Position numbers and translations under genes: made by a program. Below are positions 1-64,000 of a DNA stretch of 64,000 bases, piece after piece; position 1 is the first letter of the stretch; each line of letters starts with the position of its first letter. The notes under the pieces were generated by a model, which searched no databases, was not told where the DNA came from, and saw only the letters and a list, made by a program, of their open reading frames with translations. This DNA comes from Naasia aerilata (lineage in GTDB: Bacteria; Actinomycetota; Actinomycetes; Actinomycetales; Microbacteriaceae): positions 1,984,001-2,048,000 of the forward strand of contig NZ_AP027731.1 in NCBI RefSeq assembly GCF_030296595.1. Direction: 5' to 3'.

Positions 1-1
1 C

Positions 2-907
2 TACTGCATGCCGGCCGAGGGCCTCCCGTCGATCCCGCGCAACCAGGTGCTGACGGCCGAGGAGGTCGGCCGCCTCGTCGGCATCGCCGGCACGATGCTC
101 GGCGTCGAGGAGGTCCGCTTCACCGGAGGCGAGCCGCTCGTACGGGCCGACCTCGTCGAGATCGTGCGGCTGTCCGCCCAGGCCGCTCCGGGCGTCCGCC
201 TGTCGCTCACCACGAACGGGATCGGCCTCGACAAGAAGGCCGCGGCGCTCGTCGAGGCGGGCCTCGACCGCGTCAACGTGTCGCTCGACACCCTCGACCG
301 CGAGCACTTCAAGACCCTGACCCGGCGCGACCGGCTCCCCGCGGTGCTCGCCGGTGTGGCGGGGGCCCGCGCGGCCGGGCTCGACCCGGTGAAGATCAAC
401 GCCGTCCTGATGCGGGACACCCTCGCCGACGCTCCCGACCTGCTCGCCTGGGCGATCGAGAACCACGTGCGGCTGCGCTTCATCGAGCAGATGCCCCTCG
501 ACGCGGATGCCGCCTGGCGCCGCGACTCGATGGTGGACGCAGTGGAGCTGCTCGAGGTCCTCGGGCGCCGGTTCACCCTCACTCCCGCCGGCCGCGAGGA
601 TCCGTCGGCGCCCGCCGAGGAGTGGCTGGTCGACGGCGGACCCGCGACGGTCGGCATCATCGCGTCCGTCACCCGATCGTTCTGCGGCGACTGCGACCGC
701 ACGCGCATCACGGCCGAGGGGTCGGTGCGCTCGTGCCTGTTCGGCGACGACGAGACGGACCTCCGCTCCCTCCTTCGCGACGGCTCGCACGACGAGGCCA
801 TCGCCGACCGCTGGCGGATCGCCATGTGGGGCAAGAAGGCCGGCCACGGCATCGACGACGCGTCCTTCATCCGCCCCCTCCGCTCGATGGGGGCGATCGG
901 TGGCTGA
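2..907 (+). CDS. moaA: GTP 3',8-cyclase MoaA, 5' end missing
   Basis: This radical SAM enzyme converts GTP to (8S)-3',8-cyclo-7,8-dihydroguanosine triphosphate, the first step of molybdopterin synthesis. The window opens inside the N-terminal Fe-S motif: the first visible residues are YCMPAEG, so the earlier cysteines and the start codon lie outside. The SAM-binding FTGGEP motif follows at about visible residue 40. The C-terminal cluster motif CGDCDRTR with a third Cys in SCLF is intact, and the protein ends in the conserved Gly-Gly tail. About 301 residues are visible, so only some 25-40 are missing. It overlaps moaD by 8 nt, which suggests translational coupling. Confidence 0.95.
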
Positions 908-1145
908 CGTCCTCGTGCGCTACTTCGCGGCGGCCGCGGATGTCGCCGGCCTCGAGGAGGAGACCGTCACCGTGCACCCCGCGACGGTGGGAACCCTGCA
1001 GGAGCAGCTGGTCGCCCGCTACGGCGGCGGCATGACGCGCGTCCTCAAGAACGGGTCGTTCCTCGTCGACGGCGTCGTGGTCCGCGACCCGCAGCGGCCC
1101 CTGGGTCGCCAGGTCGACGTGCTCCCGCCCTTCGCCGGCGGCTGA
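900..1145 (+). CDS. moaD: Molybdopterin synthase small subunit MoaD
   Basis: This 81-residue ubiquitin-fold protein is the sulfur carrier of molybdopterin synthase. It ends in PPFAGG; the C-terminal Gly-Gly is the residue pair that MoeB adenylates and that is then converted to a thiocarboxylate. The GTG start at 900 lies inside the moaA stop region (8-nt overlap), and the next in-frame start would remove the first beta strand. Its partner moaE is encoded on the opposite strand, converging on it across the inverted repeat at 1160-1242. Confidence 0.92.
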
Positions 1146-1159
1146 GCGCACCCCGCGCT

Positions 1160-1242
1160 ATCCCTCAACAGGCATCTCTGCCGACAACAGGTCCTAGGGC
1201 GCCCTTTCGACCTGTTGAGCGGATTTCTGCCTGTTGAGGGAT
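1160..1242. repeat. Nested inverted repeat between convergent moaD and moaE
   Basis: A perfect 15-bp inverted repeat (1160-1174, ATCCCTCAACAGGCA, with its complement at 1228-1242) encloses a second 9-bp one (CAACAGGTC at 1185-1193 and GACCTGTTG at 1209-1217). The core word CAACAGG therefore occurs twice on each arm. The element fills the gap between two convergent genes. It could act as a bidirectional terminator, but there is no T-run, and its design resembles the other palindromic elements in this window. Confidence 0.75.
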
Positions 1243-1254
1243 GGACGTGGTGCC

Positions 1255-1668
1255 CTAGAGGCCGACCCAGTCGGAGACGCCGTCCTCGTAGTGCTGGCGC
1301 TTCCAGATGGGGACCGACGTCTTGATGTCGTCGACGAGGCGCCCGCAGGCGGCGAACGCCTCCGCCCGGTGCGGGGCCGCCACGGCCGCGACGAGCGCGA
1401 CATCGCCGATCCGCAGGTTCCCGACCCTGTGCAGCGCGGCGACGGTCAGGCCGGTCTCCGCGGCGATCCGCTCGCAGCTCTCGCGGAGGAAGCGCTCGGC
1501 CTCAGGATGCGCGGAGTAGTCGAGGGCGAGCACGCCGCGACCCTCGTCGGCGTCGCGCACGACGCCGCGGAAGGTGACGAGCGCGCCGTCGGCGATCGAC
1601 AGCACGGCGTCCTCCGCCTCCTGAGCGAGGAGCGGGGCGTCCGACACCCGGGCGAGCGCGACCGTCAT
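1255..1668 (-). CDS. moaE: Molybdopterin synthase large subunit MoaE
   Basis: MoaE is the catalytic subunit that transfers two sulfurs from MoaD thiocarboxylate to cyclic pyranopterin monophosphate. The 137-residue protein has the family core, including FRGVVRD near residue 33, a central RVGNLRIGD segment and the conserved KTSVPIWKRQ near the C-terminus, whose lysines line the active site. The ATG at 1668 overlaps the stop codon of moaCB by 4 nt, so it is the last gene of the moeB-moeA-moaCB-moaE operon. Confidence 0.94.
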   Translation of the reverse strand: MTVALARVSDAPLLAQEAEDAVLSIADGALVTFRGVVRDADEGRGVLALDYSAHPEAERFLRESCERIAAETGLTVAALHRVGNLRIGDVALVAAVAAPHRAEAFAACGRLVDDIKTSVPIWKRQHYEDGVSDWVGL

Positions 1669-2699
1669 GACGCGTGCTCCGCTTCGGCCGGCACGAACTC
1701 GCCGCCGGTGGACAGCGGGTGGTCGCCGCCGGCGACCTGATCGAGGAGATGAGGGAGGAGCTCGCGCAGCACCTCGATGCCGTCCTTCACGCCGCCGGGC
1801 GACCCGGGCAGGTTGACGACGACGGTCCCGTTCGCGGTTCCGGCGTGGCCCCGGCTGAGCGCGGCCGTCGGCGTCGCGCGCAGTCCGCGCGCCCGGAGAG
1901 CCTCGGCGACGCCCGGCAGCTCGCGGTCGAGGACCGCGCGGGTCGCCTCGGGAGTCGCGTCGGTGGGGCTGGAGCCGGTGCCACCTGTCGTCAGGACGAC
2001 GGCGGGACGCGTCGCGACGACCTCGCGCAGGGCGGCAGCCATGTCGGCGTCCGCGACGACTCGGACGCGGTCGACGTCGAGCCCGAGCTCGCGGAGGAAG
2101 GCCTCGAGCAGCGGCCCGGTGGAGTCATCGCGGGTCCCGGCGGCGGCCCGCGTCGAGGCGACGAGCACGGCGCCCACGTTCCGCCGCAGCGGCGTTCCCA
2201 CGGCATCCGCCGTGCCGGGATCCCCTGCGTCCGACCGCCGCCAGTTCCCGCGCTTGCCGCCGGACTTCGCGAGGAGCCGGAGGCCCGTCATCGTCGCCTC
2301 GGGATCCACCGCCTTGACCATGTCGTGCAGCGTGAGCCCCGCGATCGCGACCGCGGTGAGCGCCTCCATCTCGACGCCCGTCTTGCCCGTGGTCCCTGCG
2401 GTGGCGGTGACGAGGATCGCCGCGTCCTCGAATGCGAAGTCGACGGTGACCGAGGTGAGGGGGAGCGGATGGCAGAGCGGGATGAGCTCCGCGGTGCGCT
2501 TGGCCCCCTGGATGGCGGCGATGCGCGCGGTCGGGAGCACGTCCGCTTTGGGCAGGCCGTCGGCGCGGACGAGGGATATCACCTCGGCGGTCGTCTCGAA
2601 GCGGCCTTCGGCGGTCGCGCTGCGGGCCGTCTCCGCCTTGCCGCCGACGTCGACCATGCGCGCGCGGCCGTCGGAGTCGACGTGGGTGAGCTCGCTCAC
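1665..2699 (-). CDS. moaC: Fused cyclic pyranopterin monophosphate synthase MoaC / MoaB-Mog domain protein
   Basis: This 344-residue protein joins two cofactor-synthesis activities. Residues about 1-160 are MoaC, with MVDVGGK, the LIPLCHPLPL motif and the MEALTAV...DMVKAVDP region of the catalytic site that forms cyclic pyranopterin monophosphate. Residues about 180-330 are a MoaB/MogA-type molybdopterin adenylyltransferase domain with the TTGGTG signature followed by PTDATPEAT and a NLPGSPGG loop. The GTG at 2699 overlaps the end of moeA by 4 nt; no better start lies within the MoaC domain. Such fusions are known in actinobacteria. Whether the Mog half is active cannot be told from sequence. 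Confidence 0.9.
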   Translation of the reverse strand: MSELTHVDSDGRARMVDVGGKAETARSATAEGRFETTAEVISLVRADGLPKADVLPTARIAAIQGAKRTAELIPLCHPLPLTSVTVDFAFEDAAILVTATAGTTGKTGVEMEALTAVAIAGLTLHDMVKAVDPEATMTGLRLLAKSGGKRGNWRRSDAGDPGTADAVGTPLRRNVGAVLVASTRAAAGTRDDSTGPLLEAFLRELGLDVDRVRVVADADMAAALREVVATRPAVVLTTGGTGSSPTDATPEATRAVLDRELPGVAEALRARGLRATPTAALSRGHAGTANGTVVVNLPGSPGGVKDGIEVLRELLPHLLDQVAGGDHPLSTGGEFVPAEAEHAS

Positions 2700-3868
2700 A
2701 GCGGGATCACCGCCACGGTGTCGCCGGCCGCTCGCGGCCCCGCGACCTCGACGAGGACGTCGGCCGCCGCCATGGAGGCGACGAGGTGGGAGCCGGGTCC
2801 GGCGACGAGGTGCACATGTCCATTCTCGTCCAGGCGTCCGCGCCGGAACTGCCGCTTGCCGGCGGGCGGCTCCACCGGTTCGGTGAGGACGGCCGGGAGT
2901 GCCGCCACGGGCGCCAGGCCAGCGGCGGCGCGGAGCAGCGGTCGCACGAAGACGGCGAAGGACACCTGCGTGCTCACCGGGTTGCCGGGGAAGCAGACGA
3001 CGGGAGTGCCCTCGATCTCCGCGGTGGCCTGCGGACCGCCGGGCTGCATGGCGATCTCGCCGACCCAGGCGCCGCGGGGCTCGACCACCTGGCGGACGAC
3101 CTCGAAGTCGCCCCGGGAGATGCCGCCCGAAGTGAGGACGACGTCCGCGGCGTCCGCAGCCCCGAGGAGCACGCGCTCGAACTCCGCAGGGTCGTCGGAC
3201 ACCTTCTCCGCCAGCACGACCTCGGCGCCCGCCTCCTGACAGCCGGCCAGCAGCGCGACCCGGTTCGCGTCGAACACCTGTCCCGCGCGCGGCGTCTCGC
3301 CCGGCTCGATCAGCTCGGCCCCCGTGGTGAGCACGGCCACGCGCACGCGACGCGGGACGCGGACCTCGGCGACCCCGGCGGCTGCGAGGGCGGCGAGGTG
3401 ACGGGCCGCCAGCACCGTGCCTGCCGCCACGAGGAGGTCGCCGGCGCCGACGTCGCTGCCGCGCTCGCGGACGAACTCGCCGGCGGAGCGGACGCGCCGG
3501 ATGGTGACGGCATCGCCGTCGAGCGCGGTGTCCTCGACCGGAACCACCGCATCCGCGCCCGCCGGCACGGGCGCCCCCGTCATGATCCGGATCGCGGCGC
3601 CGTGCTCGAGCGGCGCCGGCTCGGTCGCTCCCGCGGGGATCACCCCGAGGACCGGCAGGCGCACGGGGAGGTCGCCGAGGTCGGACGAGCGGATCGCGTA
3701 TCCGTCCATCTGCGAGTTGCGGAACAGCGGCAGATCGACCGGCGAGCGGACGTCCTCGGCGCACGCCCGCCCGAGCGCCGCCGCGAGCGGAACCGACTCG
3801 GGCTCGGGCGCCAGGGCGAGCAGGGCCGCCACCGCGCTGGCGTGCTCCTCGACGGTGCGCCGGCCCAC
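2696..3868 (-). CDS. moeA: Molybdopterin molybdenumtransferase MoeA
   Basis: MoeA inserts molybdate into adenylated molybdopterin. The 390-residue protein shows the family pattern: SQMDGYAIR near residue 50, RIMTGAPVP near residue 100, a GEF(V)RERGSD loop, the TTGAEL motif near 190, SGGISRGDF near 250 and FPGNPVS near 300, with a C-terminal barrel domain. The GTG at 3868 sits 1 nt after the moeB stop, and the gene overlaps moaCB by 4 nt, so the four minus-strand genes form a tight operon. Confidence 0.93.
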   Translation of the reverse strand: MGRRTVEEHASAVAALLALAPEPESVPLAAALGRACAEDVRSPVDLPLFRNSQMDGYAIRSSDLGDLPVRLPVLGVIPAGATEPAPLEHGAAIRIMTGAPVPAGADAVVPVEDTALDGDAVTIRRVRSAGEFVRERGSDVGAGDLLVAAGTVLAARHLAALAAAGVAEVRVPRRVRVAVLTTGAELIEPGETPRAGQVFDANRVALLAGCQEAGAEVVLAEKVSDDPAEFERVLLGAADAADVVLTSGGISRGDFEVVRQVVEPRGAWVGEIAMQPGGPQATAEIEGTPVVCFPGNPVSTQVSFAVFVRPLLRAAAGLAPVAALPAVLTEPVEPPAGKRQFRRGRLDENGHVHLVAGPGSHLVASMAAADVLVEVAGPRAAGDTVAVIPL

Positions 3869-3869
3869 G

Positions 3870-4982
3870 TCAGTACCGGGGGAGTGTGGGGTCGACCGTC
3901 CGGCTCCACGCGTCGATGCCGCCCTCGAGGTGCCGCACCTTGAGCCCCGCCGAGCGCAGGACCTGCAGGGCGCGCTCCGATCGGACGCCATGGTGACAGT
4001 AGGCGACGACCGGCACGTCCGGATCCAGGTCGCCGAGCGTCTGGTCCAGCGAGCGCAGCGGGAGCAGACGCGAGCCGGGCAGCGCGACGATGGACGCCTC
4101 CCACGGCTCTCGCACGTCGACGAGCTGGACCGGGTCGCCCTCGTCAAGCAGCGCGTCGAGCTCCCGCGCGCTGATGGCGTCGGGCTCGTCAGCGGCGCTG
4201 CCGGCCGGCGTCGCCGAGCTGACGGGCTCAGAGGTGGGAGCAGCGGAGGCGGGCACGCGATCCGGATCCGGGCCGAATCCGACCTCGCGGAACCGTCCGG
4301 TGAGCGCGTCGTAGCTGGTGACCCGCCCGGAGAGGGGCTCACCGAGTCCGCTGAGCAGCTTGAGCGCCTCCGTCGCCATGAGGGCGCCCACGACGCCGCA
4401 GACGGAGGGCAGGACGCCGCCGTCCGCGCACGTGAGGATCGAGTCCGGGTCGGGCGGCACGGGGAAGAGGTCGCGGTAGTCCGGGCCCTCCGCGGCGAGC
4501 ACCACACCGACCTGGCCGCCGTACTGGGAGACGGCCCCCCACACGAGCGGGATGCCGAGCGAGCGGGCGGTGTCGTTCGCGAGGTAGCGCGTCTCGAAGT
4601 TGTCGCTGCCGTCGAGGATGAGGTCGTAGGCGCGGGCCAGAGTCGGCGCGTTGCCCTCCGTCAGGCGGACCGGGTGCAGAGTGACCGTCCCGGTCGCGAG
4701 CGGGACGAGGCGGTCGTTCGCGGAGTCCACCTTCAGGCGGCCGATGTCGGCGGCCGTGTGCAGGGTCTGGCGGTGCAGGTTCGTGGCTTCCACGAGGTCG
4801 TCGTCGACAACGCCGATGCCGCCCACGCCGGCTGCGGCGAGAATGGGCAGCACCGCACTGCCCAGGCCGCCCGCCCCGATGACGAGGACGCGCGCCTCGC
4901 TCAGCCGCTGCTGGCCGGCAGCGCCGAAGCCGGGGAGGGTCGTCTGCCGGACGAAGCGCAGGGCATCGGGGACGCTGGTCAT
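3870..4982 (-). CDS. moeB: MoeB/MoeZ-type adenylyltransferase with C-terminal rhodanese domain
   Basis: This 370-residue protein has an N-terminal E1-like adenylation domain (GAGGLGS near residue 37, DGSDNFETRY near 125) and a C-terminal rhodanese domain from about residue 270 with the active-site loop YCHHGVRS. It should adenylate the MoaD C-terminus and supply persulfide sulfur. The segment usually carrying the first zinc-binding cysteine pair reads PDYRDLFP, without cysteines; mycobacterial MoeZ-like proteins also lack them there. A CAGAAT box at 4989-4994 ends 7 nt before the ATG, which suggests a leaderless mRNA. It heads the minus-strand moe/moa operon. Confidence 0.92.
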   Translation of the reverse strand: MTSVPDALRFVRQTTLPGFGAAGQQRLSEARVLVIGAGGLGSAVLPILAAAGVGGIGVVDDDLVEATNLHRQTLHTAADIGRLKVDSANDRLVPLATGTVTLHPVRLTEGNAPTLARAYDLILDGSDNFETRYLANDTARSLGIPLVWGAVSQYGGQVGVVLAAEGPDYRDLFPVPPDPDSILTCADGGVLPSVCGVVGALMATEALKLLSGLGEPLSGRVTSYDALTGRFREVGFGPDPDRVPASAAPTSEPVSSATPAGSAADEPDAISARELDALLDEGDPVQLVDVREPWEASIVALPGSRLLPLRSLDQTLGDLDPDVPVVAYCHHGVRSERALQVLRSAGLKVRHLEGGIDAWSRTVDPTLPRY

Positions 4983-4988
4983 CCCCGA

Positions 4989-4994
4989 ATTCTG
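4989..4994 (-). promoter_or_regulatory. Candidate -10 box for leaderless moeB transcript
   Basis: Read on the minus strand, CAGAAT is followed by six bases and then the moeB ATG. The first base of the start codon is therefore the expected transcription start. No ribosome-binding site is possible if this promoter is used. Confidence 0.5.
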
Positions 4995-5068
4995 CCATCC
5001 GTACCCGCAAGCCGCATTCGCCCCTCTACGCTGTTCTCACAGGCGCAGATGCGGCGAAAGGAGCCTCC

Positions 5069-5494
5069 ATGACCGTTCCACGGGTGCGAGTGAGCGAAGC
5101 GGCGGCGCTGCTGGGAGTGAGCGATGACACGCTCCGCCGCTGGGGCGAGACCGGGCGCATCGAGCTGCGCGCCGAGGGCCGGCGGCTGACCGTGGACGGT
5201 GCCGAGCTCGCGGCCCTGGCTCGGGAGATCGCCGAGGAGTCGCCGCTTGCCGCTGCCCGCCCCCGCTCGGGCAGCTCGGCGCGCAACCGCATCCCCGGCA
5301 TCGTGACGCGTGTCGAGAAGGACGGCGTGATGGCTCAGGTCGAGCTCCAGGCCGGTCCGTTCCGCATCGTCTCCCTCATGAGCCGGGAGGCGGCCGAGGA
5401 GCTCGAGCTCGAGCCCGGCCGGATCGCGACCGCGAGCATGAAGGCCACGACCGTGGTGGTCGACGCCGACCCCGCGCCGCCGGCACGACGGTGA
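5069..5494 (+). CDS. HTH-TOBE molybdate-binding protein (candidate molybdate sensor)
   Basis: Residues about 7-50 form a MerR/excisionase-type helix-turn-helix (VSEAAALLGVSDDTLRRW). Residues about 70-135 form a TOBE/MOP domain (ARNRIPGIVTRVEKDG...), a fold that binds molybdate oligomerically. The strong AAAGGAG site at 5058-5064 supports the ATG at 5069. It is the first gene of the modABC operon and overlaps modA by 4 nt. ModC of this operon lacks its own TOBE domain, so this protein may sense molybdate for the operon (ModE-like role) or supply the missing domain. The DNA target is not visible. Confidence 0.85.
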   Translation: MTVPRVRVSEAAALLGVSDDTLRRWGETGRIELRAEGRRLTVDGAELAALAREIAEESPLAAARPRSGSSARNRIPGIVTRVEKDGVMAQVELQAGPFRIVSLMSREAAEELELEPGRIATASMKATTVVVDADPAPPARR

Positions 5495-6271
5495 GGCGGC
5501 GCGCGGCGCGGGCGGTCGTGCTCGCGCTGCTGCCGGCCGCGCTCCTCGCGGGCTGTGCCGCGACACCGGCCGCCGGGAACGGGGCCGAGGCGCCAGAGGG
5601 TGGCATCTCGCTCACCGTGTTCGCCGCGGCATCCCTGGCCGACGCCTTCGCCGCGCTGATTCCCGGCTTCGAGGCCGCCCATCCCGGCGTGACCGTCGTG
5701 GTGCAGGCGGGCGGCAGTTCGGGCCTCGCCGCACAGCTCGTTCAGGGGGCCCCGGCCGACGTCTTCGCCGCCGCGAGTGAGGCGACCATGAAGACCGTCG
5801 CGGATGCCGGGCTGCTCGAGGAAGCGCGGCCGTCTTCGCCACGAACACGCTCGAGATCGCGGTGCCGCCGGGGAATCCCGGCAGAGTCGCCGGGCTCGCC
5901 GATCTCAGCAGGCCGGAGCTCGCGATCGCGCTCTGCGACGCGGCCGTGCCCTGCGGCGCGGCCGCCGCCACGGCGTTCGCGGCGGCGGGCCTGACACCGG
6001 CGCCGGACACCCTGGAGCAGGACGTCACCGCGGTCCTCACCAAGGTGGAGCTCGGGGAGGCCGATGCCGGGCTCGTCTACCGGACCGACGTGCGCGCGGC
6101 GGCGGGCAAGGTCGAGGGCATCGAGTTCCCCGAGGCCGCGGGGGCCGGAACCGACTACCCGATCGGCGTGCTCGCCGAGTCGGCGCACCCCGCCGAGGCC
6201 CGCGCCTTCGCCGACTACGTGCGGGGGAGGGGCGCTCGGTGCTCGCCGAGGCCGGCTTCGGTGCGCCCTGA
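5491..6271 (+). CDS. modA: Molybdate ABC transporter substrate-binding lipoprotein ModA (two frameshifts)
   Basis: ModA captures molybdate outside the cell for ModBC. The GTG at 5491 begins a lipoprotein signal ending in LLAGC; the mature start SLTVFAAASLADAF and the GGSSGLAAQL oxyanion-binding region are typical. The reading frame breaks near 5825, continues in a second frame with LEIAVPPGNPGRV and DAGLVYRTDV, and breaks again at the G-runs 6224-6233 before ending in VLAEAGFGAP. Restoring one base at each site gives about 260 residues, normal for the family. Both losses look like sequencing errors because homology is kept on each side. Confidence 0.85.
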
Positions 6272-7061
6272 CCTGCGGAGGATGCCCGCGGCGCTGTGGG
6301 TCCCCGCCGGCATCGCCATCGCCCTGCTCGTGCTGCCGCTCCTGGCCCTGGTCCTGAGGGTGCCCTGGGGTGACCTGGGCGGCCTGCTCCTCGCCCCCGG
6401 CTCCCTCCAGGCGCTCGGCCTCTCCGTCGGCACCGCCCTGCTCTCCACGCTGCTGTGCCTGCTCCTCGGCATCCCTCTCGCCGCGGTGCTCGCGGGCGCG
6501 GACCCCTGGCCGACCCCGCTCCGCCGCGCACTGCGGGCCGTGGTGACCGTGCCCCTCGTCCTGCCGCCCGTGGTGGGCGGCATCGCCCTCCTGCTTCTGG
6601 TCGGACGCCGCGGGCTGCTCGGCGCTCCGCTCGGCGCGCTCGGCATCGCGATCCCGTTCAGCACCCCCGCCGTCGTGATCGCCCAGACGTTCGTGTCGCT
6701 GCCGTTCCTCGTCCTCGCGGTCGAGGGCGCCCTGCGTGGATCGGATGCCCGCTACGCGATGGTGGCGGCGAGCCTCGGCGCCTCCCGGTGGTACGCCTTC
6801 CGGCGGGTCACCCTTCCGCTCGTCGCGCCGGGCATCGTGTCCGGCGCGGTCCTCTGCTTCGCCCGGGCGCTGGGCGAGTTCGGCGCCACGATCACGTTCG
6901 CCGGCAGCCTCCCCGGCGTGACGCGCACCCTCCCGGTGGCGGCCTACCTCGGGCTGCAGACCGATCCGGACGCCGCGATCGTGCTCGCCCTGCTGCTGCT
7001 CGTGGTCGCCCTGGCCGTCCTCGTGAGCCTGCGCGAGCGCTGGCTGCGGGGGATCGCGTGA
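6261..7061 (+). CDS. modB: Molybdate ABC transporter permease ModB
   Basis: This inner-membrane permease of about 266 residues has several hydrophobic segments and the binding-protein-dependent transport loop (EGALRGSDARYAMVAASLG, then RRVTLPLVAPGI) that docks onto ModC. FARALGEFGATI is typical of ModB and sulfate permeases. The GTG at 6261 overlaps the modA stop by 11 nt and gives a basic N-terminus before the first membrane helix. An ATG at 6282 is the alternative but its GGAGG lies only 1-2 nt away. Confidence 0.9.
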   Translation: MRPDLRRMPAALWVPAGIAIALLVLPLLALVLRVPWGDLGGLLLAPGSLQALGLSVGTALLSTLLCLLLGIPLAAVLAGADPWPTPLRRALRAVVTVPLVLPPVVGGIALLLLVGRRGLLGAPLGALGIAIPFSTPAVVIAQTFVSLPFLVLAVEGALRGSDARYAMVAASLGASRWYAFRRVTLPLVAPGIVSGAVLCFARALGEFGATITFAGSLPGVTRTLPVAAYLGLQTDPDAAIVLALLLLVVALAVLVSLRERWLRGIA

Positions 7062-7771
7062 GCGGCCTGGTCGCCCGGCTCGTCGTCGAGCGCGGCGCCT
7101 TCCGGCTCGACCTCGACCTCACGGTCGCGCCCGGCGAGGTGGTCGCCCTCCTCGGGCCGAACGGGGCGGGGAAGAGCACCGCGCTCGCGGCACTCGCCGG
7201 CGCGGTGCCGCTGACCGCCGGCTCGGTGCGGCTCGACGACCTCGTGCTGGCGGATGCCGGACGCACCGTGGACCCCTCACGCCGGTCCGTGGGCTGGGTG
7301 CTGCAGGACGCGCTCCTGTTCCCGCACCTCACGGCGGGGGAGAACGTCGCCTTCGGACTGCGGGCGCGGGGCGTCCGGCGCGGGGAGGCGTCCGCGACCG
7401 CGGCCGCGGAGCTCGCGCGACTCGGGATCGGCGAGCTCGCCTCCGCGCGACCGAGGGAGATCTCCGGTGGCCAGGCCCAGCGGGTCGCCCTCGCGCGGGC
7501 GCTCGCACCCCGACCGCGTCTCCTCCTGCTCGATGAGCCCCTGGCCGCGCTCGACGTCGAGGTGCGGGACAGCGTTCGCGCCGTCCTGGGGGAGCGCCTT
7601 CGCGGGAACGACGGCTGCACCGTCCTCGTCACCCACGATCCGGTGGACGCGGAGCGGCTCTCCGACCGCATCGTGGTCGTCGAGCGCGGGGTTGCGGTGC
7701 AAGAGGGCACGGCGGCGCAGCTGCGGGACGCGCCGGCGACGCCCTATGTGGCGGCGATGTTCCCCGTCTGA
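7058..7771 (+). CDS. modC: Molybdate ABC transporter ATPase ModC (no TOBE domain)
   Basis: This 237-residue ATPase has Walker A GPNGAGKST near residue 30, signature SGGQAQRVALARAL near 135, Walker B LLLLDEP near 155 and the switch histidine in VTHD. Typical ModC proteins are about 350 residues and end in a molybdate-binding TOBE/MOP domain. Here the protein stops right after the nucleotide-binding domain, and a separate TOBE protein is encoded at 5069-5494. The GTG start overlaps the modB stop by 4 nt. Confidence 0.9.
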   Translation: MSGLVARLVVERGAFRLDLDLTVAPGEVVALLGPNGAGKSTALAALAGAVPLTAGSVRLDDLVLADAGRTVDPSRRSVGWVLQDALLFPHLTAGENVAFGLRARGVRRGEASATAAAELARLGIGELASARPREISGGQAQRVALARALAPRPRLLLLDEPLAALDVEVRDSVRAVLGERLRGNDGCTVLVTHDPVDAERLSDRIVVVERGVAVQEGTAAQLRDAPATPYVAAMFPV

Positions 7772-7794
7772 GCCGGGGACCGTCGTGAAGCTGA

Positions 7795-7872
7795 CCGAAT
7801 CACGGATTCGGCGGCCGCCAGCCGCAGATCGCACTGGATGGGGCGGGAGAACGCGATTTCTCCGTGATTCGG
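7795..7872. repeat. Inverted repeat between convergent modC and MBL-fold gene
   Basis: A perfect 12-bp inverted repeat (CCGAATCACGGA at 7795-7806, complement at 7861-7872) brackets further short complementary pieces, including a GGCGGCCGCC palindrome. It lies between two convergent genes and may be a bidirectional transcription stop. No U-tract follows. Confidence 0.6.
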
Positions 7873-7897
7873 CCAGGTACCGGAGGGGCTCCCCGGG

Positions 7898-8533
7898 TCA
7901 GACGTCGATCGACTGCCCGGGGTCCAGAGCGAAGAACTGGGCGCCCACGGCCTCCGCGGCGGCCTGCAACCGGGTGTTGTAGACGACCTTGCCGGCCGCC
8001 GAGAGCACCATGTCGTGCACGGGGAAGACCCGATCCGGCTTGACCTCGGTGAGGTAGTCGATGGCCTCGCCCAGCTTGAGCCACGGCGCTGCAGAGGGCA
8101 GGGCGAGCGTCTCGACGTGCACGTCCGGCACGGTGAGCGCGTCGCCCGGATAGAAGAAGCCGCCGTTGACGAGGATGCCGACGTTGTCGGGCGCCGGAAC
8201 GGTCTCGTGGATGACCGCATGCGTGGTGCCGTAGAAGGTGAGCGTGAACGGCCCGACCTCGACCCGATTGCCCTCCGCGACCACGGTGACGTCGAAGCCC
8301 TCCGCCGCTCGGGCGACCCCGGCCGGTCCGTAGATGCCCGTGCCGGGCGCCTTGTTGAGGATGCGGTTGAGCTGCTCCGGCGTCCAGTGGTCGGGGTGCT
8401 CGTGCGTGATCACGATCGCCACGGCGTTGCCCGGCTCGGTCACGGGGGTCGTGAGGGAGCCCGGATCGACGATCAGGGTGTGTCCCGACTGCTCGAGGAG
8501 GAGGGCGGCGTGCTCGAGCTTCGTGACCTTCAT
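7898..8533 (-). CDS. MBL-fold metal-dependent hydrolase (UlaG-like)
   Basis: The 211-residue protein is a stand-alone metallo-beta-lactamase fold. It starts with KLEHAALLLEQSGHTLIVDPG and carries the metal motif HEHPDH at about residues 55-60, a later GDAL aspartate near 140 and a VFPVHD histidine near 180. Related proteins include YtkL/UlaG-type lactonases and hydrolases, but the substrate cannot be inferred. It is divergent from the lipid kinase gene and convergent with modC. Confidence 0.8.
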   Translation of the reverse strand: MKVTKLEHAALLLEQSGHTLIVDPGSLTTPVTEPGNAVAIVITHEHPDHWTPEQLNRILNKAPGTGIYGPAGVARAAEGFDVTVVAEGNRVEVGPFTLTFYGTTHAVIHETVPAPDNVGILVNGGFFYPGDALTVPDVHVETLALPSAAPWLKLGEAIDYLTEVKPDRVFPVHDMVLSAAGKVVYNTRLQAAAEAVGAQFFALDPGQSIDV

Positions 8534-8609
8534 GGAGCGAGCCAACACCCGCGCCACGCCGCGGTGCAAATCATCGCGGGACCCCTTGCGCCCGAGGGCA
8601 GTGGGCGCG

Positions 8610-8671
8610 CGCGGGTGAAACCGCCATCCCGCCCCTGTTACGACACCCGCGCCACGGCGGTTTCGCCCGCG
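8610..8671. repeat. Inverted repeat between divergent genes
   Basis: CGCGGGTGAAACCGCC at 8610-8625 and its complement at 8656-8671 form a 16-bp stem with one mismatch around a 30-nt loop. Unlike most palindromes here it sits between divergent genes, upstream of both start codons, so an operator or a repeat element is more likely than a terminator. Confidence 0.55.
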
Positions 8672-8701
8672 AATCGTTCCGCGCCCGACAGAATGGGCGG
8701 G

Positions 8702-9610
8702 ATGCAGGACCGCCGTCGCCTCCTCGTCGCCGTGAACCCGTCGGCGTCCTTCGGCAAGAACCGCGCCGTCGGCCCTCTCGTCCTCGAGCGCCTGCGGGCC
8801 GCCGGGCATGACGTGACCGAGCTCACGCGGCCGTCGATGGCGCAGCTCCACGAGGCGACCGCCGCCGCGCTCGCCGCCGACAGGCCGGACGCCCTCGTCG
8901 TCGTGGGAGGCGACGGGATGGTGCACTTCGGTGCGCAGCACACGGCGGGTGGGACGCTGCCGCTCGGCATCATCGCCGCCGGCACCGGCAACGATGTCGC
9001 GCGCGGGCTGGGCCTGCCCAGGGGCGATCCGGAACGCGCCGTGGACGCCCTCCTCGCCGCGCTCGATCGTCCGGCCCGGCGCATCGACGCCATCCGCGTG
9101 ACCGGTCCGTCGATCGCCCCGCTGTGGGTGGCCGGCGCCGTGTCGGCGGGGTTCGACGCGCTCGTGAACGAGCGGGCGAACCTCATGCGCTTCCCGCGCG
9201 GCGGCAGCAGGTACACGGTCGCCATCCTGCGGGAGCTGCTCGCCCTCCGTCCCCTCGAGTACACCATCGAGGTCGACGGCGAGCGGCGGTCCGAGCGCGG
9301 CGTGCTGCTCTCCGTCGCCAACAACCGGTACATCGGCGGCGGCATGCACATCACTCCGGGCGCCCTCCTCGACGACGGCGAGCTGGATGTGCTCCTGGTG
9401 TCGCCGATCGGGCGCCTCCGCTTCCTGGCGCTGTTCCCGCGGGTGTTCAGCGGCCGCCACGTCGGACTCTCCGTCGTGCGCATCGAGCGGGTGCGGCGGA
9501 TCACGGTGGACGCTGCGGGGCCGATCGCCGCATACGGCGACGGGGAGAGGCTGGGGGACCTGCCGCTCACCTTCGAGGTGGTCCCCGGTGCGCTGCCCCT
9601 GCTGCTCTGA
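8702..9610 (+). CDS. Diacylglycerol kinase family (YegS/DagK-like) lipid kinase
   Basis: The 302-residue protein matches the soluble DAGK catalytic fold: AVNPSASFGKN at the N-terminus, the nucleotide-binding GGDGMVHF near residue 70, PLGIIAAGTGNDVARGLG near 95 and a C-terminal beta domain with GGGMHITPGALLDDGELDV. It probably phosphorylates diacylglycerol or a related lipid. ATG 8702 is preferred because a CAGAAT box at 8689-8694 ends 8 nt upstream; ATG 8693 overlaps that box. Confidence 0.88.
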   Translation: MQDRRRLLVAVNPSASFGKNRAVGPLVLERLRAAGHDVTELTRPSMAQLHEATAAALAADRPDALVVVGGDGMVHFGAQHTAGGTLPLGIIAAGTGNDVARGLGLPRGDPERAVDALLAALDRPARRIDAIRVTGPSIAPLWVAGAVSAGFDALVNERANLMRFPRGGSRYTVAILRELLALRPLEYTIEVDGERRSERGVLLSVANNRYIGGGMHITPGALLDDGELDVLLVSPIGRLRFLALFPRVFSGRHVGLSVVRIERVRRITVDAAGPIAAYGDGERLGDLPLTFEVVPGALPLLL

Positions 9611-9615
9611 CCCGA

Positions 9616-9645
9616 TTGGTGCCCGCCCGTCCCGTCACCTATACT
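9616..9645 (+). promoter_or_regulatory. Sigma-70-type promoter of tRNA-Glu
   Basis: TTGGTG (9616-9621) and TATACT (9640-9645) are separated by 18 bp, about 30 bp upstream of the tRNA. Both boxes are close to the vegetative consensus and stand out in this GC-rich DNA. Confidence 0.7.
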
Positions 9646-9677
9646 CGATGAGGCGCGCGGCCAGCCCGCGCCGGAAC

Positions 9678-9750
9678 GGCCCCATCGTTTAGCGGCCTAG
9701 GACGTCGCCCTCTCACGGCGGTAACGCGGGTTCAAATCCCGCTGGGGTCA
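9678..9750 (+). tRNA. tRNA-Glu (anticodon CUC)
   Basis: The 73-nt sequence folds as a cloverleaf. GGCCCCA pairs with TGGGGTC in the acceptor stem, the anticodon loop CTCTCAC has CTC in the centre, and the T-arm contains GGTTCAAATCC. CCA is not encoded. The CUC anticodon reads GAG, the main Glu codon in this GC-rich DNA. No integrase or attachment-site duplication is seen nearby. Confidence 0.97.
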
Positions 9751-9751
9751 C

Positions 9752-9798
9752 GAATAGGAAAAGCGCATCGCCCATCGGGCGGTGCGCTTTTCCTATTC
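9752..9798 (+). terminator. Rho-independent terminator after tRNA-Glu
   Basis: Arms 9752-9773 and 9777-9798 form a 22-bp stem with a 3-nt loop and one G-T pair (GCGCATCGCCC opposite GGGCGGTGCGC). The lower stem pairs GGAAAAG with CTTTTCC, so the 3' arm contains a T-run. The stem is symmetrical and may also stop transcription from the opposite strand. Confidence 0.85.
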
Positions 9799-9820
9799 CC
9801 CAACCCGGTTGACCCGGTGC

Positions 9821-9879
9821 TCGAGGTGGCAGTTGTTGCTGCTATTCGGCGGTTTTGGGAGCACCTAGTGCCACCTCGA
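9821..9879. repeat. GAGGTGGCA-family palindromic element, overlapping the MFS 3' end
   Basis: TCGAGGTGGCA (9821-9831) and TGCCACCTCGA (9869-9879) form a perfect 11-bp stem. The interior shares GTTGTTGCTG and AGCACCTAG with the element at 43154-43218. One arm lies inside the last codons of the MFS gene, whose stop codon (9842-9844) falls in the loop. Other copies: 22630-22688, 26904-26955 and 43154-43218. Confidence 0.8.
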
Positions 9880-11302
9880 CGGCCTCCGCCACCGGCGGCT
9901 TCGACCTCCCGCTGAGGTGGGTGCGCGGCATCCACAGGGCGGCCGCCAGGTGGACCACCGCGAATGCGGCCACCACGATGAACACGGCGCCGCTCGCCGC
10001 CTGCACGGTCTGCGGATCCTGTCCGCCCTGCCCCTGCTCGAGGACCGCCTTCGCGACCGCGCCGAGCGCAGCGACGCCGACGACTTGCCCCAGCGTGCGG
10101 AAGAAGGAGACCAGCCCGGTTACCATGCCGCGCTGCTGCCAGGCGACGCTCTCCTGCACCGCCACCAGGCCCGGCACGGTGGTCAGGCCGAACCCGGCCC
10201 CGATGAGAGCGGCGCACGCGGCGACGATCCACGGGGACGGGAGGGCCACGAAGACCGCGAGCCCCGCGCCGCCCAGGAGAGCAAGGACGGCGCCCGCAGC
10301 CGTCGTGGGCAGGAGTCCCCAGCGGAGGGCGAGCCACCCGGCCGCTGCCGACGTGACCGGCTGCCCGATCGCCATGGCGGCCACGGCGACGCCGGCCCAG
10401 ATCGGCGAGGCGCCGGCGGCCACCTGCAGGTAGGTCGGCGCGAAGGCCGTGAGGCCGACCATGATGCCGCCCATCATCAGGCCGAGCACCGCCATCACCA
10501 CGACGAGCCGCCGCCGGAACAGGGCGAGCGGGATGATCGGCTCGCTGGCGCGCCTCTCCTGGATCACGAACGCGACCAGGAGCAGGGCTCCGACGACGAA
10601 GATGGCGACGCTGGTGGGCGATCCCCAGCCCCACGCCTCCCCGCCCTCGAGGAGGCCGAGCACCAGCAGGGTGAGCGCGCCGGTGATGAGCACCGCGCCG
10701 AGGTAGTCGATCCGGTGCGGGCGGCGCTCGAACTGCTCGTGGACGTTCCGGGCGATCAGCCACAGGGTGAGGATGCCGAGCGGCAGGTTGATGAGGAACA
10801 CCCAGCGCCAGGCGTCGAGCAGCGCGAAGAGCCCGCCGACCGCCGGTCCGATGACCGAGGAGGCCGCCAGGGTGACCGCAATGTGGCCCTGCACTCGTGC
10901 GCGCTCCGCGCCGCGGTAGGTGTCGCCGATCACGGTGAGCGCCAGCGACTGGATCGAGCCGCCGCCGAGGGCCTGCACGACCCGGAAGGCGATCAGCGAG
11001 GGCATGCTCCACGCGAGGCCGCAGAGCACCGACCCGATCACGAAGACGGTCACGCCGATCAGCAGGAGGCGCTTCCGCCCCACGATGTCGGCGAGCCGCG
11101 AGACCACCGGCATCGTCACCGTCATCGTCAGCAGATAGACGGTGAAGAGCCAGGGGAAGTCGGAGAACCCGCCGATGTCCCGGGCGATGGTGGGGATGGC
11201 GGTGGAGATGACCCACGCCGACATGCCGATCAGGAAGGTGGCCACCAGCATCGCCAGCAGCGCGGGTCCGCGCTGGGATCGGAGGCCGATGTCCTCGGAC
11301 AC
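9842..11302 (-). CDS. MFS drug-efflux-type transporter (DHA2 family)
   Basis: The 486-residue membrane protein starts with a helix followed by the DHA2 pattern WVISTAIPTIARDIGG and the MFS motif SRLADIVGRKRLLLIG near residue 70. It has a VIGPAVGGLFALLDAWRWVFLINLPLG segment typical of the EmrB/QacA group and about 14 hydrophobic segments. It is probably a proton-coupled exporter. It lies 2 nt downstream of the ThDP-enzyme gene as the last gene of the operon, so it may export a pathway intermediate or toxic analogue. Its last ten codons are shaped by a palindromic repeat. Confidence 0.88.
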   Translation of the reverse strand: MSEDIGLRSQRGPALLAMLVATFLIGMSAWVISTAIPTIARDIGGFSDFPWLFTVYLLTMTVTMPVVSRLADIVGRKRLLLIGVTVFVIGSVLCGLAWSMPSLIAFRVVQALGGGSIQSLALTVIGDTYRGAERARVQGHIAVTLAASSVIGPAVGGLFALLDAWRWVFLINLPLGILTLWLIARNVHEQFERRPHRIDYLGAVLITGALTLLVLGLLEGGEAWGWGSPTSVAIFVVGALLLVAFVIQERRASEPIIPLALFRRRLVVVMAVLGLMMGGIMVGLTAFAPTYLQVAAGASPIWAGVAVAAMAIGQPVTSAAAGWLALRWGLLPTTAAGAVLALLGGAGLAVFVALPSPWIVAACAALIGAGFGLTTVPGLVAVQESVAWQQRGMVTGLVSFFRTLGQVVGVAALGAVAKAVLEQGQGGQDPQTVQAASGAVFIVVAAFAVVHLAAALWMPRTHLSGRSKPPVAEAVEVALGAPKTAE

Positions 11303-11304
11303 GG

Positions 11305-13036
11305 CTAGCGCTCGTCTTCCGGCTGGCCGGTGATCGGATCGAGCCGGACGGAGACGACCGCCGGCCGCCCCGCTGCCACCTCGGCGAGGCCGGTGCGCAG
11401 CGCGTCCTCGAGCTCCCCGAAGCTCGTGACGGTGGCGCCCCAGCTGCCGCCCGCCGCCGCGGCGATTCCCGGGAAGTCCGCGCTCTGCTGCAGGTTCACG
11501 AAGTACCGGTCGGTGCGGTCCGCAGTTCCTCCCGCGTGCTGGCGCTTGAGGTTGCGCTTCGTCGCGTTCCAGCCGCCGTTGTCGAGCACGACGGTGAGGA
11601 GGGGGATGTCGTAGCGGTCCGCGACCCAGTAGCTGGACGAGGGGACGCTGAAGAAGAACGTGCCGTCGCCGACGATGCTGACCACGGTCCGGTCGGGGCT
11701 CGCGAGCTTCACGCCCAGCGCTCCGCCGCCCGACCAGCCCAGCGAGGTGCCGCGGTTGCCGAAGACGGTCCCGGGGTGCTGGCGCGGCAGGTGCTTCCAC
11801 ACGGTCGGCGCCTCGGAGATGGCCTCGTTGAGCACGATCGCGTCGTCGTCGAGGAGGCCGGCGAGGACCGCCGAGACGCTGGCGGGCGTGAGCCGCTCCG
11901 CCGCGACGTCCTGCTCGACCGCGCTCCGCCAGGTCGCCCGCAGCTGCGAGCCACGCTCCTCGGCGGCGCGCGACCGCTCGGCGACCTTGCCCTCGTCGGT
12001 CGGGGACGCGCCGAGTCGCCGGAGGAGCTGGTCGAGCAGCACACCGCTGTCCGCGCGGACGAAGTGGTCGGCGGGCAGGTACCAGAGGGGCAGGCCCTCC
12101 TGCAGCGGGTCCTCGTTGATGACGTAGACCTTCGCGTCGGCGCGCGGGCGTCCCGAACCGGCGAGCCACGGCGCATCCGTGTCGATCGCCAGCAGGAGGT
12201 CGGCGTCGGCCAGGAGGGTGCGGGTCGTCGCCGGCGTGCAGCGGGTGGTCGTAGGGGAAGCTCAGGACCTCGGCGTTGTACTCGACCACGGCGATCCCGA
12301 GGCGCTCCGCGACCTCGACCAGCTTCGGCACCGAGGACTGGTTGCGGCCGAGGTACGTGGTCACCAGCACGGGGCGCTCGGCGCGCTGCAGATCGGCGAT
12401 GAGCTCGTCCACGAGCTCTTCGGGCGCGGCGATCGGGGCCACCGCAGACCACTGGGCCGTCGCGGTCTCCGGGCGAGGCACCACCTCGGCGAGCACCTCG
12501 CGCGCGCCGGTGAGGTAGACGGGGCCAGCGGGTGCGCTCGTCGCGAGCTGGAGGCCGCGCAGCACGAGCTGCGGCACATTGCGCCCGGTCCGGATGTCGT
12601 AGCTCCACTTCACGTACTGGCGGACGAGCGCGTGCTGGTCGGGGGCGTCCTGCAGGTGGTTGATGTGGGTGTTGCGGGTTCCGGGCAGCTCACCCTCGAG
12701 CGTGTAGGGCGTGAGCCCCGCGAAGATGAACACGGGCACCCGCGCCCGCGCGGCGTTGTGCACCGCGCCGCCCAGGTTGGCGGTGCCCACGTCCGTGTGG
12801 ATGAACACCGCCTGCGGGCGTCCCGTGACGGCGGCGTAGCCGTGCGCGGCGCTCAGCGCCGTGTACTCGTGCGGGCACAGGATCACGGTGGGCGAGTCGA
12901 TCCCGCGCTCCCGGTCGGCGGCGAGGGCCTCGATGATTGCGGGATGGTCGCTGCCGAAGTTGGCGAACAGGTACTCGACGCCCGCATCCCGCAGCGTCTC
13001 GATGAGCAGCGCGGCCGCCGACGCGGACTCCGCCAC
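11305..13036 (-). CDS. Thiamine diphosphate-dependent enzyme, decarboxylase/acetolactate synthase fold (frameshift)
   Basis: The protein of about 576 residues has the three ThDP domains. The N-terminal PYR domain carries the catalytic glutamate in CPHEYTALSAAHGYA near residue 55. The C-terminal PP domain carries GDGTFFF followed about 25 residues later by LDNGGWN, the Mg-ThDP motif. The frame breaks around 12225-12245, between HPLHAG and RTLLADADLL; here one extra or two missing bases are needed, unlike other breaks in the window. Neighbouring aldehyde dehydrogenase suggests a 2-oxo acid decarboxylase such as a benzoylformate decarboxylase, but the substrate is inferred only. GTG 13036 follows the aldehyde dehydrogenase stop by 2 nt. 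Confidence 0.8.
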
Positions 13037-13038
13037 CC

Positions 13039-14525
13039 CTAGCTCGCGTCCGGGAAGGTCTGCACGTCGACGCTGTGGAACTGGAGGTACTCGTCGATCC
13101 CGTAGGGCGACGCCTCCCACCCGATGCCGCTCTGCTTCCAGCCGCCGAACGGGATCTCCTTCTGGCCGGTCGGGGTGAAGAGGTGGCTGTTGACGATCGT
13201 CATGCCGGCCTCGATGCGCGACGCGACCGCGAGGGCGTGCTCGGGGAGCGGGACCACACCGACGAGCAGAGCCCGTACTCGGTGTCGTTCGCGAGCGCGA
13301 TGGCCTCCTCCTCGGTCTCGTAGGCGATGACGGGAAGGATCGGGCCGAACTGCTCCTCGCGCACGATCTCGTCGTCCTGCTGCGCGTCGAGCACGACAGC
13401 GGGCAGGGAGAAGAGGCCCTCCTCCCACTGCTCAGGGCTGAGCTTGGTGCCGAGCACGCGGACATCCCGGCCCGCGGCCTGGGTGCGCTCGAGCAGGCCC
13501 TGCACCTTCGTCAGCTGGCCCTCGTTGTTGACCGGCCCCATGGTGGCGCGCTCGTCCAGCGGGTCGCCGACCGCGATGCGGTCGACGCGCTCGACCAGCA
13601 GGCGGCGGAACTCCTCCGCCTGCGCCTGCGGCACGTAGATCCGCTTGACGGCGAAGCACACCTGGCCGGAGCGGCGGAAGGCGGAATCGACGATGCGGTC
13701 GACGGTGACCTCGAGATCCGCGTCGTCCAGGACGATCGCGGGGTCGTTGCCGCCGAGCTCGAAGTGGACGCCCTTCAGCTGCTCCGCCGCGGCGCGCATG
13801 ATGTGCCGGGCCGTCTCGCCTCCGCCGGTGAACGAGATCTTGCGGACCTCGGGGTGGCTCGTGATCGCGCCGCCGACCTCGCCGCCGCCGTTGACGATGT
13901 TCACGACACCCGCGGGCAGGATGGACGCGGCGATGCGCCCGATCAGCGTCACGCCGAGCGGCGCGAACGGCGAGGGCTTGAGCACGATCGCGTTGCCGGC
14001 GGCGAGCGCGGGGGCGATCTTGTTCGCGGTGAGGATGAGCGGCGCGTTCCACGGCACGATGCACGCGACCACGCCGAACGGCTTTCGCTCCACCCGGACG
14101 AAGGAGCCCGGCGTGCCCGAGGGGTAGTCGCGCGGCGCCAGCTTCTCGGCGAGGTACCCCTCGATGTCGCGGAAGGCGTGGGAGGCGCCGATCAGCTCGC
14201 GCCGGATGATGCTGCGGACGCTGCCGTTCTCGCGCGCGACGAGCGTGGCCAGGTCCTCGGCGGCGGCGTCGATCTCGTCGGCGATCCTCGCGAAGAGCGC
14301 GATGCGCTCCTCCGGCGTGGTCGCAGCCCACCCGCGAGCGGCGGCGACGGCTGCGGCGACCGCCGCCTCGACGTCCTCCAGGGTGCCGTCGACGACGGTG
14401 CCGACGATCTCGCTGCGCCGCCCCGGGTTGCGCACCTCGAGGACGCGGTCGCCTGGCCGCTCCACACCGTCGATCACCTGGCCGAGCTGCAGCGACTCGA
14501 GCGTGTCCGGCATCGTCAACGTCAT
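13039..14525 (-). CDS. NAD(P)-dependent aldehyde dehydrogenase (frameshift)
   Basis: This 495-residue member of the ALDH superfamily shows CIVPWNAPLILTANKIAPALAAGN near residue 150, FTGGGETARHIM near 230, the general-base glutamate in FELGGNDP near 255 and the catalytic cysteine in SGQVCFAVKRIYV near 290. The frame breaks at GGGG 13243-13246: adding one G restores the C-terminal EHALAVASRIEAGMTIVN. It ends in the family-typical GGWKQSGIG region. It probably oxidises the aldehyde produced by the adjacent ThDP enzyme. Confidence 0.87.
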
Positions 14526-14553
14526 CGTTCTCTTCCTTCGTGCGGGGTGTGGG

Positions 14554-15345
14554 TCAGGCGTGGGGCATCACGAGCGACAGCAGGTGGTTGCGCAGCTCGA
14601 GGAACTCCGGGCTGGAGCGAGTCTCCACCTGGTCGCGGCTCTCGCCGAGGGAGACCGGGACGACCTCCTTGACGACGCTCGGGTTCTTCGACAGCACCAC
14701 GATCCTGTCGCTCAGGTAGATGGCCTCGTCGATGTCGTGCGTCACGAGGACGACCGTGATGCCGAGCTCGGTGCGGACCTTGAGGATGAGGTCCTCGAGG
14801 TCGAACCGGGTCTGCGCGTCCACGGAGGCGAAGGGCTCGTCCATGAGCAGCAGCTCGGGCCGGTAGGACAGCGCCCGCGCGATGGCGACCCGCTGCTGCA
14901 TGCCGCCGGAGAGCTCCCACGGGTACTTCTTCTCGACGTGGCCGAGGCCGACGTTGCCGAGCACCTCGGCGACGCGCGCCGCGCGCTCGCCCTTCGGCAC
15001 ACCGCGGGCGGCGAGCGGCAGGGCGACGTTCCGCCCGTTGGTGTACCAGGGGTAGAGGGAGCGGCTGTAGTCCTGGAACACTAGGCCCAGCTGGGCCGGG
15101 ACGTCGGTCAGTCGCTTCCCCTCGAACGTCACCGACCCCGAGCTCGGGGCCGCGAGGCCCGAGATGCAGCGCAGCAGCGTCGTCTTGCCGGCGCCGCTCG
15201 GGCCGACGATGCAGACGAACTCGCCCTTCTCGACGCTGAAGGACACGCTGTCGATGGCCATGTTGGCCGCGTCGGTGCCCTCGTTGTAGATCTTCCGGAG
15301 GTCCTCGACGGCGAGGACGGTCTGGGTGGTCACGGGAATGGACAT
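14554..15345 (-). CDS. ABC transporter ATPase, nitrate/sulfonate/taurine type
   Basis: The 263-residue ATPase has Walker [10 protein letters not shown] near residue 50, signature [15 protein letters not shown] near 145, Walker [13 protein letters not shown] near 168 and [15 protein letters not shown] near 205, which is characteristic of the SsuB/TauB/NrtD group. It serves the two permeases and the NMT1-type binding protein upstream in the operon. Confidence 0.9.
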
Positions 15346-15354
15346 GGCTTCCTT

Positions 15355-16188
15355 CTACGATCCGCCGAGGGCACGGGAGCGGTAGTACCACCGCAGCACG
15401 AGTCGCTCGACGAAGACGAACAGGTAGTTGAGCAGGGTGCCGATCAGGGCGAGGACGATGATCCCCGTCCACATCTTCTTGATCGCGAACTCGGCCTGCG
15501 ACTGGAGGATGAAGTAGCCGATCCCCGAGCGGGCGGCGACCATCTCGCTGATCACCATGAGGATGATCCCGACGGTGAGGCTGGCGCGGAGACCGGCGGC
15601 GATCTGCGGGCCGGCACCCGGGAGCACGAGCGTGAAGTAGCTGCGCCAGCTGCTCAGGCGGAGTGCCCGCGCGGTGTCGAACTTCACCGTGTCGATTCCG
15701 CGCATGCCGTCCAGGGTGTTGAGCAGCGTCGGCCAGATGGCGCCGAAGGAGATGAGCGCGATCTGCCGCAGATCCCCGATGCCGAAGATCGCGATCATCG
15801 CGGGCAGCAGCGCCGGAGCCGGGAGCACGTACAGGAAGTAGATGAGCGGGTTCGCGGCGGTGCGGAGGAGCCGGAGCCGCCACAGCAGGGACCCGCCGAC
15901 GATGCCGATGGCCGCGCCGAGCACGTAGCCGAGCAGCAGGTTGCGGAGGCTCGACACCGCGTTCTGCCACGCCCCGAACACGACCCACTGGTTCCAGGTC
16001 TCGCCGAGGATGTCGGACAGGGGCGGGAAGAACGGCGACGTGCTGCGAGCGCTGAGGACCCACCAGAGCACGAGGAGGAGCACCGGCAGCCACAGCCCGG
16101 TCAGCACGCGGCCGATCCGCCGGAGCGGCACGCCGGGGCGGGCCGAACGGCGCACCGTCGGCACGCTCGCGGTCGTCAGGCGGCTCAT
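15355..16188 (-). CDS. ABC transporter permease, SsuC/TauC type
   Basis: The 277-residue membrane protein has about six hydrophobic segments and the cytoplasmic EAA-like loop (DTARALRLSSWRSYFTLVLPGAGPQIAAGLRASL) that contacts the ATPase. VGIILMVISEMVAARSGIGYFI is typical of nitrate/sulfonate permeases. The ATG at 16188 overlaps the preceding permease by 4 nt, so two different permeases form a heterodimeric channel. Confidence 0.9.
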   Translation of the reverse strand: MSRLTTASVPTVRRSARPGVPLRRIGRVLTGLWLPVLLLVLWWVLSARSTSPFFPPLSDILGETWNQWVVFGAWQNAVSSLRNLLLGYVLGAAIGIVGGSLLWRLRLLRTAANPLIYFLYVLPAPALLPAMIAIFGIGDLRQIALISFGAIWPTLLNTLDGMRGIDTVKFDTARALRLSSWRSYFTLVLPGAGPQIAAGLRASLTVGIILMVISEMVAARSGIGYFILQSQAEFAIKKMWTGIIVLALIGTLLNYLFVFVERLVLRWYYRSRALGGS

Positions 16189-16996
16189 GCGCGCACCGCC
16201 CCACCCGACGCGCGGATGTTCCGCTGCGATTCGTGCCAGTGCATCAGACGGCGCTCCAGGAGGAAGAAGGCCCCGGTGAGCAGGATGCCGAGCAGGCCCG
16301 CCACGAGGATGTAGGCGTACATGGTGGGGAAGGAGCTCGTGCCGGCGTTCTCCGCGAGCAGGATGTTGCGGCCGATGCCCTCGGCGCCGCCCACGATCTC
16401 CGCCACGACCGACAGGATGAGCGCCTGCGCCGACGCGATCCGCATCCCGGTGACGAGGTAGGGCGACGCACTCGGGATGGTCACGGTGAAGAACCGACGC
16501 ACGCCGCGCACGCCGAGCGCCTTCGACGTGTCGAGGACGACCTGGTCCATCGACTGCACGCCGTAGATCACCTGGATCACGAACGGCCAGAAGGCCGCGA
16601 AGACGATCAGGAACACCTTCATCGGCAGCGTCGACCCCATCACGAGGATGACGAGGGGAGGACGGCGATCGCCGGGATCGCCTTGAACAGCTCGATGACC
16701 GGGGCGGCGCTCCGACGGGCGAACTCGTTGAAGGCCAGGGCGGTGCCGACGACCAGGCCGAGAACGATCGTGATGACCATCCCGATCAGCCAGCCGAGCA
16801 TGGTCGCGCCGATCGCCGGCCAGATCTTCGCGGAGGTCAGGTCGGCCCAGAGGGCGGCCACCGAGTCCGTCATCGTCGGGAACTGGAGGGTGCTGACGAC
16901 GCCGGTGGCCGTCACGAGCTGCCAGAACAGGAGCACGACGAGCACGGTCAGCGAAGGGAGGATCCAGTTGATCCAACCCCTCGCCGGCGTGCTCAT
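16185..16996 (-). CDS. Second ABC transporter permease, SsuC/TauC type (frameshift)
   Basis: The N-terminal part (FWQLVTATGVVSTLQFPTM, six-helix start) and the C-terminal part (DTSKALGVRGVRRFFTVTIPSASPYLVTGMRIA, then SVVAEIVGGAEGIG) lie in different frames that meet at GGGG 16655-16658. One added base gives 270 residues, the normal size. It pairs with the permease at 15355-16188. The ATG at 16996 is preceded by GAAGGAG. Confidence 0.85.
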
Positions 16997-17069
16997 CGTG
17001 CTCCTTCGCGCTGTGCGCAGTTCACTGGAAATCAGACGCCTCGATCGAGACGGCCGTCGGAGGCGTTCG

Positions 17070-18113
17070 TCACTTCGCTTCGAGCGCGCCCGGCCAGACG
17101 AGCGTCTTCACATCGAGGCCCTTGACCGCGGACTTGACGGAGGCGTCGTCGCTGAACTTCGCCAGGAAGCCCTGGGCCGTCTTGAACGAGTCGAGGTTCA
17201 CGTACGGCACGCCGCCGATGTTCCACTTGGCGACCTTCGCCTGCTCCTCGGTGAGGCCCAGGCCGGGGACGAGCGATTCGCGCGCCGCGTCCGGGTCCTC
17301 GTTGGCCGCGTCGATGGACTCGATCATCGCGTCCGAGAACGCCTGCACGGTGTTCGGGTTCGCGTCGATGAAGGGCTGCGACGTGTTCATGAACGTCGTC
17401 GCGGTGTTCTTGAACATGACCTGGTTGTTGTAGCCCAGCACGACGCCGCCGGCGTCCAGCGCGTCCTTCGCGAACGGCCACTGCATCACCGCGGCGTCCA
17501 CGTCGCCGCTCTGCAGCGCCGCGGCCATCTGGCCGAAGGGGAGCTGCACGAGCTCGATCGACTTGGGGTCGATGCCCGCCTCGTCGGCGAGCGCCCACGT
17601 GGTGAGGGTGTTCATCGAGGACAGGCCGACCGTCGCGAGCTTCTTGCCCTTGAGGTCGCCGTAGTCCTCGATGCCCGAGTTCGGCGAAGCGATCGTGACC
17701 GTGCCCTCGTCGTCCGGCTTGATCTGGCCCTCGATGGTGCTGACCGTCCGGATCGGGATGCCGTTCGCGTTCGCGGTGAGCACGTGCACGACCGTGGCGA
17801 AGCCGAAGTCGTAGGTGCCGCTCGCGATGCCGGACACGATCGCCGCGACGTCGGTCTGGGGAACGACCTTCAGGTCGAGGCCGTGCTCCTTGAAGATGCC
17901 GGAGTCCATGCCGTAGAACATCGGCGCGAACTGGGACGACGGGTTGATGGCGACCGTGAGGCTCGTCTTCTCCGGCGTCGTGTCGGCCGCGGCGCTCGAT
18001 CCGCCCGAGGACGCGGGAGCGTCGCCGCTTCCGGATGCGCACGCGGACAGGAGGGCGGTCGCCGCGAGGAGGGCGGCTGCGCCGGTGACCCGGCGCCTGT
18101 TGAGAAACTTCAT
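17070..18113 (-). CDS. ABC transporter substrate-binding lipoprotein, NMT1/THI5 (SsuA/TauA) type
   Basis: The 347-residue protein has a lipoprotein signal ending in LLSAC and a mature domain beginning TSLTVAINPSSQFAPMFYGMDSGIFKEHGLDLKVV, the classic NMT1-like opening. The fold is a type II periplasmic binding protein. In this operon, with an amidohydrolase, a ThDP enzyme and an aldehyde dehydrogenase, the ligand is probably an organic acid, perhaps aromatic, rather than a sulfonate; this is inference. GGAGC lies just before the ATG. Confidence 0.88.
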   Translation of the reverse strand: MKFLNRRRVTGAAALLAATALLSACASGSGDAPASSGGSSAAADTTPEKTSLTVAINPSSQFAPMFYGMDSGIFKEHGLDLKVVPQTDVAAIVSGIASGTYDFGFATVVHVLTANANGIPIRTVSTIEGQIKPDDEGTVTIASPNSGIEDYGDLKGKKLATVGLSSMNTLTTWALADEAGIDPKSIELVQLPFGQMAAALQSGDVDAAVMQWPFAKDALDAGGVVLGYNNQVMFKNTATTFMNTSQPFIDANPNTVQAFSDAMIESIDAANEDPDAARESLVPGLGLTEEQAKVAKWNIGGVPYVNLDSFKTAQGFLAKFSDDASVKSAVKGLDVKTLVWPGALEAK

Positions 18114-18193
18114 CGTTGCTCCTTGATCGGATTGCTGGTTGGGGTTCTGGTGCTGGTCGTGCTCATGCGGAGGGTGCGCTGCTCACCCACCGG

Positions 18194-19234
18194 TCAGACG
18201 GAGACCTTCTCCGTCAGGCCGAGGAGGTCGACGACGTTGCCGGAGTAGATCGCGTCGCGATCCGCGTCGGTGATGATGTCCATCTCCTCGAGGTTCTTGA
18301 TCGTCGACCGGATGTAGCCCGGGCCCTTCTCCGGGTCGAACGGGGAGTCGGAGCCGAACAGGGTCTGGCCGACGCCGAAGAACTTGATGGCGGTCCGCAT
18401 CGAGTCGCCGGCGCCGAAGTAGGCGGTGTCGACGTAGAACTTCTTGAAGTACTCGATCGGGCGCTGCGTGAGCGGGTACCCGGCGATGTCCTCGGCCATG
18501 CTGTCCGGCGTCCGCGAGCCGAGCTGGTCCCAGCCGGGCCCGACGCGTCCGGCGAAGTGGGGAATCATCGCCCCGCCGTGGTGGATGAGGATCTTGATGT
18601 CCGGGAGGCGCTCGAAGATGCCGGCGAAGACCAGGCGGGACATGAAGGCGGAGAGGTCGTACTCCCAGCCGAGCGTCCACCAGATCTCGAACTTGCTGCG
18701 CTCCTCGGTCTTGTAGTCCGCCCAGCTGGAGTCGCGGCAGGGGTGGACCTGGATCATCTTGTTGCCGCGCTTCGCGACCGCCTCGTAGAACGGGAAGAAC
18801 TTCTCCTGGTCCATGGGGCCGCCGTGGTGGTGGGTGTAGATCTGCACGCCGACGGCACCCAGCTCGTCGAACGCGCGGTTCGCCTCCGTGATGGCGGCGT
18901 CGACGTCGTCGAGCGACACCGCGGCGCAGAAGCCGGCGAAGCGGTCAGGGTGGGCGTCCACGAGCTCGGCCATGCCGTCGTTCGCGATGCGGGCGAGCTC
19001 CACGGTCCGGTCGACGGGACCGAGGTCTTCGAGCGGCGGGGCGGCGGTGTTGATGATCTGCCGGTAGTTCGGGCCGAACTCGTCCATGATCCGGAAGCGG
19101 AGATCCATGTCGACGAGGGCGGGAACGCCGCTCACGCGCTTCTGAACGTTGCGGGCCACCGGGCTGTCATCGATCGCGAAGAGGCGCTTCGCGTACTCCT
19201 CCGGGAGCATGTGACAGAAGGCATCGATCTTCAT
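18194..19234 (-). CDS. Amidohydrolase-family protein (ACMSD / resorcylate decarboxylase-like)
   Basis: This 346-residue protein belongs to the amidohydrolase-2 (ACMSD) family, whose members decarboxylate or hydrolyse aromatic and related acids with a divalent metal. Visible metal ligands are H in IQVHP near residue 185, H in IHHGG near 235 and D in FGSDSPF near 300. The N-terminal motif, usually HxH, reads DAFCHMLP, so the first histidine is replaced by Phe. It is the first gene of the minus-strand operon, with AAGGAAGG before the ATG, and a palindrome upstream at 19333-19349. Confidence 0.85.
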   Translation of the reverse strand: MKIDAFCHMLPEEYAKRLFAIDDSPVARNVQKRVSGVPALVDMDLRFRIMDEFGPNYRQIINTAAPPLEDLGPVDRTVELARIANDGMAELVDAHPDRFAGFCAAVSLDDVDAAITEANRAFDELGAVGVQIYTHHHGGPMDQEKFFPFYEAVAKRGNKMIQVHPCRDSSWADYKTEERSKFEIWWTLGWEYDLSAFMSRLVFAGIFERLPDIKILIHHGGAMIPHFAGRVGPGWDQLGSRTPDSMAEDIAGYPLTQRPIEYFKKFYVDTAYFGAGDSMRTAIKFFGVGQTLFGSDSPFDPEKGPGYIRSTIKNLEEMDIITDADRDAIYSGNVVDLLGLTEKVSV

Positions 19235-19332
19235 TGGTCGGGCGTCCTTCCTTGAGACCGCTGCGGTGCGGTCTGCGACGTCCTGCTAGCCAATCCCGGC
19301 CGTCGCAGGGGGACAAGCGATCGTGTGGCCAC

Positions 19333-19349
19333 ATTCCGCCATGCGGAAT
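19333..19349. promoter_or_regulatory. Candidate IclR operator upstream of the catabolic operon
   Basis: ATTCCGC-CAT-GCGGAAT is a perfect palindrome with 7-bp arms. It lies between the stop codon of the IclR gene and the start of the amidohydrolase gene, about 100 bp upstream of the operon. Its size and symmetry suit an IclR dimer. A TTGTCC/TTGGCT pair with 17-bp spacing lies between it and the gene on the minus strand. Confidence 0.5.
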
Positions 19350-19374
19350 AGCCGGGGTGGGCGGGGCGCCCGGG

Positions 19375-20172
19375 CTAGGACGACCGACGCGACAGGTCTT
19401 CGCGGATGAGTGCCGCGCACTCGCGGAGCTCGATCACGATCTCCCGGACCTGGCGTCGGGACATCCGGGAACTCGGCGCGGACACGGCCAGAGCGGCGAT
19501 CACGCGGCCGAGCTGGTCACGCAGCGGGACTGCGACGGCGCTGAGGCCCTCCTCGCTCTCGCCCTCGTTGAGGGCGTAGCCGCGCATCATCACGAGCGAC
19601 AGGTCGTCGACGAGCTGCGTGAACGTCTTCGTGCGCGGCGTGAGCTTCCGGAGCCCGGTGGGGTACAGCTCGCGCAGGCGGTCCCGCGACAGCTCGGCGA
19701 GCAGCACCTTGCCGCCCGACACCGCGTACGCGGGCAGCATGGTGCCGGTGAGCACGTGGGTGCGCACCCGCTGGTCGCTCTCGAAGCCCGCGACGAACCG
19801 CACCGACGGGCCCTGCAGCACGAGCATGTTGACCGTCTCGCCCAGCTTCGCCGACAGCGCCCTCAGGTGCGGCTCGCCCGCCGCGCGGAGGTCGAAGGCG
19901 CTCGTGCTGCCGACGCCGAGCTCGATCAGTGCCGGGCCGGCGCGGTACGCCTTCGACACGCGGTCCTGGGTGACGAACCCGCGGTCGGCGAGGGTGCTGA
20001 GCAGCCGATGCGCGGTCGACGGAGCGATGCCGACCGCGGCGGCCGCGGCGGTGACTCGCAGCTCCGGCTCCTGCTGCAGCAGCAGGAGCAGGCGGAGGGC
20101 GTGATCGACCGCCCCGACCCGGTTCCTCGACGCCTCCTCGGCGCCTCCGGGCGCCTGGCTGTCCTGGTCCAC
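19375..20172 (-). CDS. IclR-family transcriptional regulator
   Basis: The 265-residue protein has an N-terminal winged helix (VGAVDHALRLLLLLQ, then VGIAPSTAHRLLSTLADRGFV near residue 50) and the C-terminal IclR effector domain (GETVNMLVLQGPSVRFVAGFES, YAVSGGKVLLAELS, ALNEGESEEGLSAVAVPL). The GTG at 20172 is 2 nt after the NYN gene stop. It points the same way as the downstream catabolic operon and probably responds to its substrate or an intermediate. Confidence 0.92.
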   Translation of the reverse strand: MDQDSQAPGGAEEASRNRVGAVDHALRLLLLLQQEPELRVTAAAAAVGIAPSTAHRLLSTLADRGFVTQDRVSKAYRAGPALIELGVGSTSAFDLRAAGEPHLRALSAKLGETVNMLVLQGPSVRFVAGFESDQRVRTHVLTGTMLPAYAVSGGKVLLAELSRDRLRELYPTGLRKLTPRTKTFTQLVDDLSLVMMRGYALNEGESEEGLSAVAVPLRDQLGRVIAALAVSAPSSRMSRRQVREIVIELRECAALIREDLSRRSS

Positions 20173-20174
20173 GG

Positions 20175-20735
20175 TCAGCGGAGGAACACCTGCGGGTCGA
20201 ACTCGGACAGCGGGATGATCCGCACCCGGGGGAGCGGTGACGTGAAGGCGCGGACGTCGCTCTCCAGGTCGTAGAGGGGGACGTCGAGCGCGCCGTAGGC
20301 CCCGCTGACCAGCTCGGGGAAGCCGATGAGCCCGACCCGCTGGTCCGCATCGAGGAGGCGCTCGACCTGCTCGACGAAGTCGGCGTCGTGGCTGCAGAGC
20401 AGCACGTCCGCATCCCGGCCCACGAGGGCGTCGAGGGTCCGCTGGATGCCGATGTCGACGACCTTCTCGGTCGTCGAGCCGGACAGCGGGACCGGGCGGA
20501 AGCCGATGTTGAGCAGGGCGCTCACGAACGGCCCTGGCAGGTAGCCGTTGGACGCGTTGAGGAAGAACAGCCCGGTGACGTCCTGATCCCACAGGCGGCG
20601 GGCGAAGTCGATGACGCGCTCCCAGCGCGGGCGCTCGGAGGGCTCCGGCTTGCGGCCGAGCACCGTCACGCCGAGGGTCGCGTCGATGTTCTCACCGTCC
20701 ACGAGGATGTAGGTGCGACGGGGCGTGCGGTCCAC
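20175..20735 (-). CDS. NYN-domain (PIN-like, LabA/DUF88) protein, putative nuclease
   Basis: The 186-residue protein is a single NYN domain. It opens with YILVDGENID, carries EKVVDIGIQRTLDAL near residue 90 and LLCSHDADFVEQVERL near 115, which supply the acidic residues expected in a PIN-like metal site. Family members are thought to act on RNA, but the target is unknown. GAGGGAGC precedes the GTG start. It is directly upstream of the IclR gene, probably without functional connection. Confidence 0.8.
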   Translation of the reverse strand: MDRTPRRTYILVDGENIDATLGVTVLGRKPEPSERPRWERVIDFARRLWDQDVTGLFFLNASNGYLPGPFVSALLNIGFRPVPLSGSTTEKVVDIGIQRTLDALVGRDADVLLCSHDADFVEQVERLLDADQRVGLIGFPELVSGAYGALDVPLYDLESDVRAFTSPLPRVRIIPLSEFDPQVFLR

Positions 20736-20801
20736 GGTGCTCCCTCAGGCTCGGTCTGCTGCATCGCGCAGTGAGGCCGAGCCTAAGGGAAGAGGCCCTG
20801 A

Positions 20802-21182
20802 TCAGGCCCCCGGCGGTGGCGCCCCAGCATCCGTGAACGTGGCGATCGGCTCCTGCGCCTCGACGAGATAGGTCGAGAGCATCCGCCCGGTGCCGGGGCC
20901 CAGGTCCCGCGCGTTGTGCGGCGTCCGCGGCGGGATGAGGAACGGGCTCCCGGCGGGCAGCGTCAGGGTCGGTCGCCCATCGATCCGCATCTCCACCGTG
21001 CCGGCGAGGATGTAGCCGACCTCCTCGCCCGGATGGATGTGCCAGCCGGACTCGACCCCCTCCGGGATCTCGGTGAGCACCTGGACGATGTCCCGTCCCG
21101 GGATCGATGAGCGCTCGTGCTGGAGCTCCGTCCGCTGCAGGGTGCCGGCGAGGGCGTCGTGCGGGTCCTCGACCGTGGTCAT
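20802..21182 (-). CDS. Cupin-domain protein
   Basis: The 126-residue protein is a single small beta-barrel. The first cupin motif is seen in WHIHPGEEVGYILAG (two His and one Glu as metal ligands), and the second in FLIPPRTPHNARDLG. Such proteins can be isomerases, dioxygenases or sensors, and nothing here indicates which. It lies upstream of the alpha/beta hydrolase gene on the same strand. Confidence 0.85.
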   Translation of the reverse strand: MTTVEDPHDALAGTLQRTELQHERSSIPGRDIVQVLTEIPEGVESGWHIHPGEEVGYILAGTVEMRIDGRPTLTLPAGSPFLIPPRTPHNARDLGPGTGRMLSTYLVEAQEPIATFTDAGAPPPGA

Positions 21183-21216
21183 CGAGGAGCCCGTCCGATC
21201 GACACCGCGCCCTGCG

Positions 21217-21933
21217 TCATGCGGACTCCAGGGTGCGGGTTCCCGCCGCCTCGAGGATCATGGCGACGAGGTCCTGCGCGTGCGACATACCGACCACGTG
21301 CGATGCCCCCGCGACCTCGAGCGTCCGCTTCGCTCCCGCCCGTTCCGCCATGAAGCGGTGGACGGCGACCGGGATGTTGCGGTCCAGCTCGCCGAACATG
21401 AACCAGGACGGCACGGACTTCCAGAGCGGCGCCACCGCCTTGTCGGCGAACGCGGACTCGAGGATCGGGCGCTGCGTGGCGCCCATCTGCCGCGTCATCA
21501 CTTCGGGGAGATCGGCCGCGAACTGGTCGTGGTAGTGCTTCTGCGAGATGTACAGGTCGGCGGGGCCGTCGCTCTGCCGCACAGACTCCAGGGTCGGGCC
21601 GAGCGTGGAGCCGGGGAACTTGCCCGAGAGGTCCGCGGGCGACTCTCCGACCTCGGGCGCGAACCCGGAGAGGTAGACCAGGGCGACGATCTGACCTGCG
21701 TCGGCGGGGACGTCGCTGATGACGGAGCCGCCGTAGGAGTGGCCGACCAGCACGACGGGGCCGGAGAGGCTGCGCACCACGTCGGCGACGTAGCGGGAGT
21801 CGGAGGGCACGCCGCGCAGCGGATTCGCCACGGCGACGACGTCGTGGCCGGCGTCCTGGAGCGGGGGGATGATGTCGTTCCAGCTGGACGACTCGGCGAA
21901 TGCGCCGTGGACGAGCACGATCGTGGGCTTCAT
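21217..21933 (-). CDS. Alpha/beta-fold hydrolase
   Basis: The 238-residue protein has the oxyanion-hole region VLVHGAFAESSSW, the nucleophile elbow GHSYGGSVI with catalytic Ser near residue 70, a candidate Asp in FGELDRNIPV and the catalytic His in GASHVVGMSH near the C-terminus. This subgroup is often annotated as esterase or haloperoxidase-like. The natural substrate is not evident. The ATG at 21933 is preceded by AAGGAG. Confidence 0.87.
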   Translation of the reverse strand: MKPTIVLVHGAFAESSSWNDIIPPLQDAGHDVVAVANPLRGVPSDSRYVADVVRSLSGPVVLVGHSYGGSVISDVPADAGQIVALVYLSGFAPEVGESPADLSGKFPGSTLGPTLESVRQSDGPADLYISQKHYHDQFAADLPEVMTRQMGATQRPILESAFADKAVAPLWKSVPSWFMFGELDRNIPVAVHRFMAERAGAKRTLEVAGASHVVGMSHAQDLVAMILEAAGTRTLESA

Positions 21934-22049
21934 GAGACTCCTTCTGCCGGACGTCCGGGCGTCGGCCGCCTCGACCCGGACAAGCTCCTCCGGGCCGCCC
22001 CGCTCCGCCAGAGGACCTCGTCCCTCAGTCGCCCTTCGGGCGTGTCGCG

Positions 22050-22517
22050 CTAGGCGGTCGCCCGCCTCACCAGCTCGACGATCCGCGCCTCCACCTCGGG
22101 CGTGAGCTCCACGATCGCGTAGGAGGTGGGCCACATGTCGCCTTCGTCGAGCTCCGCCGCCTCGTTGAAGCCGAGCGTCGCGTACCGGGCCTTGAACTTG
22201 GCAGCGGCCTGGAAGAAGACGATGTTCTTGCCGTCCTTCGCGTAGGCGGGCATCCCGTACCAGGTCTTGGGTGTCAGAGCCGGGGCGGCGGAGGTGATGA
22301 TCGTGTGCAGACGCTCCGCGAGGGTGCGGTCGGGCTCGGGGAGCTCGGCGATCTTCGCGAGCACCTCCTGCTCCGGGTCGATCGCGGTGCCCGCGGCCTT
22401 CCGCCGAGCGGCGGCCTTGAGCTCGCGGGACCGCTCCTTCATCGCGAGCTTCTCCTCCGCGGTGAAGCCCTCGGCGTCGGAATCGGTCCTCTTCGTGGAC
22501 CCGGCGGTCTCGGTCAT
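22050..22517 (-). CDS. DUF1801 (YdhG-like) domain protein
   Basis: The 155-residue protein has a charged, helical N-terminal half (about residues 20-60, Lys/Glu/Ala-rich) followed by a DUF1801-type domain with ERLHTIITSAAPALTPKTWYGMPAYAKDGKNIVFF. This fold is seen in small proteins of unknown function related to YdhG and iron chaperone-like families. The gene stands alone, and the function is unknown. Confidence 0.8.
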   Translation of the reverse strand: MTETAGSTKRTDSDAEGFTAEEKLAMKERSRELKAAARRKAAGTAIDPEQEVLAKIAELPEPDRTLAERLHTIITSAAPALTPKTWYGMPAYAKDGKNIVFFQAAAKFKARYATLGFNEAAELDEGDMWPTSYAIVELTPEVEARIVELVRRATA

Positions 22518-22629
22518 GGCGGTCTCCTGTCTCGTGCGGGGCGGCGATCGCGGCCAGCCTAGGGATTCGCCCGCCCGCCCCGCTTCTCCATTCCTGCTCG
22601 GTCAGGCGGGCCCGCCGGCCCCCACCGCG

Positions 22630-22688
22630 CCGAGGTGGCAGTTGCTGCTGCCACCTCGGCGGTGAAGCAGCAACGAGTGCCACCTCGG
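22630..22688. repeat. GAGGTGGCA-family palindromic element
   Basis: CCGAGGTGGCA (22630-22640) pairs with TGCCACCTCGG at either 22649-22659 or 22678-22688, so two mutually exclusive stems are possible. GTTGCTGCT near 22641 and AGCAGCAAC near 22667 form a further inverted repeat. It lies downstream of the SnoaL-like gene stop, in the gap to the upstream region of the DUF1801 gene. Confidence 0.8.
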
Positions 22689-22700
22689 CGGCCCGGATGG

Positions 22701-23099
22701 TCAGCGCGCGGCGGCCGCGGCCTGGAGTGCCTCGTTGACGGGAGCGAAGGCGACCCGGTCGAGCAGGAGCTCGACCTCGGTGATCCGGCCGTCCCGCACG
22801 GTGAGCAGCTCGACGCAGCGCACGGCGCCTGCGGGCGTGCCCGTGACGAAGTCGTAGACCACGCAGGCGCGCTCTCCGTCGGCAAACACCTCGCGGATGT
22901 CGTTGCGCTCGAGCGCCGGGAGGAGCCGGCGCAGCGCCTCGAGCCACTCCTCCTTCGAGAAGGATCCGCCGGCGAAGGTGGCGACCATGCCGTCGGCCAG
23001 CAGGGTCTCGAGCGGCGCGAGATCGCGACGGCCGACCGCCTGGATGTAGGCGCGGGCGGGTTCGGCGACGTTCTGGGTGGAGGCGTGATCTGTGCTCAT
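22701..23099 (-). CDS. SnoaL/NTF2-like protein
   Basis: The 132-residue protein has the alpha+beta cone fold of the SnoaL/NTF2 group: a helical start (PARAYIQAVGRRDLAPLETLLADGMVATF), then strands with GERACVVYDFVTGTPAG and a final VRDGRITEVELLLD. Members bind small molecules as isomerases, cyclases or carriers; no specific role is visible. It is divergent from the arsR-SRPBCC pair across an 81-bp gap that holds a candidate ArsR operator, so all three genes may be co-regulated. Confidence 0.82.
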   Translation of the reverse strand: MSTDHASTQNVAEPARAYIQAVGRRDLAPLETLLADGMVATFAGGSFSKEEWLEALRRLLPALERNDIREVFADGERACVVYDFVTGTPAGAVRCVELLTVRDGRITEVELLLDRVAFAPVNEALQAAAAAR

Positions 23100-23128
23100 G
23101 ACGAGGACCGTAGCTCCCGCGGTCGCGT

Positions 23129-23150
23129 TCCACAAGTGTATGTTTGTGGA
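23129..23150. promoter_or_regulatory. Candidate ArsR operator in divergent promoter
   Basis: TCCACAA (23129-23135) and TTGTGGA (23144-23150) form a perfect inverted repeat with an 8-bp spacer that contains a TATGTT -10-like box. It lies about 30 bp upstream of the ArsR ATG, where repressor binding would block RNA polymerase. The spacing suits a winged-helix dimer. Confidence 0.55.
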
Positions 23151-23180
23151 CGACACTGAACTCGCGAACGGAGGAGGACG

Positions 23181-23519
23181 ATGGCCGCACACGCCGCCGC
23201 TGAGGAGGTCGACCGATCTCTGCGAGCGCTCGCCGACGGGAACCGGCGGGCGATCCTCACCGCACTCCGGTCGGAGCCGCGGCCGGTCGGCGAGCTCGCG
23301 GCGCAGCTCGGCCTGTCGCAGCAGACCACCTCGCACCACCTCGGCGTCCTCCGCGACGCGGGGCTGGTGGCGGAGACGCGTGTCGGCGTCCGGCACCTCT
23401 ACGCCGTGCGGGCCGACGGATTCGCGGCGGCGCGGGAGTACCTCGACGGGTTCTGGCCGGACCGGCTCGCGGCTCTCCGGGATGCGGTCGAGGCGGGGCT
23501 GGGGGACGGGCATGCCTGA
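23181..23519 (+). CDS. ArsR-family winged-helix repressor
   Basis: The 112-residue protein is a minimal winged helix: RALADGNRRAILTALRSEPRPVGELAAQLGLSQQTTSHHLGVLRDAGLVAETRVGVRHLYAV. It has no cysteine metal site, so it belongs to the ArsR branch paired with SRPBCC/AHSA1 proteins rather than to metal sensors. GGAGGAGG precedes the ATG. It overlaps the SRPBCC gene by 8 nt. Confidence 0.92.
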   Translation: MAAHAAAEEVDRSLRALADGNRRAILTALRSEPRPVGELAAQLGLSQQTTSHHLGVLRDAGLVAETRVGVRHLYAVRADGFAAAREYLDGFWPDRLAALRDAVEAGLGDGHA

Positions 23520-23982
23520 CTTCACGTCCGACATCGAGATCCGGGCGACCCGGGAGCAGGTGTTCGAATACCTCGTGACGCCGTCCGGGCTCACGTCCTG
23601 GCTGGGCCAGCACGCGGAGGTCGAGCCCGTCGAGGGAGGCAGTTTCGCGGTGGACATCGCCGGATTCCCGATCCGCGGCCGCTATGTCGAGGTGCGCCGC
23701 CCGGAGCGCGTCGTCGTCAGCTGGGGCGTGGCCGGCAGCGACGACTTCCCGGCCGGATCCTCCACGGTCCGCTTCACCCTGACCTCGACCGATCGCGGCA
23801 CGAGGGTCGAGCTCGAGCATCTCGGGATCCCGAACCCGTACGCCGATGGCCACCGCGACGGCTGGCAGCACTTCCTGCCGCGGCTCGCGGAGAGCGCGGC
23901 CGGCCGCGCGCCCGCCGACGACGCCGATTGGCTGCCGCTCGCGGTTCGCCCTGCGGGCGATTCTCCGCGTCCCGGGCCGTAG
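23512..23982 (+). CDS. SRPBCC (AHSA1/ATPase activator-like) domain protein
   Basis: The 156-residue protein shows the AHSA1 pattern: IEIRATREQVFEYLVTPSGLTSWLG, then GGSFAVDIAGFPIRGRYVEVRRPERVVVSW and a final GWQHFLPRLAE helix, forming a hydrophobic ligand cavity. ArsR-SRPBCC pairs of this kind are common in actinobacteria. The ligand is unknown. Translation is probably coupled to arsR through the overlap. Confidence 0.88.
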   Translation: MPDFTSDIEIRATREQVFEYLVTPSGLTSWLGQHAEVEPVEGGSFAVDIAGFPIRGRYVEVRRPERVVVSWGVAGSDDFPAGSSTVRFTLTSTDRGTRVELEHLGIPNPYADGHRDGWQHFLPRLAESAAGRAPADDADWLPLAVRPAGDSPRPGP

Positions 23983-24062
23983 CCGCCGACCCCTCGCGTA
24001 ACGTCTCGACACGTGCCGCAACACTGAGTCGCCGGACCTCGCGGGGCGGTCCCAGCCGCCCC

Positions 24063-24068
24063 TACGCT
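24063..24068 (+). promoter_or_regulatory. Candidate -10 box for metN
   Basis: TACGCT ends 8 nt before the metN ATG. No Shine-Dalgarno sequence lies in between, so a leaderless transcript is likely. No SAM riboswitch is seen in the 93-bp gap upstream. Confidence 0.45.
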
Positions 24069-24075
24069 CGCGGCC

Positions 24076-25110
24076 ATGATCGGGATCGAACGACTCACCA
24101 AGACCTACGGCCACGGGGCCGGCACCACCGTCGTGCTCGACGGGCTCGACTTCACGGTCGGCACCGGCGAGATCTTCGCGGTCGTCGGGCCGAGCGGGGC
24201 CGGCAAGACGACCCTCGCCCAGTGCGTGAACCTGCTGGAGCGGCCCACCTCCGGATCCGTGACGGTCAACGGCGTGAACCTGTCCCGGCTCACCGAGCGT
24301 CAGCTGCGCGTGGCCCGCAGGCGGATCGGCACCATCTTCCAGTCGGACGGGCTCTACAGCCGCAGGACCGCGGCCCAGAACGTCGCCCTTCCCCTCGAGT
24401 ACCTGGGCGTCACCGCCGCCGAGTCCCGCAACAGGGTCGCGGAGCTGCTCGACCGCGTGGGGCTGTCCTCACGGGCGTCGTTCTACCCCCACCAGCTCTC
24501 GGGCGGGCAGCGGCAGCGGGTGGGGATCGCCCGGGCGCTCGCGCTGCGCCCGTCGGTGCTCCTGTCCGACGAGGCCACCTCGGGACTCGATCCCGACTCC
24601 ACGGCGTCCATCGTGGAGCTCCTCAAAGAGCTGCGGGACGACCTCGACCTCTCGATCCTGTTCATCACCCACGAGATGGACACGGTGCTGCAGGTCGCCG
24701 ACTCGGTCGCGCGCCTGGAGCGGGGGCGGATCGTGGAGTCGGGGCGCATCGTCGACCTCCTGCGGGACCCGCACTCCGTGCTCGGCCGGTCGCTGCGCCC
24801 CAGGCGCGATGCCGAGGCGGCGCCGGCGGGGACGGAGCGCTGGTTCGTCGGCTACACCCACTCGGCGGTGCCGGCCGACTGGCTGATCCGTCTCGCAGCG
24901 GACCTCGACTCGCCCATCCATCTGCTCGGCGCCTCGATCGAGACGGTGTCGGGGGAGACGGTGGGACACGCGACTCTCGCCGTCCCGGCTCTCGAGCCGG
25001 GCCGGATCGAGGCAGCCGCGCGCGCATTGGGGCTGGATGCGCGGCGCCTGCCCGCCCCGGCCGGCTCCGCGCCCGCCCTCGCCGCAGCCGCGCTGGAGCG
25101 GGTCGCGTGA
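24076..25110 (+). CDS. metN: Methionine ABC transporter ATPase MetN
   Basis: The 344-residue ATPase has Walker [14 protein letters not shown] near residue 38, signature LSGGQRQRVGIARAL near 142 and Walker B VLLSDEATSGLDPDS near 160, the MetN-type version. Residues about 255-330 (WFVGYTHSAVPADWLIRLAADLDSPIHLLGASIE) match the regulatory NIL domain that binds methionine. With MetI and MetQ it imports methionine. The permease start is 50 nt downstream. Confidence 0.93.
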   Translation: MIGIERLTKTYGHGAGTTVVLDGLDFTVGTGEIFAVVGPSGAGKTTLAQCVNLLERPTSGSVTVNGVNLSRLTERQLRVARRRIGTIFQSDGLYSRRTAAQNVALPLEYLGVTAAESRNRVAELLDRVGLSSRASFYPHQLSGGQRQRVGIARALALRPSVLLSDEATSGLDPDSTASIVELLKELRDDLDLSILFITHEMDTVLQVADSVARLERGRIVESGRIVDLLRDPHSVLGRSLRPRRDAEAAPAGTERWFVGYTHSAVPADWLIRLAADLDSPIHLLGASIETVSGETVGHATLAVPALEPGRIEAAARALGLDARRLPAPAGSAPALAAAALERVA

Positions 25111-25159
25111 GCGGGGCGCTCCTCGTCGGCGCGGGGCCCTGCGGCCCGCGACGAACACC

Positions 25160-25875
25160 GTGCCGCTGGCCGAGATCCCCGCGCTCGTCCTGCCCGCCCT
25201 GGTCGACACCCTGATCATGGTCGGCATCGTGATGACCGTCGTCGTCCTGGTCGGCGTCCCGCTCGGCGCTCTCGTGCACAACCTCGCCCCGGGCGGGCTG
25301 TTCGAGAACCGGCCTCTGCATCAAGTCCTCAGCGGCGTGGTCAGCGTCGGCCGGTCGCTGCCCTTCCTCATCCTGATGGCGGCGATCATGCCCTTCACCC
25401 GGTTCGTGACGGGCACCAACATCGGCATCGCCGCGGCCGTCGTCCCCATGTCGCTCGCCGGGATCGCGTTCTTCTCGCGGATCGTCGAGAACTCGCTCCG
25501 GGGCGTGCCGCCCACCCTCATCCGCGTGGCCAGGGCGTCCGGCGCATCCCCGCTGCAGATCATCCGGACCGCCCAGCTCAGCGAGGCCCTTCCTCGATCC
25601 TCGGCGGCCTGACGATCAACACGATCGCGATGATCGAGTACTCCGCGATCGCCGGCACGATCGGCGCGGGAGGCATCGGCTACGTCGCGGTCACCTACGG
25701 GTACCAGCGTTTCGACACCACGGTCATGCTTGCGACCATCGTGATCCTCGTGGCCACCGTCGCCCTGGTGCAGCTCCTCGGTGACCAGCTGGCGCGCTTC
25801 GCGAATCCGGAGGCGCGGATCCGGCGCGTCCGGCCCTCCCGCCTCAGGACCGCGGCGGTCGAGTCCGCCGCCTGA
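25160..25875 (+). CDS. metI: Methionine ABC transporter permease MetI (frameshift)
   Basis: The protein of about 238 residues has five hydrophobic segments and the EAA-like loop (VARASGASPLQIIRTAQLSEALP) leading into SILGGLTINTIAMIEYSAIAGTIGAGGIG. The frame breaks near 25593: TTCCTCG should probably read TTCCCTCG. GTG 25160 gives the usual short N-terminus before the first helix (EIPALVLPALVDTLIMVG). It forms the MetNI complex. Confidence 0.88.
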
Positions 25876-25967
25876 CCGGCTCCCCCTCGTCCTTCTTCCC
25901 CTTCTCCCTTCCCACCTTCCTGGCGCACGCCGGCCTTCGGCGTGCCCGCACTTCGAGAGGAACACCC

Positions 25968-26890
25968 ATGTCCCAGGACACCGCGACCCATCCCGTAGCG
26001 CCCACCGACGGCACGGCGCACGGCTTCGAGCTCAGACAGCGGAGGCGCTGGCCGTGGATCGCCGGCGGAGTCGTCGCCGTGGCGGGCATCGCCGCAGCCA
26101 TCGCGATCCCACAGCTGGCAGGCCAGAAGTCGCCGAACGAGGTGGCGGGCGCGACCCTCACGGTCGCCACGGCCGAGGGCAACTCGGCGGAGCAGGCGCT
26201 CGTGCAGTTCGTCGCCGAGAAGGTCGCGCCGGACTACGGCATCAAGGTCGCCTTCCGCGGGCTCTCCGACAGCAACACCATCAACCGAGCCGTGAGCGAT
26301 GGCGAGGTCGCGGGCACCGTGTACCAGCATCGGCTCTGGCTCGGCCAGGTGCTCGAGGCGAACCCCGACTTCAAGGAGGAGGCGGCCACCCCGGTCTTCC
26401 GCTGGGGCTTCGGACTGTGGTCCGACAAGTGGGGAGCGCCGACCAGATCCCGGACGGCGGGAAGATCTCCCTCTACTCCGACCCGGCGAACGAGGCACAG
26501 GGCCTGTGGCTGCTCCAGGAGGCGGGCCTCATCACCCTGAGGGAAGGCGCGACGCCAGGCACCGCGACCCAGGACGACATCGCGTCGAACCCCAAGCACC
26601 TCCAGTTCGTGCTGCTCGACTTCGCGGCCCAGTCGCGGTCGCTGCCCGACCTCGATGCGGCCGCCGGCTACACCGAGTACTACCTGGCGGCGAACATCCC
26701 GCTCCAGCAGCAGATCTTCGCCCCGCCCGCACCGGACGACTTCGCCGGCCAGCTCACGATCGGCAGCAAGTGGGCCGACACCGACAACGTCAAGAACCTG
26801 GTCGCGGCCTTCCAGGACCCGCGCGTGCAGGACTTCCTGGCGACGGATCCGGCCGTGAAGGGGATCCTCCTCCCCATCGACGCGAAGTAG
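25968..26890 (+). CDS. metQ: Methionine-binding protein MetQ family, membrane-anchored (frameshift)
   Basis: The protein of about 307 residues has a NLPA-type binding domain (TLTVATAEGNSAEQALVQFVAEKVAPDYGIKVAF, then YTEYYLAANIPLQQQ and VQDFLATDPAVKGILLPID). The frame breaks at GGGG 26431-26434; adding one G joins LWSDKW to GSADQIPDGGKISLYSD. Most MetQ proteins are lipoproteins. This one has no lipobox cysteine and begins with about 30 polar residues, then the helix WIAGGVVAVAGIAAAIAI, so it is probably held by a transmembrane anchor. Confidence 0.87.
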
Positions 26891-26903
26891 CCCGCCGCCC
26901 GTG

Positions 26904-26955
26904 CCGAGGTGGCAGTGGCCGCTGCCACCTCGGCCGGGAGGCCACCTCGGCGGGC
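26904..26955. repeat. GAGGTGGCA-family palindromic element after metQ
   Basis: CCGAGGTGGCA (26904-26914) and TGCCACCTCGG (26923-26933) form a perfect 11-bp stem with an 8-nt loop, followed by a further GCCACCTCGGCGGGC at 26941. It starts 14 nt after the metQ stop codon and could end transcription of metNIQ. Confidence 0.8.
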
Positions 26956-27060
26956 ATCCGTCGCCCCCAGCGGCGGCGGCCGCCCCACCCGCCGTCGCCT
27001 CCGCGCTCCACGTTCGCGGTGCGCCGCCGCGACCGCCGCGAGCCGTCCGGTAGGCTGGGC

Positions 27061-27165
27061 GGCGCGAGAGGGAGTATCCCGTAACGCGGCGTCCGTCAGG
27101 ACGGGCCCCGATGGTGAGGCCCCGGGCGCCGAGGCGCCGAAACGGCGCGGGAGAGACTTTCGGTT
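27061..27165 (+). ncRNA. Probable yybP-ykoY (manganese) riboswitch upstream of the TerC gene
   Basis: The 5' region of the TerC-family gene contains GGGAGTATCCC near 27070, a GTCCGTCAGGACGGG hairpin region, a GGTGAGGCCCC segment and a GGGAGAGACTTTCGG near the 3' end. These parts and their order match the yybP-ykoY element, which senses Mn2+ and often precedes TerC-family transporter genes. Downstream, CTTTCGGTT and AACCGAAGG (27157-27189) form a hairpin next to the start codon that could be the expression platform. Edges are approximate. Confidence 0.7.
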
Positions 27166-27198
27166 CATCGCCAACCGCGAAACCGAAGGAAGCCCCGT

Positions 27199-28188
27199 TT
27201 GGACCTCCAGCTCCCGCTCTGGTTCGAGATCACGTCGTTCGTGGTGCTCGGCCTCATCCTCATCGGCGACCTCGTGCTCGCCTACGTGCGCCCGCACGTC
27301 CCCTCGACCCGCGAGTCGGCCCTCTGGGTGGGGCTCTACGTCCTGCTCGCCCTGGTCTTCGCGGGATTCATGCTCGTGCTGGGCGACGCCGAGCACGCGG
27401 GGCAGTTCATCGCCGGCTGGCTGACCGAGTACAGCCTGTCGATCGACAACCTGTTCGTCTTCGTCATCATCATGAGCCAGTTCTCCGTGCCCAAGAAGTA
27501 CCAGCAGGAGATCCTGATGGTGGGCATCATCCTGGCGCTCGTCTTCCGCGGGATCTTCATCCTGCTGGGCGCTGCGCTCATCTCGAACTTCAGCTGGATC
27601 TTCTACCTGTTCGGCGCCTTCCTCGTCTACACGGCGTGGACGCAGGCGTTCGGCAAGGACCACGACGAGGAGAACGAGAGCCGGCTGATCAAGTTCCTCC
27701 GGGGACACATCCGGATCACGGATCAGTACGACGGCAACAAGCTCCGGACGACGGTCGACGGGGTGAAGCACTTCACGCCGATCCTGGTGGTGTTCATCGC
27801 CATCGGCGCGACGGACGTGCTCTTCGCCCTCGACTCGATCCCCGCCATCTTCGGCATCACGACAAGCCCGTTCATCGTGTTCACCGCGAACATCTTCGCC
27901 CTGATGGGGCTGCGCCAGCTGTACTTCCTGCTCGGCGACCTGGTGGAGCGGCTGGTCTACCTCAAGTACGGGATCGCCTTCATCCTCGCCTTCATCGGCG
28001 TGAAGCTCGTGCTGCACGCCATGCACGAGAACGAGCTGCCCTTCCTCAACGGTGGGGAGCACATCGAGTGGGCGCCGGAGATCAACACCTGGACCTCGCT
28101 CGGCGTGATCGTGGCGGCGATGGCCGTGGCGACCATCGCGAGCGTCGTGAAGCTGCGCCGGGACGCGCGGGCCGAGATCGGCTCGTAG
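27199..28188 (+). CDS. TerC/Alx-family integral membrane protein (probable Mn2+ exporter)
   Basis: The 329-residue protein has about nine hydrophobic segments and the TerC signatures SLSIDNLFVFVIIMSQFSVPKKYQQ near residue 80 and ATDVLFALDSIPAIFGIT near 210, whose aspartates lie within the membrane. Related proteins (Alx, MeeF/MeeY, TerC) export manganese. The candidate manganese riboswitch upstream supports that role. TTG at 27199 is used, 8 nt after GAAGGAAG-like purines. Confidence 0.88.
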   Translation: MDLQLPLWFEITSFVVLGLILIGDLVLAYVRPHVPSTRESALWVGLYVLLALVFAGFMLVLGDAEHAGQFIAGWLTEYSLSIDNLFVFVIIMSQFSVPKKYQQEILMVGIILALVFRGIFILLGAALISNFSWIFYLFGAFLVYTAWTQAFGKDHDEENESRLIKFLRGHIRITDQYDGNKLRTTVDGVKHFTPILVVFIAIGATDVLFALDSIPAIFGITTSPFIVFTANIFALMGLRQLYFLLGDLVERLVYLKYGIAFILAFIGVKLVLHAMHENELPFLNGGEHIEWAPEINTWTSLGVIVAAMAVATIASVVKLRRDARAEIGS

Positions 28189-28197
28189 GGCCGGTGC

Positions 28198-28203
28198 TAT
28201 CCT
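28198..28203 (+). promoter_or_regulatory. -10 box of the leuCD leader transcript
   Basis: TATCCT ends 7 nt before the GTG at 28210. Transcription is therefore expected to start at, or within one base of, the leader peptide start codon, giving a leaderless leader peptide. Confidence 0.55.
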
Positions 28204-28209
28204 TTCCCG

Positions 28210-28254
28210 GTGCTTCGCTCCTCGCTCCTTCTTAGCCGCCGCGACGAGGCCTGA
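28210..28254 (+). CDS. Candidate leucine-rich leader peptide upstream of leuCD
   Basis: A 14-codon reading frame encodes (M)LRSSLLLSRRDEA followed by TGA. Four codons are Leu (CTT, CTC, CTT, CTT), three of them consecutive. CTT is rare in the surrounding genes, which use CTC and CTG. The frame starts exactly where a transcript from the -10 box at 28198-28203 would begin, and ends in the loop of a strong hairpin. Leucine leader peptides control leu genes in other actinobacteria, so this is a likely attenuator, although a chance frame cannot be fully excluded. Confidence 0.65.
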   Translation: MLRSSLLLSRRDEA

Positions 28255-28278
28255 TCTTCCCAGCCTCCCTCGTCGCGG
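28239..28278 (+). promoter_or_regulatory. Leader hairpin between the leucine leader peptide and leuC
   Basis: CCGCGACGAGG (28239-28249) pairs perfectly with CCTCGTCGCGG (28268-28278) around an 18-nt loop containing the leader stop codon. The first arm begins 6 nt after the last Leu codon, so a stalled ribosome would mask it. No T-run follows. CTCCT words within the Leu codon stretch (28217-28230) are complementary to the leuC AGGAG at 28308-28312, so control may be translational. Confidence 0.55.
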
Positions 28279-28322
28279 AGTCTGTCCTGGGCTGATAACG
28301 ACGACGCAGGAGAAGCACGACC

Positions 28323-29785
28323 ATGACTGAGACCACCGAGCTGCACGGGCGCACCCTGGCCGAGAAGGTCTGGCAGGACCACCTGGTGACGAAGGGTGAG
28401 GACGGCGCGCCCGACCTCCTCTACATCGACCTCCACCTGGTGCACGAGGTCACGAGCCCGCAGGCCTTCGACGGCCTGCGGATGGCGGGCCGCCCGGTCC
28501 GCCGCCCCGACCTCACCATCGCGACCGAGGACCACAACACCCCGACGCTTGCGATCGACCGGCCCATCGCCGACCTGACCAGCCGCACGCAGATCGAGAC
28601 CCTGCGCCGCAACGCGGAGGAGTTCGGGATCCGCCTGCACTCGCTGGGCGACCTCGAGCAGGGCATCGTGCACGTGGTCGGCCCGCAGCTGGGGCTCACC
28701 ATGCCCGGCATCACCGTGGTCTGCGGCGACTCGCACACCTCGACCCACGGCGCGTTCGGCGCGATGGCATTCGGCATCGGCACGAGCGAGGTCGAGCACG
28801 TGCTCGCCACCCAGACTCTGCCGCTCAAGCCGTTCAAGACGATGGCGATCACCGTCGAGGGCGAGCTGCGCCCGGGCGTGACGGCGAAGGACATCATCCT
28901 CGCCGTCATCGCCAAGATCGGCACCGGCGGCGGGCAGGGCTACGTGCTCGAGTACCGCGGCAGCGCCATCCGCGCCCTCTCCATGGAGGGGCGCATGACG
29001 ATCTGCAACATGTCGATCGAGGCCGGGGCCCGCGCCGGCATGGTCGCGCCGGACGACACCACGTTCGCCTACCTCAAGGGCCGCCCGCACGCTCCGGAGG
29101 GCGCCGACTGGGATGCCGCTGTCGAGTACTGGCGGACCCTCGCGACCGACGACGACGCGGTGTTCGACGCCGAGGTCTTCCTCGACGCGAACACGCTCGA
29201 GCCCTTCGTGACGTGGGGAACCAACCCCGGCCAGGGCTCGTCGCTGTCGGAGACCGTTCCGGATCCCGCTGCGATCGCCGACGCGAACGAGCGCGCCTCC
29301 GCCGAGCGGGCGCTCGAGTACATGGCGCTGACGCCGGGGACGCCGCTCAAGGAGATCCCCGTGGACGCCGTGTTCATGGGGTCGTGCACGAACAGCCGCA
29401 TCGAGGACCTTCGCGCCTTCGCCTCCATCGTCCGCGGCCGCACCAAGGCGCCCGGCGTCCGTGTGATGGTCGTCCCCGGCTCCGCTCGCGTGCGGATCGA
29501 GGCCGAGGCCGAGGGACTCGACAAGGTGTTCGAGGACTTCGGCGCCGAATGGCGGTTCGCCGGCTGCTCGATGTGCCTCGGCATGAACCCGGACCAGCTG
29601 GCCCCGGGGAGCGCTGCGCCTCCACGAGCAACCGCAACTTCGAGGGCCGGCAGGGCAAGGGCGGCCGCACGCACCTCGTGTCGCCCCTCGTCGCCGCGGC
29701 CACCGCGGTGCGGGGGACGCTGTCGAGCCCGTCCGATCTCGACCAGGACCAGCTGGTCGCGACGAGTGCCGAGGCGGTGCGCTGA
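28323..29785 (+). CDS. leuC: 3-isopropylmalate dehydratase large subunit LeuC (frameshift)
   Basis: LeuC and LeuD isomerise 2- to 3-isopropylmalate in leucine synthesis. The protein of about 487 residues has TEDHNTPT near residue 75, [27 protein letters not shown] near 140 and Fe-S ligand cysteines in GSCTNSRI near 360 and [12 protein letters not shown] near 420. The frame breaks at GGGG 29606-29609; one added G restores [27 protein letters not shown] precedes the ATG. It overlaps leuD by 1 nt. Confidence 0.92.
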
Positions 29786-30384
29786 TGGATGCCTTCACGA
29801 CGCACACCGGCATCGCGGCGCCGCTCAAGCGCAGCAACGTCGACACCGACCAGATCATCCCGGCCGTCTTCCTCAAGCGCGTCACCAAGACCGGCTTCGA
29901 GGACGCGCTGTTCTACTCCTGGCGTCAGGACCCCGACTTCGTGCTCAACCGGCCCGAGTTCGCGGGCGCATCCGTGCTCGTCGCGGGGTCGGATTTCGGG
30001 ACGGGGTCGAGCCGGGAGCACGCCGTCTGGGCGCTGCGCGACTTCGGCTTCCGAGTCGTCCTCAGCCCGCGCTTCGGCGACATCTTCCGGGGCAACTCCG
30101 GAAAGCAGGGTCTTGTCACCGGAACGGTGTCCGAGGAGGATGTCGCGAAACTCTGGACGGTCATCGACGCCGACCCGGGAATAGCGGTTACCGTCGACTT
30201 GGTTGCCAAGAGTGCCTCCGCCGGAGCGCTCACGGTGCCGTTCGACATCGATGACTACACCAGATGGAGACTCCTCGAGGGGCTGGACGACATCGCCCTG
30301 ACCCTGCGCGACGAAGCGCGCATCGCCGAATACGAAGGGCGCCGCGAGAGCTGGCGTCCCACCACCCTCCCCGTCCGCTCCTAG
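29785..30384 (+). CDS. leuD: 3-isopropylmalate dehydratase small subunit LeuD
   Basis: The 199-residue protein has the swivel-domain motifs [17 protein letters not shown] near residue 14, [17 protein letters not shown] near 68 and [16 protein letters not shown] near 95. It completes the LeuCD isomerase, and the ATG overlaps the leuC TGA. The length is normal. Confidence 0.95.
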
Positions 30385-30415
30385 CGGGCCGAGGGACCGG
30401 AGCAGTAAGGATCCC

Positions 30416-31784
30416 GTGAACAGTCTCGTCACAGACGCCCAGAAGGCCGGTGAGCGCGTCGGCCTCACCTTCGATCGCATCACGATCGACGGTGGAGTCC
30501 GCTCCGCGGGCGCATCGAAGTCCGCGGTGCCAAGAACCTCGTCACGAAGGCCATGGTCGCCTCGCTGCTCGGCGAGACCTCCAGCCTCCTCCGCGGGGTT
30601 CCGGACATCAGCGACGTGCGCGTCGTCCGCGGGCTGCTCGAGGTTCACGGCGTGAAAGTGACGGAGGGCGCCGAGCCCGGCGACCTCATCCTCGACCCGA
30701 CCAACGTCGTGACGGCGCACATGGCCGACATCGACGCGCACGCGGGCTCGAGCCGGATCCCGATCCTCTTCTGCGGACCCCTGCTGCACCAGCTGGGCGA
30801 GGCCTTCATCCCCGACCTGGGCGGCTGCCGCATCGGCGACCGGCCCATCGACTTCCACCTCGACGCCCTCCGCCGGTTCGGCGCGGTCGTCGACAAGCTG
30901 CCGAGCGGCATCCGGATCACGGCCCCCAACGGCCTGCACGGCGCCGACATCGAGCTGCCGTACCCGAGCGTCGGCGCGACAGAGCAGGTGCTCCTCACGG
31001 CGACCCGCGCCAAGGGCATCACCGAGCTGCGCAACGCCGCGATCGAGCCCGAGATCATGGACCTCATCGCGATCCTGCAGAAGATGGGCGCGATCATCTC
31101 GGTCGAGCCGAACCGCGTCATCCTCATCGAGGGCGTCGACAAGCTCGAGGGCTACACGCACCGCGGCATCTTCGACCGCAACGAGGCGGCCAGCTGGGCC
31201 TCCGCGGCTCTCGCGACGGGCGGCGACGTGTTCGTCGGCGGCGCGAAGCAGGAGCACATGATGACGTTCCTCAACGTGTTCCGGAAGGTCGGCGGCAAGT
31301 TCGACATCTACGAGGACGGCATCCGGTTCTACCACCCGGGCTGCGACCTCAAGCCCGTCGTCATCGAGACGGACGTGCACCCCGGCTTCATGACCGACTG
31401 GCAGCAGCCGCTCGTGATCGCGCTGACGCAGGCGCACGGCACCTCGATCGTGCACGAGACCGTCTACGAGAACCGCTTCGGCTTCACGGACGCGCTGATC
31501 GAGATGGGCGCCGACATCACGGTGCACAAGGACGGGCTCATCGAGGGGAGCGCCGCGTGCCGCGCCGCGACCTCGAGCAGGCCGCCGTCGTCGTGGGCCC
31601 CACCCCGCTGCACGGCGCCGACATCGTGGTGCCGGATCTCCGCGGCGGGTTCTCACACCTGATCGCCGCACTGACGGCCGAGGGACGCTCCACGGTCAGC
31701 AACGTGGGCATCATCAGCCGCGGCTACGAGAACCTCGTCGGCAAGCTCGAGGCCCTCGGCGCTCAGTACATCATCGAGGGATGA
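30416..31784 (+). CDS. murA: UDP-N-acetylglucosamine 1-carboxyvinyltransferase MurA (two frameshifts)
   Basis: MurA adds enolpyruvate to UDP-GlcNAc, the first committed step of peptidoglycan synthesis. About 456 residues are encoded, with the catalytic Cys in DLGGCRIGDRPIDFH near residue 140, ELRNAAIEPEIMDL near 215 and HPGFMTDWQQP near 325. The frame breaks near 30502, where GCTCC should probably be GCCTCC, and at GGGG 31545-31548. Each break needs one base added. Since MurA is essential, sequencing error is the best explanation. GTG 30416 follows AGGATCCC. Confidence 0.9.
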
Positions 31785-33015
31785 CCTCGGGGGACACGTC
31801 CACCGAGGCCGCCACCACCTCCGGGACCGGCCGGCGCGCCGTCTCCGTCGGGCTGTTCGTCGCAGCCCTCCTGCTGGCGTGCATCAACCTGCGTGCGCCG
31901 TTCGTCGCGGTCGCGCCGGTGGCGGGGGCGATCCGCGACGACCTCGGGATCGGCGCCGCGCAGGTGGGGCTGCTGACCAGCATCCCGGTCCTCTGCTTCG
32001 GGCTGGCGTCGCCGCTCGCCCTGCTGGTCGTCCGGCGAACCGGAGCCGAGGTGGCCCTCCTCGCGTGCCTGGCGGGGATCATCGCGGGTGCGGCGGTCCG
32101 CTCCGCCGGGCCGTTCTGGCTGGCGATCGCGGGCACCGTCGTCATCGGGGTCGCGATCACGATCGGCAACATCGTCGCGCCGGTCCTGATCCGGCGCGAT
32201 GTCCCCGCGGCGCGCGTGGGCGCGGTCACCGGGGCGTACGCGGCCACGCTCAACGTGGGGGCGATGCTCGCGTCGGTCTCCACCGCCCCGCTCGCCGCCT
32301 GGCTCGGCTGGCGCGGCGCGCTGGCCGCGTGGATCGTCCTCGCCCTCGTGGGCGTCCTCGTCTGGTCGCTGTTCCTGCGGCGCCAGGGCCACGTCGAGCG
32401 GGTGCACCACCCCGCCACCGATGCACCCGTCGTCTGGCGCCGCCCGCTGGCCTGGCTCCTGGCGCTCGCGTTCATCGGGCAGAGCACCTCGTACTACGGC
32501 CTGACCGCGTGGCTGCCCTCGCTGCTCTCCGATGAGCGCGGCTTCAGCGCAGAGCAGGCCGGCTTCGCCGCGTCCCTGTTCCAGATCTGCGCGGTCGCGG
32601 GCGCACTCGGGGTGCCCTTCCTCGCCTCGCGCCTTCCCCTTGGGCGCCCATCCTGGTGCTCAGCGTCCTCTGGATCAGCATGCCCCTCGGGCTGCTGCTC
32701 GCACCGGACCAGTTCCTCCTCTTCAACGCGCTGGGCGGGGTCGCCCAGGGCGGCGGCTTCGCGGCGCTGCTGACGGTCATCGCGGTCGCCGCCGGCGACG
32801 CCCGACAGGCCAGCGCCCTCTCCGCCTTCGTGCAGGGCGTCGGCTACACGGTCGCCGCCCTCGCCCCTCCGGCGCTGGGGCTGGCGCACGACGTGACGTC
32901 GGGCTGGAGCCTTCCCCTCGTGCTGATGGTCGGCACCGCGGCGTCCTTCGGGGTCTTCGGCATGATGGCGGCGATGCACGGCGGGAGACGGAGGGCGACG
33001 CGTGCGGCACGATAA
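31781..33015 (+). CDS. MFS transporter, CynX/NimT-like (frameshift)
   Basis: The protein of about 411 residues has twelve hydrophobic segments. It starts with VGLFVAALLLACINLRAPFVAVAPVAGAIRDDLG, the pattern of the CynX/NimT (cyanate/nitroimidazole) MFS group, and has GAVTGAYAATLNVGAMLASVSTAPLAAWLGWRGAL near residue 150. The frame breaks between 32630 and 32650; one added base joins ASRLPL to APILVLSVLWISMPLG. The substrate is unknown. The ATG overlaps the murA stop by 4 nt. Confidence 0.82.
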
Positions 33016-33016
33016 T
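33011..33016 (+). promoter_or_regulatory. -10 box that decides the plsC start
   Basis: GATAAT ends 7 nt before GTG 33023. It overlaps the other in-frame candidate start region (GTG 33002), so the leaderless GTG 33023 is preferred. Confidence 0.5.
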
Positions 33017-33022
33017 GGTCCG

Positions 33023-33766
33023 GTGCGACGGAAGCCGGAGAAGACGACCCCCTCGGCGTTCTGGCCCGTCGCCAGCCTGGTGGTCCCGCCGCTCCGGCTC
33101 GTGACCCGGATCCGCCTTCTCGACGAGGACAAGGTCCCCGAGACCGGCGCGTTCGTCCTGGCCCCCAACCACTACACCGAGGTCGATCCCATTGTGATGG
33201 GCTACGTCCTCTGGCGCCTGGGCCGCGCGCCGCGGTTCCTCACCAAGGCGTCCCTGTTCAAGGTCCCCGTGGTCGGCGCCGTCCTCCGGGCCACGGGCCA
33301 GATCCCCGTCGAACGCGGCGGGTCGGCTCGAGGAGGCGTGACCCTCGCCGCGGCCGGCAAGCTCGTCGAGGAGGGGCGTCCGGTCATCGTCTACCCGGAG
33401 GGCTCGCTGACCCGGGAGCCCGCCATGTGGCCGATGCGAGGCAAGAGCGGTGCCGCGCGGCTCGCCCTCGAGTCCGGCGTTCCGGTGATCCCCGCCGCAC
33501 ACTGGGGTGCCCAGGACCTGCTTCCCCGCTACGGCAAGAAGCCCCGCCTGTTCCCTCCGGCGCGGATCGCCGTCAAGTTCGGCGACCCCGTCGACCTGTC
33601 CCACCTGGCCGGCCGGCCGCTCGACGCCGCAACCCTGGCGGAGGCCACCGAGGCGATCATGGCCGCGATCACCCGGCTCCTCGAGGACCTTCGCGGTGAG
33701 CGGGCGCCGGTCGAGCGGTGGGATCCTAAGAAGCAGGGACAGACGGAGACGGGCCGCTTTGACTGA
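33023..33766 (+). CDS. 1-acyl-sn-glycerol-3-phosphate acyltransferase (PlsC family)
   Basis: The 247-residue protein carries the acyltransferase motifs NHYTEVD (His and Asp six residues apart, block I) near residue 50, a GQIPVERGG block near 90, PEGSLTREP near 128 and VPVIPAAHWG near 155. It acylates lysophosphatidic acid or a similar acceptor at the membrane. It is followed by gpsA, which makes glycerol-3-phosphate, so the pair forms a phospholipid precursor unit. GTG 33002 would add seven residues. Confidence 0.88.
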   Translation: MRRKPEKTTPSAFWPVASLVVPPLRLVTRIRLLDEDKVPETGAFVLAPNHYTEVDPIVMGYVLWRLGRAPRFLTKASLFKVPVVGAVLRATGQIPVERGGSARGGVTLAAAGKLVEEGRPVIVYPEGSLTREPAMWPMRGKSGAARLALESGVPVIPAAHWGAQDLLPRYGKKPRLFPPARIAVKFGDPVDLSHLAGRPLDAATLAEATEAIMAAITRLLEDLRGERAPVERWDPKKQGQTETGRFD

Positions 33767-34832
33767 CGCGACACCCGGATCCGCCTCGGCGGCCGCGGCG
33801 TCCGCGAGCTCGCACGACGCCCCGCCGGTGCCCGGACCGCACGTCGCCGTGTTGGGTGCGGGAAGCTGGGGCACCACCTTCGCGAAGGTCCTGGCCGACG
33901 GCGGCTCGGCCGTCACCATCTGGGCCCGCCGTCCCGAGCTCGCTGCCGAGATCTCTATGGGCAAGCGCAACAGCGACTACCTGCCCGGCATCAACCTGCC
34001 GCGCACTCTGCAGGCCGACAGCCGACTCGCCGCTGTGCTGGACGGGGCGGAGCAGGTGTACATCTCCGTGCCGAGCCAGACCCTCCGGTCGAACCTGCGC
34101 GACGTCGCTCCCTACCTGGACCGGCACGCGGTCGTCATCAGCCTCATGAAGGGGGTCGAGCTCGGCACCGGCAATCGGATGAGCGAGGTCCTCGCGCAGG
34201 AGCTCGGAATCGGCGGGAGCCGCATCGCGGTGGCCTCCGGGCCCAACCTCGCACTCGAGATCGCCAAGGAGATGCCGACGGCCGCGGTCGTCGCCTCCGA
34301 GGACCTGCTCACCGCCCAGACGATCGCCGCGACGGCCACCAACCGCTACTTCCGGTCGTTCGTCAACACCGACGTGATCGGCACCGAGTTCGGCGGCGTC
34401 CTCAAGAACCTCATCGCCCTCGCCATCGGCATCGTCGACGGGGTCGGCTACGGCGAGAACACGAAGGCGTCGATCCTCACGCGCGGCCTCGCCGAGATGT
34501 CGGCCTTCGCGGCCGCCTACGGCGCACAGCCGGAGACGATGTCCGGTCTCGCAGGCCTCGGGGACCTCATCGCGACGAGCGAGTCGCCCCTGTCCCGCAA
34601 CAACCGTGCCGGCCGGCTGCTCGGCCAGGGCTACGGCCTCGCGGAGGTCGTCGCCTCGATGCAGCAGACCGCCGAGGGGCTCTCCTCCGTCGCGCCTGTG
34701 CTCGAGCTCGCGCGGGCGCGGGGCGTGCTCATGCCCATCGTGGAGCAGGTGGGGCAGGTGCTCGACGGCACGCTGGCGCCCCAGGACCTCGCCCCGCACC
34801 TGACCACCGACGACCTTCCCCAGGGAGAGTAG
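33759..34832 (+). CDS. gpsA: Glycerol-3-phosphate dehydrogenase [NAD(P)+] GpsA
   Basis: GpsA reduces dihydroxyacetone phosphate to sn-glycerol-3-phosphate. The protein has the Rossmann motif VAVLGAGSWGTTFAKVLA near residue 30, SVPSQTLR near 105, MKGVELG near 130, SGPNLALEIAKEMPTAAVVAS near 165 and the catalytic Lys region GTEFGGVLKNLIALAIG near 220. TTG 33759 overlaps plsC by 8 nt and gives 357 residues with a 25-residue Ala/Ser-rich N-terminal extension; a later GTG start within this extension is possible. Confidence 0.92.
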   Translation: MTDATPGSASAAAASASSHDAPPVPGPHVAVLGAGSWGTTFAKVLADGGSAVTIWARRPELAAEISMGKRNSDYLPGINLPRTLQADSRLAAVLDGAEQVYISVPSQTLRSNLRDVAPYLDRHAVVISLMKGVELGTGNRMSEVLAQELGIGGSRIAVASGPNLALEIAKEMPTAAVVASEDLLTAQTIAATATNRYFRSFVNTDVIGTEFGGVLKNLIALAIGIVDGVGYGENTKASILTRGLAEMSAFAAAYGAQPETMSGLAGLGDLIATSESPLSRNNRAGRLLGQGYGLAEVVASMQQTAEGLSSVAPVLELARARGVLMPIVEQVGQVLDGTLAPQDLAPHLTTDDLPQGE

Positions 34833-34837
34833 GCGCC

Positions 34838-35931
34838 ATGGCCACAACGACCCACCGCCTGCGCATCGCCCTGCTGTTCGGCGGGCGCTCGAGCGAGCAC
34901 TCGATCAGCTGCGCGACCGCCGGAGGCGTCCTCGGCGCCATCGACCGCGAGCGGTACGAGGTGATCCCGGTCGGCATCACGCGCGACGGCGCCTATGTGC
35001 TCGAGAGCGACGACCCGGCCCGATTCGCGCTGGACGCGGATGCGCTGCCCGAGGTCGACGACAACGGCACGCGCATCCGCTGGCCGGAGAGCAGCCGCAG
35101 CCGCAAGCTCCTCGTGCGCGAGGGCGACACGGAGCGCTCGCTCGGCGACATCGACCTCGTCTTCCCGATCCTGCACGGCCCCTACGGCGAGGACGGCACG
35201 GTGCAGGGCATGCTCGAGCTCGTCGGGCTGCCCTACGTCGGCAACGGCGTGCTCGCCTCCGCTCTCGGCATGGACAAGCACTTCACGAAGACCGTGCTCG
35301 AGGCGGCCGGCATCCCGGTCGCGCCGTGGGTGACGGTCACGCAGCGCGAGTGGGCGGCGGATCCCGAGCTGTGGGGAAGGCGCATGCGCGCCCTCGGCTA
35401 TCCGCAGTTCGTGAAGCCCGCGCGCGCCGGCTCGTCGGTCGGCGTCAGCCGCCTGACCGAGGAGGCCGGAGTGGAGGCCGCCCTGGCGACCGCCTTCGCC
35501 GAGGACGACAAGGTGCTCGTGGAGCGGGGCATCGCGGGCCGCGAAGTGGAGTGCGCCGTGCTCGGCGGCCGAGCCGGGGGCCGCCCCGCGCCTCCGTGGC
35601 CGGCGAGATCGTCGTGACCGGCCGCGACTTCTACGACTTCGACGCCAAGTACCTCGACGCTCCCGGGGTCGAGCTCGTGTGCCCCGCGGATCTGCGCGAC
35701 GGGGAGCTGGCCGAGCTGCAGCGCATCGCCGTCCGGGCCTTCGAGGCGATCGGCGGAGCCGGCCTCGCCCGGGTCGACGTGTTCCTCACCGAGACGGGCT
35801 TCGTCGTGAACGAGGTCAACACGATGCCCGGCTTCACTCCCATCTCGATGTTCCCCAAGTGCTGGCTCGCCTCCGGGCTCAGCTATCCGGCGCTGATCGA
35901 CGAGCTCATCGCGCTGGCCCTCGAGGCATGA
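34838..35931 (+). CDS. ddl: D-alanine--D-alanine ligase Ddl (frameshift)
   Basis: Ddl makes D-Ala-D-Ala for peptidoglycan. The protein of about 364 residues has LLFGGRSSEHSISC at the N-terminus, FPILHGPYGEDGTVQGMLEL near 105, the ATP-grasp FVKPARAGSSVGVSR near 190 and FLTETGFVVNEVNTMPGFTPISMFPK near the C-terminus. The frame breaks at GGGGG 35576-35580; one added base restores the ATP-grasp domain. GGGAGAG precedes the ATG. It overlaps the next gene by 4 nt. Confidence 0.92.
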
Positions 35932-36644
35932 CCGGCCAGGCGGTCGCCCATCCGGGTGAGCCGCACGGCAACGGCGGGGGCGCCCGGCTCAACTGGCTCC
36001 GGGCGGGCGTCCTCGGCGCGAACGACGGCATCGTCTCGACGGCCGGCCTCGTCGTAGGCGTGGCGGGAGCGACGACCGCGACCGGACCGATCCTCACGGC
36101 GGGCGTCGCCGGCCTCCTTGCGGGAGCCGTTTCCATGGCGCTGGGGGAGTACGTCTCGGTGAGCAGCCAGCGCGACTCCGAGCGGTCGCTGCTCGAGAAG
36201 GAGCGCCGGGAGCTGGCCGACTTCCCCGAGGAGGAGCTCGAGGAGCTGACGGCCATCTACCAGGCCAAGGGACTCACCCGCGCCACCGCCGAGCAGGTGG
36301 CTCGCGAGCTGACCGCGCACGACGCCTTCGCCGCCCACGCGGACGCCGAGCTCGGGCTGCGACCGGACGAGCTGACCTCGCCCTGGCACGCGGCCATCGC
36401 GTCCGCCATCGCCTTCAGCATCGGGTCGGTGCTGCCGCTGCTCGCGATCCTCCTGCCGCCCGAGGACATGCGGGTGCCCGTCACCTTCGTCGTCGTGCTG
36501 CTCGCGCTCGCGCTCACCGGGGCGACGGGTGCCGTGCTCGGCGGCGCCCGCAAGCTGCGCGCGACGATCCGCGTCGTGGTCGGCGGCGCGCTCGCGATGG
36601 CGGTGACGTTCGGGATCGGCGCCCTCTTGGGCACGGCGATCTAG
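35928..36644 (+). CDS. VIT1/CCC1-family membrane protein (Fe2+/Mn2+ transporter type)
   Basis: The 238-residue protein has the VIT signature LRAGVLGANDGIVSTAGLVVGVAGA near residue 25 and GAVSMALGEYVSVSSQRDSERSLLEKERREL near 65, followed by an acidic helical insert of about 60 residues that supplies metal ligands in this family. Three C-terminal membrane segments follow. It probably exports or sequesters iron or manganese. The ATG overlaps the ddl stop. Confidence 0.88.
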   Translation: MTGQAVAHPGEPHGNGGGARLNWLRAGVLGANDGIVSTAGLVVGVAGATTATGPILTAGVAGLLAGAVSMALGEYVSVSSQRDSERSLLEKERRELADFPEEELEELTAIYQAKGLTRATAEQVARELTAHDAFAAHADAELGLRPDELTSPWHAAIASAIAFSIGSVLPLLAILLPPEDMRVPVTFVVVLLALALTGATGAVLGGARKLRATIRVVVGGALAMAVTFGIGALLGTAI

Positions 36645-36661
36645 TTCGCCCCGGCTCGAAT

Positions 36662-36720
36662 CGGGCCGGATCGGGCATTCCGGGGCCGAAGCGGCGGCCC
36701 GGAATGCCCGGATCGGCCCG
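36662..36720. terminator. Long hairpin after the VIT-family gene
   Basis: CGGGCC...GGGCATTCCGGGGCCG and its near-complement (36692-36720) form a stem of about 25 bp with small bulges and a very short loop, beginning about 18 nt after the stop codon. It is GC-rich and lacks a T-run, so a structural stop or a repeat element are both possible. Confidence 0.55.
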
Positions 36721-36752
36721 GCTAACCGCCTGCAGGGACGGAGAGTGCCGCG

Positions 36753-36790
36753 ACTTCTTGCGCAGACTCGCAACTTCTTGCAACGATATG
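36753..36790 (+). promoter_or_regulatory. Candidate operator/promoter of lacI-1
   Basis: ACTTCTTGC occurs twice in direct orientation exactly 20 bp apart (36753-36761, 36773-36781), with TTGCG...CGCAA dyad symmetry between them. A CGATAT box (36784-36789) ends 6 nt before the LacI ATG. GTTCTTGC and CTTGCG words recur upstream of the glucosidase gene near 37988-38011, consistent with one regulator acting at both places. Confidence 0.4.
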
Positions 36791-36794
36791 CGTC

Positions 36795-37793
36795 ATGTCG
36801 AGACGACTGGCGGAGGTCGCCCGCAAGGTGGGCGTCAGCGAGGCGACGGTCAGCCGAGTGCTCAACGAGAAGCCGGGGGTCTCGGCGGCCACCCGCCAGG
36901 CGGTGCTCACCGCTCTCGACGTCCTCGGCTACGAGCGCCCCAGCAAGCTGCGCGGCGAGCGGGCCCGCCTCGTCGGCCTCGTGATGCCTGAGCTGCAGAA
37001 CCCCATCTTCCCCGCGTTCGCGCAGGCGATCGGCGGCGGGCTCGCACAGAACGGATACACCCCCGTCCTCTGCACGCACACCGCCGGCGGCATCTCGGAG
37101 GCCGATTACGTCGATCTGCTGCTGACGCAGCAGGTGTCCGGCGTCGTCTTCGTCGGCGGGAGCTACAACCAGCTGGACGCCTCCCACGAGCACTTCGCTC
37201 GTCTCGCAGATCTGCGTCTCCCGACGGTCCTCGTCAACGCGCCGGTGCCCGAGCTCGCCTTCGCGACCGTGTCCTGCGACGACGACGCCGCTGCGGAGCA
37301 GGCACTGCTTCACCTGCGGCAGCTCGGCCACGAGCGGGTCGGCTTGCTCCTCGGCCCGCGCGACCACGTCCCGTCCCTGCGCAAGCTCCGCGCGGCCGAG
37401 CGCATCGCGGGCGGAGCAGTCGACCCGGCGCTCGTCGCGCACTCCCTCTACTCGCTCGAAGCGGGCCAGGCCGCCGCCATGCGGCTGCTCGGTGCCGGGG
37501 CGACGGCCATCGTGTGCGCGAGCGACCCGCTCGCCCTCGGTGCCATCCGTGCGGTGCGGAGGGCTGGCAAGACGGTCCCCGGCGACGTCTCGGTGGTCGG
37601 CTACGACGACTCGGCTCTGATGAACTCCACGGATCCGGCGCTCACGACCATCCGCCAGCCGATCGAGCCCATGGCCCGCATGGTGATCGAGCTGCTGCTG
37701 CGGCAGATCTCGGGCGACTCCGCGTCCTTCGAGGAGTTCCTCTTCGAGCCAGAGCTCGTGGTCCGGGCGTCGACGGCCCGCGTCGCCGGCTGA
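36795..37793 (+). CDS. LacI-family transcriptional regulator of the glucosidase operon
   Basis: The 332-residue protein has a LacI helix-turn-helix (LAEVARKVGVSEATVSRVLNEKPGVS near residue 5) with hinge region, and a type I periplasmic-binding-like effector domain (VGLVMPELQNPIFPAFAQAIGGGL, VVGYDDSALMNSTDPALTTIRQPIEPM). It lies directly upstream of the GH13 and sugar ABC genes, so it probably represses them in the absence of an alpha-glucoside inducer. Confidence 0.92.
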   Translation: MSRRLAEVARKVGVSEATVSRVLNEKPGVSAATRQAVLTALDVLGYERPSKLRGERARLVGLVMPELQNPIFPAFAQAIGGGLAQNGYTPVLCTHTAGGISEADYVDLLLTQQVSGVVFVGGSYNQLDASHEHFARLADLRLPTVLVNAPVPELAFATVSCDDDAAAEQALLHLRQLGHERVGLLLGPRDHVPSLRKLRAAERIAGGAVDPALVAHSLYSLEAGQAAAMRLLGAGATAIVCASDPLALGAIRAVRRAGKTVPGDVSVVGYDDSALMNSTDPALTTIRQPIEPMARMVIELLLRQISGDSASFEEFLFEPELVVRASTARVAG

Positions 37794-37835
37794 GCGGGAC
37801 CGCTCCCGCAGCGGCGCCGCGCCTGACCCCACCCA

Positions 37836-37945
37836 CTGATCGAGGAGCTCGCGCAGCGAGCGTCTCGAAACCGACGGTGCGCACCGGCGTGCGCCTCCGC
37901 ACGGGTTTGATTTCGAGACGCGCTCCTGCGGCACTCCTCGATCAG
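37836..37945. repeat. TGATCGAGGAG-family palindromic element
   Basis: Outer arms CTGATCGAGGAG (37836-37847) and CTCCTCGATCAG (37934-37945), and inner arms GCGTCTCGAAA (37860-37870) and TTTCGAGACGC (37911-37921), form a long interrupted hairpin. The same arm words with T for C at one position occur at 49586-49696. It lies between the lacI-1 stop codon and the glucosidase promoter. Confidence 0.8.
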
Positions 37946-37974
37946 CGGCCAGGGTGCCTGCAATGCGCCGCAAA

Positions 37975-38033
37975 CGTCAGCAAGTAGCTTGCGAAATGTT
38001 TAGTTCTTGCGTCATTTTGTCGTACTCAGTACG
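37975..38033 (+). promoter_or_regulatory. AT-rich promoter/operator region of the glucosidase operon
   Basis: This stretch is much richer in A+T than its surroundings. It holds GCAAGTAGCTTGC (dyad, 37979-37991), the words CTTGCG and TTCTTGCG that match the lacI-1 upstream repeats, and a CGTACT-C-AGTACG palindrome at 38021-38033. Exact -35 and -10 boxes are ambiguous. Confidence 0.4.
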
Positions 38034-38087
38034 TTCGGCGGCACGGTCGGACCCGGCCGCACGCAACGCGAATGAGAGAGCCCCGCC

Positions 38088-39742
38088 GTGAACTCCTCCC
38101 TCCTCGATGAGGTGGTGCCCCGCACTCCTGCTCGTGATGCGCGTGACGACTGGTGGCGGTCCGCGGTCATCTACCAGGTGTACGTGCGCAGCTTCGCCGA
38201 CCGGAACGGGGACGGGATCGGAGACCTCGCCGGCGTCCGGTCCCGGCTCGGCTACCTGAAGTCGCTCGGCGTCGACGCGCTCTGGTTCAACCCCTGGTAT
38301 CCGTCGCCGCTGGTGGACGGCGGCTACGACGTCGCCGACTACCGGGCGATCCACCCGGCGTTCGGCACGCTGGCCGACGCGGAGGCGCTCATCGCCGAGG
38401 CGCTCGAGCTCGGCATCCGCACGATTATCGACGTCGTCCCGAACCATGTGTCTGATCAGCACCCGTGGTTCCAGGCGGCCCTTGCCGCGGGTCCCGGATC
38501 GCCGGAGCGCGACCGCTTCTGGTTCCGCCCGGGTCGAGGAGAGGCGGGCGAGCTGCCGCCCACGGACTGGGTCTCGCACTTCTCCGGCGGCACCTGGACG
38601 CGCGTGACCGAGCGCGACGGGCAGCCGGGGGCCTGGTATCTGCACCTCTTCGCGCCCGAGCAGCCGGACCTCAACTGGAACCATCCGGACGTGCGCCGCG
38701 AGCACGAGGACATCCTGCGGTTCTGGTTCGACCGGGGGTCGCCGGGGTGCGCATCGACTCCGCCGCCCTCCTCGTCAAGGATCCGTCCCTGCCCGAGGTG
38801 CCGGAGAGCTCGGCGCCCGGGCAGCACCCGCACACGGACAGGGACGAGCTGCACGACATCTATCGCGCCTGGCGGGCGGTCGCCGACTCCTATCCCGGCG
38901 CACGGATCCTGGTGGGCGAGCTCTGGCTGCCCGACATCGACCGCTTCGCCAAGTACCTCCGGCCGGACGAGCTGCACACCGCGTTCAACTTCGACTTCCT
39001 CGCACGGCCCTGGCAGGCGGAGGAGCTCCGCGCCTCCATCGACTCGACCCTCAGAGCTCATGCGCCGGTCGGCGCACCCTCGACCTGGGTCCTGTCGAAC
39101 CATGACGTGACCCGCCCCGTCACCCGCTACGGGCGCGCGGTCTCGTCGTTCGCGTTCGCCGACAAGCGCTTCGGAGTGCCGACCGACCTCGCACTCGGCC
39201 GCCGCCGGGCGCGCGCCGCCGCACTGCTCACCGCCGCCCTGCCCGGCGCGCTCTACGTCTACCAGGGCGACGAGCTCGGCCTGCCCGAGGTCGACGTGCC
39301 CGTCGAGCTCATCGAGGACCCGATGCACTTCCGGTCGGGAGGGGTGGACCCCGGCCGGGACGGCTGCCGCGTGCCCCTGCCCTGGACGCCGGAGGGCAGC
39401 TCGTTCGGCTTCGGGCCCGCCGGGGCGCTGCCGTGGCTCCCGCAGCCGGAGGACTGGGCGGAGCTGTCCGTCGCCGCCCAGGACGCCGACCCCGACTCGA
39501 CGCTCAACCTGTACCGGGCGGCCCTGGCTCTTCGGGCCGAACGCCTCGGCAGTGCGGACTTCGCCTGGCTCGACGCGCCCGCCGACGTCCTCGCGTTCCG
39601 CCGCGGCGGCCTCGTGTGCGTCGTCAACCTCGGCGCCGAGGCCGCCCCGCTGCCGGACGGCACCCTCCTGCTCGCCAGCTCCCCGCTCGAGGGCGGGCGG
39701 CTGGCCCCCGACTCCACGGCGTGGCTCAGCACCGCACCCTGA
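38088..39742 (+). CDS. GH13 alpha-glucosidase (oligo-1,6-glucosidase/trehalose-hydrolase-like; frameshift)
   Basis: This intracellular enzyme of about 551 residues hydrolyses alpha-glucosides. It shows the GH13 blocks: VRSFADRNGDGIGDLAGV near residue 35, DVVPNHVSDQHPWF near 115, the nucleophile Asp in GVRIDSAAL near 220, the acid/base Glu in ILVGELWLPD near 275 and SNHDVTRP near 340. There is no signal peptide. The frame breaks at GGGGG 38734-38738, just before the nucleophile motif, and needs one base. GTG 38088 is preceded by GAGAGAG. Confidence 0.9.
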
Positions 39743-39800
39743 CCGCCGGGAGATGCGGGCCGCGGGCCCGCGCCCCTTCACCCACAGAAAGGCACAGACA

Positions 39801-41162
39801 ATGAAGTCACCGAGAAGGGCCACCGCACTGGCGGTGGTCGGCCTCGCATCCGTCGGGCTGCTGAGCGCGTGCGCTCCCGCCGGCGACAGCGGGAAGACGA
39901 AGCTCACCGTCGCGAGCCTCATCCCCGGAACCGAGCAGGCGGCGTTCGACGCCTTCGACGCCCGGGTCGCCGAGTTCGAGAAGGCCAACCCGGACATCGA
40001 CGTCGAGGGCGTCGAGTACGAGTGGACGGCCGAGACGTTCACGACCCAGCTCGCCGGCGGCACGCTGCCGGACGTCTACCGCATCCCGCTCACCGACGCC
40101 AAGACGCTCATCGCCAACGGACAGCTGGCCGACATCACCGCGGAGGTTCAGGCGCTTCCGTACTACGACAAGTTCAACCCCAGCGTCTTCGAGGCGGTCC
40201 AAGGGGACGGAGGGAAGATCTACGGCATCCCGCGCGAGGCCTACGGCATGGGGCTCGAGTACAACCGGGCGCTCTTCGAGGAGGCCGGCCTCGACCCGGA
40301 CCAGCCGCCGACCACGTGGGACGAGGTCCGGGAGTACGCGAAGACCATCGCCGAGAAGACCGGCCAGGCCGGCTACATGCAGATGACGCAGGGCAACACC
40401 GGCGGATGGCAGCTCACGGCCGCGACCGTGGCCCGCGGCGGTCGCATGGAGGAGCAGGACGGCGACTCCTGGACGGTGACCGCGGACAACGACGCCACCA
40501 GGGAGGCGCTCCAGTTCCTCAAGGATCTCCGGTGGACCGACAACTCGATGGGCAGCAACTTCCTCTTCGACTGGGGCGGCATCAACCAGGCGTTCGCGGC
40601 CGGACAGATCGGCATGTACACCGGCGGCTCCGACCTCTTCACCTCCCTCACCCGGGAGAACAACCTGGATCCCGACGCATACGGCCTCGCGGCCATCCCG
40701 ATCACCGAGGACCCGGATGCCGCGGTGATGGGCGGCGGCACTCTCAACGTCGTCAACGTGAAGGCCAGCGACGCCGTCAAGGCGGCCGCCGTGAAGTGGA
40801 TCGACTTCTACGACGTGTCCAAGCTCGTCGACGAGGACGCCGCGGTCGCCGACGCCAAGATCCTCGCCGACTCGGACCAGGCGGTCGGAACGCCGAGCCT
40901 GCCGATCTTCGACCAGGCGACGCTCGACACGTCGCGCGGCTGGATCGCCGACTACATCAACGTGCCGCAGGACCAGGTCGCCTTCTTCGCCGAGGGCAAC
41001 CAGGGCCGGACCATCGTCGGCGAGCCGCCGGCACACACGCAGGAGCTGTACGCCGCTCTCGACGTCGTCGTGCAGGCCGTCCTCACGGATCAGAACGCGG
41101 ACATCGACGCGCTCCTGGCAAAGGTGAACACCGACGTCCAGGCCCTCATCGACGCCGACTGA
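39801..41162 (+). CDS. Sugar ABC transporter substrate-binding lipoprotein
   Basis: The 453-residue protein has a lipoprotein signal ending in LLSAC and an extracellular solute-binding family 1 domain (KLTVASLIPGTEQAAFDAFDARVAEFEKANPDI, then FTTQLAGGTLPDVYRIPL and YGIPREAYGMGLEYNRALFEEAGLD). It delivers an oligosaccharide, probably an alpha-glucoside, to the two permeases downstream. GAAAGG precedes the ATG. No ATPase gene is present in the cluster, so a shared MsiK-type ATPase elsewhere is likely. Confidence 0.9.
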   Translation: MKSPRRATALAVVGLASVGLLSACAPAGDSGKTKLTVASLIPGTEQAAFDAFDARVAEFEKANPDIDVEGVEYEWTAETFTTQLAGGTLPDVYRIPLTDAKTLIANGQLADITAEVQALPYYDKFNPSVFEAVQGDGGKIYGIPREAYGMGLEYNRALFEEAGLDPDQPPTTWDEVREYAKTIAEKTGQAGYMQMTQGNTGGWQLTAATVARGGRMEEQDGDSWTVTADNDATREALQFLKDLRWTDNSMGSNFLFDWGGINQAFAAGQIGMYTGGSDLFTSLTRENNLDPDAYGLAAIPITEDPDAAVMGGGTLNVVNVKASDAVKAAAVKWIDFYDVSKLVDEDAAVADAKILADSDQAVGTPSLPIFDQATLDTSRGWIADYINVPQDQVAFFAEGNQGRTIVGEPPAHTQELYAALDVVVQAVLTDQNADIDALLAKVNTDVQALIDAD

Positions 41163-41220
41163 GCTCCACACCGGCCGGGACGGGCGTGCAGCCCGTCCCG
41201 GCTTCCCCTGGGAGGACCAC

Positions 41221-42150
41221 ATGACTGCACTCGAGCGATCCCGACCGTCCGCACCGCGCACGCCCCTCACCTGGGCGCGCGGCGGCGGGCTCAGCACGCT
41301 CGTCTTCCTGCTGCCGCTGCTCTTCGTCTTCGGCATCTTCTCCTGGAAGCCGATCGTCGAGGCCCTCGTGATGAGCCTGCAGAAGACCAACCTCGTGACC
41401 CCCGCCACCTTCGTCGGGCTGGACAACTTCGCGAAGGTCCTTTCCGACCCTCAGCTCGGCACCGCCGTGCTGAACACCGGCTGGTTCGCCCTGCTCGCGC
41501 TCGTGTTCGGCTATCCCATCCCGCTCGTGGCGGCCGTGCTGATGAGCGAGGTGCGCCGAGGCCGGGGGCTCTTCAGCGCCCTCGCCTACCTGCCGGTGGT
41601 CGTGCCGCCCGTCGTGGCGGTGCTGCTCTGGAAGTTCTTCTACGACGCCTCGCCGACCGGCGTCTTCAACACGATCCTCGGCTGGGCGGGCATCCCGCCG
41701 CAGCCCTGGCTGCAGACCGCAGCGACGGCGATGCCCTCGCTCGTGCTCGAGGCGACCTGGGCCGCGGCCGGCGGAACGGTGATCATCTACCTCGCCGCCC
41801 TCACGAGCGTCGCTCCCGACCTCTACGACGCCGCGGAGATCGACGGGGCGGGCATCTGGCACAAGATCTGGCACGTCACCCTGCCGCAGCTGCGCGGGGT
41901 GCTGCTCGTGACCCTCATCCTCCAGGTGCTCGGGACGGCGCAGGTGTTCCTCGAGCCGTTCCTCTTCACCGGCGGCGGGCCGGCCGGCTCGACGATGACG
42001 ATCCTGCTGCTCATCTACAAGTACGCCTTCCAGAACAGCCTCGGCGGCGACTACGGGGCGGCGACCGCGCTGAGCGTGCTGCTCGCCATCGTGCTCGCCC
42101 TGCTGTCCCTGCTCTACCTGCGCGCGACCAAGAGATGGAGCACCGAGTGA
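41221..42150 (+). CDS. Sugar ABC transporter permease (MalF/UgpA type)
   Basis: The 309-residue membrane protein has six hydrophobic segments and the EAA motif in YDAAEIDGAGIWHKIWHVTLPQLRGVLLV near residue 205, which contacts the ATPase. FSWKPIVEALVMSLQKTNLVTPATFVGLDNF is typical of carbohydrate permeases of the CUT1 group. GGGAGG precedes the ATG. It overlaps the second permease gene by 16 nt. Confidence 0.92.
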   Translation: MTALERSRPSAPRTPLTWARGGGLSTLVFLLPLLFVFGIFSWKPIVEALVMSLQKTNLVTPATFVGLDNFAKVLSDPQLGTAVLNTGWFALLALVFGYPIPLVAAVLMSEVRRGRGLFSALAYLPVVVPPVVAVLLWKFFYDASPTGVFNTILGWAGIPPQPWLQTAATAMPSLVLEATWAAAGGTVIIYLAALTSVAPDLYDAAEIDGAGIWHKIWHVTLPQLRGVLLVTLILQVLGTAQVFLEPFLFTGGGPAGSTMTILLLIYKYAFQNSLGGDYGAATALSVLLAIVLALLSLLYLRATKRWSTE

Positions 42151-43130
42151 CCGCGTCCACCGAGCTGACATCCGAGGCGCTCGCCGCTCCCGCCTCCGTT
42201 TCCGCCGCTCCCGCTCGGCCGGTCCGCCGCCGCAGGACGCGAGGGTCCGCCGGGGCGGAGCGTGGCATCCTGTCGGTCGCGGATCGCCGGCGGCCGGCCG
42301 TGCGCGCGGGGACTGCCGTCGTGCACGCGCTGCTGCTGGCGGCGCTCGCCGTCGCGGGGCTCGGTCCGCTGCTGTGGCTGCTGAAAGCGGCGGTCACCCC
42401 GACCCAGGACACGCTGCGGACGCCGATGGCCCTCTTCCCGCACGGCGTCGACTGGGCGAACCTCGCGACGGCGTGGACGACCATCCACCTCGACATCCAG
42501 TTCTTCAACACGGTGGCGATCGCGACAGGATCCTGGGTGGTACAGGTGCTGGTCGCGACGACGGGCGGGTACGTGCTCTCGGTGCTCCGGCCCCGCTACG
42601 CCCGGCTCCTGCACGGCGCCGTGCTGGCCACCCTGTTCGTGCCGGCCGTGGTGCTGCTCGTCCCGCTCTATCTGACGATCCTGCGTCCGCCGCTTATCGG
42701 CGCCTCGCTGATCAACACCTACTGGGCGGTGTGGCTGCCGGCCGGCGCGAGCGCGTTCAACGTCGTGCTCGTCACGCGGTTCTTCGACAACCTGCCGCGC
42801 GAGGTGTTCGAGGCGGCGCGGACCGACGGTGCGGGCCCCTTCCGCCTGTTCTGGTCGATCGTGCTGCCGATGTCGAAGCCGATCCTCGGCGTCGTGTCGG
42901 TGTTCGCGATCATCGCGGCCTGGAAGGACTATCTCTGGCCGCTCCTCGTGCTCGCCGATCCGCGCGTGCAGCCGCTCTCGGTGCGGCTCCCGGCGCTCCA
43001 GCAGACGATCGAGCTCGACGTCTACCTGGCGGCGCTCGCCATCTCGACCGTCGTGCCGATCCTGCTGTTCGCCGTGTTCCAGCGGATGTTCCTCCGCAGC
43101 GCGGGGCTCGGCGGCGCCGTCAAGGGGTGA
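42135..43130 (+). CDS. Sugar ABC transporter permease (MalG/UgpE type)
   Basis: The 331-residue membrane protein has an N-terminal cytoplasmic stretch of about 50 residues rich in Ala and Arg, six hydrophobic segments and the EAA motif in EVFEAARTDGAGPFRLFWSIVLPMSKPILGV near residue 235. It ends in GGAVKG, usual for CUT1 permeases. ATG 42135 or GTG 42147 could be the start. It is the last gene of the LacI-1 operon. Confidence 0.92.
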   Translation: MEHRVTASTELTSEALAAPASVSAAPARPVRRRRTRGSAGAERGILSVADRRRPAVRAGTAVVHALLLAALAVAGLGPLLWLLKAAVTPTQDTLRTPMALFPHGVDWANLATAWTTIHLDIQFFNTVAIATGSWVVQVLVATTGGYVLSVLRPRYARLLHGAVLATLFVPAVVLLVPLYLTILRPPLIGASLINTYWAVWLPAGASAFNVVLVTRFFDNLPREVFEAARTDGAGPFRLFWSIVLPMSKPILGVVSVFAIIAAWKDYLWPLLVLADPRVQPLSVRLPALQQTIELDVYLAALAISTVVPILLFAVFQRMFLRSAGLGGAVKG

Positions 43131-43153
43131 CGGCAGCGCTGCCCGCCTCCCGG

Positions 43154-43218
43154 CCCGCGAGGTGGCACTTGTTGCTGTCATCTCGCCGAGGTGGCAGCAC
43201 CTAGTGCCACCTCGCGGG
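43154..43218. repeat. GAGGTGGCA-family palindromic element after the sugar permease
   Basis: CCCGCGAGGTGGCACT (43154-43169) and its exact complement (43203-43218) make a 16-bp stem; a further CCGAGGTGGCA copy lies inside. The interior GTTGCTG and AGCACCTAG match the element at 9821-9879. It sits 24 nt after one stop codon and 2 nt before the other, between convergent genes. Confidence 0.82.
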
Positions 43219-43219
43219 A

Positions 43220-43741
43220 TCAGCCGACGTCCTCCGCGCCTACGCAGCCGCCGTCCGGCGGGAGGACGCCCACGGCCCCCGTGATCTCGGTCAGGGCGTC
43301 GGAGCCGGAGATCGCGGACGTGTCGATCGTGACCTCGGTCGCCGGATCCCGCCCGTAGGTCGTGTACGTGTAGATCGGACTCCGGCTGCCGTCCTCGACC
43401 CAGTCCACGTCGTCGATGCTGATGCAGCGGTCCGTCGTGGGGCCGGGGACAGGGACGCCGCAGTGCAGGATCACGCTCGCCGGGGAGCCCCACGCCGCCG
43501 TGGCCTGCGCGTCGGTATCCCGGCGGGCCGCTCCCGCCACCGTCGCCGGCATGCGCACCATCATCGCGGCGCAGTCAGGGTCGGCCGCCGCGGGGGCCGG
43601 CGTCAGGGAGACGGTCGGCGCGCACGCGGCGAGGACGCCGACGACCAGCAGCGCTGCGACGCTTGCCGCAGGGGTCCGGACGGAACGCGACGGACTCCGG
43701 CTGCGGTTCCTCTGATCGGAGGCGGCGCGCACGATGCTCAC
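43220..43741 (-). CDS. DUF3515-family lipoprotein
   Basis: The 173-residue protein has a basic N-terminus, a hydrophobic signal (AASVAALLVVGVLAAC) with lipobox, and a DUF3515 domain with conserved Cys residues in DPDCAAMMVRMPATVAG and VILHCGVPVPGPT and a RCISIDDVDWV segment. The function is unknown. The gene is adjacent to thiL in many actinobacteria. A TAGCCT box (43748-43753, minus strand) ends 7 nt before GTG 43741, which supports this start and a leaderless mRNA. Confidence 0.87.
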   Translation of the reverse strand: MSIVRAASDQRNRSRSPSRSVRTPAASVAALLVVGVLAACAPTVSLTPAPAAADPDCAAMMVRMPATVAGAARRDTDAQATAAWGSPASVILHCGVPVPGPTTDRCISIDDVDWVEDGSRSPIYTYTTYGRDPATEVTIDTSAISGSDALTEITGAVGVLPPDGGCVGAEDVG

Positions 43742-43747
43742 CCGTCG

Positions 43748-43779
43748 AGGCTAGCGAGCCGACGCCCGGGGGATAGCGT
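43748..43779. promoter_or_regulatory. Back-to-back -10 boxes of DUF3515 gene and thiL
   Basis: On the minus strand TAGCCT (43753-43748) ends 7 nt before GTG 43741. On the plus strand TAGCGT (43774-43779) ends 7 nt before GTG 43786. Both promoters fit into the 44-bp gap, and both transcripts would be leaderless. Confidence 0.55.
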
Positions 43780-43785
43780 GGGAGA

Positions 43786-44829
43786 GTGCAGGCCGGGACG
43801 GACGACGAGGCGCCGACCCTCGGCTCGGCAGGGGAGAGGGCGGCGCTGCGCCGGATCTTCCCGCGGCTGCCGGATGCGGACGCCGCACTCCTGGGCCCCG
43901 GCGACGACGCCGCCGTCGTGGCCGCGCCGGACGGCCGCGTCGTGATCTCCACCGACCTCCTCGTGCACGGCCCCGACTTCCGGCTGGCCTGGTCGAGCTT
44001 CTTCGATCTCGGCTGGAAAGCCGCGGCCACGAACCTCGCGGACATCGCGGCGATGGGCGCGGTGCCGACCGCCCTGGTCGTGGCCCTGGCCGCGCCGAAG
44101 CCGACCCCGCTGGCCGACCTGGAGGCGCTCGCGGACGGCTTCCGCGAGGCCTGCGCGGCGCTCGCGCCTGGCGTCGGCGTCGTGGGCGGCGACCTCTCGG
44201 CGTCGCCCACCCTGACGGTCGCCGTCACGGTCTTCGGCGACCTCGAGGGCCGGGAGGCGGTGCTGCGCTCCGGAGGACGCCCGGGCGACGTCCTCGCGCT
44301 CGCGGGCGGACTCGGCCGCGCCGCAGCCGGGCTCGCGCTCCTGTTCGGCCGAGCGGTCGACGACCAGGGCAACCCGGACGCCGGCCGGATGCCCGGCCTC
44401 CGCCAGGAGCACGCTGCGCTCCTCGACGCCCAGCTGACTCCTCGGCCGCCCATTCCCGCGGGCCGCGTGGCCGCCCTGGCGGGCGCCACCGCGATGCTGG
44501 ACGTGTCCGACGGCCTCCTGCTCGACGCCGGCCGGATCGCGGAGGCCAGCGGAGTCCGGATCGACCTCGCCGCCGACGCGCTCGCGGCCGAGACGGCCGC
44601 CCTCGCCAGGGAGGCGCCGGCGCTCGCCGACCGAGCCCTGGCTCTCGTGCTCGGCGGTGGCGAGGACCACGGGCTGCTCGCCGCGTTCCCGCCCGGCGCG
44701 GTTCCGGAGGGGTTCCGGCCGGTGGGTCGCCTCCTCGACGGAACGGGAGTGACGCTCGACGGTCGCGACCCGGGCGCCGTCGTCCCGGGGTGGGACTCCT
44801 TCGCCGCCTGGGACGGCGCGGCCGGCTGA
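43786..44829 (+). CDS. thiL: Thiamine-monophosphate kinase ThiL
   Basis: ThiL phosphorylates thiamine monophosphate to the active diphosphate. The 347-residue protein has LLGPGDDAAVVAAPDGRVVISTDLLVHGPDF near residue 30, KAAATNLADIAAMGAVPTALVVALA near 85, VGGDLSASP near 143, AMLDVSDGLLLDAGRIA near 238 and GGGEDHGLLAAFP near 290, the metal and nucleotide sites of the family. The GTG start fits the -10 box 7 nt upstream. Confidence 0.94.
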   Translation: MQAGTDDEAPTLGSAGERAALRRIFPRLPDADAALLGPGDDAAVVAAPDGRVVISTDLLVHGPDFRLAWSSFFDLGWKAAATNLADIAAMGAVPTALVVALAAPKPTPLADLEALADGFREACAALAPGVGVVGGDLSASPTLTVAVTVFGDLEGREAVLRSGGRPGDVLALAGGLGRAAAGLALLFGRAVDDQGNPDAGRMPGLRQEHAALLDAQLTPRPPIPAGRVAALAGATAMLDVSDGLLLDAGRIAEASGVRIDLAADALAAETAALAREAPALADRALALVLGGGEDHGLLAAFPPGAVPEGFRPVGRLLDGTGVTLDGRDPGAVVPGWDSFAAWDGAAG

Positions 44830-44851
44830 TCCGCTCGGAGCCGGCCGGGCC

Positions 44852-45415
44852 TCAGGACCGGGCAGCGATCGTGACCGCGGTGTCGCCGTAGGACCGCTCC
44901 CGGAGGAGCGTCAGCCCCTCGGGCCACCGCGGAGCGGGCGACCGGGTGCTGCGCTCGACCACCACGATGGCGTCGTCCGCCAGCAGCGGCAGGAGCGCGG
45001 CGAGGTTGCCGGCGAGCTCCTCGTCGGAGAGGTCGTACGGCGGGTCGAGGAAGGCCAGGTCGAAGGGCCCCTGCTCGGCGGCGAGGAACGTGCTGACGCT
45101 CTGCCGCACGGCGCGGATGGCCCCCGCCGGTGCGCCGACGGCCTTCCCGACCAGCGCCGCATTCGCCTTGAGCACCATCGAGGAGTCGGGTGCGCGGTCG
45201 ACGAGCACGGCAGAGCGTGCTCCCCGGCTCATCGCCTCGAGGCCGAGAGCGCCGCTGCCCGCGTACAGGTCGACCACGCGGGCGCCGGCGATCGCGTCCT
45301 CCGACTCCAGGGAGGAGAAGATGCCCTCCCGGACGCGGTCGCTCGTCGGACGGGTGCCGGAGCGGGGGACGCGGAGCCGGAGCGAGCCCGCGGCGCCCGA
45401 GATGATGCGTGCCAC
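44852..45415 (-). CDS. rsmD: 16S rRNA (guanine(966)-N(2))-methyltransferase RsmD
   Basis: The 187-residue protein begins ARIISGAAGSLRLRVPRSGTRPTSDRVREGIFSSL and carries the SAM-binding VVDLYAGSGALGLEAMSRG near residue 47 and the catalytic DPPY near 125. It methylates G966 (E. coli numbering) of 16S rRNA. On the minus strand TAGCCT ends 7 nt before GTG 45415, another leaderless start. It converges on thiL with a 22-bp gap. Confidence 0.94.
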   Translation of the reverse strand: MARIISGAAGSLRLRVPRSGTRPTSDRVREGIFSSLESEDAIAGARVVDLYAGSGALGLEAMSRGARSAVLVDRAPDSSMVLKANAALVGKAVGAPAGAIRAVRQSVSTFLAAEQGPFDLAFLDPPYDLSDEELAGNLAALLPLLADDAIVVVERSTRSPAPRWPEGLTLLRERSYGDTAVTIAARS

Positions 45416-45518
45416 GCGTCGAGGCTACTTCGAGCATCCCGACAGTCCGCGCGGCGTCCGATCGGGGCTGCTTGGTAGGTCGGGCACAAGCGATTCGGGC
45501 GGTGCGGGCGGCCGTCGG

Positions 45519-45524
45519 CACAAT
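45519..45524 (+). promoter_or_regulatory. Candidate -10 box of the acyl-CoA dehydrogenase gene
   Basis: CACAAT ends 7 nt before ATG 45531, and no ribosome-binding site lies between. The spacing is the same as at recG, coaD, thiL and rsmD. Confidence 0.4.
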
Positions 45525-45530
45525 CGCGGC

Positions 45531-47243
45531 ATGGCCTCCGTCGACCGCGCCTCGCACCCGTCCTTCACCAAGTCGCTCTTCCTCGGCAGCGTCGAGAGCG
45601 AGCTCGTGCTGCCGTACCCGATCCAGCAGGGCGAGGACCGCGCGCGCACCCAGAAGCTCGTCGCCGCCGCCCGCGACTACCTCGCCACCAGCTACGACCC
45701 GTGGAATGCGGAGAAGGAGCGCTGGGTCGGCGACGACACCATCCGCGACCTGGGCGACCTCAACCTGATGGGGCTCTTCGTCGACCCGAAGTACGGCGGG
45801 CAGGGGCTCAGCCAGTCCGGCTACTGCCGCGTGATGGAGGAGTTCGGGCGCGTCGACGGCACGCTCGCGGTCGTCATGGGCGTGCACCAGTCGATCGGCA
45901 CCAAGCCGCTGCACCTCTTCGGCACCGACGAGCAGAAGGAGCGCTGGCTGCCCGACCTCGCCGCGGGCCGCAAGCTCGCCGCCTTCGTGCTCACCGAGCC
46001 CAACGTCGGGTCGGACGCCTACAACCTGGAGACCTGGGCGGAGCGGCAGAGCGACGGCAGCTGGATCCTCAACGGCGAGAAGCGCTGGATCGGCAACGGG
46101 GACCGGGATGTGCTCACCGTCTTCGCCCGCAGCGACCTCGGTCACGTCGCGCTCGTCGTCGAGGGCGGCAGCGAGGGGCTCGAGGTGGGCCCGCGCTTCG
46201 ACACCGTGGGGCTGCGGGCCAACCGCCTGCAGCGCATCCGCTTCAACAACGTCCGGGTGCCCGCGGAGAACCTCCTGGGCGAGCCCGGCGACGGCTTCCG
46301 CATCGCGATGAACACCCTCAACAACGGCCGGATGTCGATGGGCACGATGATCGCGGGCGGGATGAAGGGCTTCCTCGACCTGGCGCTCGAGCACACCGGC
46401 GCCCGGCGGCAGTTCGACCGCGAGCTGATCGACTTCGAGATGGTCGAGGACAAGATCGCCTGGCTGCAGACGCAGACCTACGGCATGGAGTCGATGAGCT
46501 ACCTCACCACGGGCCTCGTGGACCGGGGGAACACCGACTTCGCGCTGGAGTCGGCGATGACCAAGGTCTTCGCGAGCGACACCGGCTGGTACGGCCTCAA
46601 TCGGGTGTTCCAGCTGCACGGCGGCACGGCCTACATGAACGACCACCGGCTGTCGAAGGCGATGCGCGACTTCCGCATCTTCCCGATCTTCGAGGGCGCC
46701 AACGACGTGCTCCGCGCCTTCACGGCGCTGAACGGGCTCAAGGCCCTGTCGGAAAGGCTGCCCGATGTGAAGAGCCTGCGCCTCTCCGAGCCGGGGAAGG
46801 CGCTGGGCGTGCTGGCGCCCTACGTGCGCGAGCGCGTCGGCATGCGGCTCCGGCCGGAGCGGCTGCAGGGCGCGCACGCCTCGCTCAGCCCCCAGATCGG
46901 TGCGATCGCGGAGCAGACCGCGCGGTTGCGTGCCGCGACCGAGACCGCCCTGCGGAAGCACGGGCGCAAGGTCCAGGAGCGCCAGCTCCTGCAGGAGCGC
47001 CTCGCCAACGCGGCCACCGGCATCTACGCCCAGGTGGCGACCGTCGGGCGCCTCTCGGCCGTCCTCGAGCGCGACGGCGAGGCGGCCTCGGGGGCCGAGC
47101 GCACCGTCGCAGTGCAGTTCTGCGAGGGACAGGCGCGCGAGGTGGGCCGCCAGCTCCGGGCGCTCGAGATCAACTCGGACCGCCGCACCAAGCAGATCGG
47201 GCACTCGATCCGCACGGCCGGCGCCTACCCCTTCGAGCTCTGA
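45531..47243 (+). CDS. Acyl-CoA dehydrogenase with C-terminal extension
   Basis: This FAD enzyme oxidises acyl-CoA to enoyl-CoA. The 570-residue protein has the ACAD core: GLFVDPKYGGQGLSQSGYCRVMEEFGRVDG near residue 80, FVLTEPNVGSDAYN near 155, FQLHGGTAYMNDH near 360 and the catalytic Glu region FEGANDVLRAF near 390. About 150 further residues follow, forming a helical domain like those of longer ACADs (FadE/ACAD9-like). The chain-length preference is unknown. It stands alone between rsmD and recG. Confidence 0.9.
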   Translation: MASVDRASHPSFTKSLFLGSVESELVLPYPIQQGEDRARTQKLVAAARDYLATSYDPWNAEKERWVGDDTIRDLGDLNLMGLFVDPKYGGQGLSQSGYCRVMEEFGRVDGTLAVVMGVHQSIGTKPLHLFGTDEQKERWLPDLAAGRKLAAFVLTEPNVGSDAYNLETWAERQSDGSWILNGEKRWIGNGDRDVLTVFARSDLGHVALVVEGGSEGLEVGPRFDTVGLRANRLQRIRFNNVRVPAENLLGEPGDGFRIAMNTLNNGRMSMGTMIAGGMKGFLDLALEHTGARRQFDRELIDFEMVEDKIAWLQTQTYGMESMSYLTTGLVDRGNTDFALESAMTKVFASDTGWYGLNRVFQLHGGTAYMNDHRLSKAMRDFRIFPIFEGANDVLRAFTALNGLKALSERLPDVKSLRLSEPGKALGVLAPYVRERVGMRLRPERLQGAHASLSPQIGAIAEQTARLRAATETALRKHGRKVQERQLLQERLANAATGIYAQVATVGRLSAVLERDGEAASGAERTVAVQFCEGQAREVGRQLRALEINSDRRTKQIGHSIRTAGAYPFEL

Positions 47244-47257
47244 GCCCACCCAGCCGT

Positions 47258-47317
47258 CCGCATCACTTCGGACCATCCGCATCGGTCTCCGGTTGCGGAC
47301 AGTCCGAAGTGATGCGG
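47258..47317. repeat. CGCATCA-family palindromic element, copy 1
   Basis: CCGCATCACTTCGGAC (47258-47273) and its exact complement (47302-47317) form a 16-bp stem. It begins 15 nt after the acyl-CoA dehydrogenase stop codon. The central part is shared base for base with the copy at 62258-62317, while the inner stem differs. It may act as a terminator. Confidence 0.85.
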
Positions 47318-47364
47318 CGACCACGCGACCCGCCCAGCGCGCCGGGTTGGTCGGTCCTCCCGGG

Positions 47365-47370
47365 TAGCCT
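47365..47370 (+). promoter_or_regulatory. Candidate -10 box of leaderless recG
   Basis: TAGCCT ends 7 nt before GTG 47377 and supports that codon as the recG start. Confidence 0.5.
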
Positions 47371-47376
47371 CGTCGG

Positions 47377-49545
47377 GTGATCAGTCCGCTCGACCGCAAG
47401 CTGGGGGACGTGCTCGGCGGACGCACCGCCGCCGCGTTCGGCAAGGCGTTCGGGATGGTCACCGTCGGCGATCTCCTCAGCCACTACCCGCGTCGGTACG
47501 CCAAGCGCGGCGAGCTGACGGCGCTCGACGAGCTGCCCATCGACGAGACGGTCACGATCGTGGCGGAGATCCGCACGGTCAAGGAGCGGAGCATGGCCTC
47601 GCGCCGCGGCTCGATCCTCGAGGTCACCATCTCGGACGGCCGGGGCATCGTCACCCTCACCTTCTTCAACCAGAGCTGGCGCGCGAAGGACCTGAAGCCC
47701 GGCATGCGCGGGATCTTCGCGGGGAAGGTGGGCCGATACAAGGGCGCCCTCCAGCTCGCGCATCCCGACTACGAGCTGTTCCCGGACGAGGAGCAGGTGG
47801 GGATGTCCGGGCCCTCGGCGCACGCCTGGGCGGAGGCTCCGGTCCCGATCTATCCGGCCACGAGCACCATCGCGAGCTGGCAGATCGCCAAGTGCGTCGC
47901 CCTCGCCCTCGACGGGCTGGATCGCATCGAGGATCCGGTGCCGGATCACCTGCGGGAGCGGTTCGGCGTCATCCACTTCGGTGCCGCACTCGAGCTCGTG
48001 CATCGGCCGAAGCGCGACGGCGACTGGAAGGCCGCGCGGGATGCGCTGCGCCTGCAGGAGGCGTTTGTGCTGCAGGCGGCCCTCCTCGAGCAGCGCATCG
48101 TCGCCCGGGCGGTCGCGGCGACCGCGCGGCCGGCCGCACCGGGAGGGCTGCTCGAGCGCTTCGACGCTGCTCTGCCGTTCACGCTCACCGGGGACCAGCA
48201 GGTCGTGGGGGAGGACATCGCCCGCGACCTCGCGGCGCCGGTGCCGATGAACCGGCTCGTGCAGGGCGAGGTCGGCTCCGGCAAGACCCTCGTGGCGCTG
48301 CGGGCCATGCTCCAGGTGGCGGATGCGGGTGGTCAGTCGGCGCTCCTCGCTCCCACTGAGGTGCTCGCCGCTCAGCACCTCCGCTCGATCGCGCGCACCC
48401 TCGGGCCCGACCTCTCGGCGCGGCTCATGCCCACCCTGCTGACCGGGCAGTTGCCCGCCGCCGAGCGGAAGCGCGCCCTCCTCCGCATCGTCAGCGGCCA
48501 GGCCTCGATCGTCGTCGGCACGCACGCGCTGCTCGGCGACCAGGTCGGCTTCTTCGACCTCGGTCTCGTCGTGGTCGACGAGCAGCACCGCTTCGGGGTC
48601 GAGCAGCGGGAGGCGCTCCGGGCGAAGGGCGGCACGCCGCCGCACGTCCTCGTCCTCACCGCGACGCCCATCCCGCGCACCGTCGCGATGACGGTGTTCG
48701 GCGACCTCGACGTGTCGACGATCTCCGAGCTGCCGGCGGGCCGCGCCGGCATCGAGAGCTTCGTGGTGCCGCTGGCGGACCACCCCGGCTGGACCAACCG
48801 GGTCTGGCAGCGAGCGGCGGAGGAGATCGAGAAGGGGCGGCAGGTCTTCGTCGTCTGCCCCGCGATCGACGCGAAGCATCCCGCCGAGGATGACGGCGAG
48901 GCGCCCGAGACCGACGACGTGCCCGCGGGCCCCACCGCATCCGTCGAGGCGACCATGCAGCTCGTGGCGGGCGTCGAGGCGCTGGCGGGACGCCGCATCG
49001 CGGCCCTGCACGGGCGCATGAGCGCGGACGAGAAGGACGCCGTCATGCAGGACTTCGCCGGCGGACGGATCGACCTGCTCGTGTCGACCACGGTGATCGA
49101 GGTGGGCGTCGACGTTCCCAACGCCTCCACGATGATCGTCCTCGACGCCGACCGGTTCGGCGTCTCCCAGCTGCACCAGCTGCGCGGCCGCGTCGGCCGC
49201 GGCGGAGTGCCGGGACTGTGCCTGTTCGTGACCTCCGCGGAGCAGGGCTCGACGGCGCGCGAGCGCGTGGATGCGGTCGCGGGGACGCTCGACGGCTTCG
49301 AGCTCGCCCAGATCGACCTGGAGCTGCGGCGCGAGGGCGACGTGCTGGGCGCGACGCAGTCGGGCGGCCGGTCGTCGCTGCGGCTGCTGCGCGTGGTGGC
49401 GGACGCCGACCTCATCGGCGAGGCCCGGATCGCCGCAGGCGAGCTGCTGGAGGAGGACCCGATCCTCGCGGGTCATCCCGCACTCCGGGAGGCGATCAGC
49501 CGCCGCCTCGACGAGTCCTCGCGCGAGTTCCTCGCGAAGAACTAG
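47377..49545 (+). CDS. recG: ATP-dependent DNA helicase RecG
   Basis: RecG remodels stalled forks and branched DNA. The 722-residue protein has the N-terminal wedge/OB domain (VGDLLSHYPRRYAKRGEL near residue 28), Walker A VQGEVGSGKTLVALRAM near 295, VVVDEQHRFGVEQR (DEQH box) near 395, TATPIPRT near 428 and the C-terminal motifs TTVIEVGVDVPNAS near 570 and QLRGRVGRGG near 602. The start is supported by the -10 box just upstream. recG-coaD is a common actinobacterial order. Confidence 0.95.
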   Translation: MISPLDRKLGDVLGGRTAAAFGKAFGMVTVGDLLSHYPRRYAKRGELTALDELPIDETVTIVAEIRTVKERSMASRRGSILEVTISDGRGIVTLTFFNQSWRAKDLKPGMRGIFAGKVGRYKGALQLAHPDYELFPDEEQVGMSGPSAHAWAEAPVPIYPATSTIASWQIAKCVALALDGLDRIEDPVPDHLRERFGVIHFGAALELVHRPKRDGDWKAARDALRLQEAFVLQAALLEQRIVARAVAATARPAAPGGLLERFDAALPFTLTGDQQVVGEDIARDLAAPVPMNRLVQGEVGSGKTLVALRAMLQVADAGGQSALLAPTEVLAAQHLRSIARTLGPDLSARLMPTLLTGQLPAAERKRALLRIVSGQASIVVGTHALLGDQVGFFDLGLVVVDEQHRFGVEQREALRAKGGTPPHVLVLTATPIPRTVAMTVFGDLDVSTISELPAGRAGIESFVVPLADHPGWTNRVWQRAAEEIEKGRQVFVVCPAIDAKHPAEDDGEAPETDDVPAGPTASVEATMQLVAGVEALAGRRIAALHGRMSADEKDAVMQDFAGGRIDLLVSTTVIEVGVDVPNASTMIVLDADRFGVSQLHQLRGRVGRGGVPGLCLFVTSAEQGSTARERVDAVAGTLDGFELAQIDLELRREGDVLGATQSGGRSSLRLLRVVADADLIGEARIAAGELLEEDPILAGHPALREAISRRLDESSREFLAKN

Positions 49546-49585
49546 GTGAAGCCCTCCAACCGATGTGGGTGAAGTCCTCCACCGA

Positions 49586-49754
49586 TGATTGAGGAGCGCC
49601 GCAGGCGCGTCTCGAAATCAGGGCCCATCCTCTCGGCCTCAGCCTCGGCGCACCGCAGCTGATTTCGAGACGCTCGCTGCGCGAGCTCCTCAATCAGCGG
49701 GGTGGGCGGGGCCGGTTCGGAAGACGCTCGCTGCGCGAGCTCCTCAACCAGCGG
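49586..49754. repeat. TGATTGAGGAG-family palindromic element with a direct-repeat tail
   Basis: The 307-bp gap between recG and coaD (49546-49852) holds outer arms TGATTGAGGAG (49586-49596) and CTCCTCAATCA (49686-49696) and inner arms CGTCTCGAAATCAG (49608-49621) and CTGATTTCGAGACG (49659-49672). About 32 bp of the right arm (49669-49700) recurs at 49723-49754 with one difference (CAATCAG versus CAACCAG). The rest of the gap carries the coaD promoter at its right end. Confidence 0.82.
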
Positions 49755-49840
49755 GGGAGGGGCGTTGGGTCGGCCTCCGCACACCGACCGTTCGGTTCAC
49801 GGAGGCCGTGCCGTGTAACGCCCCGGTAACGGGGGCCCGA

Positions 49841-49846
49841 TAGGGT
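49841..49846 (+). promoter_or_regulatory. Candidate -10 box of leaderless coaD
   Basis: TAGGGT ends 7 nt before ATG 49853; no ribosome-binding site lies between. Confidence 0.5.
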
Positions 49847-49852
49847 GGGATC

Positions 49853-50371
49853 ATGCGCAGGATCGCCGTTGTTCCTGGGTCTTTCGACCCCGTCACGCTG
49901 GGACACCTCGACGTCATCGAGCGGGCGGCCTCCCTCTTCGACGAGCTGCACGTGCTCGTCGTGCACAACCCGGACAAGTCCGCCCTGCTGCCGATCGGGC
50001 AGCGCGTGAGCCTTCTCGAGCAGAGCATCGTGGACGCCGGCTTCGGCGGCACGATCCGGGTCGCGTCCTGGAGCGTCGGCCTGCTGGTGGACTACTGCAC
50101 GGACGTGGGGGCCTCGGTGATCGTGAAGGGCATCCGCTCCCAGGTGGATGTGGCGTACGAGACGCCGATGGCGATCGTGAACCGCAACCTGGCCGGCGTG
50201 GAGACGGTGTTCCTGCTGCCCGACCCGGCGCACGCCCACGTGTCGAGCTCCCTGGTGCGCCAGGTGGCCGCCCTCGGCGGCGACGTCGCGCCGTACGTGC
50301 CGCGCGCCGTCGCGGAGTACCTCCAGCCGGATACCTCGCCGGACCTCCTCACGGTCGCCCGCCCGGAGTAG
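49853..50371 (+). CDS. coaD: Phosphopantetheine adenylyltransferase CoaD
   Basis: CoaD makes dephospho-CoA from 4'-phosphopantetheine and ATP. The 172-residue protein begins [23 protein letters not shown] with the nucleotidyltransferase TxGH motif, and has [18 protein letters not shown] near residue 90 and [22 protein letters not shown] near 125 with the ISSS-like motif. Size and motifs are those of bacterial CoaD. Confidence 0.95.
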
Positions 50372-50385
50372 CCCCGCCCTTCCGT

Positions 50386-50443
50386 CGACCTGCCCACTTC
50401 TGCGGCAACTGGGCGTCGAGTTGCCGCAGAAGTGGGCAGGTCG
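50386..50443. repeat. Perfect 25-bp hairpin after coaD
   Basis: The 25-nt arms at 50386-50410 and 50419-50443 are exact complements around an 8-nt loop; they begin CGACCTGCCCACTTCTGCGG. The hairpin starts 15 nt after the coaD stop. No T-run follows, so it may be a U-less terminator or one more intergenic palindrome type. Confidence 0.75.
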
Positions 50444-50501
50444 CTGGTGTCGGGCCGTTGCGCTCCGGTGCCGCCCGTCGTAGAGTTCCTGCAATCGTTC
50501 T

Positions 50502-50515
50502 TGTAAACGTTTACA
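50502..50515. promoter_or_regulatory. LacI-type operator upstream of lacI-2
   Basis: TGTAAACGTTTACA is a perfect 14-bp palindrome with the central CG typical of LacI/GalR-family operators. It lies 19 bp before the lacI-2 start codon, so the regulator probably represses itself and the operon behind it. Confidence 0.8.
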
Positions 50516-50534
50516 GGAGCCGCGAAGGGGCGGG

Positions 50535-51581
50535 ATGGCCGGGACGAAGAAGTCGACGCTGGCACTGGTGGCGGAGCGTGCCGGGGTGTCGATCGCGTCC
50601 GTGTCCCGGGTCCTCAACGGGCTCTCGGCGAGCGCCGACGTCACCGAGCGCGTGCAGCAGGCCGCCAGCGACCTCGGCTACGTCCCGGACGCGACCGCGC
50701 GCTCCCTCAAGGTCGGCCGCACCGAGCAGATCGCGCTCGCCGTCGCCGACGCGGCGAACCCCGTCTACATGTCGATGATGAACGAGGTCTCCCGCGTCGT
50801 CGCGGACGGCGGCTACCGCCTCGTCCTCTCCTCGACCGGCGCCGACCCCGCCAACGAGCTCGACCTCCTGAGCGGCCTCGACCGGGGCTTCGTCGACGGC
50901 CTCATCCTCAGCCCCCTCCGCGTGACCGACGAGCTCGTGGAGCACCTGCGGCGCAGCCGCATCCCGATCGTCGTGCTCGGCTCCCTTCCCGAGGGCGTCC
51001 CGCTCGACAACGTCCGAGCCGACTCGGTGATCGGGATGCGGCTGGCGCTCAAGCACCTCGCCAAGCAGGGGCGCCGGCGCATCGCCTTCCTCAACGGCCC
51101 CGTCGACACCGTGCCCGGCGCGACCCGCCTGCGCGGCTACCTCGCCGCCGTCGAGGAGTACGGCACGGCGCAGCAGGCCGACCTCCAGGTCGAGGCGGAC
51201 GACTTCACCTTCGCCGCGGGACTCCCAGCGGCCGAGGCGCTCCTCGATCAGTCCTCCCCGGACGCCATCGTCTGCGCGAACGACCTGCTCGCGGTGGCCG
51301 CGCTCAAGGCGATCGCCCGCCGCGGCCTCCGCGTCCCGCAGGACATCGCCGTGGTGGGCATGGACGACACCGAGATCGCGCAGCTGGTCCATCCGACCCT
51401 CACGAGCGTCGATCTGGGTGCCGCCAAGCGCGCGCGCACCGCGGCCAAGCTCCTGCTGCGCCGGCTCGGCGATCCCGACGCCGAGGTGCGCCAGGTCGTC
51501 ATCGAGCCGAAGCTCCGGGTGCGCGAGTCGTCCGCGAAGGATGCCGCGCGCGAGCCGAGCAGGACGGAGGCGAGCCGATGA
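50535..51581 (+). CDS. LacI-family regulator of the ADP-ribosylglycohydrolase operon
   Basis: The 348-residue protein has the LacI helix-turn-helix (LALVAERAGVSIASVSRVLNGLSASADV) and a sugar-binding effector domain (IALAVADAANPVYMSMMNEVSRVVADGGYRLVLSS, then VVGMDDTEIAQLVHPTLTSVDLG). It is the first gene of a ten-gene plus-strand operon and overlaps the first permease by 4 nt. The operator at 50502-50515 indicates autoregulation. The inducer is unknown. Confidence 0.93.
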   Translation: MAGTKKSTLALVAERAGVSIASVSRVLNGLSASADVTERVQQAASDLGYVPDATARSLKVGRTEQIALAVADAANPVYMSMMNEVSRVVADGGYRLVLSSTGADPANELDLLSGLDRGFVDGLILSPLRVTDELVEHLRRSRIPIVVLGSLPEGVPLDNVRADSVIGMRLALKHLAKQGRRRIAFLNGPVDTVPGATRLRGYLAAVEEYGTAQQADLQVEADDFTFAAGLPAAEALLDQSSPDAIVCANDLLAVAALKAIARRGLRVPQDIAVVGMDDTEIAQLVHPTLTSVDLGAAKRARTAAKLLLRRLGDPDAEVRQVVIEPKLRVRESSAKDAAREPSRTEASR

Positions 51582-52513
51582 CCGCCGCCACCGCGTCGCC
51601 CATCGCGACCGCTCCCGCGCCGCGCCGGCGCCGGCGCCAGGCCTTCCGGAACAGCCGGGACGCGTGGCTGCTCACCCTGCCCGCTCTGATCCCCGTCGTC
51701 CTCTTCAGCGTCTACCCGCTCGTGCAGGGCATCCTGCTCGGCTTCACGGACGCGAAAGCCGGGCTCAACCAGGTGGTCACGTTCAACGGCGTCGACAACT
51801 ACACCCGCCTGGCGGGCAACGAGCTGTTCTGGAACTCGTTCCGGATCGGCCTCGTCTGGGCCTTCGGCGTCACGATCCTCCAGTTCCTCGCCGCGCTGGG
51901 CCTCTCGCTGCTGCTGAACATGAACCTCCGCTTCCGAGGCCTCGCGCGGACGCTCGCGCTCGTGCCCTGGGCGATCCCGCCGGTGATCATCGCGATCATG
52001 TGGCGGCTCATGCTCAACCCGAGCTACGGCCCGGTCAACGAGGGACTCCGGGCCGTCGGCCTGCCCGGCGACATCAACTGGCTCGGCTCCTTCGCCACCG
52101 CACTGCCGGCCGTGATCGTCGTCGGCGTCTGGGCCGGGATGCCGCAGACGACCATCACGCTCCTCGCGGGCCTCCAGAACGTGCCGACCGAGCTGCACGA
52201 GGCGGCTGCCATCGACGGATCGAGCACCTGGCAGCGCTTCTGGCACGTCACGCTGCCGGCCCTGCGCCCCATCATCATCGCGATCACCACGCTCGATCTG
52301 ATCTGGAACTTCAACTCGTTCGCGCTCGTGTTCGTGCTGACCGCGGGCGGGCCCGGCGGACAGACGATGCTGCCGATGCTCTTCGCCTACAACGAGGCGT
52401 TCCGCTACGGGAACTTCGGCTACGCGGCCGCGATGGGCAACGTCATGGTCATCGTCATCGCGATCTTCCTGTTCCTCTACCTCCGCAGCCAGGCGAGGAG
52501 CCGCCTCTCATGA
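51578..52513 (+). CDS. Sugar ABC transporter permease (MalF type)
   Basis: The 311-residue membrane protein has a basic N-terminus (RRRRRQAFRNSRDAWLLTLPALIPVVLFSVYPL), six hydrophobic segments and the EAA motif in ELHEAAAIDGSSTWQRFWHVTLPALRPIIIA near residue 210. It forms the channel with the next gene product, which it overlaps by 4 nt. Confidence 0.92.
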   Translation: MTAATASPIATAPAPRRRRRQAFRNSRDAWLLTLPALIPVVLFSVYPLVQGILLGFTDAKAGLNQVVTFNGVDNYTRLAGNELFWNSFRIGLVWAFGVTILQFLAALGLSLLLNMNLRFRGLARTLALVPWAIPPVIIAIMWRLMLNPSYGPVNEGLRAVGLPGDINWLGSFATALPAVIVVGVWAGMPQTTITLLAGLQNVPTELHEAAAIDGSSTWQRFWHVTLPALRPIIIAITTLDLIWNFNSFALVFVLTAGGPGGQTMLPMLFAYNEAFRYGNFGYAAAMGNVMVIVIAIFLFLYLRSQARSRLS

Positions 52514-53364
52514 GTTCAGCCCTGCTCGCCGGCCGCCGCAGCCGCGTGGCCCGCCCGCTCCAGTACCTCGCGCTGGCCGGGTACATCGTGTTCCTCGGCT
52601 TCCCGCTGCTCTTCCTGCTGACCACCGCGTTCAAGACGCCGCGCGAGCTGCAGGCGCCGGACCCGACCTTCCTGCCCCAGTCGCTGGACCTCGCCAACTT
52701 CGGCCTGGCGATCGCGAAGGCGAACCTCGTCCAGGCGGCGGGCAACAGCCTGATCGTCGCGGTCTCGACGACGATCGTGGTCACCCTGATCTCGCTGCCG
52801 GCCGCCTATGCGCTCGCGAGGTTCAAGACTCGGCTGCGGGGGATCGCGACGGGCTGGATCCTGCTCAGCCAGGTCTTCCCGTTCATCCTCATCATCATCC
52901 CGCTGTTCCTCGTGCTGAAACAGGCCGGACTCCTCAACAGCCTGCTCGGCCTGATCCTCGTCTACACCGTGTGGTCGCTGCCCTTCGCTCTGTGGATGCT
53001 GCAGGGCTACGTCGCCGGCATCCCCGTCGAGCTCGAGGAGGCGGGGGCGATGGACGGCGGCTCGAAGCTGCTCATCCTCGTCCGGATCGTGCTGCCCCTG
53101 CTCGCCCCCGGTCTCGTGGCGACGAGCCTGTTCGCGTTCATCTCGGCCTGGAACGAGTTCTTCTTCGCCCTCGTCCTCATCCAGGATCCCGCCCTGCAGA
53201 CGCTGCCCCTCACCCTCGCCCGCTTCGTCGGCGCCGAGGGCCAGGTGCAGCTCGGGCAGCTCGCCGCGGGCTCGCTGCTCGCGACCATCCCCAGCCTGCT
53301 CTTCTTCGCCCTCATCCAGCGCCGGCTCACGTCGGGGCTCCTGAGCGGGGCCGTGAAGGGCTGA
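52510..53364 (+). CDS. Sugar ABC transporter permease (MalG type)
   Basis: The 284-residue membrane protein has six hydrophobic segments, an early FKTPRELQAPDPTFLPQSLDLANF loop and the EAA motif in PVELEEAGAMDGGSKLLILVRIVLPLLAPGL near residue 185. It ends in GLLSGAVKG. As in the other sugar operon, no dedicated ATPase gene is present, suggesting a shared MsiK-like ATPase. Confidence 0.92.
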   Translation: MSSALLAGRRSRVARPLQYLALAGYIVFLGFPLLFLLTTAFKTPRELQAPDPTFLPQSLDLANFGLAIAKANLVQAAGNSLIVAVSTTIVVTLISLPAAYALARFKTRLRGIATGWILLSQVFPFILIIIPLFLVLKQAGLLNSLLGLILVYTVWSLPFALWMLQGYVAGIPVELEEAGAMDGGSKLLILVRIVLPLLAPGLVATSLFAFISAWNEFFFALVLIQDPALQTLPLTLARFVGAEGQVQLGQLAAGSLLATIPSLLFFALIQRRLTSGLLSGAVKG

Positions 53365-53445
53365 AGACCTCTCCTCCGCGGGAGGAGAGCACCGAGAAAC
53401 CACCTCCACACGATGAAGTGCAGTCACAGAAGGAGCAGCACCACC

Positions 53446-54743
53446 ATGAAGAGACAGCTCACGCTCGCGCTCGGCGCCGTCGCCGTCGCCGGCCTGCTGG
53501 GCGGATGCGCATTCGGCGGAGGAGCCCCTCCGGCGGCGGCGCGACCTCGGCCGGGCCCGTCACGCTCACGTTCCAGAGCCTCGCGTTCCAGGACACCACG
53601 ATCGCCGCGACGAAGGAGATCGTCGACAGCTGGAACAGCGATAACCCCGACACGCAGATCAAGCTCGTGCAGGGCAGCTGGGACAACGTCCACGACCAGC
53701 TGGTGACCCAGTTCCAGGGCGGCACGGCCCCCGACATCATCCACGACGAGTCGGCCGACATCATGGGCTTCGCGGAGCAGGGCTACCTCGCCGACCTCAA
53801 GCCGATGCTGTCGGACGACGTGAAGAGCAGCATCTCCGACGGCATCTGGAAGAGCGTCACGACCGCGGACGGCGCGATCGTCGCCGCCCCGACCCTGCTG
53901 CAGTCCTACGTGGTGTTCGCGAACAAGGACGCGTTCGACGCCGCCGGCGTCGAGGTGCCCACGGGCGACTCCATGACCTGGGACGAGTTCGCGGACCTGT
54001 CGAAGAAGCTCACGAAGGACGGCAAGTTCGGCCTCGGCTGGGGCATGAAGTCGCCGACCGCGACCGTGATGAACCTCGCCCTCGGCTTCGGCGGAACGTT
54101 CTTCAAGGGCTCCGGCGACAAGACGACGATCGACGTCACCGACAAGGAGCTCGAGGTCCCGAAGCGCATCAACGCGATGGCGTACACGGACAAGTCGCTC
54201 GACCCGGTCTCGCTCACCCAGAGCGGCTCGGACGTGCTGCCCGGCTTCTTCGGCGGCCAGTACGCCATGTACGTCGGCGGCAACTACATCGCGCAGCAGA
54301 TCACCGAGTCGGCTCCCGCGGGCTTCAACTGGGTCGAGCTCCCGCCGCTCAAGGGCAGCGAGGGCATGGACCAGGCGGCGAACCCGCAGACCATGTCGGT
54401 CTCCGCGCAGAGCAAGGCGCCCGAGCAGGCCGCGAAGTTCGTCGAGTACTTCATCAACGCGGAGAACCTCGCCAAGCTGGCCGAGGGCGACTGGCTGATC
54501 CCGTCCTCGCAGGACGCGCGCGACCAGGTGCTCAAGGACACGAAGGGCGAGAACGGCTGGGACCAGACGATCGCGAGCGGTGACAGCCTGGTGGCCGCGC
54601 CGTTCCAGGCCGCGGTCAACTACCCCCAGTGGAAGGACCAGTACGCCACGCCTGCTCTCCAGCAGTACCTGGCGAACTCGATCAGCCTCGAGGACCTGCA
54701 GAAGCAGCTCACCGACGGCTGGTCCTCCGTCAGCGGAGGCTGA
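53446..54743 (+). CDS. Sugar ABC transporter substrate-binding lipoprotein (frameshift)
   Basis: The protein of about 432 residues has a lipoprotein signal ending in LLGGC and a family 1 solute-binding domain (VTLTFQSLAFQDTTIAATKEIVDSWNSDNPDTQIKLVQGSW, then QFQGGTAPDIIHDESADIMGFAEQGYLADL). The frame breaks at CCCC 53525-53528, in the Gly/Ala-rich linker after the signal; one added C repairs it. AAGGAG lies about 15 nt before the ATG. The ligand, probably a glycoside, defines the operon's substrate. Confidence 0.9.
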
Positions 54744-54904
54744 CGAACCGGGAGGCGCCGGCCCGCCGGTCGGCGCCTCCTCCTCATAACTTCTCGAGGG
54801 AAGCGGCAGCCCCGCATCCCTCGAATCCACGGAAACGGGCAGGAGCTCTGCCCACGGGCACCCCGGCGTCGCGCCGGTCGTGTCGACTGCGAAGGGAACG
54901 GGCA

Positions 54905-56056
54905 GTGGAACTGCTGACGGACAAGGCCATCGGCGTGCTGGCCGGGGGAGCGGTCGGCGACGCGCTCGGCGGGGCAGCGGAGGGGAACACCCCGGAGGCG
55001 ATCCAGCAGCGCTACGGCGGCTTCATCGAGGGGATCGTCCCGCCGTTCCTCGAGGACTGGCGCAACGCCCGGCCCATCGCGCCGTACCACAAGGGCGACG
55101 GCCACGTCACGGACGACACCCTCATGACGACCGCCCTTGTCGAGGTCTACGACAAGGTCAGGGACCACCTCGACGCCTACGCGATCGCCGATCACCTCGT
55201 CCCCCTGCTCATCACCGAGAAGCGCTGGATCCCCGAGTTCGAGGCCGAGGGCCTGCTGCTGCAGCGCATCTTCCTGGCCGAGAAGTGGCTGGTCGCGCGG
55301 CTGCACTACGGCCACATCGACCCGCGAGAGGCGGGAGTGGGCAACATCGTCAACTGCGGCGCGACCATGTACGCGTCGCCGGTCGGCATCGCGAACGCCG
55401 GCGCGCCGGACGCCGCCTACGCCGAGGCGATCGACATCGCCGGGGCCCACCAGTCGAGCTACGGGCGCGAGGCGGCGGGGGTCTTCGCCGCGTGCGTCGC
55501 GGTCGCGATGCGGCCGGGCAGCACGGTGACCGACGTGATCGACACGGCCCTGCGCCTTGCGAAGGACGGAACCCGGGACGCCATCGACGCCGTGGCGAGC
55601 GCCGCGCAGGACCTCGGCGACTGGCGCGGCTCGCTGCCCGCGCTCCGAGCGGCCGTCGAGCCGTTCGACACGGTCGGCCCCGAATATCGCAGGCCGGCTC
55701 CCGACGCGCGCATCCCGAGCCGCACCAAGTCCATCGAGGAGCTGCCGGTCGCGCTGGGCATGCTGATCGTCGCGGGCGGCGACCACCGGGAGAGCGTTCT
55801 GGGGGCGGTCAACTACGGCCGGGACTCCGACTCGATCGCGGTCATGGCGGGATCCATCGCCGGTGCGCTCGGCGGCCAGGACGCCGTTCCCGGAGAGTGG
55901 ATCGACGAGATCGGCGCCGCCAGCCGGATGGACCTGCGGGCGGGCGGACCGGTCATGGCCGCCGTCGCCCGGGACATCCTCGCGAAGGACCAGGAGCGGT
56001 TCGCGGCTCGGTCGGCGGCCTTCGGCGCGCTCGAGCCCGCGGCCGGGACGGCCTGA
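54905..56056 (+). CDS. ADP-ribosylglycohydrolase-family protein 1
   Basis: This family hydrolyses N- or O-glycosidic bonds to ribose using a two-Mg site. The 383-residue protein has GVLAGGAVGDALGGAAEGN near residue 15, the metal motif HVTDDTLMT near 70 and a C-terminal VNYGRDSDSIAVMAGSIAGALGG near 310, so all expected aspartates are present. The position behind a sugar transporter suggests action on an imported glycoside rather than on protein ADP-ribosylation; this is inference. GTG 54905 follows GAAGGGAA. It overlaps the next gene by 1 nt. Confidence 0.88.
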   Translation: MELLTDKAIGVLAGGAVGDALGGAAEGNTPEAIQQRYGGFIEGIVPPFLEDWRNARPIAPYHKGDGHVTDDTLMTTALVEVYDKVRDHLDAYAIADHLVPLLITEKRWIPEFEAEGLLLQRIFLAEKWLVARLHYGHIDPREAGVGNIVNCGATMYASPVGIANAGAPDAAYAEAIDIAGAHQSSYGREAAGVFAACVAVAMRPGSTVTDVIDTALRLAKDGTRDAIDAVASAAQDLGDWRGSLPALRAAVEPFDTVGPEYRRPAPDARIPSRTKSIEELPVALGMLIVAGGDHRESVLGAVNYGRDSDSIAVMAGSIAGALGGQDAVPGEWIDEIGAASRMDLRAGGPVMAAVARDILAKDQERFAARSAAFGALEPAAGTA

Positions 56057-57416
56057 TGCTGCGGCTGACCTGGACGCAGCCCGAGGATCTCCTGCCGCAC
56101 GCGCTCGCCGCCGCCGCCGAGGACGGCCGGGACGCCGCCGCGATCGGGCGACGCTGGAGCGACGCGGGCGGCTCGACGACCGCCGCCGTCGGCGGGGCCA
56201 CGCCCGAGCGCGCGCCCGAGGAGCTGCGGCGGCTCGCCCGCGAGCTCCTCGACGAGGTGGACGCCCTGCCCGTGCCGGAGCAGCTGAGGGATGCCGAGCC
56301 CGACGAGCTCGACGCGATCCTCGCGCTCGGGGCTCCCGCGCGCGCCCTGCCGGTGCCCGGCTCCGATCTCGGCGATCGGATCGCCGGTGCCTGGCTGGGC
56401 CGGGCGGTCGGCTGCCTCCTTGGGAAGCCCGTGGAGAAGATCTCCCGCGAGGGCATCCGCGAGATCGGCCGCTCCACCGGGAACTGGCCGGTCCATACCT
56501 ACTTCACCGAGCGCGGCCTCGATCCGGAGATCGCCGCGCGGCATCCGTGGAACCGGCGGAGCCGCCCGACCAGCCTCCTCGAGAACATCGACGGCATGCC
56601 GGAGGACGACGACCTGAACTTCCCGCTTCTCGCCCTCGGGCTGCTCGAGGACGTCGGCTTCGACTTCACGACCGACGACGTGGCGCGATCCTGGCTCGCC
56701 AGCCTTCCCGGCGGCCGCGTCTTCACGGCCGAGCGGATCGCCTACCGGAACCTCCTCGACGGGTACGAGCCGGCGGAGGCGGGCGCGATCCGGAACCCGT
56801 TCCGCGACTGGATCGGCGCGCAGATCCGCACCGACGTGTACGGGTGGGCGATCCCGGGGACCCCGTGCGGGCCGCAGAGCTGGCCTGGCGCGATGCGTGC
56901 CTCAGCCACGGGCGCAGCGGGCTCTACGGCGCGATGTTCGTGGCGGCGGCCTGCTCGGCCGCGGTCGTGGCGGGCACCGTGGAGGACGTGCTCGACGCCG
57001 GCCTCTCGGTGGTCCCGGCCGGCAGCCGGTACGCGGAGGCGATCGCCTTCGGGCGGGAGCTCGGCCGCGGCGACCGGTCCGACGAGGAGGCGCTCGACGC
57101 CCTGCACGCCCGGTACGGGCGGCTGCACTGGGTCCACGCGCTCAACAACTCCGCGCTGCTCGCGTTCGCCGTGACACGCAGCGGGGGCGACGTCCCGCGC
57201 GCGATCGCCCTGGCCGTCATGGGCGGCTGGGACACCGACTCTGTGGGAGCGACCGCCGGGTCGCTGACGGGCGCGCTGGGGGGCACGGCGGCCATCCCGA
57301 CCTCCTGGACCGAGCCGCTGCACAACCGCCTCGCCACCAGTGTGCCGGGCTTCGACGGCATCGGCTTCGACGAGCTCGCGCGCCGCACGCTCGCGCTCTC
57401 GGGAGGGCGACCGTGA
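56056..57416 (+). CDS. ADP-ribosylglycohydrolase-family protein 2, with N-terminal extension (frameshift)
   Basis: The protein of about 453 residues starts with some 105 residues without clear homology, then a variant ADP-ribosylglycohydrolase domain: DRIAGAWLGRAVGCLLGKPVEKI near residue 110, PEDDDLNFPLLALGLL near 190 and MGGWDTDSVGATAGSLTGALGG near 395. The first Asp of the metal motif TDDT is kept within EDDD, while the GDALG aspartate is replaced, as in the ADD-LNF subgroup. The frame breaks at GGGG 56856-56859 and needs one G (IPGDPVRAAELAWRDA). It overlaps its neighbours by 1-4 nt, so the two paralogues probably act on related bonds. Confidence 0.87.
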
Positions 57417-59415
57417 GCACTCCCGACGACGACCCCGACGAGGCGGCCACCAACACGTTCGATCCGCTGGTGCCGCGGCCCATCGACCTGCCCACGGTCC
57501 TTCCCGCGGGCGGTGTCCTCGATCCCGCCGTCGGCGACATCGCCAAGGTCTTCGCCGCCCCCGACGACCCGGCCGACTGGCCACGCTGGCGGGAGGACCT
57601 GTCCGCCTGGCGCGACGACGCGTGCCGTCGCCTCGGCTACGAGGGATCCGGCTACGAGACGCCGGAGGCGGAGCGCGCCGCCCGCTGCCTCAGCGTCGCC
57701 CTGGTCTGGCTCTGGGACGAGCGGCTCTTCGACCGGGACGCAGGCGGCTTCACCGTCGACCGGTTCCTCAGCGCGACGGCTGACGCAGGAGGGTTCGACG
57801 GCATCGTCCTCTGGCACGCCTACCCGATCATCGGCATCGACGACCGCAACCAGTTCGACTTCTACCGGGAGGTGCCCGGCATCGCGGAGCTCGTCGCCGA
57901 GTTCCAGGCGCACGGCCTCCTCGTGTTCCTCGACTACAACCCCTGGGACACGGGCACCCGGCGCACCGGGAACGACGACGCGGCCGAGCTCGCGCTCCTC
58001 ACCGCCGAGCTCGGCACGGACGGCGTCTTCCTCGACACCCTCAAGCAGGCGGACGACCGGCTCATCTCCGCGCTTCGCTCGGGTCGCCGGCCGCAGCTGC
58101 TCGAGGGGAGTCCCGCGTGCCGAACGAGAGGATCGGCGACCACCAGCTCAGCTGGGCGCAGTGGTTCGCCGACAGCACCGCACCCGGAGTGATGCGCGCG
58201 CACTGGTTCGAGCGCCGGCACATGATGCACTCCACCCGCCGCTGGAACCGGGACCACTCGGGGGAGCTGCAGTCGTCGTGGATGAACGGCGTCGGCATGC
58301 TCGTCTGGGACACCGTCTTCGGCGTCTGGGTGGGCTGGAACCGACGCGATCTCTCGACGCTGCGCCGCATGCTGCGCGTCCAGCGCGCGGCATCGACCGT
58401 GCTGCGCGGATCCTGGACGCCGCTCACCGACCCGGCGCCTGCCGCACTCGATGCCGGCGTCTACGTCTCCCGGTTCGAGGAGTCGGGGCTCGTGCTCTGG
58501 ACCGTGGTGAACCGAGGCAGGGAGGACTATCGGGGGCCGGTGCTCGCCCGCGGAGCGGTCCCGTCCGGCGCTCGCCTGTTCGACGTCACCGCGGGCAGCG
58601 AGGCGGGCGCCGACGTGCTGGTTCCGGCACGCGGAGTGGCGGGACTCCTGGCGGTGACGGGGGAGGAGCCGGCCTGGCTCGGCGAGCTCCTCGATGCCGC
58701 CGCCGCGGATGCCCCTGATCCCGACCCGACCTTCCCGGCTCGCACTCCTGAGCGGAGCATCCCCGACCCGAGCACCGGGGCGCCTCCCGCCGACGCAGTC
58801 CGGGTGGCGGGCGGGGCCCGGACGCTTCCCTTCGCGTACCGGCGCCGGGAGACCGGAACCTATCGGGGAGCGCCGTACGTGGAGGAGTGGAAGCCGCTCC
58901 CGCCGCGGCTGCACGACGACCGGGTGGAGCAGCTGGAGGTCGAGCTCGCGCCCGTCGCCGTCGCTGCGCGGGAGGTCTCCGCGGCCGAGTACGCCGAGTT
59001 CCTGGAGACGACCGGCTACCGCCCCCGGATCGGCAACCGGTTCCTCGTCGGCACCTCCGACGACGAGGGACCGGTGACCGGGGTGAGCCTCGAGGACGCG
59101 CGCGCCTACGCCCGGTGGCGGGGAGCCCGGCTGCCGACCGAGTTCGAGTGGCAGGCCGCGGCCGCCCAGCCGGGCTTCGGACGACGGGCTCCTCTCGTGT
59201 GGAACTGGACCGAGAGCGAGCACACCGATGGCATCACGCGGTTCGCGATGCTGAAGGGCGGCAGCCTGCACGAGAGCCTCGGCTCCGACTGGTACGTCGA
59301 CGGCGGCCCTCGGGCGCCCGCGTTCTCGTTCAAGTACCTGCTCGCAGGACTCGGCATCGACCGCTCGCCGTCGATCGGCTTCCGGCTCGCCTGGGACACG
59401 GAGGAGGGCGCATGA
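57413..59415 (+). CDS. TIM-barrel glycoside-hydrolase-like / FGE-sulfatase-domain fusion protein (frameshift)
   Basis: A protein of about 667 residues, with no signal peptide. Residues about 110-250 look like part of a TIM barrel (FDGIVLWHAYPIIGIDDRNQFDFY, LLVFLDYNPWDTGTRR, GTDGVFLDTLKQADDRL), suggesting a glycosidase-type enzyme. Residues about 500-660 match the formylglycine-generating-enzyme fold (VAAREVSAAEYAEFLETTGYRP, GVSLEDARAYARWRGARLPTEFEWQAAA, VWNWTES, GFRLAW). The copper-binding cysteines of true FGE are absent, so FGly formation is unlikely. The frame breaks at GGGG 58105-58108; one added G restores it. The substrate is unknown. It overlaps both neighbours by 4 nt. Confidence 0.75.
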
Positions 59416-60599
59416 CTTCACCGCTCGAGGGGATTCGCGTCCTCGACATCTCGACCCTCTTCGCCGGGCCGCTCGCGGCGACGTTCCTCGGCGACTTCGG
59501 CGCCGACGTGCTCAAGGTGGAGCATCCCGCGAAGCCCGATGCCGCGCGCGGCCACGGCCCGGCGAAGGGCGGCATCAACCTCTGGTGGAAGACGCTCGGC
59601 CGCAACAAGCGCACCGTCACGCTCGACCTCGGCAGCGCAGAGGGCGCCGAGCTGCTCCTCAAGCTCGTCGCCGACGCCGACGTCCTCATCGAGAACTTCC
59701 GGCCGGGCACGCTGGAGCGATGGGGCCTCGGGCCTGACGCGCTGCACCGGGCCAACCCGAGACTCGTGATCGCCCGCGTCACGGCGTTCGGCCAGTTCGG
59801 CCCCTACTCCGCCCGGCCGGGTTTCGGCAGCCTCGCGGAGGCCATGAGCGGGTTCGCCGCGCTGACCGGCCAGCCCGACGGGCCGCCGACACTGCCGCCG
59901 TTCGGCCTCGCCGACGGCATCGCCGCGCTCGCGACGAGCTACGCCATCCTCGTCGCTCTGCGCGCGGCCGATCGGGACGGGGCAGGACAGGTCATCGACC
60001 TGGCCATCATCGAGCCGATCCTCATGCTGCTCGGGGGCCAGATCACGGCCTACGACCAGCTCGGTGTCGTGCAGCCGCGAACCGGCAACCGGTCGGTGAA
60101 CAACTCCCCGCGCAACGTCTACCGGACCGCGGACGGCGACTGGCTGGCGGTCTCCACGAGCTCCCAGTCGATCGCGGAGCGTGTGCTGACCCTCGTCGGC
60201 CGGCCGGACTACCTCGACGAGCCGTGGTTCGCCTCCGGGCACACCCGCGCCCAGCACGCCGACGAGCTCGACGAGGCGGTGTCCGCGTGGATCGGTGCCC
60301 GCTCGACCGGGGAGGTGATCGCGGAGTTCGAGCGCGTCCAGGCGGCCGTCGCCCCCGTCTACGATGTGCGCGGGGTCCTCAGCGACCCGCAGTACCGCGC
60401 CATCGGCACGGTTCTGACCGTCGAGGACGAGGAGCTCGGACCCATGCGCCTGCAGAACGTCCTCTTCCGTCTCTCCGAGACGCCCGGCGAGGTCCGCTGG
60501 ACCGGCCGCAGGCACGGCCAGGACACCGAAGCGGTGCTCGCCGAGATCGGCGTGACTCCGGAGCAGCTGCAGGCGCTCCGCGATCGGGGCGTCGTGTGA
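59412..60599 (+). CDS. Family III CoA-transferase (CaiB/BaiF)
   Basis: The 395-residue enzyme moves CoA between carboxylic acids. It begins LEGIRVLDISTLFAGPLAATFLGDFGADVLKVEHP, has NKRTVTLDL near residue 65 and the catalytic aspartate in PFGLADGIAAL at residue 168, matching Asp169 of formyl-CoA transferase. With a CitE-like lyase immediately downstream, it may activate a hydroxy-dicarboxylate such as malate or citramalate. The ATG overlaps the previous gene by 4 nt. Confidence 0.92.
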   Translation: MTSPLEGIRVLDISTLFAGPLAATFLGDFGADVLKVEHPAKPDAARGHGPAKGGINLWWKTLGRNKRTVTLDLGSAEGAELLLKLVADADVLIENFRPGTLERWGLGPDALHRANPRLVIARVTAFGQFGPYSARPGFGSLAEAMSGFAALTGQPDGPPTLPPFGLADGIAALATSYAILVALRAADRDGAGQVIDLAIIEPILMLLGGQITAYDQLGVVQPRTGNRSVNNSPRNVYRTADGDWLAVSTSSQSIAERVLTLVGRPDYLDEPWFASGHTRAQHADELDEAVSAWIGARSTGEVIAEFERVQAAVAPVYDVRGVLSDPQYRAIGTVLTVEDEELGPMRLQNVLFRLSETPGEVRWTGRRHGQDTEAVLAEIGVTPEQLQALRDRGVV

Positions 60600-61413
60600 G
60601 CGGCCTCCCGACGATCACGGGGCTCTACGTGCCGGGTGACCGGCCGGACCGCTTCGAGAAGGCGGTCGCCTCCGGTGCGCAGCTCGTCATCGTCGATCTC
60701 GAGGATGCCGTGGCTCCGAACAGCAAGCGTGCGGCTCGGCAAGCGGTCGTCGATTGGCTCGCGCGTGGAGGGCCCGAGGGCGTCACCGTCCAGGTCCGGG
60801 TCAACGTGGGCAACGCCGACGACCTCGCGGCGCTCGCGGCGCTGCCCGCGACCGTCCAGCTGCGGCTGCCCAAGGTGGAGGCGCCCGACGATGTGGACGC
60901 CGCGGTCGCCCTGGCGGGCGAACGCCCGGTCACGGCGCTCCTCGAATCGGCCGCCGGCATCGAGGCGGCCGCCGCCATCGCGCGCCACTCGGCGGTCACG
61001 CTGCTGGGGTTCGGCCAGTCCGACCTCGTCAGCGAGCTGGGCTCGTCCGCGGAGCCGGTGCTCGACTACGCCCGGGCGCGGATCCTGTTCGCCTCTGCGG
61101 CGGCGGGACTGCCCGCCCCGATGCTTCCCGCCTACCCCGGCATCCGCGACCTCGACGGACTTCGCCGGGACACCGAGCGCGGCCGGGACCAGGGCTGGGT
61201 GGGCAGGGTGGCGGTGCACCCGAGCCAGCTGGCGCCCATCGCCGAGGTCTTCCGTCCGGGGAGGCCGAGGTGCGGCGGGCGGAGGAGGTGCTCGCGGCCG
61301 TGGCCGGCGGGGGAGTCGCGACGCTGGCCGACGGGTCCATGGTGGACCCCGCGATGGCGGGCGGCGCCCGCCGGGTGCTGGCGCTCGCCGAGGCCGCTCG
61401 GACGCGTTCGTGA
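60596..61413 (+). CDS. HpcH/HpaI-CitE family lyase (malyl/citramalyl-CoA lyase-like; frameshift)
   Basis: The protein of about 272 residues is a CitE-like TIM barrel: LYVPGDRPDRFEKAVASGAQLVIVDLEDAVAP near residue 10 with Mg-ligand acidic residues, VQLRLPKVEAPDDVDAAV near 85, TALLESAAGIEAAAAIA near 118 and GRVAVHPSQLAPIAEVF near 210. It should cleave a beta-hydroxyacyl-CoA to acetyl-CoA plus an oxo acid. The frame breaks at GGGG 61258-61261; one added G restores EAEVRRAEEVLAA. GTG 60596 overlaps the CoA-transferase stop by 4 nt. Confidence 0.88.
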
Positions 61414-62257
61414 GCCTGGACGGACGACTCGAGGCTGCGCCTCCCGCCGGCCGGCTCAGCGAGCTGGCGGTCCCGAGCGCCTCACTCGGCGAGGAGGTCC
61501 ACGGCTCGGTGTACGAGCCTCCTGGACTGCGCGAGGTCGACCGGCCGCTTCTCGTGCTCCTGCACGGCCGCGGCGGGACGCATGACGAGTGGCATCCGCT
61601 GCTCGACCTCGTGGATGCTCTCGCCGATCCTCCGGTCGTGCTGATGCCGGACGCTCCGTGGCTCGGCGGCGCGTCCTTCTACGTGGACTCGCTCTACGCC
61701 GGGAACGGCACCGGGGAGAGCGGACGGCCCGTGGAGACGGCGCTCGCCGAGCTGATCGCCGCGACACCGGAGCTGCTGCGCGTTTCCGGCAGGCGGGATC
61801 GGAGGACGATCGGGGGCATCTCCATGGGCGGCGCCGGCGCGCTCCGCCTCGCGCTCGCGCATCCGGAGCTGGCTGCGTCCGCGCTTGCGCTCAGCCCCGC
61901 CGTCTTCGTGCCAGAACCCCCGATGGAGTCCTCGATTCCGGCCGGCGGGGGCTACGGGCTGGGAACCTCCCTGTTCGACCGCCGGCGGTACACCGACCTC
62001 TCCTACCCGGCGGCGCTCGCCGCGTATCCGGCCCACCTCCCGCTCAAGCTCTTCGTCGCGAGCGGCGACTCCGAGCCCGCGGGTCCGGGCCGGGACGGGC
62101 GCGCGCTCAGCCTCACGGACGAGGGCCGGGCGCTCGCCGAAGCGGCGGCGACGACTCCGGGGATCGAGGTCGAGCACCGCGTCTTCGCCGGAGGCCACGA
62201 CTGGGGGTGTGGCGCCAGGCCCTCGCCGCCGGCCTCGCCTGGCTCGCCTCCCGCTGA
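61410..62257 (+). CDS. Alpha/beta-hydrolase esterase/phospholipase-like (frameshift)
   Basis: The protein of about 282 residues has LLVLLHGRGGTHDEWHPLLDL near residue 50, the nucleophile elbow GGISMGGAGALRLALAHPEL near 135 and a C-terminal VFAGGHDWG with the catalytic His, matching the esterase D / carboxylesterase-like hydrolases. The frame breaks at GGGGG 62203-62207; one added G restores VWRQALAAGLAWLASR. It is the last gene of the operon and may remove ester groups from the imported compound. GTG 61410 overlaps the CitE stop. Confidence 0.85.
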
Positions 62258-62317
62258 CCGCATCAATTCGGACAAATCGCATCGGTCTCCGGTTGCGGTT
62301 TGTCCGAAGTGATGCGG
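62258..62317. repeat. CGCATCA-family palindromic element, copy 2
   Basis: CCGCATCAATTCGGACAAA (62258-62276) and TTTGTCCGAAGTGATGCGG (62299-62317) form a 19-bp stem with one mismatch. It starts immediately after the esterase stop codon. The middle is identical to that of the copy at 47258-47317, but the inner stem differs on both arms (AAA/TTT here). Confidence 0.85.
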
Positions 62318-62340
62318 AGAGCCGCCGTCGGCCGCGGTGG

Positions 62341-62346
62341 AAGGAT
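62341..62346 (+). promoter_or_regulatory. Candidate -10 box of the F420-dependent oxidoreductase gene
   Basis: AAGGAT ends 7 nt before ATG 62353. It is a weak match to TANNNT, but the spacing repeats that of other leaderless starts here. An AAGGA ribosome-binding site reading is also possible, although the spacing to ATG (about 7 nt) suits that as well. Confidence 0.3.
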
Positions 62347-62352
62347 GGGGAC

Positions 62353-63348
62353 ATGGCATCGCTCCCCGTCGGCTACGCGGCGATGCTCGAGCAGTTCGCA
62401 CCCGCCGAGGCCGTCGCGCTCGCCGCCTACGCCGAGAGCCGCGGCTTCACCGGGGTCAGCGCCTCCGATCACTTCCAGCCGTGGGTGCCGGCGCAGGGGC
62501 AGAGCTCCTTCGTGTGGAGCGTGCTGACCGCCGCCGCGGAGCGCACGACGGGCGACGTCGGGACCGCGGTGACCGCGCCCACCTTCCGCTGGCATCCGGC
62601 GGTCGTGGCTCAGGCGTCCGCCACCCTCGCCGCCATGTACCCGGGGCGGCACTGGCTCGGCATCGGCTCCGGCGAGGCGCTCAACGAGCACGTCGTCGGG
62701 CAGTACTGGCCGGAGGCCCCCGAGCGCATCAACCGCATGTTCGAGGCCGTCGAGCTGATCTCGAAGCTCTTCCACGGCTCGCGGGCCGGCCGTGACGTCA
62801 AGCATTCCGGCACCTACTTCCGGATGGAGTCCACCCGGCTGTGGACCATGCCCGAGGTGCCGCCGCCCATCCTCGTCGCGACCGCAGGCCCGGTGACGGC
62901 CCGCAGAGCCGGGCGCTTCGCCGACGGTCTGGTCACGGTCGGCGCTCCCGTGGAGAAGGTGGCGAGCCTCTTCGGGCGGGTCGAGGACGGCGCGCGCGAG
63001 GCCGGGCGGCCCGCACCCGCGAAGGTCCTGCAGCTGCACCTGTCCTGGGCGCCGACCGACGAGGAGGCCCTCGCGGCCGCGCTCACCGAGTGGCCGAACG
63101 GCGGGATGCGGTTCCCGCGCAGCGACATCCGCTCGCCCTACGAGTTCGAGCAGCTCGCGAAGCTCGTCCGCCCCGAGGACTTCGAGGGACGCGTGCTCAT
63201 CTCCGCGGATCCGGACGTGCACCGCGCCGCGATCCAGCGCTACGCGGACCTCGGCGCCGACCGGATCTACCTGCACAACGTGGGCCGCAACCAGCGCGAG
63301 TGGATCGACGTGTTCGCGCGCGACGTGCTCCCGAAGCTGGTGCGCTGA
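62353..63348 (+). CDS. F420-dependent LLM-class oxidoreductase (Fgd-like)
   Basis: The 331-residue luciferase-like monooxygenase-fold protein has [41 protein letters not shown] at the N-terminus, [44 protein letters not shown] near residue 75 and [21 protein letters not shown] near 185, the pattern of the F420-dependent glucose-6-phosphate dehydrogenase group. It overlaps the F420 ligase gene by 1 nt, which supports F420 as cofactor. The substrate is not certain. Confidence 0.9.
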
Positions 63349-64000
63349 TGGCCGGGTACTCCGTCTGGGCGGTCGAGGGGATCCCCGAGATCGTCGACGG
63401 CGAGGACCTGCCGGCGCTGCTCCTCGCCGCGATCCCGGATGCCGAGGACGGCGACATCCTCGTCGTGAGCAGCAAGATCGTGTCCAAGGCGGAGGGCCGG
63501 ATGATCGCCGCGGCGGACCGCGAGCAGGCGATCACCGATGAGACGGTGCGCGTCGTCGCGACCCGGCGGTCGTCGGTGGGCAGGACGCGCATCGTGGAGA
63601 ACAGGCTGGGCATCGTGCAGGCGGCCGCCGGAGTGGACTCCAGCAACGTCCCGGAGGGGCACGTGCTGCTGCTGCCCGTCGACCCGGACGGCTCCGCTCG
63701 CCGGATCGCCGCCGCCTTCCGGGAGCGCGGTGCCCGCGTCGGCGTGGTCGTCACGGACACCCTCGGCCGGCCCTGGCGCACCGGCCAGACCGACGCAGCC
63801 ATCGGCGCCGCCGGGGTCCAGGTCCTCGCCGACCTCCGCGGGACCCACGACGCCCACGGCCGCCGGCTCGACGTGACGCTGCCCGCGGTCGGCGACGAGC
63901 TCGCGGCCGCCGCCGACCTCGTGAAGGGCAAGGCGGCGTCGCTTCCGGTCGCCGTGGTCCGCGGGCTCGGCCACCTCGTCGCGGAGCTCGACGCGCCGGG
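63348..64000 (+). CDS. cofE: Coenzyme F420-0:L-glutamate ligase (CofE/FbiB N-terminal domain), 3' end missing
   Basis: The enzyme adds gamma-linked glutamate to F420-0. The 217 visible residues match Cof[40 protein letters not shown] near residue 38, [31 protein letters not shown] near 95 and [24 protein letters not shown] near 135. The window ends inside the gene, so it cannot be seen whether the FbiB C-terminal nitroreductase domain follows. The ATG overlaps the preceding TGA. Confidence 0.93.

Follow-up and report, generated by a model that had tools for sequence, protein, structure and literature searches.

The window analyzed here is a 64,000-nucleotide stretch of the Naasia aerilata genome that carries an operon of eight minus-strand genes (positions 9842-19234) downstream of a palindrome, an arrangement proposed in the original prediction and found again when the sequence was re-read. 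The first gene (18194-19234) encodes an Amidohydro_2 enzyme (Pfam, 1.1e-29) and is followed by genes for an NMT1-type substrate-binding protein (SBP; 17070-18113; Pfam NMT1, 9.9e-30), ABC permease A (PermA; 16185-16996; BPD_transp_1, 9.9e-18 for the larger piece), ABC permease B (15355-16188; BPD_transp_1, 6.2e-20), and an ABC ATPase (14554-15345; ABC_tran, 2.6e-34), so that Pfam bears out the importer that had been proposed. The SBP looks like a lipoprotein by eye. The remaining genes encode an aldehyde dehydrogenase (ALDH; 13039-14525; Aldedh, 1.7e-124 and 5.2e-11 in two pieces), a ThDP-dependent enzyme of the PRK08327 family with a GTG start (11305-13036; Pfam match TPP_enzyme_C), and an MFS transporter, also with a GTG start, that is nearest the DHA2/EmrB efflux type (9842-11302; 198 bits with NCBIfam OtrB and 183 bits with TIGR00711, neither of which reaches its cut-off). 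PermA, ALDH, and the ThDP gene contain frame breaks near 16655, 13250, and 12200, respectively. A gene for an IclR-family regulator of the PcaR/PcaU/PobR-like kind (19375-20172, minus strand, GTG start; Pfam IclR_C, 2.6e-37, and HTH_IclR, 1.5e-13) lies directly upstream on the same strand and belongs to the operon unit.

The operon sits in a 17.3-kb insert (9752-27055) between a tRNA-Glu gene and TerC-leuCD; comparison of the window with other genomes by tblastn shows that a genome of the same genus (G068) lacks the insert at this place. A hairpin with 16-bp arms (9752-9798) between the operon end and tRNA-Glu is a possible terminator, and its interior contains shorter terminator-like stems on both strands (two found by pattern scan, 0.2 expected). 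A search of 20001-27300 for a directly repeated tRNA 3' end found none, and inspection by eye of the open reading frames listed for the insert revealed no integrase, which argues against a canonical integrative element. The one match in that region is a 20-base sequence at 24370 that agrees, with two mismatches, with the interior of the tRNA gene. Elsewhere the host genome carries pobA-pcaHG; pcaH and pcaG score above their cut-offs, and PobA scores above the cut-off of PRK08243 and below that of TIGR02360.

The amidohydrolase matches PF04909 with 104.5 bits (gathering cut-off, 26.4), and its AlphaFold2 model (pLDDT 89.5) finds 3ij6, ACMSD, IDCase, LigW, gamma-resorcylate decarboxylase (gamma-RSD), and 2,3-DHBD in a fold search at Z 34-40. 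The TIM barrel is of the ACMSD/LigW type (Z 35.5-36.7 to human ACMSD and LigW, rmsd 2.6-2.8 over 315-322 aligned residues). Human ACMSD is the closest characterized protein (sequence, 1.4e-25; profile, 1.6e-60; Z 36.7). The enzyme is probably a metal-dependent decarboxylase, as suggested by its modeled fold. The original prediction noted that the first His of the usual HxH metal motif is missing. The protein does start with IDAFCH (F6-C7-H8), but this is not an oddity of the operon enzyme, as the His is gone in all 10 near-full-length relatives with at least 40% identity, where the position is occupied by F, Y, or A; a trait of the whole subfamily rules out the reading that its loss marks a dead or new enzyme. 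Among four remoter relatives in the alignment, HxH is found in L025 only and is missing from L023, L024, and L027. H8, H164, and D296 are invariant across the 15 aligned sequences, and H164 and D296 are assumed to correspond to H188 and D314 of LigW.

The ThDP enzyme belongs, by its sequence, to the PRK08327 family, which is related in sequence to benzoylformate decarboxylase (BFD). Its N and C parts, which lie on separate frames, score 353 and 196 bits, respectively, with the family model NF006203, each alone under the cut-off of 456, and the intact relative at locus L014 of another member of the Microbacteriaceae scores 607 bits. The BFD model PRK07092 (cut-off, 493) is not reached by the L014 copy (160 bits) or by the window pieces (78 and 83 bits). 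After its own model, BFD is nevertheless the top match of the L014 copy, barely ahead of PRK08199 (157.5 bits), and BFDs also head its PDB matches (2e-32). The active-site residues of BFD are S26, E47, H70, and H281; Ser, Glu, and His of the L014 copy align with the first three. No His is found in the L014 copy at the place of His281, which is weak evidence since both chains in the alignment come from variants that also lack it. To our knowledge the PRK08327 family has no tested function, and we recognized no published account of the operon or of PRK08327 in the open PMC literature, which is not proof of absence.

The IclR protein has TIGR02431 (PcaR/PcaU/PobR) as its best NCBIfam match (152 bits, below the cut-off of 284.75); the L014 regulator, which is 70% identical and occupies the equivalent position, is likewise under the cut-off (156 bits). 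Between regulator and amidohydrolase genes, the palindrome (19333-19349) reads ATTCCGC CAT GCGGAAT on the plus strand and is perfect, as had been reported. The window contains 18 perfect 7-3-7 palindromes, so this one is not above chance on its symmetry; its meaning comes from its particular sequence and from being conserved. Within the window, TTCCGC-N1-5-GCGGAA has a single occurrence, and the palindrome recurs beside the IclR gene at L014 and L012. In exact whole-genome scans, the genomes of L014 (G542) and L012 (G091) have one copy each of TTCCGC-N3-GCGGAA, at those loci, and the 3.39-Mb host genome (G000) has three, where about 0.37 would be expected from its base composition. Five further exact sites are present in the six genomes scanned (two each in G000 and G132, one in G008; none in G068, G091, or G542), so that close to one site per genome may occur by chance; a control pattern had no sites in any of the six. 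The G132 and G008 sites fall within reading frames, the third G000 site lies past the end of a permease gene, and the palindrome at the host pobA-pca genes may belong to a separate IclR regulator at 297.6 kb or be due to chance. The operon palindrome fits the IclR group 1 operator consensus listed in PMC8222616 (GKTYCRY-W3-4-RYGRAMC) at six of seven positions per half-site, with a spacer that is not W3. It also resembles the Corynebacterium glutamicum PcaR site listed there (GTTCGC-N3-GCGAAC), and is a probable IclR operator.

Relatives of the operon are present in other genomes. L014 has the IclR, amidohydrolase, SBP, two permease, ATPase, ALDH, and ThDP genes in identical order and unbroken; an MFS match was not found there. 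Of 21 loci whose amidohydrolase is at least about 40% identical, five have relatives of both ALDH and the ThDP enzyme, and in the other 16 neither was found. The remoter amidohydrolase loci examined (L023-L031, L033, and L034) have ALDH without ThDP in L024, L028, L031, and L033. Six other ThDP loci (L074, L075, L076, L081, L085, and L086) have an ALDH relative in three cases and an amidohydrolase of the operon type in none. In the related operon at L012, the place of the ThDP gene is taken by one whose best NCBIfam match, below cut-off, is BFD. Together with the BFDs as best solved relatives of the ThDP enzyme and the joint occurrence of ALDH and ThDP, this supports the originally predicted combination of an importer with enzymes potentially capable of 2-oxo acid decarboxylation and aldehyde oxidation. 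Mandelate degradation itself is not borne out, as Pfam and NCBIfam profiles find no mandelate dehydrogenase or racemase among the operon genes. LigW-like genes accompany the operons at L012 (407 bits to 5-carboxyvanillate decarboxylase) and L014 (360 bits; 63% identical to that of L012); the operon in the window has no LigW-like, ring-hydroxylating, or ring-cleaving gene. In Sagittula, the amidohydrolase, ALDH, and ThDP genes adjoin those for an alpha-hydroxy acid oxidase and an FAD monooxygenase, and at L021 the amidohydrolase relative adjoins pobA (618 bits; cut-off, 351). A gene at L018 labeled by eye as 4,5-dihydroxyphthalate decarboxylase matches neither Pfam nor NCBIfam models in the given frame, and the label was dropped.

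We infer from these data a peripheral, IclR-controlled route from an aromatic (oxo)acid to 4-hydroxybenzoate/protocatechuate (probability about 0.45). The observations behind it are the gene content, the conserved operon, the palindrome kept beside IclR, the modeled amidohydrolase fold, the sequence relation of the ThDP family to BFD, and the host pobA-pcaHG genes; the nature and sequence of the reactions, the substrate, the metal site, and binding by the regulator are a tentative reading. The regulator would bind ATTCCGC-N3-GCGGAAT and control the operon, and the NMT1-type ABC importer would bring in an organic acid; the likeliest kind is aromatic, either a (hydroxy)carboxylic or a 2-oxo acid. 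The amidohydrolase would remove a ring carboxyl nonoxidatively, using a divalent metal coordinated by H8, H164, and D296. The ThDP enzyme would convert an aryl 2-oxo acid to the aldehyde, as BFD does, and ALDH would oxidize the aldehyde to an aromatic acid that feeds the host pobA-pcaHG pathway. Several observations count against this route: the 16 amidohydrolase loci with neither ALDH nor ThDP relatives, the remoter loci with ALDH alone, the six ThDP loci that lack the amidohydrolase, the failure of the ThDP enzyme to reach the BFD model, the uncharacterized state of the nearest solved structure (3ij6), and the lack of LigW-like, ring-hydroxylating, and ring-cleaving genes in the operon. A further proposal, the tandem decarboxylation of a carboxylated aryl-glyoxylate, is improbable: the aromatic-x-His amidohydrolase would take the ring carboxyl, using a three-ligand metal site that mirrors that of LigW, and the PRK08327 enzyme would take the side-chain carboxyl.

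The same genes may be read in other ways. The amidohydrolase could act in a ring-cleavage branch, decarboxylating a carboxymuconate-type semialdehyde as ACMSD does, with ALDH oxidizing the product semialdehyde and the ThDP enzyme acting on a later 2-oxo acid. The match to human ACMSD points this way, as do an amidohydrolase relative whose neighbors include pcaGH and genes of the maleylacetoacetate and maleylpyruvate isomerase types, and ThDP relatives near a class III extradiol dioxygenase gene and near oxalomesaconate-pathway genes. For the larger ALDH piece, the model of 2-hydroxymuconic semialdehyde dehydrogenase gives 293 bits and that of HpaE 327 bits, but both scores of this partial protein are far under the cut-offs (693 and 638). 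Additionally, ACMSD, IDCase, LigW, and gamma-RSD lie less than 2 apart in Z, and Pfam and NCBIfam profiles find no ring-cleavage dioxygenase in the operon, which makes this branch unlikely. A reading in which the amidohydrolase works as a hydratase or C-C hydrolase of the LigJ or LigY kind, the ThDP enzyme works as a carboligase or lyase, and the operon serves a nonaromatic oxo acid is rather unlikely. LigJ and LigY share the fold (Z 30-32; profile E values of 4e-31 and 9.7e-27), and the absence of any tested PRK08327 function known to us counts in favor, but the known decarboxylases of the family outscore both proteins in profile and Z, and the closeness of the L014 ThDP copy to BFD, slight as its lead over PRK08199 is, speaks against a carboligase or lyase. 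Import and degradation of a sulfonate, a thiamin-type pyrimidine, or another heterocycle seems equally doubtful. The SBP scores highest with the SsuA family (100.8 bits; cut-off, 163.5) and also matches taurine models (63.8 bits; cut-off, 304), and the nearest folds to its model (pLDDT 79.4) are SsuA and TauA, then Thi5 and thiamin- and PQQ-binding proteins. The SBP stays below the cut-offs of all seven NCBIfam models that are listed for it, however, so it is not identified as an SsuA/TauA-type sulfonate importer. The NMT1 class is not specific to sulfonates, since its fold neighbors include binding proteins for thiamin and its precursors, nitrate, bicarbonate, and PQQ; no operon gene is a sulfonate monooxygenase by Pfam and NCBIfam, in agreement with the predicted lack of a sulfonate enzyme, and the ThDP C part scores just 58 bits with sulfoacetaldehyde acetyltransferase (cut-off, 676).

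The frame breaks raise the further question of whether any product is made. Comparison with L014 shows that PermA, ALDH, and the ThDP gene are each spread over two reading frames, and a second ThDP gene of the host (G000, 853 kb) is likewise broken, as might be expected of a decaying operon. A single frame change suffices for each gene, however, and two further genes of the window, leuC and the housekeeping gene murA, are also split over frames although they are 84-95% identical to same-genus copies. The assembly has a completeness of 90.6, compared with 99 and 100 in two genus mates. The three breaks are thus most likely assembly errors, and decay is very unlikely.

If the proposed aromatic-acid route is right, two enzyme groups so far unassigned, the aromatic-x-His branch of PF04909 and PRK08327, share a common context, and tandem decarboxylation, if true, would give both a function. 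The regulator and its candidate operator make the inducer easy to look for, and the unbroken L014 genes provide expressible proteins. The practical meaning is modest: one more aromatic-acid route in a strain-specific stretch of DNA.

The operon can be compared with several known systems. The amidohydrolase shares with the AHS decarboxylases (ACMSD, LigW, gamma-RSD, IDCase, and 2,3-DHBD) the fold (Z 34-37) and, on the assumed correspondence to LigW, H164 and D296. The closest solved structure, 3ij6 (Z 39.9, rmsd 1.9, 30-32% identity), is an uncharacterized metal-dependent hydrolase of Lactobacillus acidophilus that also lacks the first His (IDAYAH). The LigW motif, which we take to have kept its Glu, is the opposite of that in the operon enzyme. 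According to PMC8187880, the first N-terminal metal ligand is Glu in LigW and gamma-RSD and His in IDCase, whereas the operon enzyme has Phe there and keeps the second place as H8. The regulator is like PcaR/PcaU/PobR-type proteins in its best NCBIfam match and in the 6-bp half-sites and N3 spacer of its candidate operator, as for C. glutamicum PcaR, but differs in its score (152 bits against a cut-off of 285). The mandelate pathway (mdlABCD) consists of a racemase, a dehydrogenase, BFD, and benzaldehyde dehydrogenase. The operon is similar in having neighboring genes for a ThDP decarboxylase-type enzyme and an aldehyde dehydrogenase, with an aromatic aldehyde as the expected intermediate; it differs in lacking the racemase and mandelate dehydrogenase, in having a ThDP enzyme of PRK08327 rather than PRK07092, and in its extra amidohydrolase and ABC importer. 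The tsd pathway includes an amidohydrolase-type decarboxylase, and we know of no ThDP enzyme, ALDH, or NMT1 importer among its genes. In Rhodococcus jostii RHA1, the tsd genes for gamma-resorcylate have, like the operon, an IclR-family regulator (TsdR; Table 1 of PMC8222616), whose operator, as listed there (GTGTGRYTSSMRTCAYAC), differs from the operon palindrome.

The eight minus-strand genes of the original prediction were confirmed at 9842-19234, with the gene families it had named. Pfam families across the operon are Amidohydro_2 (the amidohydrolase), NMT1 (the SBP), two BPD_transp_1 permeases (PermA and PermB), ABC_tran, Aldedh (the aldehyde dehydrogenase, ALDH) and a ThDP enzyme; the eighth gene encodes an MFS transporter, for which the nearest NCBIfam models are DHA2/EmrB efflux models, scoring below cut-off. 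Intergenic gaps are at most 80 bases and several of the genes abut or overlap, an arrangement in keeping with a single transcript. The predicted palindrome, ATTCCGC-CAT-GCGGAAT, is present at 19333-19349, where it lies between the amidohydrolase gene and an IclR-family gene (19375-20172, by Pfam and NCBIfam) that the prediction had not included. A hairpin with 16-bp arms (9752-9798), directly behind both tRNA-Glu and the last operon gene, may serve as a terminator for transcription in both directions.

The PermA, ALDH and ThDP genes each require two frames, with breaks near 16655, 13250 and 12200, respectively, as placed by tblastn with the intact proteins of L014, the corresponding locus of Microbacteriaceae bacterium PS02066. 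These breaks are most likely sequencing errors, since leuC and murA in the same window are likewise broken, into two and three frames, when compared with the copies of a same-genus genome (84-95% identity), and since the single-contig assembly has a completeness of 90.6% versus 99 and 100% for two genus mates. Indel errors seem to be widespread in this assembly. By eye, a modA-like frame in the window also runs into modB; the stretches concerned by the leuC, murA and modA observations are 28323-31784 and 5862-7061. The same split Amidohydro_2 match occurs with identical scores near both contig ends (G000:C1:21941-22764 and 3369422-3370245), perhaps an untrimmed overlap of a circular chromosome.

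The operon lies at a place that is variable among genomes. The same-genus genome G068 has a DAGK-type gene, tRNA-Glu(CTC) and then TerC-leuCD-murA, and its tRNA and TerC-side match lie about 0.2 kb apart; in the window an insert of 17.3 kb (9752-27055) separates tRNA-Glu (end 9751) from that match (27056). The corresponding gap is about 4.1 kb in G132 and 0.2 kb in G008, and no TerC was found within the stretch of G091 examined. The insert also carries an NYN-type gene (20175-20735) that is located elsewhere in G068.

The amidohydrolase is rare near home, with relatives (E of 1e-40 or better) in two of 149 other family genomes (3/150 counting the window's own), and so is the ThDP enzyme, which among 396 genomes drawn from the phylum was matched at 1e-80 only in the window's own genome and G531. 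Two peptide patterns searched against named genomes yielded 55 loci, ten of them at least 40% identical over nearly the whole length; the protein of one of the ten, L022, is identical to that of G008. In L014 the genes from IclR through ThDP are unbroken and keep the order and orientation of the window (IclR 70%, amidohydrolase 86%, SBP 70%, PermA 74.5%, PermB 72%, ATPase 81%, ALDH 57% and ThDP 60% identity). The place of the MFS gene is taken there by a second amidohydrolase matching the 5-carboxyvanillate decarboxylase LigW (360 bits). The G091 locus, L012, has the same kinds of genes reordered (SBP-PermA-PermB-ATPase-ThDP-ALDH-amidohydrolase), along with a divergent IclR gene, a FAD_binding_3 protein and a LigW-like gene (407 bits; 63% identical to that of L014). 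The L012 ThDP enzyme shares only 28% identity and best matches the NCBIfam benzoylformate decarboxylase (BFD) model (315 bits, cut-off 493); another branch, of the same expected chemistry, occupies this slot. Beside the L012 operon, at L012:582-6022, is a gene, aconitase X-like by eye and with its own ABC importer, that matches LhpI (cis-3-hydroxy-L-proline dehydratase) at 218 bits, below the cut-off of 700.

The intact L014 ThDP copy belongs to NF006203/PRK08327 (607 bits, cut-off 456) and scores 160 bits with the benzoylformate decarboxylase model and 157.5 bits with PRK08199. Among proteins of solved structure, its best matches are benzoylformate decarboxylases (2e-32), and its Ser, Glu and His align at BFD positions 26, 47 and 70, which, like His281, are active-site positions. 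The copy has no His at the His281 place; both aligned chains are variants that also lack it. By eye, the N part of the window enzyme has the same Ser, Glu and His. The ALDH is a general family member: its larger piece stayed below the cut-off of each of the 25 NCBIfam models listed for it, and no clear substrate emerges from the solved structures related to the L014 copy.

How closely these two enzymes belong with the amidohydrolase was judged from 21 loci whose amidohydrolase is about 40% identical or closer (10 on genome contigs, 10 on plasmids and one in G091); three of 13 plasmid matches (H20, H21, H22) are outside the count. The loci are mutually related and unequal in length (3.3 to 21 kb), and therefore no probability was computed for the linkage. 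Relatives of both enzymes (1e-15 or better) occur in five loci (L012, L014, L082, L084, L090) and of neither in 16; among the 16, L091 carries a gene annotated as a thiamine pyrophosphate-dependent enzyme, truncated where the stretch ends, that gave no match. An ALDH relative occurs without ThDP in L024, L028, L031 and L033, remoter amidohydrolase loci among those listed, and none of six loci chosen by ThDP (L074, L075, L076, L081, L085, L086) has an amidohydrolase of the window's type, which argues against tight linkage; three of the six (L076, L081, L086) have an ALDH relative.

Plasmid annotations of the surroundings show an alpha-hydroxy acid oxidase, a ketopantoate reductase-type protein and a FAD monooxygenase (Sagittula), pcaGH (Rhizobium) and a class II aldolase (Pacificitalea). 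In L021, pobA adjoins the amidohydrolase gene (618 bits with PRK08243 and 553 with TIGR02360, both above cut-off). One ThDP relative, on Comamonas pBHB, has a reductive dehalogenase gene and a class III extradiol dioxygenase gene annotated nearby; another, in Nitratireductor, has pobA and oxalomesaconate genes. Against these cases stand the plasmid records of Sinorhizobium, Neorhizobium and Phyllobacterium, which carry no annotation, and neighbourhoods such as L020 and L022, in which nothing clearly aromatic was seen by eye. The operon is real, conserved, IclR-linked and catabolic, and every part is of a known kind; degradation of an aromatic 2-oxo acid is the best-supported reading of its function, though unproven.

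The importer is of the NMT1 class, as predicted, but its substrate does not follow from that class, as the fold neighbours bind diverse ligands. Nearest to the SBP model (pLDDT 79.4, built from 5 sequences) are SsuA and TauA, then Thi5 and the nitrate/bicarbonate, thiamin and PQQ binders, and neither this predicted fold nor the importer class allows a ligand to be deduced. The window's genome holds a further uncharacterised importer cluster, L074 (G000:C1:843500-863000), with a second ThDP gene (N part 59% identical, also frame-broken), ABC permease and ATPase genes like the window's and, by eye, an NMT1-type SBP, an SDR and a RidA-like protein. Another NMT1-type importer (SBP, two permeases and ATPase; L078, G000:C1:486500-501500) has, by eye, an SDR-type gene and an ORF resembling a ThDP C-terminal part in its vicinity.

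The palindrome recurs with the operon. It is found as ATTCCGC-AGA-GCGGAAT between IclR and amidohydrolase in L014. In L012 a TTCCGC-CTC-GCGGAA form separates IclR from the LigW-like gene, and an imperfect one, TCCCGC-CAT-GCGGGA, separates IclR from SBP. Exact TTCCGC-N3-GCGGAA sites number three in the window's genome, one each in G091 and in G542 (the genome of L014), none in G068, two in G132 and one in G008; a control pattern had no site in any of the six. The single sites of G091 and G542 are those at L012 and L014. Of the other two sites in the window's genome, one (L113, G000:C1:306092) heads a PobA-PcaH-PcaG gene run and precedes the probable PobA start by about 65 bases. Since there is a further IclR gene some 8 kb off, at 297.6 kb, a different regulator may act on this site, or the site may be due to chance. 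According to PMC8222616, aromatic compound metabolism is the most frequent target of IclR regulators and the group 1 consensus is GKTYCRYW3-4RYGRAMC, which the operon palindrome fits at six of seven positions per half. It also resembles the Corynebacterium glutamicum PcaR site, GTTCGC-N3-GCGAAC, given in the same paper.

The AlphaFold2 model of the amidohydrolase (pLDDT 89.5, pTM 0.90) matches the uncharacterised metal-dependent hydrolase 3ij6 (Z 39.9), followed by ACMSD (36.7), IDCase (36.1), LigW (35.6) and gamma-RSD (35.4); LigY and LigJ score less (30-32). The spread among the decarboxylases is too small for choosing a substrate. The first His of the usual HxH is indeed missing, as predicted (F6-C7-H8), but this is no oddity: of the ten relatives with at least 40% identity, seven have F at the first position, two Y and one A, and all ten retain the second His. 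D4, H8, H164, H219 and D296 are invariant in a 15-sequence alignment, and a predicted metal site of H8, H164 and D296 is plausible. According to PMC8187880, the metal ligands are His12/His14/His195/Asp323 in IDCase, Glu8/His10/His164/Asp287 in gamma-RSD, Glu8/His167/Asp293 in 2,3-DHBD and Glu19/His188/Asp314 in LigW. Set against these ligand sets, the window amidohydrolase keeps the second N-terminal place and has lost the first, the reverse of LigW.
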